This document shows, piece after piece, positions 1-36,466 of a DNA stretch of 36,466 nucleotides. Under the pieces are notes generated by a model. The model saw only the letters and a list, made by a program, of their open reading frames with translations, did not search any database and had not been told where the DNA came from. Position 1 is the first letter of the stretch. Every line of letters starts with the position of its first letter. Source of the DNA: an uncultured Methanomicrobiales archaeon (GTDB lineage: Archaea > Halobacteriota > Methanomicrobia > Methanomicrobiales > Methanospirillaceae); the NCBI GenBank assembly GCA_903926075.1, contig CAIYHQ010000022.1:1-36466 (forward strand), written 5' to 3'. The translations under genes and the position numbers were made by a program.

Positions 1-1
1 T

Positions 2-110
2 GTTTCAATCCTTGTTATCTTGGATGTTGCTCTGAAAGCCAGACTTACAAAATTAAGATGTTTCCCGATTTCGGTTTCAATCCTTGTTATCTTGGATGTT
101 GCTCTGAAAG
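2..110 (-). CRISPR. CRISPR array, leader-proximal end (two repeats, one spacer; array continues off the window)
   Basis: Two identical 37-nt repeats lie at 2-38 and 74-110 with a 35-nt spacer at 39-73. Read on the minus strand each repeat starts CTTTCAGAGC and ends GGATTGAAAC, the terminal ATTGAAAC being the usual 8-nt 5' handle of archaeal type I crRNAs. Transcription is therefore leftward, from the cas side. Base 1 is the last base of a further spacer, so the window holds only the newest end of the array. Both repeats are perfect, which fits the leader end. I saw no match to the spacer elsewhere in the window. Confidence 0.95.
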
Positions 111-190
111 ACCGCACTTTTTTAGGGTTTTGAACTAATTTATGCGTAATATGTTCACAATTTTAAGATATAAATTTCTTGTTACAAAAT
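111..190 (-). promoter_or_regulatory. CRISPR leader with probable promoter
   Basis: This AT-rich, ORF-free stretch lies between the end of cas4 (219) and the first repeat (110). On the minus strand a TATA-like element, TTTATATC, occupies 167-174. It would place transcription start near 142-145, about 35 nt before the first repeat. The position, at the cas-proximal end and upstream of the repeats in crRNA orientation, is that expected of a leader. The exact promoter is inference. Confidence 0.6.
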
Positions 191-218
191 TATGGGTAGT
201 AATAAAAGAGCAAGAAAA

Positions 219-809
219 TCACACGCAGATTGTATTATAACAACAATCCAGACATTTATTTCTATACTTACTCTTTCCAGGATAATAACCCTTCTCGATA
301 ATATCCAGAATCTCATTGACAACAATAAGACCGTGTTGAAAATCCTTTTCGGCAAACCTCAATTCTTCGATGTGGTTATTACTTCGAGTGAAACAGAGGT
401 ATCCCCTTGTTACTTCCTTATCGTAATTTTCCATGATCATGATAGCATGTAATATAAGCTGATTTTTGTATGTTTGATATATAGTCTCTTTAAATTCAGC
501 AAATTTATACTCAAATGGTGCGACAGTCCCATCATCAAGAAACAAAACTTCATCGATAATTCCCTTGATATGATGTTTTTTAGATGCGAGAAAGACATCG
601 AGTTCTTTTTTGACCACTCCTAATTTTTTTCTCATATATTCAGGATTTGTCTTCTTTTTTTCTTCGTGAACCTCCCTCCCTTTAATGACTTTGAATCTGT
701 CATCCTCATGCTGTGGGATGCATAGGCAATGCATGTAATAAATGAACCTAGGGCAAAATGAGTATTCGAGTACATCCGATATCGTAATAATCGTATCACT
801 TTCTTCCAT
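219..809 (-). CDS. cas4: Cas4 spacer-acquisition nuclease
   Basis: Cas4 is an Fe-S, RecB-type nuclease that trims prespacers and helps Cas1-Cas2 select PAM-bearing DNA. The 196-residue product has the family layout: Cys19 near the N terminus (YSFCPR), the nuclease motifs GIIDE and EYK in the middle, and a C-terminal cysteine cluster at residues 186, 189, 190 and 195 that with Cys19 can hold the cluster. It is the last gene of the operon, starting 5 nt after the cas2 stop, and is followed directly by the leader. Cas4 after cas2 is a less common order; in many I-B loci it precedes cas1. Confidence 0.95.
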   Translation of the reverse strand: MEESDTIITISDVLEYSFCPRFIYYMHCLCIPQHEDDRFKVIKGREVHEEKKKTNPEYMRKKLGVVKKELDVFLASKKHHIKGIIDEVLFLDDGTVAPFEYKFAEFKETIYQTYKNQLILHAIMIMENYDKEVTRGYLCFTRSNNHIEELRFAEKDFQHGLIVVNEILDIIEKGYYPGKSKYRNKCLDCCYNTICV

Positions 810-814
810 ACTAA

Positions 815-2088
<1,274 letters not shown>

Positions 2089-2092
2089 AAAA

Positions 2093-2767
2093 TCACAAAC
2101 TCCAGTCATCTGTTGTAAGCTGTCTCACTGCTCCGAAACCTCTTGAAACGGATTTTCCTATTCCCAGGAAGTCTGGAATAATAAAATTTGTATCAAATGT
2201 CCCAATAAATACCATCATACTAACATCTTTGAGATGATCTTTTCTGATTTTTACTGATAAATTGCACTTTATCCGATCAGGTACCTGATAATTAAGAGAT
2301 TTAGACATAGAGATAATGTTTCCAGTAAGGGTCTTGCGTAGAAACTCGTCTCTTTCTTCGTGATTTTTAAATCTATAAAACTTATGGTAATTTTCCTGAT
2401 TAAGTGCAAGCCAGGGTGTAACGAATTCGTAGGAATGGATCTTATTTGAAATGCTGAACTCTTCATCCTTGAGCGAGATTCCACGCTCGACAATCTGATA
2501 TTTGTTTACACCCAATCGTATTTCCTGGTATTCGTCATATATCTGCTTAAGGACCTCTGCACCTTCATTAATACCAATAACGGTTGGCACGTCATTAATT
2601 ATTTTATACTGAACGACTGGATACCGGTAGATAAATTTGTCCGCATTGTGTTGGTGGAGTTCAGTATACTCTGTGAATTTTGTTGCAAAGAAGCCACGAA
2701 GCTCCGATGCAGAGCCTTGAATCGGTATTGTGGAATTAAGTGTGAGAGTGAAAGTGTGGAGGATCAT
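2093..2767 (-). CDS. cas6: Cas6-type crRNA-processing endoribonuclease (Cas6b-like)
   Basis: Cas6 cuts the CRISPR transcript within each repeat to leave the 8-nt handle. The 224-residue product has a C-terminal glycine-rich loop, GIGKSVSRGFGAV, characteristic of RAMP-fold Cas6, and an N-terminal beta-strand start (LHTFTLTLN). The overall layout resembles the Cas6b families of methanogens, which is recognition by eye and not a search. The start overlaps the cas3 stop by 4 nt, so translation is probably coupled. Its place between cas3 and cas1 is unusual, since cas6 more often leads the interference genes. The catalytic residue cannot be fixed from sequence alone. Confidence 0.85.
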   Translation of the reverse strand: MILHTFTLTLNSTIPIQGSASELRGFFATKFTEYTELHQHNADKFIYRYPVVQYKIINDVPTVIGINEGAEVLKQIYDEYQEIRLGVNKYQIVERGISLKDEEFSISNKIHSYEFVTPWLALNQENYHKFYRFKNHEERDEFLRKTLTGNIISMSKSLNYQVPDRIKCNLSVKIRKDHLKDVSMMVFIGTFDTNFIIPDFLGIGKSVSRGFGAVRQLTTDDWSL

Positions 2768-4998
2768 ATGATCATACTCGAAACTTCTGCATCCTCCGAA
2801 AAGGATGCACCAATGTCTGAGTCGTACTTCATTTCACAAAAGGTAATGCCATCACAAATATCTTTGTGTTTACAAACATACCAATATGGCATCTTTAATT
2901 CATACAAACGACGTTTTGAGGGAGGGAACTTCGGATCAAGAACCTGATGCTTGAATTGCGAAGGGATGACTGGAACCTGCAGGTAATCTTCTTTCCGGGT
3001 TTTATCTTCAAATTTATTAGGGTTGTCAAAAATACCCATTTGTGTATCCTGAACTACTGTGTACCTTTTTCTAGCATCGATAAATTTTTCAGAGTTTTTA
3101 ATATCAATGTCGGTATATATGTTCTCAACAATTGAAATTAAGTCAGATTCAGTTAATCTCTGGGATGAATTTTTAAAAATTTCAAATGAACGTGACAATA
3201 ATCCCGTTGCATCCTTATCGTATATTTTTTCTGAAATCTTCGACGATTGAAAAATGTATATCCAACTGTCCGTTTTCTCCCGTCTCCTGTTTATCCTTCC
3301 GGATCTTTGAACCAGGGCATCCGGTGGAGCACATTCGGTAAACATCACATCAAAATCTATGTCCAGCGATACCTCAACTACTTGTGTAGCGATTAAAAGA
3401 TTTGACGTATCAACAAGAGCCTCTTTTTTTCTACGGTCATCAAATATAAACTTTGAATGATAGCAGAGAGGATTGAGATTCTCAAGATTTTTGTATAGTT
3501 CCTGGCATTTTGCTACATTATTTACTACAACTAAAGTCTTTTTACCTGCCATTACAGATCTCGTAATTTCAGGAATAGCATCGTTTATTAATTTGTCAAA
3601 TGTCCTATACTGGTTCCTGCAAGACATTAGCAATGTTTCATCTCGTATAACCTTTGCGTTTGGAAGTACTTCTATGAATAATTCAACAAGGTAATTAGGG
3701 AGAGTTGCACTCATTAGCATAAAACGGGTCCCAAGTTTAGAAAAATGTATTAAAGATTCAATGATAAGTCCGAGTGTCCAGTGATCATACGAATGAATTT
3801 CATCAATTATAACAACACTATTTGCTACATTTGTTTCAATGAGCGTCCATTTTCCCGTATTGAATCCAGCAGTCAATAATTGATCTACCGTCGCAACAGT
3901 TGCTGGTTTGATAAATGATTTATCAAAAAGAACAGTCCTGCCATTTGGATTTTCTTCTTCATTTTCACGCATGAATGTTGCTGTAGAATGTGAAAGTCCA
4001 ACTTTTCCTTTACCCAAATACGCTTCAAGCCTTATAAAAATGCTATTGGCAGTTACCATCGTTGGTAATAGATAGATAAGTTTTGCATCATTTAACTCCT
4101 GAATATTATTCAGTGCCCAAAAAAGTGCAGCTTCTGTTTTACCACTTCCCGTGGGAGCAACAGCTATAACATCTCCTTTAGTCTCCGCACATACCTGCTG
4201 AAATGGCTTTAAAGCTGTGAAGGTTATCTTTTTTTCAATACATCTAAATTCAATTTCTTTAAATAAATTATCAGCACTTATTTTGATTGAATAGGGCATA
4301 TCCGTTCCAGCAGATCCTAGCCAATCGGAATAATGAAGGATTGCCTTTAGCAAAGAGTATGTTGTTCGAACCGAGTCTGTATCTTTTTCTCTATCATATA
4401 TTTTTGAAAATATTCCCTCATAACCAATTAAGTTTCTAACTTCGTTGTAGGGATTATACTCATGAATCGGAACTTCAGGAAAATTGTATCCTTCAACTTT
4501 AAAAATTTCCTTAGCAAGTGAAAGGGCAGAGATCATTCCCTCTTTGCAGATTAGTGGTTTATTACTCACTCCCTCACGATGAAATGACTCTAGTGATGGA
4601 TCAATCCTCTTATGATGTCCTAATACGGCGAGTGCCTCAAGAGGGATTTCCCCTAACAGTGTTCCCCCCTCTTGAGAAGATAATGCCATGGCACCTCTAA
4701 ATACAAAGCTAAAAGATTCCAGTTCGTGCCTGTAATTTTCTCGATAATCAAAACCTAACCCTTTCTGTTTCGCATCCATCATATTTTGAAAGGGCTCGAT
4801 ATTTTTCCCAATATCATGTAAAACCACAGTCAGGAGTGAACTTTTTAAAAAACGGTCTTCACTAAATTCATACAGTTTGCAAAGACGGTTAATCAAATTA
4901 CTTTTAGCGGAAACCGTTGATTTCCAGGCATGAAAGGCTGCCAGGATATGGTCCTCGTAAATTTGATTAGGCTTAGCCCAAAAAATGGAACGTGTCAT
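2764..4998 (-). CDS. cas3: Cas3 HD nuclease-helicase
   Basis: Cas3 is recruited by Cascade to unwind and degrade target DNA. The 744-residue protein is a single-chain HD-helicase. The HD nuclease shows His17, His61-Asp62 (LHDIGKN), His128-His129 (GHHKRID) and Asp225 (YSDWLG). The superfamily 2 helicase shows Walker A APTGSGKT at 281-288, DEIH at 399-402, MSATLP, and motif VI around QRSGRINRRR. All key residues seen are intact. It overlaps both cas5 upstream and cas6 downstream by 4 nt. The fused HD argues for I-B rather than I-A, where the HD is often separate. Confidence 0.96.
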   Translation of the reverse strand: MTRSIFWAKPNQIYEDHILAAFHAWKSTVSAKSNLINRLCKLYEFSEDRFLKSSLLTVVLHDIGKNIEPFQNMMDAKQKGLGFDYRENYRHELESFSFVFRGAMALSSQEGGTLLGEIPLEALAVLGHHKRIDPSLESFHREGVSNKPLICKEGMISALSLAKEIFKVEGYNFPEVPIHEYNPYNEVRNLIGYEGIFSKIYDREKDTDSVRTTYSLLKAILHYSDWLGSAGTDMPYSIKISADNLFKEIEFRCIEKKITFTALKPFQQVCAETKGDVIAVAPTGSGKTEAALFWALNNIQELNDAKLIYLLPTMVTANSIFIRLEAYLGKGKVGLSHSTATFMRENEEENPNGRTVLFDKSFIKPATVATVDQLLTAGFNTGKWTLIETNVANSVVIIDEIHSYDHWTLGLIIESLIHFSKLGTRFMLMSATLPNYLVELFIEVLPNAKVIRDETLLMSCRNQYRTFDKLINDAIPEITRSVMAGKKTLVVVNNVAKCQELYKNLENLNPLCYHSKFIFDDRRKKEALVDTSNLLIATQVVEVSLDIDFDVMFTECAPPDALVQRSGRINRRREKTDSWIYIFQSSKISEKIYDKDATGLLSRSFEIFKNSSQRLTESDLISIVENIYTDIDIKNSEKFIDARKRYTVVQDTQMGIFDNPNKFEDKTRKEDYLQVPVIPSQFKHQVLDPKFPPSKRRLYELKMPYWYVCKHKDICDGITFCEMKYDSDIGASFSEDAEVSSMII

Positions 4999-5741
4999 TG
5001 AAGGACAACCGCTTTATCTCTTATGCAGTACCCATCTAGGGGATTGGAGAGCGTAACGGGTGTACTAATAAACGTGAAAGGTTTTCGCTCAATAACACGC
5101 CTTATATCTCCTTTAAACTCAAATTTTGTCGGTAACATGAAAACTTGGGGTGTAAAAAGCGTTTGAATAATCGGAACCTGTTTGAAATCAATATCGTACT
5201 TGTAGGATTTTGATATGTCACCAGGTACAAGAGTGTTTTTAAAATGGGTTGTTTTTTCCGGGGTATATTGCTTTATATCTGAGATCGAACAAATTTTTAA
5301 TAGATCATCACTATTCCCTGCAGTGAGTGCATAATATGGAGAAGCAAATGCTTTATTTAATTGTTGGAGTGGTTCGATTTTATCTGAACCAAAGAAAAAT
5401 GTAAAATCATTTGAATAAAGAAATTCACGAATCAAAATGCTGTATTGACGTCTGTTTTTTATGTCTTCACAAGTATAATTTTTCTCTTTTCCAGTCAGTT
5501 TTCGATAATTCCATAAATCTTTCATCAACCCTTCATGCGTTCCATAGACACTGACCAAAACATTATAATTGTCAATAAATGAGTGGGCTTCTTCGAGGCA
5601 TATTCCCAAAGCTGCACCTATCAATCCAATAATGGTTGTTTTTGGTGGTAGGGGTAAAGTTTGGTGAAATGTGTGAGTCTCCGGAACTCTGAATGATGCT
5701 GTTATAGACTTTGCTGTGATAGTGAAAATGAACATATTCAC
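4995..5741 (-). CDS. cas5: Cas5 Cascade subunit (Cas5t-like)
   Basis: Cas5 caps the 5' handle of the crRNA in Cascade and contacts the large subunit. The 248-residue product opens with a RAMP beta strand (FIFTITAKSITASFR) followed by a conserved-looking LPLPPKTTIIGLIGAALG segment, the glycine-rich helix start typical of Cas5. The size and partners (Cst1-like Cas8 and Cst2-like Cas7) suggest the Cas5t branch of subtype I-B. It starts 7 nt after cas7 and overlaps cas3 by 4 nt. Confidence 0.92.
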   Translation of the reverse strand: MNMFIFTITAKSITASFRVPETHTFHQTLPLPPKTTIIGLIGAALGICLEEAHSFIDNYNVLVSVYGTHEGLMKDLWNYRKLTGKEKNYTCEDIKNRRQYSILIREFLYSNDFTFFFGSDKIEPLQQLNKAFASPYYALTAGNSDDLLKICSISDIKQYTPEKTTHFKNTLVPGDISKSYKYDIDFKQVPIIQTLFTPQVFMLPTKFEFKGDIRRVIERKPFTFISTPVTLSNPLDGYCIRDKAVVLQ

Positions 5742-5748
5742 TCTCTAA

Positions 5749-6633
5749 TCAGGAATAATATTCATCCACCCATTTTGACATTTCATCAAATGCTTCACCA
5801 ATAGATTTTGAACCTTCAATTGTTCCCTCAAAAAATCCTTGTCGTAAACCGATTATTGAGGCTACAACTTCCTTATTATAATCTTTTAGCGTTTCCTTAA
5901 TCATTCCAGTATTAAGTTTCTTACCTTCTACCTGAATACTTTCAAGAAAGATCGGATTTTTTGTTTTAAGCATTGCCGACGCGACAAATTTTGGGGAAAT
6001 ATCTGCAAGAAACCTACTCTGACGACCCGAAGCCCATAAATTTTTTATAGCATCTAATAGGTCTTTTACCCGCAGGGCTTTCTCTTTATTGTTCAAATCT
6101 TTATCAAACCCATCACCGGATCCTACACGATCAAGTTCGATGAGAATTGATCCCCTATATAGTCCTGAATGAATCTCCGTCTCGAAAATATTAGGGTCTC
6201 CCCCAGCTTTTGTCCCCATATAATTAGTACCAAAATCGAGGTCCCCAAGATATGGATTAAGTGCAACTAATGGTGAAACACGAACAACAGAAGTTCTTTT
6301 TGTTGCTTTTCCCTTTTTTCCCTCAGATGCCTCTTCAGTTCCCATATAACCGAATAGATCATCATCGATATAATTAACTGGCTCCTGTTTTGTTGTAGCT
6401 GCCCCTTTTGCAATTTTGGATGCCTCACCTTCAGAAAGTGTTCGGCCCAGGACTTCTAGCTGATTTCTCAAAGCTCTCCTCACAGCCTGTGAAGATACAT
6501 AAGGATAGTCCTCTTTCCCCACCCTGATTTTTTTAATGCTCGATATATTATCTGCTTCTTTGTCTGAGCCATTTAGTGATGCAAATGAAACGGGTGTTAG
6601 ATAAGTTAATGTCAATGCCTTTGCGGTTTTCAT
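5749..6633 (-). CDS. cas7: Cas7 Cascade backbone (Cst2/DevR-like)
   Basis: Cas7 polymerises along the crRNA spacer and forms the Cascade filament. The 294-residue product begins KTAKALTLTYLTPVSFASLN and has the YVSSQAVRRALRNQL segment and the later ETEIHSGLYRGSI region typical of the Cst2/DevR family. A Lys/Gly/Glu-rich stretch around residues 75-110 (near EEASEGKKGKATKR) is probably a disordered thumb loop. Its ATG shares one base with the cas8 stop (TAATG), so the two are translationally coupled, as expected for subunits of one complex. Confidence 0.93.
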   Translation of the reverse strand: MKTAKALTLTYLTPVSFASLNGSDKEADNISSIKKIRVGKEDYPYVSSQAVRRALRNQLEVLGRTLSEGEASKIAKGAATTKQEPVNYIDDDLFGYMGTEEASEGKKGKATKRTSVVRVSPLVALNPYLGDLDFGTNYMGTKAGGDPNIFETEIHSGLYRGSILIELDRVGSGDGFDKDLNNKEKALRVKDLLDAIKNLWASGRQSRFLADISPKFVASAMLKTKNPIFLESIQVEGKKLNTGMIKETLKDYNKEVVASIIGLRQGFFEGTIEGSKSIGEAFDEMSKWVDEYYS

Positions 6634-8351
6634 TATGCTACCTCCACTTTAGATTTGTTGCTATTATCTGTTGATACCGGGTTTCCAGCATTAAAGGTGT
6701 TTAGTGCGGCGATCATGCAGAACTGTTTGAACTCGGTAAAATTTTCCTCCATTATTTGACCTTTATTATATAGTTCTGCATTTACCCTCGTACCATACTT
6801 CATTTGTATGCGATTGATCTCATTTAAAAAATCTTCAGGTTTTCTTGCTTTTCTTAACCGGAAAAGATCTCCTTTCCCTTTCTTACCACTTGGTGCGATA
6901 CTCATTCCAATTGTCTTTCCAACACTTACTGCAATGTCAATAGTTTCTTGATCCATAATATCACTACCTTCTCGAATTACCTTTTCATATAAAATTACAA
7001 AATCAAATAGTGGTTTGATGTTCTGAACTTTGGATTTATTAATCCTGAACACATGTTGTTCTACGAGAGCGACGATACATTGTTTTTTTAGTATATTTTC
7101 GCAAACTCGATTTCGAAGAATCGTTTTACTTTCGTTCTTGGGTTGTTCAAAATCAACTAGTAGCATAATTACTTTTGTAAGATCAACCTTGCTCCTTTCT
7201 AGATAATCTATTAGCCTGAAAAAATATACGGATTCTTGGAATGACCAGATCATCTTTCCCATCTGGGTGTCACCAAGAGATTCAGTATGAATCACAAAAA
7301 AATCAAGAGGGGATTTATTCAGGTTTATATCATAAAGTTTTTCATAATCCAGTTCGTATTCCTCATCATCTGATGAAGACAAAACCCTTTTTGTCATTGC
7401 AACACGATACAGTGAATATAAAAAGGAGAAAAATTGCTCAAACGGTTTTTGGAAATATCCTCCGAGTTTGTTTTCAAAATTTCTATAAAAATTTGGGTCT
7501 TCAATCTTACCTATTTCCAGACTCCGAAAAACGTCATCCATTTTCTCCATACTTGATGAGTATGGGAAATAGATATGATATGTGTCATTATTTATGGCAT
7601 AAAAGCCTGAAACTGGAACAAATTTTCCGATAAAATCACATTTCCAACAGACCTTTTCTGGACTGCTGCCAGATGAATTAAAAGAAAGAACACCTGAAGA
7701 TCCTGTAATCATAGGGAACACAGTCCCTCCAATTTCACTCAGGGAATGCGAATTCTGACCACAGATAAAACAATAACCTTTCGATTTGCCAGATAATTTT
7801 TCTAGATGAATTGTAGGAGAAATGATATTTTTGCCATCAATCAATAAAGAAGAACCCGGTTTAAGTTTCGTTTCTGCCAAAAATTCTTCAAACCGCTCCT
7901 GAAGATAAGAATATTTTTCCTCAAGAATTGGGAATGGTTGTTTTGCTGATTCTTTTCTTTTTTCGAAAGTTGCTTTTCCTTTGTTTTTATAACTTTGCCC
8001 TGAAATTTTAACAAGTCCAGCGATTCCAATGGGTTTGACTTTGGGAAACCGAATGAATTGATCCTTTTTGGTATCGTAATAGAAACCTTCGTTTTTATCC
8101 TTCTGACTTTGTGAAGATGTATTATAATATTGTTTAAGTAATTTAGAATACACTTTTTCCAGAAATGATTGGACCTCTTTTTCTGAGCCTATAAAAGAAA
8201 TTCCTGATTCATTCAGTTTTATCTCTACGCCGGATTCTTTGTACTGTTCTATAACCGAAATTCGGTATAGACCCAATAATCCGGAATCCATCCAGAAGTG
8301 GTTAAGTTTAGGAAATTTAGTAGTGATTACGGATTCACTCAATTTTATCAC
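6633..8351 (-). CDS. cas8b: Cas8 Cascade large subunit (Cas8b/Cst1-like)
   Basis: This is the large subunit that recognises the PAM and recruits Cas3. The 572-residue protein has two CxxC pairs, Cys194/Cys197 (YCFICGQ) and Cys235/Cys238 (VCWKCDF), separated by about 37 residues. That is the zinc-binding arrangement seen in the Cst1 branch of Cas8b. Sequence outside this is poorly conserved in the family, so assignment rests on the zinc motif, size and position before cas7. The start is GTG at 8349-8351, preceded by AGGAT at short distance. It is the first gene of the operon. Confidence 0.88.
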   Translation of the reverse strand: MIKLSESVITTKFPKLNHFWMDSGLLGLYRISVIEQYKESGVEIKLNESGISFIGSEKEVQSFLEKVYSKLLKQYYNTSSQSQKDKNEGFYYDTKKDQFIRFPKVKPIGIAGLVKISGQSYKNKGKATFEKRKESAKQPFPILEEKYSYLQERFEEFLAETKLKPGSSLLIDGKNIISPTIHLEKLSGKSKGYCFICGQNSHSLSEIGGTVFPMITGSSGVLSFNSSGSSPEKVCWKCDFIGKFVPVSGFYAINNDTYHIYFPYSSSMEKMDDVFRSLEIGKIEDPNFYRNFENKLGGYFQKPFEQFFSFLYSLYRVAMTKRVLSSSDDEEYELDYEKLYDINLNKSPLDFFVIHTESLGDTQMGKMIWSFQESVYFFRLIDYLERSKVDLTKVIMLLVDFEQPKNESKTILRNRVCENILKKQCIVALVEQHVFRINKSKVQNIKPLFDFVILYEKVIREGSDIMDQETIDIAVSVGKTIGMSIAPSGKKGKGDLFRLRKARKPEDFLNEINRIQMKYGTRVNAELYNKGQIMEENFTEFKQFCMIAALNTFNAGNPVSTDNSNKSKVEVA

Positions 8352-8552
8352 AATCCTATCTGGATTCTTTCATTTATCTACGTCTGCTTATAGATTAAAT
8401 ATTCTTTATTCTTGTCGCAGCATAAGCATTGTGAATGCATAGTGAGAGAAAATGTAATTAATTTTTTCGGTTGACAAATAGAGTAATAAACAATGCCGAA
8501 AATTTAAATCATTTTTTTTCCCTCTCCATTAATTACAAAAGCAAAAACCACA
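8352..8552 (-). promoter_or_regulatory. cas operon upstream region with probable TATA box
   Basis: The 200 nt before cas8 carry no convincing gene. On the minus strand ATATTTAA at 8395-8402 is a plausible TATA element that would start transcription near 8370, about 20 nt before the GTG. The distal end (8520-8552) is the first part of a 71-nt repeat shared with 9722-9793. No clear operator was recognised. Confidence 0.4.
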
Positions 8553-8590
8553 TTATAACTTCTTTTTGAATTCATTGAGAAAATCTGCAG
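8520..8590. repeat. Direct repeat copy A (PIN toxin 3' end and downstream flank)
   Basis: Positions 8520-8590 and 9722-9793 are about 80% identical over 71-72 nt with one single-base indel. Both share the T-rich lead-in, CCCTCTCC, a central ACTTCTTTTTG and ATTGAGAAAATC. In this copy the sequence is the last 12 or so codons of the truncated PIN gene plus its flank. See copy B for the consequence. Confidence 0.85.
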
Positions 8591-8790
8591 GTGTAAGTAC
8601 CGTTAACTCACTTGGGAAATGTTTGACATTTCCTGTTATAATGGGTGCATGAGTATGAAGAGAGAGTTCTATAAAGGGCAAGTCTGAAGGATCAGACATA
8701 TAGCCCCCTTTGAAAATATGTAAATTAGCAAAGAATTCTATCTCCCTTCGGAGATTACACCGATATTCTCGCCCCTCCGTGACGAAATTC
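8553..8790 (-). pseudogene. PIN-domain toxin, C-terminal remnant
   Basis: The last roughly 80 codons match the end of PIN (COG1569-type) ribonuclease toxins: SDPSDLPFIELSL, then IITGNVKHFP, then LTPADFLNEFKKKL. An EYRCNLRREIEFF stretch upstream looks like the family's EYREVL helix joined early to the next helix, suggesting an internal deletion. The N-terminal DTN motif with the first catalytic Asp is missing. An open frame continues to 9062, but that part has no PIN resemblance and runs into the phosphoesterase. I judge it a non-functional fragment. Its antitoxin partner may be the gene at 9735-10049, now separated by a phosphoesterase. Confidence 0.75.
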
Positions 8791-8898
8791 GTTTGTTTGA
8801 ATGTACTTTTAGTCGGGATGCTTATTATGAGCGGATTTAACTCAAAGGAGCAATTACAGGCCATTGTTGAGTGGTGAATTACTAATGGGGCTACAGAG

Positions 8899-8935
8899 AT
8901 TTCAATCCCTTTTATCTTGGATGTTGCTCTGATAG
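8899..8935 (-). repeat. Solitary degenerate CRISPR repeat
   Basis: This 37-nt stretch matches the array repeat at 33 of 37 positions (mismatches at repeat positions 1, 11, 13 and 35 in plus-strand numbering), in the same orientation as the array 8.8 kb away. Reading on the minus strand it starts CTATCAGAGC and ends GGATTGAAAT, so the handle is nearly intact. I found no convincing second copy within 100 nt on either side. It sits between the PIN remnant and the phosphoesterase, upstream of the cas operon. Confidence 0.92.
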
Positions 8936-8952
8936 TGTTTTTTTTCCCGACA

Positions 8953-9624
8953 TTACCATCTCTCCAGTTTAACCTGGTCATTATCATCAATAGTAAGGTA
9001 ATCGGGGAATGCCCCAGGGTTTGCACCACACTCACATTTGAACTGACGATGGGTATGGCCAAATATCAGATATGACCTGTCACTCATGTCGATGTCAGTT
9101 GGCAGGTAGTTTGTCAGATGCAAGTTAATGCAGTCCTCGATACGCTGGATGTCATTTTCGTCCCATGATTTTTCATGGGTTATCTTGTAGATTAGTCCTG
9201 CGTATGTACGGAATGACCAAAGCACTGATGCCAATGAACCAATTGTGTTTCCTGACATGCATAGTTTGTTGGCTATGGCAATGTAATTTTCAAGTGTCAT
9301 GTATTCCATGTTGATTGCTACATCGAGTTCATGACCATGGATAAATCTAAATTTACCTTTTGCCCATGTAGGGACTCCTGATGTGTTTATGATGTCATGG
9401 TTACCTGTAAGAAGGATCTCATGAATGGGCCTCATTGCCAATGCCTCACTACAATGAGATAGGACATCGAAGTTGTTACATCTCCAGTAATCAAAGTAGT
9501 CGCCAAGGTTAATTGCTGTGACACCTTCCTCTTTGATGTAGTTGTAGAAGGATATTAGACTGTTTAGATTTTTGTCGGATGTACTGTGAGTTAGGTGGAC
9601 ATCTGAGTAGACGAAGTAGGTCAT
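8953..9624 (-). CDS. Calcineurin-like metallophosphoesterase
   Basis: The 223-residue product carries the full set of two-metal phosphoesterase motifs in order: DVH near residue 8 (SDVHLTH), GDYFD, GNHD, HGHE and a C-terminal GHTH. The layout resembles LpxH/YfcE-like single-domain enzymes; the substrate (nucleotide, sugar nucleotide or phosphodiester) cannot be told. It has no signal peptide, so is probably cytosolic. It lies between an antitoxin and a solitary CRISPR repeat, inside a segment bounded by direct repeats, which suggests arrival or retention by rearrangement. GGTG lies upstream of the ATG at 9622-9624. Confidence 0.88.
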   Translation of the reverse strand: MTYFVYSDVHLTHSTSDKNLNSLISFYNYIKEEGVTAINLGDYFDYWRCNNFDVLSHCSEALAMRPIHEILLTGNHDIINTSGVPTWAKGKFRFIHGHELDVAINMEYMTLENYIAIANKLCMSGNTIGSLASVLWSFRTYAGLIYKITHEKSWDENDIQRIEDCINLHLTNYLPTDIDMSDRSYLIFGHTHRQFKCECGANPGAFPDYLTIDDNDQVKLERW

Positions 9625-9721
9625 TTTTATACACCTTAATAAAAGAAAATTATCTCATTTAATTATATTGCTACTTTAGAGATTTTGTAATTAATTTTTT
9701 TGAGGGGAAATCAACTTTTTT

Positions 9722-9793
9722 CCCTCTCCGTGAATTACAACAGAGAAAACCGCCTCATGACTTCTTTTTGTATTGATTGAGAAAATCGTGCAG
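9722..9793. repeat. Direct repeat copy B (PIN toxin tail fused to antitoxin)
   Basis: This copy matches 8520-8590. In one frame on the minus strand it still encodes HDFLNQYKKKS followed by a stop (9755-9757), clearly the toxin tail DFLNEFKKKL of copy A. The antitoxin gene, however, reads through it in another frame. It is therefore a scar of a deleted PIN toxin gene joined to the antitoxin. Confidence 0.8.
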
Positions 9794-10049
9794 ACTCTAT
9801 CTCATTTTCTATCTCATCCATTGTCATACTGCTTCTCCCAGTCTTTTTACTGGTCATCCACATATGTTCAACTGCCCTTTCAGCCCTGATTCGTCTGATA
9901 AGGCTTAACATTTCCTGAGGATCACCGTTAATAGCCAGGGTAATTATTTTCGGTTTCCCGTTAACAGTAATAATCGTCTCATTATCTTCATCATCTTTCC
10001 AGAGAATGGCGGGATTAGATCGTATCTCGGCTGAACTAATGTATTTCAT
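9735..10049 (-). CDS. Phd/YefM-type antitoxin with an altered C terminus
   Basis: The 104-residue product begins MKYISSAEIRSNPA, with a Phd-like fold (ETIITVNGKPKIITLAIN), and then a helical partner-binding region ending MTMDEIENEIESAR. These are hallmarks of antitoxins paired with PIN toxins. The last roughly 20 residues are read out of frame through the remnant tail of a PIN toxin, so the natural stop has been lost. The upstream DNA has two direct ATATGAT copies, a probable autoregulatory operator. No intact toxin follows. It may still bind DNA or neutralise a PIN toxin elsewhere. Confidence 0.8.
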   Translation of the reverse strand: MKYISSAEIRSNPAILWKDDEDNETIITVNGKPKIITLAINGDPQEMLSLIRRIRAERAVEHMWMTSKKTGRSSMTMDEIENEIESARFSQSIQKEVMRRFSLL

Positions 10050-10054
10050 AATAT

Positions 10055-10073
10055 ATCATATAATTAATCATAT
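10055..10073 (-). promoter_or_regulatory. Probable antitoxin operator/promoter
   Basis: Two copies of ATCATAT (plus strand) lie at 10055-10061 and 10067-10073, 12 nt apart and thus on about the same helix face. They are immediately before the antitoxin start (10049) and overlap an AT-rich TATA-like region. Phd antitoxins normally bind such repeats to repress their own operon. The short distance suggests a leaderless or near-leaderless message. Confidence 0.4.
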
Positions 10074-10195
10074 TATATATCTTACTTACCTACCTATGAT
10101 TCATCCTTGATATAAAAAAATTTCATCTTAATGCCTGTCACTTTTTAAAGGTGATTCAGCATTTAATGATTAAAATTAAAGTTAAAGGACTACAA

Positions 10196-11416
10196 TCAGT
10201 TTTTTTCTCTAGTAAATACCGACCAGAAGAAAAAAACTCCGACTATTAGCGAAAGAAGAAAACCCACAAAAAACCCTGGACCATATTGTAACCCGGTACC
10301 GATGATAAGACCTGTTACCAGAGGCCCAAGAGAATGCCCTATGTCCATTGTAGAAGATAGTGCTCCCATCGAGGCACCAATCTCTTTTTTCCTTGCGACA
10401 TCAGCAACATATGCTCCGGTTGCAACGGTTGAGAGGGATAAACCAAGCCCGGAGATCAGGCTGATTACTGCAAACGACCAAAAATCTGAAAATAATGGAA
10501 TAATTGCAACCGGGACTGACATAAGGAACAAACCTGATAAGATCTGGATACGTTTGTCCATCCGGTCAGCCATCCAGCCAAAGAGAGGTTTCGTAAGTGC
10601 TATCAGGATTACCTGGACTGAAAATAAAATACCGATCTCATAAGCTGCAAAACCTTTCCCAAATAGAAATACGGGTAAAAAAGTTTCAAATGCCCCGAAA
10701 GAAAAATATGAGGACATCTCTATCGCAGCAGTTGCCCGGAGGGTCCTGTTACCAAAGAATATTCGAAAACTAGCTGCAAAATCACCAGTGCTTGTGAATG
10801 CCAAGGTTCCCTTATTTTCATCTTTATAAAGAAATGTCAGCAATAAAACCGGAATTGCAGTAAGGAAAGCAACAAGATACACTGCCTCGTAACTTACTAG
10901 TCCGCTGTATCCAGCAAAAAGGGATATTATAATTCCCCCGACAAGGGGTGCAATAGTCCTACCCACAAGGGTTGCCGAAGAATATTGCCCAAGCATTTCA
11001 CCTTTCTTATCCGGAAAACGTTCGACGATGACCGCTGAAGCAACAGGACCCAGTATAGCGGTCCCAAGTCCATGGAAAAAGCGGATTGGAATCAGCATAG
11101 CGGGATTTGTAATAAAAAGGTAACACAGTGGGGCAATGAGAAACACGAATCCGGAAAAGACGAGCAGCCTCTTTCTACCCAGGCGGTCAGATATTACACC
11201 AACAGGAAAAGAGAAAAGAATCCCGGCAAATGGGGAAACTGCTGAAATAAGCCCAATCGTTGCATCTCCAGCTCCAAGAGCATGGACAAAGAGGGGTAAA
11301 ACCGGATTTTTCGATATCGTTGTTGAGAAAATTGCAAAAAATCCTATCAGGCAAAGTTGAAAGAGAATTTTTCGTTCTCCTGGAAAATATGAATTTTTGC
11401 CTGACCTTGGATTCAT
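10196..11416 (-). CDS. MFS family efflux transporter
   Basis: The 406-residue protein has about 12 hydrophobic segments and the MFS motif A in the first half, GVISDRLGRKRLL, with a related GWMADRMDKR in the loop before segment 8. The two halves are similar, as usual. The HGLGTAILGPVASAV segment resembles the drug-export motif of 12-TM antiporters, so export of a small molecule is likely, but the substrate is unknown. No Shine-Dalgarno sequence is visible, and a T/A-rich box at about 11432-11445 suggests a leaderless start. It is divergent from pstS. Confidence 0.85.
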   Translation of the reverse strand: MNPRSGKNSYFPGERKILFQLCLIGFFAIFSTTISKNPVLPLFVHALGAGDATIGLISAVSPFAGILFSFPVGVISDRLGRKRLLVFSGFVFLIAPLCYLFITNPAMLIPIRFFHGLGTAILGPVASAVIVERFPDKKGEMLGQYSSATLVGRTIAPLVGGIIISLFAGYSGLVSYEAVYLVAFLTAIPVLLLTFLYKDENKGTLAFTSTGDFAASFRIFFGNRTLRATAAIEMSSYFSFGAFETFLPVFLFGKGFAAYEIGILFSVQVILIALTKPLFGWMADRMDKRIQILSGLFLMSVPVAIIPLFSDFWSFAVISLISGLGLSLSTVATGAYVADVARKKEIGASMGALSSTMDIGHSLGPLVTGLIIGTGLQYGPGFFVGFLLSLIVGVFFFWSVFTREKN

Positions 11417-11596
11417 AATTTAATAATATCTGCTATTTTAAAGAATAAAAAATTTCATGGTAACAGGATTACTATTGTTTAACTTATAATATATAGATCT
11501 TATAGTAATATATATTAACTATATTGTTGTATATAAAAATATATAATAAATTGCGAAAATATAAATCCAGTCTTGTTAATTTAAGTATGAATTACC
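11417..11596. promoter_or_regulatory. Divergent promoter region between MFS gene and pst operon
   Basis: This 180-nt region is very AT-rich. It holds a semi-palindromic stretch near 11483-11505 (around TATAGATCTTATAG) and a TATA-like TATATAAAAA at about 11530-11539, which would serve pstS. The palindrome is a candidate site for a phosphate-responsive regulator such as the AbrB-PhoU proteins. That link is inference. Confidence 0.4.
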
Positions 11597-12490
11597 ATGC
11601 AAAAATCAATGAGGATTTCAGGTATCTTTATTTGTGTTTGTATTCTTGTTCTGTCTCTTGCACTTTTTACAAGCGGCTGTACGAGCCAGACATCAACACC
11701 CAAAAACACAAATGTTGGTACGAATAGTGCCAGTAACGCTAATAATTCCCATACTCTTGTTTTATCCGGATCAACAACCGTCCTTCCAATCGCTGCAAAA
11801 GCTGCAGAAGCATTTATGACGAAAAATAGTAATTTTGATGTCCAGGTGACAGGCGGGGGATCAGGTGTAGGAGTTACCGCTGCAGGTGAAGGCACAGCAA
11901 ACATCGGAATGTCTTCCCGTGACCTCAATGCTGCTGAAATGACAAAGTACCCTTCATTAAATGTGATTACCATCGCAAAGGACGGAGTTGTCATAATAGT
12001 TAATCCAGTGAACACGGTAAACAGCCTGACCTTAAAGAATATCGCAGCAATTTACAATGGAACTATTACAAACTGGAAACAACTTGGTGGCAGTGACGCT
12101 CCAATTGTTATTGTTGGAAGAGATAGTGCATCAGGAACAAGGGATTACTTCAATTCAGCTGTAATGAAGAACCTTACGACTGCAAAGACGATGCTTGAGA
12201 AAAATTCCAATGGTGCAATCCAGCAGACTATTGCCCAGGTCCCTGGCTCAATTGGTTATGTTGGTCTCGGTTATGTTGATACAACAGTAAAAGCAGTTCC
12301 GCTTAATGTAAACGGGACACTCATGAACGCGACCGTAGACAGTGTAAAAACATTGACATATCCATTATCACGAAACTTATACTTTATAACAAAAGGTCAG
12401 CCATCTAAAGACGCGAAAACATTTATTGACTATATTCTCTCACCCGAAGGTCAGAAAATTGTAGCGGATGTTGATTACGTCCCACTTTAA
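11597..12490 (+). CDS. pstS: Phosphate-binding lipoprotein PstS
   Basis: PstS captures phosphate outside the membrane and delivers it to the Pst ABC importer. The 297-residue product has a signal peptide with lipobox LFTSGC, making Cys28 the lipidated residue. A Ser/Thr/Asn-rich linker follows, then the periplasmic-binding fold with SGSTTVLPIA, TGGGSGVG, MSSRDL and RDSASGTRDYF, the loops that hold phosphate. A T-rich run directly after the stop may terminate some transcripts, allowing more PstS than permease. It heads the pst operon. Confidence 0.95.
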   Translation: MQKSMRISGIFICVCILVLSLALFTSGCTSQTSTPKNTNVGTNSASNANNSHTLVLSGSTTVLPIAAKAAEAFMTKNSNFDVQVTGGGSGVGVTAAGEGTANIGMSSRDLNAAEMTKYPSLNVITIAKDGVVIIVNPVNTVNSLTLKNIAAIYNGTITNWKQLGGSDAPIVIVGRDSASGTRDYFNSAVMKNLTTAKTMLEKNSNGAIQQTIAQVPGSIGYVGLGYVDTTVKAVPLNVNGTLMNATVDSVKTLTYPLSRNLYFITKGQPSKDAKTFIDYILSPEGQKIVADVDYVPL

Positions 12491-12498
12491 TTTTTTTA
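12490..12498 (+). terminator. Possible T-run terminator after pstS
   Basis: A run of seven T directly follows the pstS stop, 40 nt before the permease start. Archaeal RNA polymerase can terminate at such runs without a hairpin. Partial termination here would give PstS in excess of the membrane parts. No experimental support is available in the sequence. Confidence 0.3.
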
Positions 12499-12534
12499 AA
12501 ATCTGACTATCCGTCATATACTCCTGGAAAAATT

Positions 12535-14505
12535 ATGCTTAATAAACCTAAAGAAGGAGGATCAGGACAAAAATCACATCACATAATACAGGTGAAAGAA
12601 AATATTATTCAGAAATTCTGGTTTATCTGTGCCTTTTTTGCAGTTATTGCCATAGCATTCATTCTATTTTTCCTCATCAATGAGGCATACCCTGCTTTCT
12701 ACACAATCGGTCCACTAAAACTTATAACCGGCACAACCTGGGACCCTACAAGAGTTCCACCTGAATACGGAATGCTTCCCCTCATCGTTGGGACAATTCT
12801 TGTAACCCTGGGAGCGATGATATTTGCCATACCTCTGTCACTTGCAAGTGCCCTTTACATTTCAATTCTCGCACCATACCGGGTTAAGCTTATCGTTAAA
12901 CCAATAATTGAACTTTTAGCAGGAATTCCATCTGTAATATACGGTTTTATCGGCCTCATTCTCCTTACAACATGGATAATGGTCGCATTTAATCTTCCAA
13001 CCGGTGAGACCTGGCTTGCAGGTTCTATTATATTGGGAATAATGGCCATCCCCACTATAACAAGTGTTGCAGAAGATGCCATCAGTGCCGTTCCACGCGA
13101 GTATAACGAGGGCTCACTTGGTCTTGGAGCAACAAAATGGCAGACAATATCGAGAGTTATTATTCCTTCAGCCCTTTCAGGCATTACTGCTGCAATTATT
13201 TTGGGATTGGGCCGGGCAGTAGGTGAGACTATGGCGGTCCTAATGGTCACAGGCAATGCAGCCGTCATTCCAGACCCTATATGGAATATTTTCTCACCAA
13301 TAAGGACCCTTACCGGAACACTCGGTATTGAGATGGGTGAAGTTGCGGTTGGAAGCTTGCACTATAACGCTTTATTTGCAGTCGCAGTAGTTCTTCTTGT
13401 TATAACCTTAATTGTAAACATACTTGCAACATTCATACTGGATAAAGTTAAAGCGAAACAATGCGGAACGAAAAATTGCAGCATAGTATATAAAGAGAGA
13501 CGAAAGATACCAGGTAAAAATGTAAGACTATTATTTTCCCGGATATCTTATCGCTATATATTAATTCTTTTCATAAGTATTTTTGCGTTTTTTATTAACG
13601 GGTTATATACAGCTCTTTTTATTGTATTCCTCCTTTTTCTTCTGAATTTTATTATTCAAAAAACATCCCAGAAGAATATCCAGAAAATTATTTTTGTTTT
13701 GATCTATTGTGCAATACTTTTTGTAATTTTTATCCTTGGAATAATTCTTTTTGATATTTTTGCAAATGGAATTCCCTACATATCATGGGAGTTTCTAACA
13801 GGCATACCCACAGATCTTGGAAGAGCAGGGGGTATATTTCCTGCGATTGTCGGAACGTTATATCTCGTATCAGGGGCGATTTTAATCTCTCTTCCCATTG
13901 GAATCGGTGCAGCAATATACCTCATTGAATACACGAGGGAAGGAAAAATTACAAAATTCATACGTGTTGGTTCAGACCTTCTGAATGGAACGCCTTCAAT
14001 TGTATTTGGCCTGTTTGGGTTTGCATTTCTTGTACTGTACCTGAATTTTGGAGTTTCGCTCATCGCCGGACAGATAACGCTCGCACTGATGGTCCTACCC
14101 ACTATCATTCGGACGACAGAAGAATCATTAAAAAGCGTCCCGGTTTCATTCAGAGAAGGAAGCCTCGCATTGGGAGCTACAAAATGGCAGACAATCCGCA
14201 AAGTTGTATTGCCACCGGCCATTCCCGGAATCATAACCGGGACCATTCTTTCCCTTGGGAGGGCTGCAGGAGAGACTGCCCCCATTATGTTCACTGCAGT
14301 GGTCTTTACCCAGAGAAATCTTCCTAATTCCCTATTTTCTCCAGTGATGGCGCTCCCATATCATCTTTTCATCCTTTCAACTAATGTTCCGGGTGCACAA
14401 GGACAAAAATATGGAACCGCAGTTGTACTTCTGGTTCTTGTAATCTTTATCTACGCTCTTGCAATTATTATCAGGAATCATTATCATAAAACTCAAAAAT
14501 GGTGA
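12535..14505 (+). CDS. pstCA: Single-chain phosphate permease, PstC-PstA fusion
   Basis: The 656-residue protein contains two complete ABC permease domains. The N-terminal half (about residues 20-310) is PstC-like, with the EAA loop [19 protein letters not shown] followed by [12 protein letters not shown]. The C-terminal half (about 345-656) is PstA-like, with [19 protein letters not shown] followed by [13 protein letters not shown] basic linker and extra hydrophobic segments near residues 330-400 join them. No internal stop or start suggests two genes. Fusion fixes a 1:1 ratio of subunits. pstB overlaps its end. Confidence 0.92.
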
Positions 14506-15272
14506 CTATGACAGAAAATGTTGAGATATTACAAATTAAAAACCTCAACCTGTGGTATGGTGAGACGCAGGCACTGAAAAATATTAATATGACATTTATA
14601 GACAGGCAGGTAACAGCACTTATCGGACCTTCAGGCTGCGGTAAATCTACGTTGTTACGCTGTTTAAACCGGATGAATGATATTGTTAATGAATGCAGAG
14701 TTGACGGAACGATAGACTTCAATGGGAAAGATATTCTGCATAATAATACCGACCCGGTTGAGATTAGAAGAAAGATAGGAATGGTTTTTCAAAAACCAAA
14801 CCCGTTTCCAAAAACTATCTTTGAAAACGTGGCATATGGCCCGCGAGTACATGGTATTAATGAACGTAAAGAACTGGAAAGAATCGTAGAGGAGAGTCTT
14901 AAGCATGCAGCCCTCTGGGATGAAGTAAAAGACCGACTTTCGGAATCAGCGATGGGACTTTCAGGAGGACAACAGCAGAGGCTTTGTATTGCCCGCACGC
15001 TTGCAGTGGAACCTGAAGTTATCCTGATGGATGAACCATGTTCAGCCCTTGACCCGATAGCTACATCAAAAATTGAAAACCTTATTGATGTTCTCAAGCA
15101 GGACTATTGCGTCATAATTGTTACTCACAACATGCAACAGGCCTCAAGAGTAAGTGATTCAACAGCTTTCATGTATTTAGGAGACCTGATTGAATTCGCC
15201 CCCACACGACAGATATTTGAAAACCCAAAACAGGAACTAACGGAAAATTACATAACCGGCAGGTTTGGATAG
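14499..15272 (+). CDS. pstB: Phosphate ABC transporter ATPase PstB
   Basis: PstB hydrolyses ATP to drive phosphate uptake. The product has Walker [10 protein letters not shown], the Q-loop (VFQKPNPFP), ABC signature LSGGQQQR, Walker B VILMDEP and the H-loop THNM. PstB proteins typically have the PNPFP and MNDI segments seen here. The first ATG (14499) overlaps the permease stop by 7 nt. A second in-frame ATG at 14508 is an equally possible start (254 residues). Confidence 0.96.
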
Positions 15273-15281
15273 AGGTAAAGG

Positions 15282-15932
15282 ATGACTGAAAAATTTTTTG
15301 ATGAAATTAATGATTTGAAGTCTGATGTGATTACATTCAGTTGGTTTGCTGAACAGATGTTGAAGAATTCTATTGAAGCTCTAATTAATCTTGATAAAAA
15401 TTTAGCAAAAGATGTAAAAAAAAGAAAAAAAGAACTTGTTCAGACAAGTTACCAGATTGAAGAGAAAATATTTTCAATAATTGCACTATATCAACCGGTT
15501 GCAAGGGATATGAGGACAGTTGTCTGCTCGCTTGGTGTAGTGAATGCAGCAGAAAGGATAGGGACTTATGGAAAAGATATAGCAAATATCGTAAGGGATT
15601 TCCCGGAGAGACCTCATATTGAAAACCTCGTTTCAATACCACATATGGCAGACCTGGTAATAGATATCATCGGAGATACAATTAATTCCTACGAACTTGA
15701 GGATATTTCATTATTAGCCAAATTATCAGAAAGGGATGATGTAGTTGATTCATTAAAACGCAGTATATTCCGCGAATGTATCACATATATGATGGAAGAT
15801 CCCAGAAATATCGCCATATGTACCCACTATGTCATGATTGGGAGGTACCTGGAGCGATCAGCTGATCATGCCTGCAGGGTTGCAGAAAAAGTCCATTATA
15901 TGGTAACCGGAGAACGGGTGGAGATAAAATAA
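15282..15932 (+). CDS. phoU: Phosphate transport regulator PhoU
   Basis: PhoU binds the Pst transporter and signals phosphate sufficiency. The 216-residue all-helical protein has the two-bundle layout with metal-binding E/D motifs: AAERIGTYGKDIAN in the first repeat and GRYLERSADHACRVAE in the second. A strong ribosome-binding site (GAGGTAAAGG) precedes the ATG. It closes the pst operon, 9 nt after pstB. Confidence 0.94.
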   Translation: MTEKFFDEINDLKSDVITFSWFAEQMLKNSIEALINLDKNLAKDVKKRKKELVQTSYQIEEKIFSIIALYQPVARDMRTVVCSLGVVNAAERIGTYGKDIANIVRDFPERPHIENLVSIPHMADLVIDIIGDTINSYELEDISLLAKLSERDDVVDSLKRSIFRECITYMMEDPRNIAICTHYVMIGRYLERSADHACRVAEKVHYMVTGERVEIK

Positions 15933-16332
15933 ATAAAGCATTTTAACCTGTTTTTGGGAAAAAAGTTCAGATTAATTATTTAATAACTTTTAATATTTCT
16001 AACTATATAGGCATATAAATTTTATGATAGATGATATAGATTATATGCAAAATAAATATATGGACTTGTTGATAAATATAGGTAACTAAACTTTGTCAGG
16101 AGATGATATACGGTTTTCACTGATTGCAGGATGTTGATATTAGTAAATTAGATAGGAGTAAATCTAAACAGCGTTGATAAAAATTACTCGTCTTTCTGCC
16201 TTAAAATTAAATGAGATATAATATCTTTAACAAGAACCAGTTTTTTTTCTTAAAACTAATGAAAAGATATAGTCATTAGTAAAATATCAGGTTATGACAG
16301 CCAGGATATTCTTAAAAAAGGGAATGGAATAC
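15933..16332. other. AT-rich intergenic region upstream of the AbrB-PhoU regulator
   Basis: About 400 nt separate phoU from the chosen start of the next gene. The stretch is very AT-rich, with TATA-like elements around 16005-16065 and an ATATAGAT motif at 16034-16041, but no ORF, tRNA or hairpin that I could support. It may hold the phoU terminator (T-rich near 15948-15955) and the regulator's promoter. The last 39 nt could be coding if the ATG at 16294 is used. Confidence 0.4.
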
Positions 16333-17337
16333 ATGGAAATACGTAAAATTCAAATGACTGGACGGTCCTCTTTTGTCCTGACTCTACCTAAAAACTGGGT
16401 TGATTCTCTGGAGATCCAAAAGAATGATCCATTAGGGGTTATTATCCAGTCAGATGGCAATCTGTTGATTACTAAAAATATTTCTGGGGAAAAGATCCAG
16501 CGAACCAAAAATATTGAAGTGCATCAAAAGACAGACCCGGTTTTTTTTTATCGGATGCTCATCGGAATATACATTGCAGGTTATAACACCATCGCAATCT
16601 CATCAAAAGACAGAATTTCAGGAAAAATCAGGGAGTGTATCAAAGAATTTACAAATATGTTGATTGGAATTGAATTCGTTGAAGAGACTGATAATAAGAT
16701 TATACTTAAGGATCTACTAAATCCACTCGAGATGACATTTGCAAATTCTCTTAAGAGAATGTTTGTAATCGCAAAAAGCATGCACAATAAAGCAATTGAA
16801 TCACTCAGAACCAATAATATCGCGTTGGCAGCAGAGGTTGTACAACAGGACAGTGATGTAGACAGGTTATTCTGGCTTATCGCTCGTCAGACAAATATGA
16901 TAATGCAGAATGTCCATCTTGCACAGAAGATGAATACTACTATAATAGAAATTATCCCCCATTATCATGTAGGAAGGATAATTGAGAGAGTTGCAGATCA
17001 TGCGGTCAGAATCTCAAGAAATGTTGAAAAAGTTAAAGAAAATCAGATTGAGACGAATATTATTGATAAAATCTCGATAGCGTCAGATAAAGCCATCCTC
17101 GTCTTTACTCAAAGCGTCGGATCTTTCTTTTCTCATGATATTATGAATGCCAATAGAATTATTGAATCAATTCATTCCCTTGAAACGGATTATTCAAAAA
17201 TCAATTCAGAAATTTTAGACCTTCCGGCAGGTCTTGCAGTACTGATAAGAAATATAAGTGATAGTATCAAGAGAACAGGTGAATATTCTGCCGATATCGC
17301 TGAAAACGTAATAAACTACGAGATGATGGTAACCTAA
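16333..17337 (+). CDS. SpoVT/AbrB-PhoU domain regulator (copy 1)
   Basis: The first 45 residues (EIRKIQMTGRSSFVLTLPKNWV) are a SpoVT/AbrB swapped-hairpin DNA-binding domain; the rest is a PhoU-like helical domain with the motifs GRIIERVADHAVRIS and IKRTGEYSADIAENV. Archaeal proteins of this build are thought to be phosphate-linked transcription regulators. I chose the ATG at 16333 because the homologue at 22843-23853 begins at the equivalent Met; an ATG at 16294 would add 13 residues. It follows pst-phoU on the same strand, which supports a role in phosphate control. About 334 residues. Confidence 0.88.
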   Translation: MEIRKIQMTGRSSFVLTLPKNWVDSLEIQKNDPLGVIIQSDGNLLITKNISGEKIQRTKNIEVHQKTDPVFFYRMLIGIYIAGYNTIAISSKDRISGKIRECIKEFTNMLIGIEFVEETDNKIILKDLLNPLEMTFANSLKRMFVIAKSMHNKAIESLRTNNIALAAEVVQQDSDVDRLFWLIARQTNMIMQNVHLAQKMNTTIIEIIPHYHVGRIIERVADHAVRISRNVEKVKENQIETNIIDKISIASDKAILVFTQSVGSFFSHDIMNANRIIESIHSLETDYSKINSEILDLPAGLAVLIRNISDSIKRTGEYSADIAENVINYEMMVT

Positions 17338-17589
17338 ATCAAATATTTATAAACTTTTTTTTCATCTATTAAACTTAAGTCTATTGTAACTATAAGTTGA
17401 TTTGGATAATTGTTTATCTAAAATTATCTATAGTATACTATATTGAATATTGTTCTTCCTTTTTTGTATTTATAACATGTGAAGAATCGTTAATTTGCAG
17501 GTAACGATACTAATTATCATGAAGATCATGCCTTATTCCTTTAGTAAAGAAACTCTGTCTTTTGTATCAAAACAAAAAATGGTGAAAAT

Positions 17590-18405
17590 ATGACAGACCT
17601 AGCCCATTCAATCATGACAAAACTCACGTTGGGATTTATCTTTTTAGTCCTTCTTATTGCCGGACTGACTTTTCTCTTCACTGTCGGGGCATCAACGGAT
17701 AAGATCAAGGAATCTACACAACAGGAACTCCTTGCAGTAGCTTCAATAACAGCTGCAGATCTGAATGGCAACGAGATTGCAAAATTGGAACCAGGTATGG
17801 AGTCGGAAGTCCTCTATCTGATGAATACAGAGCAGCTGTCTTCAATGGCAAAAGCTGATAACGAGATCGTAAAAATTTACACCATGCGTAAGATTGGGGA
17901 CAAATATGAGTATATCATTGACAGTGGATACAATACAGGGAAGCGATCATTCAGGATTGGAACAATAGAATCCAGCCCGAGTAATTCAATGAAAAATGCT
18001 TTCTCTGCTCCTGCTGTAGAGCCGACGTTTGTAACGAGACCCTGGGGAACGGTTTTAACAGCTTATGCACCTATCAGAAACGCTGGCGGGGATGTCATCG
18101 GTATCGTAGGAGTTGATATGGATGCCGGGGTTGTCCAGAAACGGATGGATTTCGTCGGCCAGACGATATATATCATTCTTATCATCGGAATTTTTTTCGC
18201 TGGAATTATTATTGCCATATTCTCACGGACGATGATCAAAGATATTCATACCCTGATAGTCTCTGCAGATAAAATCAGTCATGGTGATACACAGGTCGTG
18301 ATTAACATAAAGCGAAATGATGAGATAGGAGAGTTGGCTTCTTCATTCAAACGAATGGTGACTAGTCTTAAAGTCCTGATGCACAAGGATTATCGCCTGG
18401 AATAA
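17590..18405 (+). CDS. Cache-HAMP membrane sensor without output domain
   Basis: The 271-residue protein has TM1 at about 14-33, an extracellular sensor region at about 35-190, TM2 at about 193-215 and a HAMP domain (about 216-268) containing KISHGDTQVVINIKRNDEIG. The sensor includes WGTVLTAYAPIRN and GDVIGIVGVDMD, typical Cache-type strands. It ends just after HAMP, so no kinase or methyl-accepting domain is present. The signal must pass to another chain, perhaps the kinase two genes on. GGTGA precedes the ATG. Confidence 0.85.
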   Translation: MTDLAHSIMTKLTLGFIFLVLLIAGLTFLFTVGASTDKIKESTQQELLAVASITAADLNGNEIAKLEPGMESEVLYLMNTEQLSSMAKADNEIVKIYTMRKIGDKYEYIIDSGYNTGKRSFRIGTIESSPSNSMKNAFSAPAVEPTFVTRPWGTVLTAYAPIRNAGGDVIGIVGVDMDAGVVQKRMDFVGQTIYIILIIGIFFAGIIIAIFSRTMIKDIHTLIVSADKISHGDTQVVINIKRNDEIGELASSFKRMVTSLKVLMHKDYRLE

Positions 18406-18421
18406 GGTTGTGGTAAATAAA

Positions 18422-18655
18422 ATGAGTGCCACATCAGATGCGGTGCTGGACATTGCAACAGACTATCTTGGTCCTGCTGCTATAATTCTCCTTGAGAGAC
18501 AGACAAAGTTTCATATGAAAAATTTAAACTTTGCAGAGATAACACCATCAGATTGTGAAGAATTGGCTAAATGGGTAGAACTTGCATCAGCAATGTTCAT
18601 TGAACAGGATCTCGCAAACGAGTTCGCAGGTAAAATTAAAAGGCTTGCCTTATGA
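18422..18655 (+). CDS. Small helical protein of unknown function in signalling operon
   Basis: The 77-residue product (from the ATG at 18422; an in-frame GTG at 18410 adds four residues) is predicted all-helical: LDIATDYLGPAAIILLERQ then an acidic half ending LANEFAGKIKRLAL. I recognise no named domain, though the YLGPAA...LLERQ segment resembles short regions found near kinases and cyclases. It lies 16 nt after the Cache-HAMP gene and overlaps the next frame by ATGA, so is probably a linker or partner in the same signalling system. Confidence 0.65.
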   Translation: MSATSDAVLDIATDYLGPAAIILLERQTKFHMKNLNFAEITPSDCEELAKWVELASAMFIEQDLANEFAGKIKRLAL

Positions 18656-18702
18656 CAAAAGAGTCGCAATTCACTAATCATCGTTCTTTAGAGGGATCGA
18701 AA

Positions 18703-20412
18703 ATGGAAGAGAGAGAAGAACTTAATAAAATAAAAGGAAATGTTCATGTCCTTCATGTAGATGATGAACCACTTTTCCTGGATATATCAAAACATTTTCT
18801 TGAGAAAGAATCTCAGATTACTGTTGAAAATATAGATTCTGCTCAATCTGCGCTTTCACTACTTAATGACAGGTCTTTTGATGTTATTTTGTCAGATTAT
18901 GAGATGGCAGAGATGAATGGAATATCCTTCCTTAAAGAACTGCGTTCTCGCGGGTATGAACATCCGTTCATCCTTTTCACTGGCAAAGGAAGAGAGGAGG
19001 TAGTGATTGAGGCATTTAACAACGGAGCTACCTTTTACCTCCAGAAAGGTGGAAAACCTGAAGCACAATTTACAGAACTGACAAAGAAAATACTACATGC
19101 TGCGGGTCAATTTAGAAACCAGAAAAAAATAGCTCATCTTTACCGGCTCTTCAAATCACTCAGATTTATATCAGAAACCCTGTATAGTGATAAAGAACAG
19201 GAAATAAAACTCGATCAGGCATGCCGGATTATCACGTCTGATCGTGGATATAAAGATGTCAGGATAGTTCTTTTCAATAAGACGGGTGATATACGCACTA
19301 TTCATCAATCTGGGCTTGATACTCGCATGTCAACCCTTTACTCATACCTGGCAGCCGGGAACAGGACAACATGCACAAAAAAAGCCTTGGAAATGAACAG
19401 GGAGATTGTTATCTGCGAACCTAATCAGACTTGCAATTCCTGTCCTTTCTATCATGACCACCTTGGATACTATGCTCTTACTATAAGACTGGAACACGGG
19501 GGTGAGATATATGGTATCATCTCAGCAACCATGGAGTCTGATTATGCTAATGATCCAGATGAACAATCTCTCTTTCAGGAACTGGCAAGAGAGATATCAT
19601 ATGCTCTTCATCATTATAACCTTGAAGAGGAACAGAATGCCATGAAAATCCTTCTTGGGGTGAACAAAAAACTCGATATTATCAATACAATAACAAGACA
19701 CGATATCAGGAATGATCTTACTATTCAGATGCATTACCATAATCTTCTGAAAGAAGAGATTGATGAAAAGTTGATTCCTGTTCATAGGAGAAACATGTCC
19801 GGGTATTATCAATTCCTAAAAGAGGATGTAGATGATACTTTGAATATACAAGATTATGTTGAGAAGATAGGACTAACCATGAATAATATTCAGGAACACA
19901 TAATGTTCTCTGAAATATATCAAAAGATAGGTATCCAGAAACCCAGATGGCTCTCTGTTCGTGGTATAGTAGAAGGACTTAAACATTCTCATCAGTTCGA
20001 AACACTGGTTATCACTCACGCTACAAGCACCCTGGAAGTATATACCGATCAAATGTTTGGAAAGATTCTAATTAACCTTATAGAAAATGCAATTATGCAT
20101 GGTAAAAGGGTGACGAGTATAAATATTAATTTTATTGAGCAGCTTCAGGAAGGGGTTCTTGTTATAGAGGATGATGGTATCGGTATCCCGAACGAAATGA
20201 AACAAACGATTTTTCAGAAAGGAGTCGGTAAAAATACGGGCCTTGGCCTTTTTTATACTAAGGAAATTCTTGGAATCACTGAAATGGTGATAAAAGAGAC
20301 TGGAATATTTGGTCAGGGGGCAAAGTTCGAAATATATATACCTAAAAATTGTTACAGGCTTAACAAAAGTGAGAAATTGATTAATCGCATTCAATCTGTT
20401 GCAATTGAATGA
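18703..20412 (+). CDS. Receiver-GAF-histidine kinase
   Basis: The roughly 569-residue cytosolic protein has an N-terminal CheY-like receiver with Asp20-Asp21, phospho-acceptor Asp65 (LSDYEM), Thr93 and Lys115. A GAF-like middle (about 150-310) holds a cysteine group at 224, 238, 244 and 247. The kinase core has an H-box His333 (ITRHDIRNDL) and ATPase boxes N462 (LIENAI), DDGIGIP and GKNTGLGLF. I chose the ATG at 18703 because GAGGGA lies 6 nt upstream. An ATG at 18652 overlapping the previous stop would add 17 residues. The receiver at the N terminus suggests it is itself controlled by another kinase. Confidence 0.9.
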   Translation: MEEREELNKIKGNVHVLHVDDEPLFLDISKHFLEKESQITVENIDSAQSALSLLNDRSFDVILSDYEMAEMNGISFLKELRSRGYEHPFILFTGKGREEVVIEAFNNGATFYLQKGGKPEAQFTELTKKILHAAGQFRNQKKIAHLYRLFKSLRFISETLYSDKEQEIKLDQACRIITSDRGYKDVRIVLFNKTGDIRTIHQSGLDTRMSTLYSYLAAGNRTTCTKKALEMNREIVICEPNQTCNSCPFYHDHLGYYALTIRLEHGGEIYGIISATMESDYANDPDEQSLFQELAREISYALHHYNLEEEQNAMKILLGVNKKLDIINTITRHDIRNDLTIQMHYHNLLKEEIDEKLIPVHRRNMSGYYQFLKEDVDDTLNIQDYVEKIGLTMNNIQEHIMFSEIYQKIGIQKPRWLSVRGIVEGLKHSHQFETLVITHATSTLEVYTDQMFGKILINLIENAIMHGKRVTSININFIEQLQEGVLVIEDDGIGIPNEMKQTIFQKGVGKNTGLGLFYTKEILGITEMVIKETGIFGQGAKFEIYIPKNCYRLNKSEKLINRIQSVAIE

Positions 20413-20507
20413 GAAGTCAGTTGCGTTAAATTTGAGTATTAATATTGGAAAAAAGACGAAATGGTTTAATGGATTTATATAAAAAATTGCCCCAAATTTG
20501 AGGAATA

Positions 20508-22772
20508 ATGACCCATAATAAATTTGAAATAAACCAGATCGGCAAAATGAACTTAGGTAATGAAATCTGTTACGACTGGCCTCCTGATAAAATAGCTGAC
20601 ATTCATTCTCCTGCAATTATCTGTGATTCTTCTCTTAACATTATCAAATCAAATGAACTTTTTTTTAAACTCTCTGGATATGAACCATCTATTCTATCAG
20701 GCAAGTCCATGAATGATATTCCTATCTCATTGATAACAGGGGATTCAATATGGGATGGAATTCTCATGAAAAAACAGACAAAAGGAGTAATTGAGATAAA
20801 ATTCCCTATAAAATCTCTGATATGCACTATTATCACAATTCCTGTTTGTGGCAAAGACGGTTTAATAAGCCATTTTCTGATTATTTTTATTGATAATTTA
20901 AATAACACTCTTTCCCGGGAGACTATCAATTATCAATCAATCTGTTCATCATTATCTCAAAATATTGAAATACTCGCAGAGTTGGATGGAAGAATCCTTT
21001 GGATGTCACCAGAAGCAGAAAAAAAATATTCTGATTATAATAAGATTTTTTCGGGCAATATCTGGGACCTGGACCCTATCAGATTAATGGGAGATAGTGA
21101 CAGAACTCAATTACTGAATAAAGAACAGACGTATAAATCTGTTATTAAAACAGACAAATATCTTATACAAATATCCTGTAAAAATTACGAATCGGATATT
21201 CTGAAGAGAAATGTACTTTACATCTCTTTTACATCAGTGGAAGTTTCATCAGAAAACAACTCTTTATCGGAGTGCATTGAAAAGCAGTATAATGCCCTTG
21301 CTCTTTGTATTTCTCAGATGAAGAATGGATGGATAGCTGGATCTATCTCCTCCCCGTGTTCAGGTCCATTCGATCAGATTTTTCTTGACTTTAACTCTGC
21401 TCTTAACTCACTACAAATACTTATTGCTTCAGTCGAATCTCTTACAATGTCAGCAATACAAGGAGATCTCTCAATGAGGGGAGAATCTGATAAATTACCC
21501 GGATATTACAAAGCATTATTATCAGGACTTAATATGATGTTCGATCTTATCAGTACCCCTTTTTTCGAAGTATCGCGGGTTGCTGATAAATATGCAGTTT
21601 GTGACTTCTCAGCTCGTATGGATGAAACCATTCAGTACCCTGGAAATTTTGAGGACCTGAAAAAATCCATGGATGCAATAGGAATCTGGTGTTCTGCTGT
21701 TGTAGGTGAGATAGACAGGGTTAGCAGAAGATATGCATCTGGTGATTTCTCAGCTAAAGTAAGCAGGAAACTGGAAGTAACCGGTGAATTTGTCACCATC
21801 CGGAACTCGCTAAATAACATTGGAACACAGGTTTCCAGGAGTATAATTGATCTTAGGAATAATGCTTTATTAATGAGTGAACGGGCAAATCAAATAAATT
21901 CTGAAATCTTATCAATAGCTGGCAAATCAGAAACTCTTTCAACCTATGCCGGTTCAGTCACCAGAAGGTCCAAAGAAGTTAGTGTTAATGTTAGCCTGAT
22001 GATTGATGATTGCCAGTCAGTTCATTCGGCCCTTAAAGAGATGAATAAAAGAACAAGTGAAGTTTTCCAGCTTGCTAAGGATACAAAAGAGCTTTCTCTC
22101 AATGGAGAAGGGCTTGCAGACCATAGCACGGAGGGTATGAATGCTATCTCAGTATCAGCCGGTTCTATTGACGGCGGACTAAACAGAATTTATACTGAAC
22201 TCATTAATATTGGTAAAATTGTAAAAGTCGTAACTGATATTACAAATCAGACAAACCTGTTATCTATTAACGCTGCTATTGAAGCGGCACATGCAAAAGA
22301 GTACGGCCGTGGATTTGCTGTTGTTGCAAGAGAGGTCAAATCTCTTGCCGAGGAATCTAAAAAAGCCCTGTTAGTAATATCTGATACATTGGCATCGTTT
22401 AATGATGCTTTTTTGGAAATGAAGGAAATGGTCAGGAATACACAAAATGAAGTTGATTCACGTAAAAACGCAGTCTGTGAAATGGTGACCATATTCCAGG
22501 AGATGGTAAAAAAGATAATGGAGATATCAAGGATGAGTTCTGAGTCTGTCACCCTTGCAGGTGATCAGGAGCGAAAAATTACAGATATAACCATACGTGC
22601 TCAACAAATAGGAGAGCAGATGAAAAATACTATAAACGAAGCAGAGGCATCATCAGACGCTTGTTTTCACTCATATCATTCAATAGAGAGAATGATTGAG
22701 CATATCTCCAATGTTGCAGAAAATGCAGAAAAAATTCAGTGTGATATAGGCCTATTCACTGTCCGGGAGTAA
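20508..22772 (+). CDS. Soluble PAS-PAS chemoreceptor
   Basis: This 754-residue methyl-accepting chemotaxis protein lacks membrane segments. Residues about 30-255 form two PAS-like domains ([33 protein letters not shown]). Then come HAMP-like repeats ([17 protein letters not shown]) and a long coiled coil with the hairpin tip [20 protein letters not shown] and [18 protein letters not shown], which contacts CheA/CheW. It senses an intracellular cue. No che genes are in the window. Its N-terminal half has a truncated paralogue at 32149-33057. AGGA precedes the start. Confidence 0.93.
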
Positions 22773-22853
22773 AAAAGAATTATTAATCCATTCAATAATA
22801 GAATCTCTGACGGTTCGAAAGAATGTCAGTACTTCTTCATCGTTAGTTTTCAT
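22752..22853 (-). pseudogene. Scar of an arsenate reductase C terminus
   Basis: A 33-codon minus-strand frame reads NDEEVLTFFRTVRDSIIEWI. This closely matches the end of the intact ArsC at 31525-31944 (SEEVVLNSFRTVRDEIFRWI), including an identical FRTVRD. It overlaps the 3' ends of the convergent chemoreceptor and AbrB-PhoU genes, so little more than the last 25 codons of an old arsC remain. DNA identity to the intact gene is low, so this is an older or different ArsC, not a recent copy. Confidence 0.55.
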
Positions 22854-23853
22854 TTCCTATTACCGAGTTGATAACACTTTCTGCAATATCTGCAGAGTAT
22901 TCTCCAGCCCTTTTAATACTTTCAATACTATACCTGATTGCTATCGCAATATCAGTCTCCTGTTCTGCAGCATGAGAACGTAATGTCTTACAGATCTCCT
23001 CCAGTTTTTTAACAGATTCAATTGTTGTATGTGATCCTTTAAGATCATTATTGAAGAAAGCTGCCATAGCACTGTCAAATATCTTCATTGCAATATCATT
23101 AGCATTTACTAATTCCTTTATATGCGATTCATCTAATGGGTGAACTTTCACTATCTTCATAAAGTTTTCAGTTATCTTGACTGCATGATCAGCTATACGC
23201 TCAATAATCCTGCTCACATTGTAGATGTGGGCAACCATCTGATAATCGCTTCCAATCTTCCCGGCAAGCGTTGTATCCTGAAATACCATGTTGGCCTGCC
23301 GTGCTACCAGCCATTGGAGCCGATCAACTTCAGTATCGCGGTTTATAATATCAAGGGCGAGGTCAGTGTCATTAGAAACCAGAAATGAAAAGACATCAGA
23401 GAACATGAGTTTTGTAATAACATACATCCTTTTAATTGTGTTTGCAAAAGGCATCTCAAGAGGGTTTAAAAGATCTTTTAAAAGAATTGTAGAGTCACTC
23501 TCTTCGATTATCTCTGGCCCTATACTTATCTGAACAAATGACTTTATTGTCTGCCGTATCGAAGGAGAAATTTTATTTTCTGATTCAATTTCAATCTCTG
23601 TGAAACCTGATATATATGCTCCGACAAGTAGCCTGAACAGATATATCATATCCGTTATTTTTGTTGCCTTAATCCTTGCCCGTCTTACTCTCGTCTCTCC
23701 TTTAATGTCTTTACTTATTGAAAGCGAACCATCGGCAAGTACTTTTAATCCCAGTGGATCATTTTTTTTTATATTCTGACTCTCAATCCATTCTTTAGGA
23801 AGGGTAACAATGTATGATGATCCACCGGTAAACTGAACTTTTCGTATATCCAT
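22843..23853 (-). CDS. SpoVT/AbrB-PhoU domain regulator (copy 2)
   Basis: This is a paralogue of the gene at 16333-17337: the same N-terminal DNA-binding hairpin (DIRKVQFTGGSSYIVTLPKEW) and PhoU-like helices with VSRIIERIADHAVKIT and IKRAGEYSADIAESV. From the Met at 23853 it has 336 residues; an ATG at 23883 would add ten. It points at the signalling cluster from the other side, with a convergent end. Its last codons abut an arsC scar. Probable phosphate-responsive transcription regulator; target genes unknown. Confidence 0.87.
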   Translation of the reverse strand: MDIRKVQFTGGSSYIVTLPKEWIESQNIKKNDPLGLKVLADGSLSISKDIKGETRVRRARIKATKITDMIYLFRLLVGAYISGFTEIEIESENKISPSIRQTIKSFVQISIGPEIIEESDSTILLKDLLNPLEMPFANTIKRMYVITKLMFSDVFSFLVSNDTDLALDIINRDTEVDRLQWLVARQANMVFQDTTLAGKIGSDYQMVAHIYNVSRIIERIADHAVKITENFMKIVKVHPLDESHIKELVNANDIAMKIFDSAMAAFFNNDLKGSHTTIESVKKLEEICKTLRSHAAEQETDIAIAIRYSIESIKRAGEYSADIAESVINSVIGNEN

Positions 23854-24019
23854 CGATATCTCTATATTAATATATCTTATCATCTGCTAATATAGATTTA
23901 CTATTGATATCTTTAATTTCCCACCGGTAAAATTAAAAAAAAGCCTCACAATGAAAATACTTTTATCGGATGTTTTCGATGAGATATAACCTCAAACAAC
24001 AATTGACATTCATAAAGTC

Positions 24020-25603
24020 TCACATTTCAGAAATCATGGCATGATCATTAAGACTTTTTCCAAAAACCCGCTTAAAATGTTTTGATTCGGATTTTATTCC
24101 ACTGGATTCGAACTGACAATCACTACGGGAAAAAATCATAAGATTTACCGAATACTTTGTTATCCCTGTAAAACGGACATGTTCTATTGCTGCTGAATGA
24201 CTCCTGTCAAGACTTTCAGCGAGTCGGAGAAACGCCGCTAATTTTCTCACAAGTGTCATATCTTCTCTTTTTAATTCCTGCATGTTTGAATCACCTGGTC
24301 TTGGAAGCTTCTTGCGGTGAAATCTTGCAATGTTTGCCATAATATTGATCTCGCGTCGATTAAATCCCAGAAGGTTGCTATTACGAATAATATAATATGA
24401 ATGCTCATGGTGATTTTGAAACGAAATGTGGGAACCTATATCATGGAGAAATGCGGAATGTTCAAGAAGTTCTCTCTCAAGGTCACCTAAACTGTGAAGG
24501 TTTTGCTTTTTTGCTGAATCAAAAAGATCAAGCGCAAGTTTCATCACTGTCCTTGAGTGTAATTCATTTATCCCGAAACATCTACCGGTCATGAGGACAC
24601 TCCGCTCCCTGATCGCCATACACCGGATAAAGGGATACCCATCCATATGGGAGAGATAATCAAACAAGAGCCCTTCCTGTAGTCCACGTTGTGTGACTTC
24701 GAGTTCTTTGATTCCAATCTCCTGCATCAGAGTATTAATAATAGCAGCACCTGCAATGATAATATCGGCCCGATCAGGGTTAATTCCCGGAGCTTTTCTT
24801 CGATCCTGAAGTGGGATAGAGCAGAGGTATGAAATTGTCTTCTTGAGATCATTTGCATTAAGGACTGTTCTTTCTTTTTCATCCGAATGAAACATCCGGG
24901 CAGAAATATCACAAAGGGAGACAATTGTACCTGAACTCCCTACAAATAAATCGATGGGATTGTTTTTTATCTGGTTCAGAATAGGGTTAATCCCAATCTT
25001 TACATAATTCCTTATATTTTCATACTCAGTTTTCGTAACAGGTTTGTCATATCCTTCTGAAAAAAATAGGTTTGTTAGACGGATTGAACCAAGTTTGAGA
25101 CTTGAAAGAAATGAATATGTACTCTCGCTCCCGATAGCTATTTCAGTACTCCCCCCTCCAATATCGATTATCATCGCATTTCGATCTTCAAGATGTAGCC
25201 CTGACGTTACCCCCAGATAAATAAGACGGGCCTCTTCTTCTCCTGATATGACCTGAACTGAAATGTTGATTTGCTGATAAATAGACTTTATGAAATCATG
25301 CCCGTTCTTTGCTTCACGAGTAACTGAAGTTGCAACAGCAACAAATTTCTCAGTGCCAAAAGAACGGGCGAGCTCAACAAATCTTCTTACGACTATTACT
25401 GCCCGACGAATGGCTTCAGGTTTGATAATGCCTTGCTCAAATCCTTTTTCGCCGAGCCTTATTACTTCTTTTTGACGCGACAATACAACATATGAGCAAT
25501 CCTCTTTAATTCGGACGACAAGGAGTCTGACTGAATATGTTCCTATATCTATAAAGGCTACAATTTTTGAGACCTGAATCTTGTTTAGATTGTTGAGATG
25601 CAT
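24020..25603 (-). CDS. ppx: Exopolyphosphatase, Ppx/GppA with HD C terminus
   Basis: The family releases phosphate from polyphosphate or hydrolyses pppGpp. The 527-residue product has the actin-like ATPase-fold signatures FIDIGTYSVRLLVV, SGEEEARLIYLGV, MIIDIGGGSTEIAIGS and VGSSGT, followed by a C-terminal HD-type region (about residues 340-500) with EHSAFLHDIGSHIS and RFHRKK. A pppGpp role is less likely in archaea, so polyphosphate is the likelier substrate (inference). It sits with Pst, PhoU-type regulators and a CHAD protein. A 49-codon gene ends 6 nt upstream. Confidence 0.93.
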   Translation of the reverse strand: MHLNNLNKIQVSKIVAFIDIGTYSVRLLVVRIKEDCSYVVLSRQKEVIRLGEKGFEQGIIKPEAIRRAVIVVRRFVELARSFGTEKFVAVATSVTREAKNGHDFIKSIYQQINISVQVISGEEEARLIYLGVTSGLHLEDRNAMIIDIGGGSTEIAIGSESTYSFLSSLKLGSIRLTNLFFSEGYDKPVTKTEYENIRNYVKIGINPILNQIKNNPIDLFVGSSGTIVSLCDISARMFHSDEKERTVLNANDLKKTISYLCSIPLQDRRKAPGINPDRADIIIAGAAIINTLMQEIGIKELEVTQRGLQEGLLFDYLSHMDGYPFIRCMAIRERSVLMTGRCFGINELHSRTVMKLALDLFDSAKKQNLHSLGDLERELLEHSAFLHDIGSHISFQNHHEHSYYIIRNSNLLGFNRREINIMANIARFHRKKLPRPGDSNMQELKREDMTLVRKLAAFLRLAESLDRSHSAAIEHVRFTGITKYSVNLMIFSRSDCQFESSGIKSESKHFKRVFGKSLNDHAMISEM

Positions 25604-25609
25604 TCTTAC

Positions 25610-25759
25610 TCAAATCAGATTGATAATCGAGCGCTTTAATAAGGCGACTTTTTTCTGATAATGACGATATAATTTTAGCATATGCGGTCTTGACTTTTTG
25701 TCATTTGATGATGCAATTTTTAGTTCGTCACTTCCATTGGTTAGTGATAAGTAATTCAT
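25610..25759 (-). CDS. Small basic protein preceding ppx
   Basis: This 49-codon frame runs from an ATG at 25757-25759 to a TGA at 25610-25612, 6 nt before ppx. It has a strong ribosome-binding site (AAGGGAG, about 4 nt before the ATG) and a TATA-like box at 25789-25797 about 30 nt upstream. The product begins MNYLSLTNGSDELKIA and ends with a basic amphipathic helix, KLYRHYQKKVALLKRSIINL. I recognise no family. Position and signals suggest translation coupled to ppx, and perhaps a regulator or subunit of it. Confidence 0.6.
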   Translation of the reverse strand: MNYLSLTNGSDELKIASSNDKKSRPHMLKLYRHYQKKVALLKRSIINLI

Positions 25760-25788
25760 TTTCTCCCTTAATCCTCATTATTTAAAGA

Positions 25789-25797
25789 CTATATAGA
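25789..25797 (-). promoter_or_regulatory. Probable TATA box for the small gene and ppx
   Basis: On the minus strand TCTATATAG lies about 30 nt before the ATG of the 49-codon gene. This places transcription start near 25768 and leaves room for its ribosome-binding site. The remaining intergenic DNA to 25962 shows no gene that I can support. Confidence 0.4.
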
Positions 25798-25962
25798 TAC
25801 GGTTGATTATTTCCTTTTCCTCAATGAAATATATGAGTATATATTGATTATAGGAAATATGTTTACAACAAAGTTTAGAGTCGGTTAGTAAAAAATAATG
25901 ATTTATACCTGACCTTGTAGAATTATGATCTACTTATCTGAAATTCTCCGCTCTTGGAAGAT

Positions 25963-28074
25963 TTAGATAGTAAATTTATCTATCGCTTTTGTGAGTTTGT
26001 TCACGACCTCGTTTACGCTGCCAATAACTTTGACTATCTGGTCAATTGCTGCTGATGCCTCTTCACTTGCCGCTGCTGAGTCCATAGATTCCTTTGCAGT
26101 ACTTTTCACAAGGCTGCTGACTTCATTTACACTTGCAGTTATTTCCTCGACTGATGCAGCCTGTTCCTCTGCTGCACTTGCAACTTCACTGACATTGGAC
26201 GCTATATTTCCTACTGAACTCACTATCTCATTGAATATGTACAGGGTCTCAGAGACTGCTTTTCCTCCTTCACTCACAATGTCGCTTGCGTTTTTCATAG
26301 AATGTGCAGCAAATTCTGATTTTTTCTGGAGTTTTCCGATAATGTCTGCAATATTCTCTGCTGATTTTTGTGACTCCTGTGCAAGAGATTTAACTTCATT
26401 TGCAACCACTGCAAAGCCAAGGCCGGCATCACCTGCCCGGGCTGCTTCAATTGCAGCGTTCAGGGCGAGAAGGTTTGTCTGGTCTGCAATATCACCAATG
26501 AGACCTACAATTTTTCCGATATCTTCCATCTGATCCATTATATCGTTGATAATAGTGTTAATTTCTTCAGCAGCCTTTGTGATCCTAATCATCCCATTTT
26601 CGGCATTTCCTGCATGTTTTGCCCCACGTTTTGAGAGCTCATCCGCTTCAACCGAAAGTTTTGAGACCGACTCTGTCTTTATTGCAACCTCATTTACCGT
26701 TGTAGAGAGGTCTTCCATCGCCTGGAGGATCTGGATGATTCCTTTGTCACTCATCTCAGCGTTGGTACTTACGGCTCCGGCACTCTTTGCTACTTGTGCC
26801 GAACCAGCTGCTATCTCTTCTGAACTTGCATTTGCTTCCTCTGCACCCGCTGCAAGATCCTGTACCTGGTTAGTGATAAGTTTTACAACCTGGGCAATCG
26901 CAGCACCAAGATTGTTGAGTGAATCCCTGAATTTTGCAAAGTCACCTGAAACTTTAAGGTTCCCGTCAAACCGTACAGAAAAGTCCTGTTTTGAATACTG
27001 CTCTGCGAGCCGCATGGCCTCGTTCAGTGGAGATTCAATTGCATCAAGGGTCTGGTTCATACCCCCGATTATTGCCATGTAACCACCAGAAAACTTTTTC
27101 GTGTCGCCACGTACGTTAAGCTTTCCCTGGATTGCTGAGTCTGATAACTTCTGTGACTCTTCGATTAACCAGTTTAATGATGCAACAGTATTCAGAAGAG
27201 CTGGAGAGATCTCATCGTCTTTGTCTTTCGGGGTTATTTGAAGGTTAAGATCACCTGCAGCAATTTTTTTCATTGCCCCAACAACAATATTCTGGAGGTC
27301 TTCCGCAAAGATATCCATAATCCGTGCCATATCACCAATCTCATCTTTTCGTTCCATCTTCAGGCGGTTTCCGAGATGGCCCAGGTTCATTTCTTTGAGC
27401 ATTGCAACGGTTTTTCCAAGTGGCTGAGTGATACCGCGGGTAAGAGTGAATGCAAGTACAAGTGCAATAACAATCCCCAGTATCGATGCAATGAGAAGCA
27501 TAAATGTTGATGTGGCAAAAATGACATCTCCAGCAGTATTGAGATTATCCGCTGCATCAGTATTGATAGTCATAAGATGAGTCAGGGCATCATCTGCCGC
27601 TTTCCTTGCATTGCTCATGGTGCTCCCTGATGCAATTACTGCCAAAGCATCCTTATCTTTACCCTGATTAATAAGTTGGAGATATCTTGCCATTTCGGTT
27701 TGATACGTTGTCCAGGCAGAATCAAATTTAGTTAACCACAGTTTTTCATTATCATTGAGATTTGTGACTCTATATGCATCCATTTTTTTATTTAGATCTG
27801 CGACATTGTTATTTATCTCATTAGTAAGATTATTTCGTTCATCAGGAAATACTTCATACTTATAAAGATCGCCTCGAATAAAATAGAAGTCTGATTTTGC
27901 AATACCAAGCTGATCAATTGGAACCAACCGATCATTATACATTGTTGTCATACCGTCATTGATTGACTTCATGTTGACGTAACCAATTCCGGCAATAATC
28001 CCAAGGATTATCACAATAAGTATAAAACTCCCAAGGAGTTTTGGTCCCATCCGGATATTATCAAGAAATGTCAT
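25963..28074 (-). CDS. Membrane chemoreceptor with four-helix sensor (4HB_MCP-HAMP-MCPsignal)
   Basis: The 703-residue transducer has TM1 at about 12-33, an extracellular helical sensor of about 150 residues, TM2 at about 187-211 and a first HAMP ([15 protein letters not shown]). Two further HAMP-like repeats follow ([35 protein letters not shown]). The signalling hairpin ends in [20 protein letters not shown] and [16 protein letters not shown], fully canonical. Rich in Glu/Gln/Ala pairs suitable for methylation. AGGA precedes the ATG. It is oriented away from the arsenic cluster and is probably an independent unit. The ligand is unknown. Confidence 0.95.
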
Positions 28075-28108
28075 TCAAATTCCTACTGTTCAAGATGAAA
28101 GGTGATAA

Positions 28109-28345
28109 TTATTCATTGGTTGCATAACCAGGCACATTCTTTTTCCCTTCTTCTGTAATAGAGTAAATGATATAATTTCCTTCCTGAAGACTCGAGATTA
28201 GCCCAGTTTTTTTCATTATTGCCAGATGATATGAGAGTTTAGAGTCTGCAATACCGATGCATGCCTTAATAACACAAACACAAAAAGACTGGATGCAAAC
28301 AAGAAAAAGAATTGAATTAAGTGAAATCCTTATAAAAAATGTGAT
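28109..28345 (-). pseudogene. arsR: ArsR-family repressor, 5'-truncated
   Basis: The last roughly 75 codons of a minus-strand frame match ArsR winged-helix repressors: a CVCVIKACIGIADSKL segment (recognition helix region with SYHLAIMKKTGLISS) and a wing EGNYIIYSITEEGKK. The expected first 25 or so residues, start codon and ribosome-binding site are absent. The open frame instead runs back into the divergent thioredoxin-like pseudogene. The CVC motif resembles arsenite-binding ArsR sites. Loss of the start suggests a deletion in the arsR promoter region. Confidence 0.65.
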
Positions 28346-28357
28346 ATGAGAAAAGAA

Positions 28358-28590
28358 ATGAAAATTGAAGTGCTCGGAACTGGTTGTTAGAAATGTAAAA
28401 GGCTGTTTACTAACGTAGAACAAGCGATTAAAGAAAGCAATATACCTGCGGACGTAATTAAAGTCGAAGATCTGGATGCAATTATAGAACGAGGGTAATG
28501 CTCACACCAGCCCTTTTTATCAACTGAACCGTTATGCCTGAAGACCGGATACCTGAGGTTAAAGAGATTAAAGCAATGCTTAAGGAGTGA
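28358..28590 (+). pseudogene. Thioredoxin-like small redox protein, broken
   Basis: The frame begins MKIEVLGTGC and continues KCKRLFTNVEQAIKES, the usual GCPKC thioredoxin-like start found in ars and permease loci. It carries three lesions. TAG replaces the residue between the active-site cysteines (28388-28390). One base is missing near 28493-28496 within a G run, and a TGA stands in the later segment ALFIN-TVMPEDRIPEVKE (28525-28527). Restored, it would be about 77 residues ending AMLKE at 28590. Its role would have been to supply electrons to the arsenic or permease system. Confidence 0.7.
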
Positions 28591-28665
28591 AAAATGACAG
28601 AAAAGAGACTAGACATGACTGTAGTTGCAACAGTACTCTCTGAATCATAAAGCTTCCACGATAAA

Positions 28666-28860
28666 ATGACTTCTGCTCTCATCACCTGCTCTGGTATTTC
28701 GAAAACAGGGAAACTCACAACACAGGTAGCACTCACGCTGCTACAGCGTAGTCCGGACCAGTATGTGTGGATACAAGCCAAACGATCAGCTGTCACATTC
28801 GAAACGGATATCGGAGACTTTGATCGTGTTATCGTCCTTGATGGCTGCAGTGATTGTATT
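28666..28860 (+). pseudogene. DGC-domain protein, N-terminal part, joined to permease by deletion
   Basis: The frame starts MTSALITCSGISKTGKLTTQ and reaches VIVLDGCSDC, matching the putative zinc-binding DGC-domain family whose members continue with a CC motif. After DGC the sequence changes into permease coding DNA in another frame, and the open frame runs to a meaningless stop at 28929. Only about 62-65 codons are genuine. A short frame at 28593-28649 upstream (MTEKRLDMTVVATVL) is unrecognised and may be another remnant. Confidence 0.6.
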
Positions 28861-29677
28861 TGGTGTCTCAATTATCAGAACGGTTATTACACCCCAGAAA
28901 GTGAAGAGGAGGGTAGCTGGGAGGACTGAAGGGGTAGGAAACATTATTTCTGCAATGCTTGGGATTCCAACGCCTTTCTGCTCTTGTTCAGCAGTACCGC
29001 TGTTAATTGGCTTTGTTGAGAGCGGTGTGCCACTTGGGATTACATTCTCGTTTCTTATAGCATCACCACTTAGCAATGAAGTCGCAGCATCAATATTATT
29101 TGCAATGTTCGGATGGCAAATAGCCCTTATTTATATCGTATCCGGATTGATTATTGCAATTACTGCCGGTATTGTTATTGGACGCATTCATCTTGAGAAT
29201 AAAGTTGAAGAGTTCGTCTATAGAGTTAAACTCCACGATCTTAAAGAAAAATCGATGAGATGGAATGACAAGATGATATTTGCAAAAAATGAATCCCGGG
29301 ATATTACCCTGAAAGTACTTCCATATATTCTCATCGGGATAGCAATTGGTGCGGTTATTCATGGGTTCGCACCCGCTGATTTTCTTTTACATATTGCCGG
29401 AAAAAATAATCCCCTTGCAGTTCCAATCGCAGTTCTTATCGGTATACCGCTGAATTCGAATGCAGCAGGAATGATTCCAATTATGGAAATACTTACATCT
29501 AGAGGAATGGCAATGGGTACTGTTCTTGCATTCATGATGGCAGTGATTGGTCTCTCGCTTCCTGAAATAATTATACTCAAAAGAGTCATCAAATTGAAGA
29601 TTCTGACAATTTTTGTAGGAATCCTGTTTTTAGCAATTACACAGACAGGGGATTTGTTTAACATAATACTTGGTTAG
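28841..29677 (+). pseudogene. ArsP/DUF318-type permease lacking its N terminus
   Basis: The sequence from about MAAVIVFGVSIIRTVIT onward matches the COG0701 (DUF318) permease family, including the hallmark PFCSCSAVPL and the later GIPLNSNAAGMIP. Members of this family export organoarsenicals (ArsP) or are linked to redox proteins. The expected first TM segment is missing because the 5' end is joined to a DGC-domain gene. An ATG exists at the junction, so a shortened protein of about 278 residues could be made, and the longer frame from 28763 is read through foreign sequence. Function is doubtful. Confidence 0.65.
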
Positions 29678-29774
29678 GATAGTGATTTTGGAGAATGTTT
29701 ATGCAAAAATCAGATAAGGCCTTGGAAAGTTTAAAAAAATGGATTTACATATTCTTCATCGGAAGTTATTACGT

Positions 29775-30671
29775 ATGAAAACGATAAAACACCTCTCATT
29801 TCTTGACCGTTACCTGACTCTCTGGATTTTTCTTGCGATGGCTGTCGGTATCGGCTTCGGCTATTTTTTACCTGTAATGCCAGCAATAATCACAGGTCTT
29901 TCTATCGGAACGACCTCCGTCCCAATCGCAATAGGGCTAATTCTAATGATGTACCCTCCCCTAGCAAAAGTAAGATACGAGGAACTTCATACGGTATTCC
30001 AGAACACAAAAGTGCTGGGGTTATCACTTATGCAAAACTGGATTGTCGGGCCCGTGCTGATGTTTATCCTCGTTGTTGTGTTTCTCCGGGACCAGCCAAT
30101 GCTCATGTATGGGTTGATCCTCGTTGGCATCGCAAGGTGCATTGCAATGGTGATCGTCTGGAATGATCTTGCTCTAGGCGATTGCGAAGCCGGAATACTA
30201 ACACGATATATATTGATAAGAGTGAAATCAAAGGCATGGTATGAACAGGTTTTCATTCCGAAAATCTCTCCCATTACACTGATTGCGTTACTCTTTACAA
30301 TCATCATAATGTTTTCGCTTAAGGGTGAATATATAATCAATGTGCCACTTGATGTCGTGAGGGTAGCAGTTCCTTTGTTCTTTTATTTCATCATAATGTT
30401 CTTTGTAAGTTTTTGGACTGCATATCGCCTTGGTATTGATTATCCAAAGTCAACATCTATATCATTCACAGCAGCTTCCAATAACTTCGAACTTGCGATT
30501 GCAGTTGCTGTCGCTGTTTTTGGAATCGCTTCACCAGTTGCTTTCGCGACTGTGATTGGACCTCTGGTCGAGGTCCCGGCATTAATCGCACTCGTGAATG
30601 TCTCGCTGTGGATCAGGGGGAAATGGTATAGTGGAAAGAATGGTTCTGTATGCGGTCCGGTGATGCCATGA
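29775..30671 (+). pseudogene. acr3: ACR3-family arsenite exporter with internal deletion
   Basis: ACR3 expels arsenite using the membrane potential. The 298-residue frame has the family start ([20 protein letters not shown]), the essential Cys in the [12 protein letters not shown] segment, and the C-terminal [19 protein letters not shown]. Between ALGDCE and [12 protein letters not shown] (junction near 30183-30195) about 55 residues, roughly two membrane helices, are missing compared with normal members of 350-360. The frame is kept. Such a loss should change topology and probably abolishes transport. I chose the ATG at 29775; 29739 is in frame but adds non-family residues. Confidence 0.75.
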
Positions 30672-30748
30672 CCCATTTTATTGAGAGGAAAAATATATGG
30701 AGATAGGAATAATCAAGGAAGAAACAGACTGGATCGGTGTGAATTATC

Positions 30749-31446
30749 ATGCTTAAAGTATCCCGTCATTCAGAGTATCCACCCGAAGAAGGCAGGTATC
30801 TCTGTGGAAATGACTATTCCCCTGTTGCTGTCATCATCATTCTGACAACCGAACCTGAAGAGATTCCGCCAGATATAGAACGACTGGTACGAGCAGGGGC
30901 TGAAAGTGGTGCAGCACTTTCAGGAACCGTTCAAACGGCGAATATAGGTATTGAGAAGATTATCTGCAACATAGTTGCTAACCCGAATATCAGGTTTCTT
31001 ATCCTTGGAGGTCCTGAATCCGAAGGGCATAAAACTGGTGATGCGATAAAAGCACTGTTCCGGAACGGAGTCGATGAAAAGAAACGTATTATCGGGACTA
31101 CCGGGCTTACTGCAGTATTGTATAATGTTCCAATAGAGTTCATAAAGAGATTCAGAGACCAGTTGACAATTGTTGACTGCCAGTTTCAGACTGATGATGT
31201 GATCCGAAAGGCAGTATGGTCGTGCTACCGGAGAAGCCGGTTGATTTCAAAGGAGAGTTACTCTATGATCCGGGAGCATGGCATGAACCTCCAATTAATG
31301 GCAAAATAACCTGGAAGGTTACGCAACCGTGGTCTGAACCACCTAGTGACAAGGAACTGGCAGCTAAACAGCACGCTCTTGAATTGATTGAGAAATTGAA
31401 GTCACAAGGTGAAAAAAACACTGTGAAAAATACAAAACCAAAATAG
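30749..31446 (+). pseudogene. MtrA-like corrinoid protein, frameshifted
   Basis: The first frame resembles subunit A of tetrahydromethanopterin S-methyltransferase: SPVAVIII, GTVQTANIGIEKIICNI, NPNIRFLILGGPESEGHKTG, GVDEKKRIIGTTG. His94 in EGHKTG is the equivalent of the cobalt-ligating histidine. Near 31229-31233 one G seems lost. The second frame continues EKPVDFKGELLYDPGAWHEPP and ends in a Lys-rich helical tail (KELAAKQHALELIEKLKSQ). Restored length is about 232 residues. There is no C-terminal membrane anchor. A short frame with a good ribosome-binding site (30697-30755) precedes it. Its place between acr3 and arsC is unusual. Confidence 0.75.
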
Positions 31447-31524
31447 GTTGATCAATATGGCCAATTTGATTAACCAGAATTAAAAAATTATTCAATTGTC
31501 AAAAATCGACCGAGGAAATAATGT

Positions 31525-31944
31525 ATGAAAACAAAAGTACTTTTTATCTGTTCACATAATGCTGCCCGTTCTCAGATGGCTGAAGGATATCTCCGTGCGA
31601 AATATGGCAACAGGTTCGATGCATTTAGCGCCGGTACTAAAGTGTCCGAAGTGAGTATCTATGCAATTCAGGTTATGAAAGAGATCGGGATCGATATCTC
31701 GCAGCAACAATCGAAAAGTCTTAATGAATTCATTGACGAAAAAATGGATATCGTCGTGACTGTCTGCGACAATGCAAAAGCAACGTGCCCTTTTTTCCCA
31801 GGGTCTAATAAAAATATTCACATGAATTTTACAGACCCTAAAGAGTTCACTGGAAGTGAAGAAGTGGTATTAAATAGTTTTCGTACGGTGAGAGACGAGA
31901 TCTTCAGGTGGATAGATGAAACATTCAGTAAAGAGGTTACGTGA
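31525..31944 (+). CDS. arsC: Arsenate reductase ArsC (thioredoxin-coupled, LMW-phosphatase type)
   Basis: ArsC reduces arsenate to arsenite for export. The 139-residue protein has the phosphatase P-loop CSHNAARSQMAEG with nucleophile Cys9 and the two resolving cysteines, Cys81 and Cys88 (VCDNAKATCPFFPG), then the DP loop (FTDPKEFTG). All residues needed for the thioredoxin-type mechanism are present. It is the only clearly intact gene of the arsenic island, so its product arsenite would need another exporter. GAGG lies upstream of the ATG. Confidence 0.93.
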   Translation: MKTKVLFICSHNAARSQMAEGYLRAKYGNRFDAFSAGTKVSEVSIYAIQVMKEIGIDISQQQSKSLNEFIDEKMDIVVTVCDNAKATCPFFPGSNKNIHMNFTDPKEFTGSEEVVLNSFRTVRDEIFRWIDETFSKEVT

Positions 31945-32148
31945 GATAACGCAAATGAAGTAATGATCCGGTGATAACCTGATGTTATGGAGATAAAGAG
32001 TCGTCATCCGGATTATTCCTTCACAATTCACCCGAAAATTTTTTTGGGGATTCCCGGAAATTCATTCAAATCCGAACTTTTATTTCGCTCATCATCCACT
32101 GTTTCAGAATCTTCAATACGGACGGAGAGACCCCTTTCATCAATCTCT

Positions 32149-33057
32149 TCACAAGAAAAGAGATCTCTTCAGCCCTTCTAAATTCATCGATAGGAGGAGT
32201 TTCTTCAAACTGTGAAGAAATTTTTTTTGGGGAAGTACCGAATTTTCTGTTATAGGATTATCAGAGACTCTCCTGACTAAAGTGTCATGATCACACAACT
32301 GAATAAATTTTTCTTCTGATGAGACCTGATTAGAAGCAACAGAAATGTAAAGCAATTCACGTTTTAATACTGGGATATTTTGTCTTCGAAATAACAATCT
32401 TGTTTCGGATTCGCCTATTTTCAATGAGAATGTATGAACCTTTTTTTCCTTTAAAAGAAGAGAGCGTTCACTCTCCGGAAGTAACCTTAAAGGGCCCAAA
32501 TCCCATATAGAAACACTTGTATCACTTTTATTTCTTCGATATTCTATCTCTGCTTCATGGGACATCCAAAGGACTTTTCCATCCAATTCAGCCAATATTT
32601 CCATATTGTGAGATAATGATGAACAGATTAATTCATAATTGATAATATCGTGTAATAGAGTGTATTTTGCATGATCATGAAAAAGAATCACCAACTGATC
32701 GAGCGATCCATTATCATTTTTTATAGGTATAGTATTAACAGAACATATGACTGATTTGGCTGGAAAATGAATTTCACTTACTCCTTCCGTCTCTTTATTA
32801 CCAAAAAAACCATCCCATATTGACTCTCCTGATAAAAGGGAGATCCTGATATCTTTCATAGATGTACCGGTTATCGATGATGAGATAAAGCCGGATAGAT
32901 AATAAAAAGCCCTGTTTGAGTGAACAATCATCAACAATGGATCACAGATTATTGCTGGTGTGGAAATTCCTTCAATTGTATCTAATAATTTCTGTACTGC
33001 TGTCCAACTCTGAACTGAACCATTTGCCCATTTATCTGAAGATGCATTTAATTTCAT
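32149..33057 (-). pseudogene. PAS-PAS protein, truncated paralogue of the soluble chemoreceptor
   Basis: The 302-residue frame aligns along about 265 residues with the N-terminal half of the chemoreceptor at 20508: [57 protein letters not shown]. The HAMP and signalling domains are absent. A run of eight A on the coding strand near 32221-32230 may be a frameshift: another frame continues from TSPKKISSQFEET through EEISFLVKRLMKGVSPSVLK to a stop at 32066. It could work as a two-PAS protein, but the truncation and neighbouring kinase scar favour a decayed copy. Confidence 0.65.
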
Positions 33058-33164
33058 AATTCACCGTGAAGATAAAATATATGTTTCGATTAATACCTGA
33101 TTTTCGTAAATCTTATCCTATTTCAGATTTAGCGTCCATTACTAAATCCAGTGGTACGATTCTT

Positions 33165-33293
33165 TCAATTAAGGACTACTGTCTCAACATAGTTGATGTA
33201 ACGCTCCCCCTTGTTGAGGCGGTAACTTTTTTTTGTTACATGGATCTCAAACTGAGCCCATTCACCAAATATGCCTGTTTCGTTTATTTTCAT
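33165..33293 (-). pseudogene. Scar of a duplicated histidine kinase C terminus
   Basis: About 42 codons read INETGIFGEWAQFEIHVTKK then SYRLNKGERYINYVETV. This matches the end of the kinase at 18703-20412 (IKETGIFGQGAKFEIYIPKN then CYRLNKSEKLINRIQSV). No ATPase core remains upstream. It lies 107 nt before the truncated PAS-PAS gene, mirroring the 95-nt spacing between the intact kinase and chemoreceptor. Confidence 0.75.
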
Positions 33294-33543
33294 CCAGATA
33301 GTTGTCACATATTTAGGTACCGAACAGATAACTGTAAATGGGAAATGACCCAGCCTCAACATGGTACTCTGTGATATCGTTGGGATATTAACGATTCTGC
33401 ATATAATTTCAATTCTAATCAAGAGTAATAATAATCAATAGTGTTCACTATAGAGTATAGAGGTCAAGTTGATAATGAGAACATTCGAAAAAATAAATAA
33501 TACTAAAAAAATATTTAAATTTTGAATATTGACTATTGAAGAT

Positions 33544-33720
33544 ATGAGAAAGGACAGTCCAATTATTGTGATACCTGATTGGACTAGCTCAACGAAGAAA
33601 AGATCAAAGGGAGACGTTATTTATATAATACTAGTGAAATACCTTCAACAGATAGAGGAGTTCAAATTACAGCTTAATAAGTATGATTCGGGATTTCAAT
33701 ATAAGGGAAGGCGGTTATGA
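33544..33720 (+). CDS. Small hypothetical protein, possibly leaderless
   Basis: A 58-codon frame starts at the ATG at 33544 (an in-frame TTG at 33529 adds five). A TATA-like ATATTTAAAT at 33511-33520 lies the right distance upstream for transcription to begin near the ATG, and no ribosome-binding site is seen, so a leaderless message is possible. The product (MRKDSPIIVIPDW... with a basic middle) resembles nothing I know. It may be chance. Confidence 0.35.
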   Translation: MRKDSPIIVIPDWTSSTKKRSKGDVIYIILVKYLQQIEEFKLQLNKYDSGFQYKGRRL

Positions 33721-33819
33721 TTTTATTTTGATCTGATAATTGCAATGTTGTTTATCTCAGGGTATCGATAAATATTAGCTAGGCAATAGTCCGAAAAAAA
33801 GGATGATGAAAATTCTCTA

Positions 33820-34227
33820 TTAAATAGAAATTGTTAATTTTTCTGGTTCAATACCTTTGGTCAACCAGAGTATTGATTTCTTTTTCCAGTCCGAATCATT
33901 TGAAGCGTCAATATACCGTTCAAATGCATCAATTCCCGTCTTCTTTGCTATCCTCTTGAACTGAAGTGTTATTATTGGACCGTCAAGGATAACACAGGAA
34001 CGTTCCATTCCTCTTAATTTGAAGATTTTTTGTCCTTCTTCAAGTACAGCTTGAGCATTTGGGAGTAGTGGAGTGAGACCCCTCATGTCTATAAGAACCT
34101 GAAAATTTCCCGATGAATTAGTTAACTTTAGTTTCGATTCTTCCAGCCATTTTTTCATGTCTTCTACAGCCAGCGTTCCAGTAAATGTATTCTGGAATCC
34201 GAATGGTGTTTTTTCCATTTTATACAT
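33820..34227 (-). CDS. STAS/SpoIIAA-like protein
   Basis: The 135-residue product has the alpha/beta layout of SpoIIAA-like STAS proteins: an opening segment NTFTGTLAVEDMKKWLEESK, then a strand FQVLIDMRGLTPLLP, followed by helices and SCVILDGPIITLQF. Such proteins act as protein-interaction or phospho-switch modules. The SpoIIAA phosphorylatable Ser is not obvious, so a regulatory phosphorylation role is uncertain. A strong GGAGGTAG precedes the ATG. Single gene with no obvious partner. Confidence 0.65.
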   Translation of the reverse strand: MYKMEKTPFGFQNTFTGTLAVEDMKKWLEESKLKLTNSSGNFQVLIDMRGLTPLLPNAQAVLEEGQKIFKLRGMERSCVILDGPIITLQFKRIAKKTGIDAFERYIDASNDSDWKKKSILWLTKGIEPEKLTISI

Positions 34228-34602
34228 CTAACTACCTCCATTTTCTAATTTCATTAATTTGTTCATATCTCGCATATGATTAGAAAATATAAGATAGTAT
34301 AAAGAATTTAACATGAATATATCTTTTTCATATAAAATGCATAATTTATATAGATAGCAATATAGATATATATTTAATAGAATAACATTTCACACTCTCT
34401 GACAATTATTTCATTAGTCTATTTTTATCTGAATGTGATCTTAAAATTTGAGAATTGTTTTTTCAATGGATATTTGTTGAATTAGAGTATTAACCCCAGA
34501 ATATTTTTCATTATAAAATGTAAAGCAAAACTATCGCTGAAATATTTAAAAAGTATCAAATGGAATACTATTTATATAATAATACTGGATACTAAATTAA
34601 TT
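34228..34602. other. AT-rich divergent intergenic region before the CHAD gene
   Basis: This 375-nt region carries no supported gene. Two ATATAGAT copies at 34348-34355 and 34360-34367 form a tandem 12 nt apart, about on the same helix face, which may be a regulator site. A TATA box TTTATATA at 34571-34578 sits about 27 nt before the CHAD ATG, suggesting a leaderless transcript. Confidence 0.45.
34571..34578 (+). promoter_or_regulatory. TATA box of the CHAD gene
   Basis: TTTATATA at 34571-34578 is a near-ideal archaeal TATA element. Transcription would start near 34600-34603, at the ATG itself, and no ribosome-binding site is present, so the message is probably leaderless. Confidence 0.5.
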
Positions 34603-35571
34603 ATGATTAAAAACCGCGAAATTTATTGCACATATGGTACCTGGTATCAAAATAAAATGCTTAGGGTTTTAATCAGACTTATTCCATCAATCCATGAATC
34701 CAAAGACCCGGAAGGCGTCCATAAAATGCGGGTTACAACCCGTCGTTTAAGGGCAACTCTTCCTCTCTTTCGTTCTTGTATTCGAAAAAAGGACTATAAA
34801 CGATGGATCCGTGAAATAAAACGAGTTACTAATGCACTTGGAAGAGCACGAGATCTTGATGTCCAGATAGAATTTTTAATGGATTTTCGGGATGCATTAA
34901 TCGAGAATAAAAATATTCCTGATTCTGGAATAGGAATTACAGTCCTAATCAGCTTTCTTTCAGATGAGAGATCAATGATCCAACCTATGCTTGACTCTGC
35001 AGTCGAACGAATTGTTAAAAAAGAAGTAATCCAAGAGATTAAAGCATATTTTCGTCGTTACAATGGATTATGGCCATCAAATTCTAATGACGATGCAGTA
35101 AAAATTGTACTCAAGAAGGGTTCACCATTTATCCTTGATGACATAGGCATATTGAAAAAAAAGAGTATTGCTATATTTGACCCCCTTGATATTCGAGGTC
35201 ATCATGCAATGAGAATAGCTGCAAAAAAACTTCGATACACACTGGAAGCATTCCAGGTTATTCTCCCTCTTTATGCGGAAGAGATAGAGAGAGGAGTAAA
35301 GAAACTGCAAGACCTCCTTGGTGAAGTTCATGATTGTGATGTCTGGATTCATGACCTTCCTCATTTCATATCAGATCAACACGATCAGTACTGGAAAGAG
35401 TCAGAGGAATGGGAGAAAATTGAGGGAGATATAAATTATCTTATTATAAACAGAAAAGAGAGAAGGGAAGAGCTTTATATTGAGGCAAGAAATCTCTGGA
35501 GTTCTTTCCTCTGTCAGCAGATTACTGAAAGGCTCCCTTCTCTCATTAAAGAAAGGTTAAATAAGACTTAA
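34603..35571 (+). CDS. CHAD-domain protein (polyphosphate-binding type)
   Basis: CHAD domains are helical bundles with conserved histidines and basic residues that bind polyphosphate. The 322-residue product has the signature HKMRVTTRRLRATLPLF (from residue 40), GRARDLDVQ, and the second-half repeat HHAMRIAAKKLRYTLEAF followed by LGEVHDCDVW. No triphosphatase (CYTH) domain is attached, so it is a stand-alone binding protein. The nearby Ppx, PhoU and Pst genes support a polyphosphate link, though ppx is 9 kb away. Start supported by a TATA box 25 nt upstream. Confidence 0.9.
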   Translation: MIKNREIYCTYGTWYQNKMLRVLIRLIPSIHESKDPEGVHKMRVTTRRLRATLPLFRSCIRKKDYKRWIREIKRVTNALGRARDLDVQIEFLMDFRDALIENKNIPDSGIGITVLISFLSDERSMIQPMLDSAVERIVKKEVIQEIKAYFRRYNGLWPSNSNDDAVKIVLKKGSPFILDDIGILKKKSIAIFDPLDIRGHHAMRIAAKKLRYTLEAFQVILPLYAEEIERGVKKLQDLLGEVHDCDVWIHDLPHFISDQHDQYWKESEEWEKIEGDINYLIINRKERREELYIEARNLWSSFLCQQITERLPSLIKERLNKT

Positions 35572-35592
35572 GAGTATGTCTCTTTTTCCTCT

Positions 35593-36270
35593 TCAGGGAC
35601 TTTGTGCTATTTCATTGAATGAATATATCATATTGAAAGGTCTGCATAGGATACGGTTTGTAAAATAGACCCCATAAAGATGGAGGCACCTTGATAGCGG
35701 AATTCTCTTTCCTTGCGATATGCATAGCCCTCTCCTGACCGATTCGAAAATATCTTCAAGAGTTTCACATGCATCAATAAATGTCCAGCAGAACCCGAGC
35801 ATTGGAGCTGCATGAGAGTCACTTCCTGTCACTTCTGAAATTCCATCGATATGGTTAATCTTTTTGCTCGCTTTCGGTTCAGTACCATTGAAAGCTTCAA
35901 CAACTTTAAACCCAAGATCTGCATAATTATGATAACCAAGACGGGTATATGGATGTGGTGCAATAGCAAGTCCGGATCTGTCTTCCATCAATTTAGAAAA
36001 TTCAGAAATTTTTTTAAATACCGGGCGTTCTTTTATGCCGAGTGCAATCCAATGTTTTTCAAAGGCAAAATTTCCTCCTTCAATTCCGGGTATTACCAAA
36101 ATCCCAAATTCTTTTGACAACCGTTTTGCTTCATTCCAGGGAAACAGTTGATTATGATCAGTAATCGCAATGGCATCAAGTCCGACATTTTTTGCATGCT
36201 TTACCATCTCACGGGGACGGTGAACACCATCAATCGAGCGGTTAGTATGAACATGGAAATCAACTTTCAT
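35593..36270 (-). CDS. PHP-domain phosphoesterase
   Basis: PHP proteins are metal-dependent phosphoesterases. The 225-residue product has DFHVHTNRSIDG at the N terminus, AITDHN, a central PGIEGG, APHPYTR and GSDSH near residue 170, the set of His/Asp/Glu ligands for a trinuclear metal site. It resembles small archaeal stand-alone PHP enzymes; the substrate is unknown. AGGGG precedes the ATG. The last 35 residues are less typical and hydrophobic-aromatic. Confidence 0.9.
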   Translation of the reverse strand: MKVDFHVHTNRSIDGVHRPREMVKHAKNVGLDAIAITDHNQLFPWNEAKRLSKEFGILVIPGIEGGNFAFEKHWIALGIKERPVFKKISEFSKLMEDRSGLAIAPHPYTRLGYHNYADLGFKVVEAFNGTEPKASKKINHIDGISEVTGSDSHAAPMLGFCWTFIDACETLEDIFESVRRGLCISQGKRIPLSRCLHLYGVYFTNRILCRPFNMIYSFNEIAQSP

Positions 36271-36466
36271 TGCTGGCCCCTAGTATTAAAAGAGACTGAA
36301 AGAGTTTGTAAAAAAAACGTTTCAGGCTTAATCTTCCCTGACGACTTTAAACAATTGGAATGCAGTAATAAATAATGAATCATTTCATATAATCTACTAT
36401 TATTTAGCCTCTGCAATTGGACTATTTGCAGGTATATTCCAGATGTTCCGATAAATTTTGACACAA
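36271..36466. other. Window end, no gene recognised
   Basis: The last 196 nt carry short open frames on both strands, none with a recognisable product or good start signals. They probably contain the PHP promoter and perhaps the edge of a neighbouring gene or remnant beyond the window. Confidence 0.3.

What the first reader, a model, noticed from the sequence alone, without database searches (positions are those of the whole stretch)
30749..31446. MtrA-like corrinoid protein inside an arsenic cluster
A soluble relative of methyltransferase subunit A, with the cobalt-ligand histidine kept, sits between acr3 and arsC and carries an extra C-terminal domain (FKGELLYDPGAWHEPP...). MtrA moves methyl groups from tetrahydromethanopterin to a thiol. 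A cluster with an ArsP-type permease could mean cobamide-dependent methylation or demethylation of arsenic, which to my knowledge is not an established archaeal route. The copy here is frameshifted, so intact homologues should be sought.
Basis: inference. Interest (0 to 1): 0.65.

Follow-up and report, generated by a model that had tools for sequence, protein, structure and literature searches.

The report
Corrinoid-type MtrA-like protein in arsenic operons
The gene is a decayed copy of a widespread but undescribed relative of the vitamin-B12-binding methane-enzyme subunit MtrA; intact copies sit again and again inside arsenic-resistance gene clusters of archaea and many bacteria, which makes it a candidate for the missing oxygen-free enzyme that adds or removes methyl groups on arsenic.

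Summary
Window 30749-31446 is a soluble MtrA relative (PF04208, E 2e-36), with the cobalt-ligand His kept, between acr3 and arsC, broken by one frameshift. The "extra domain" is partly the conserved end of MtrA (DPGAF/W..EP); what is new is a small hairpin insert and a ~50-residue tail.

Intact homologues exist and form one family, 86 members in my set, distinct from canonical MtrA and from the Mtx-type MtrA. In the window's order, 21 of 23 loci lie 44-1337 bp downstream of acr3 on the same strand. Of 80 loci from named genomes, 44 have ACR3/ArsP/ArsC/ArsM within 6 kb, in about ten phyla and varied gene orders; at least 14 well-flanked copies stand alone. His94 and most cobalamin contacts are invariant, and the AlphaFold model matches cobalamin-bound MtrA (TM 0.91-0.93). 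MtrH is absent from 22 of 25 host genomes searched, so this is not the Mtr reaction.

Best reading: a cobamide methyl carrier acting on arsenicals, i.e. anaerobic (de)methylation. The arsenic link is well supported, cobamide binding is predicted, and the reaction, its direction and its partner are inferred. Database annotation as methanogenesis MtrA is misleading in bacteria.

The parts
28109..28423 (-). arsR remnant: only the C-terminal 67 residues (28112-28312) match the intact ArsR of the second cluster
   Evidence: HTH_5 E 1.8e-07; 91% to residues 60-126 of ArsR in L057
28358..28498 (+). remnant of MTH895/ArsE-type thioredoxin gene with an in-frame TAG inside its CxxC
   Evidence: tblastn 57% over residues 4-47; translation MKIEVLGTGC*KC
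28748..29677 (+). arsP-type permease (PF03773), 5' end damaged; ORF 28763-29677
   Evidence: ArsP_1 E 1.1e-62; 94% DNA identity to intact arsP in the second cluster L057
29739..30671 (+). acr3 arsenite efflux gene with an in-frame deletion of about 60 codons after GDCE
   Evidence: TIGR00832 349.8 bits in two stretches; profile positions 134-188 missing; alignment to intact orthologue
30749..31309 (+). MtrA-like corrinoid protein, first frame (residues 1 to about 160)
   Evidence: PF04208 E 2.2e-36; orthologues 61-82% identical
31028..31030 (+). codon of His94, equivalent to the cobalt-ligand His84 of MtrA
   Evidence: His in 86 of 86 family members; MtrA His84 per PMC4915002
31216..31446 (+). 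MtrA-like protein, second frame: end of core (DPGAWHEPP) and family-specific tail; frameshift lies near 31224-31230
31525..31944 (+). arsC, thioredoxin-type arsenate reductase family, open frame intact
   Evidence: LMWPc E 2.1e-16, TIGR02691 121.8 bits (below its cut-off)

Best explanation
The gene is a pseudogenised copy of a family of soluble, cobamide-binding MtrA-fold proteins that belongs to arsenic-detoxification operons of anaerobes. Most likely the intact protein carries a methyl group on its cobamide (His94 as lower ligand) and exchanges it with arsenic. Either Co(I) takes the methyl off a methylarsenical, releasing As(III) for ACR3, or CH3-Co(III) methylates As(III), giving a product for the ArsP-type permease. 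I slightly favour demethylation: it would be the anaerobic counterpart of the O2-dependent C-As lyase ArsI. Shown here by computation: homology, fold, conserved ligand site, arsenic context. Inferred: cobamide loading, methyl transfer, arsenic as substrate, direction. Unknown: the methyl donor or acceptor protein (not MtrH in nearly all bacterial hosts).
For: Family and fold: (TM-score on target 0.91-0.93 to cobalamin-bound 5LAA). Ligand site: His94, Thr63, Gly67 and Asn74 in 86/86 and Asn65 in 85/86, matching MtrA His84, Thr53, Gly57, Asn64, Asn55 (contacts from PMC4915002). Arsenic link: 21 of 23 loci of the order just downstream of acr3; 44 of 80 genome loci with ACR3/ArsP/ArsC/ArsM within 6 kb in about ten phyla, in differing orders (ACR3-MtrA, Trx-MtrA-ACR3, ArsP-MtrA, ArsM-MtrA, MtrA-ArsM). 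Label gained or lost repeatedly on the tree (18 parsimony changes, at least 7 forced by strong branches), and the deepest branches are arsenic-linked. Further archaeal families repeat the context. Neighbours that handle methylated arsenic or mercury: ArsM-type methyltransferases, the ArsP-type permease family, and hgcABC mercury methylation genes in three Methanoregula clusters. acr3 and the MtrA-like gene are both broken in G000 and in G191.
Against: No experiment. No constant methyltransferase partner in the operons; MtrH absent in 22 of 25 hosts. At least 14 well-flanked copies have no core ars gene within 6 kb. ArsM is near in only a minority of loci and no more often in acr3 clusters with the gene than without (2/17 against 2/20). 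MtrA Glu54, which hydrogen-bonds the ligand His, is Glu in only 49 of 86 (Pro 24, Ala 13), so cobalt control must differ. Literature assigns dimethylarsenate demethylation to methylotrophic, not hydrogenotrophic, methanogens (PMC10579292). PF03773 permeases are not all organoarsenical exporters.
Confidence: 0.45

Rival explanations
1. General cobamide methyl carrier: the protein binds cobamide and moves methyl groups between folates or pterins and another acceptor (thiol, other metalloid, a corrinoid enzyme). Arsenic operons recruit it only because arsenite or methylarsenite poisons that step.
For: Stand-alone copies in Desulfobacterota, Spirochaetota, Actinomycetota and others with unrelated neighbours; no MtrH, so a different donor is needed.
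Against: The deepest family branches and most archaeal copies are in ars clusters; patchy presence (15 of 393 genomes of the phylum, 11 of 296 of Spirochaetota) resembles accessory resistance genes, not housekeeping.
Confidence: 0.25
2. Arsenic accessory without methyl transfer to arsenic: the MtrA fold is used as a cobamide-loaded sensor, a cobamide store protected during arsenic stress, or a subunit that docks on ACR3, as MtrA docks on membrane subunits.
For: Position directly after acr3 in nearly all archaeal loci of the order; no methyltransferase partner; loss of the His-Glu linkage in many members; a family-specific tail with a charged helix suited to docking.
Against: In many bacterial loci the gene follows thioredoxin, ArsP-type permease or ArsM rather than ACR3, or lies away from acr3, so a fixed ACR3 subunit is unlikely.
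Confidence: 0.2
3. Hitch-hiker: an unrelated gene carried along on mobile arsenic islands.
For: Patchy distribution; copies without ars neighbours.
Against: Association recurs in about ten phyla with different gene orders and with at least 7 forced label changes on the tree; binomial chance of 21/23 near acr3 about 1e-60 if loci were independent (they are not fully).
Confidence: 0.07

Closest known systems
MtrA, corrinoid subunit of the Mtr complex (PF04208, TIGR01111; PDB 5LAA, 5L8X, 8Q3V)
   Same: Fold (TM 0.91-0.93), ligand His, most cobalamin-contact residues.
   Different: About 30% identity, no transmembrane helix, Lys52 replaced by Gln in all 86, Glu54 variable, N-terminal insert 38-50 and C-terminal tail, not in an mtr operon, found in genomes without MtrH.
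Mtx-type/cytoplasmic MtrA homologues of methanogens (next to an extra mtrH)
   Same: Soluble MtrA homologue.
   Different: Methanosarcina G256 copy beside MtrH (L142) is 37% identical to the window family and about 51% to canonical MtrA; the same genome's true family member (L094) is 63% identical to the window and lies elsewhere.
HgcA mercury-methylation corrinoid protein
   Same: A corrinoid protein that methylates a toxic element and is often near ars genes (PMC10349881); in three Methanoregula loci hgcABC is in the same cluster.
   Different: Unrelated fold family (CdhD/PF03599), Cys-on cobalt and own membrane domain (own knowledge).
ArsM (SAM-dependent) and ArsI (O2-dependent C-As lyase)
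   Same: Proposed reaction type: arsenic methylation or demethylation in ars operons (PMC6205960).
   Different: No shared domain; neither uses cobamide; ArsI is a dioxygenase.
MtaA/methylcobalamin metalloid methylation in methanogens
   Same: Cobamide methyl donor to arsenic (PMC13262295 citing Thomas 2011; PMC6950371).
   Different: A side reaction of methanogenesis enzymes, not encoded in ars operons.

Membership tests
Subunit A of Mtr (canonical MtrA) | PF04208 domain and MtrA fold | tested here: met
Subunit A of Mtr (canonical MtrA) | Cobalt-ligand His84 and cobalamin contact residues | tested here: met
   His 86/86 and most contacts invariant; Lys52 to Gln and Glu54 variable
Subunit A of Mtr (canonical MtrA) | Equivalog score for MtrA (TIGR01111 cut-off 249) | tested here: not met
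   117.4 bits
Subunit A of Mtr (canonical MtrA) | C-terminal transmembrane anchor and mtr operon | tested here: not met
   no hydrophobic segment; canonical mtrA copies of this genome lie on another contig in the mtr operon
Subunit A of Mtr (canonical MtrA) | Methyl transfer from methyl-H4MPT via MtrH | tested here: not met
   MtrH absent from 22 of 25 host genomes; enzyme activity itself not testable
Subunit A of Mtr (canonical MtrA) | Bound cobamide | not testable with these tools
   predicted from residues and fold only
NCBIfam NF002126 (PRK00964.1-4) subfamily | Score above cut-off 161 | tested here: met
   window 174.5; archaeal and bacterial members 179-200
Mtx-type MtrA | Close similarity to MtxA-type copy and adjacent mtrH | tested here: not met
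   37% identity; no MtrH next to family members
ars operon gene (arsenic resistance) | Recurrent clustering with arsR/acr3/arsP/arsC/arsM across lineages | tested here: met
ars operon gene (arsenic resistance) | Arsenic phenotype or arsenic-induced expression | not testable with these tools
   no experiment available
HgcA | CdhD-type corrinoid domain with Cys ligand | tested here: not met
   only MtrA families are matched

The most novel reading that the evidence does not exclude
The family is the missing anaerobic, cobamide-dependent arsenic (de)methylase, shared by methanogens and many anaerobic bacteria and encoded in their ars operons. It would be a repurposed methanogenesis subunit that cleaves or forms C-As bonds without oxygen or SAM.
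Probability: 0.35. Interest if true: 0.9.

Novelty: new variant of a known kind. Interest (0 to 1): 0.66.

Why it matters
Methylarsenicals made in flooded soils poison rice and microbes. The known C-As lyase ArsI is a dioxygenase, and the mechanism of DMAs demethylation is described as unclear (PMC10579292). A cobamide protein encoded in ars operons of anaerobes would give that chemistry a candidate gene and make it testable. It also warns that 'mtrA' annotated in bacterial genomes by NF002126 need not mean methanogenesis: 22 of 25 host genomes searched have no MtrH. No paper found with the searches used describes an MtrA homologue as part of ars operons.

Tried and rejected
Plasmid search with the cluster found only acr3 similarity. 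TAG read as pyrrolysine in the broken genes was rejected: no PylS over cut-off in G000, G191, G207, G213, G151 or G228. An invariant Cys144 next to the corrinoid as arsenic ligand was rejected for the family: Cys in only 20 of 86. Fusions of the family to ArsM or transporters: none seen; long anchor ORFs appear to be start-codon artefacts. ArsP enrichment in acr3 clusters with the gene (14/17) against without (8/20, p 0.018, uncorrected, contig lengths unequal) is only suggestive. Literature searches for MtrA with acr3 or arsenic gave no relevant description.

Full report
OBSERVATION. The window holds two overlapping frames, 30749-31309 and 31216-31446, that together encode one MtrA-like protein. 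The first frame matches Pfam MtrA at E 2.2e-36 and NCBIfam NF002126 above its cut-off, but scores 117 bits against the equivalog TIGR01111, whose cut-off is 249. acr3 lies upstream (TIGR00832, 350 bits) and arsC downstream. For searches I joined the two frames with an X at the break.

STATE OF THE LOCUS. The cluster is decaying. ArsR keeps only its C-terminal half, the ArsE-type thioredoxin gene has a TAG inside its CxxC, arsP has lost its 5' end, acr3 lacks about 60 codons, and the MtrA-like gene is frameshifted. The genome (3.14 Mb, 134 contigs) has a second cluster on contig C131, about 94% identical in DNA. It has an intact arsR and arsP, no acr3, and an MtrA-like gene whose core is deleted, leaving N- and C-terminal ends joined in frame. 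No intact acr3 or MtrA-like gene was found in this genome. In G191 both acr3 and the MtrA-like gene carry a nonsense codon; PylS is absent, so these are not pyrrolysine codons. An assembly error for the single-base frameshift cannot be excluded, but the other lesions are independent of it. Canonical mtrA is present twice in the mtr operon on C131.

INTACT HOMOLOGUES. In 232 genomes of the order, 23 carry a member at 61-87% identity, intact ones over nearly the full length, tail included. 21 of these lie 44-1337 bp downstream of acr3 on the same strand; one is at a contig edge and one (G207) is not adjacent. The clusters carry ArsR, ArsP-type permease, ArsE-type thioredoxin, DGC protein, DUF166, C_GCAxxG_C_C protein and ArsC, in some ArsM, and in three loci (L037, L039, L041) hgcA, hgcB and hgcC.

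SPREAD. A scan of named genomes returned 80 loci at 55-88% identity. They come from Methanomicrobiales, Methanosarcina, Borrarchaeum, Spirochaetota, Desulfobacterota and other 'Deltaproteobacteria', Actinomycetota, Chloroflexota, Nitrospirota, Aerophobetes, Bipolaricaulota, Kiritimatiellota, Lentisphaerota and more, nearly all MAGs. By tblastn, 44 have ACR3, ArsP, ArsC or ArsM within 6 kb; among 40 loci with at least 4 kb on both sides, 26 have and 14 lack them. Gene order varies. On a tree of 90 proteins the family is one clade against canonical MtrA. The arsenic label needs 18 changes, at least 7 forced by starred branches, and the deepest branches are arsenic-linked. Other archaeal families of the phylum repeat the arsenic context. 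Presence is patchy: 15 of 393 genomes in the phylum sample and 11 of 296 in Spirochaetota.

STRUCTURE AND SITE. The AlphaFold model (44 sequences, pLDDT 86.6) is confident to about residue 188. After that come a low-confidence linker and a charged helix, 201-223. Foldseek gives only MtrA structures at high confidence (5L8X, 5LAA, 9QTS/9QTR; TM on target 0.91-0.93 for 5LAA). Against the contacts listed in PMC4915002, the family keeps His84, Thr53, Gly57 and Asn64 in 86/86 and Asn55 in 85/86, and Tyr18 almost always. Lys52 is Gln in all. Glu54, the hydrogen-bond partner of His84, is Glu in 49, Pro in 24 and Ala in 13, with Ala typical of Methanoregula.

PARTNERS. MtrH is absent from 22 of 25 host genomes; it occurs in the Methanosarcina, the Borrarchaeum and one Nitrospirota genome. 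In all but four of these 25 genomes there is a single MtrA-domain protein. acr3 is present somewhere in 22 of 25. The Mtx-type MtrA beside MtrH in the Methanosarcina genome is a different protein.

MECHANISM. Shown by computation: an MtrA fold with a conserved cobamide site and a repeated, lineage-independent link to arsenic genes. Inferred: it carries a methyl group and exchanges it with arsenic. As(III) attack on CH3-Co(III) and Co(I) attack on a methylarsenical are the same reaction in two directions (established cobalamin and Challenger chemistry, from my own knowledge). I slightly favour demethylation because ArsI is a dioxygenase and strict anaerobes have no known equivalent (own knowledge), and because As(III) would then leave through ACR3. 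Methylation for export through the ArsP-type permease is nearly as plausible. Against demethylation stands the report that methylotrophic rather than hydrogenotrophic methanogens demethylate DMAs (PMC10579292).

NOVELTY. The domain family is known, and databases already file these proteins as MtrA. What is new is a coherent subfamily with its own insert and tail, found in ars operons of archaea and bacteria whose genomes mostly lack MtrH. Methylcobalamin-linked arsenic methylation by methanogens is known as a side reaction of MtaA (PMC13262295), and hgcAB lying near ars genes is also known (PMC10349881).

Noticed in passing
L037 8966-11503, L039 about 8924-13214, L041 about 5752-10133: Complete hgcA, hgcB and hgcC mercury-methylation genes lie in the same cluster as acr3, DUF166, DGC and the MtrA-like gene in three Methanoregula-type genomes.
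   Followed up: partly
G000 contig C131 (L057:6681-8769): A second, differently decayed copy of the ars cluster; acr3 is gone and the MtrA-like core is deleted, with 6-7 bp overlaps at the two junctions that suggest microhomology deletions.
   Followed up: partly
L042/L064 (G191): acr3 and the MtrA-like gene each carry one in-frame TAG in a genome without PylS: the pair is decaying together in a second species.
   Followed up: partly
L039:10771-11049 and 12 other loci of the order: A conserved 92-residue protein of ars clusters with no Pfam or NCBIfam match (cluster c5).
   Followed up: no
L041:12157-12846 and 10 other loci: DUF166 protein, a recurrent neighbour of acr3 in Methanomicrobiales; weakly related by profile to the DfsP (seleno)protein model.
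   Followed up: no
window 219-8351, minus strand: Genes that look like a type I CRISPR-Cas operon (Cas4, Cas2, Cas1, Cas6, Cas3, Cas5, Cas7, Cas8-like by eye).
   Followed up: no
window 11597-17337: Genes that look like a phosphate ABC transport operon with PhoU-like regulators, by eye.
   Followed up: no
L072:1696-3193 and L078:4766-6264: Two-gene unit of an ArsM-like methyltransferase (below the ArsM cut-off for L072) plus the MtrA-like gene without other ars genes nearby.
   Followed up: partly
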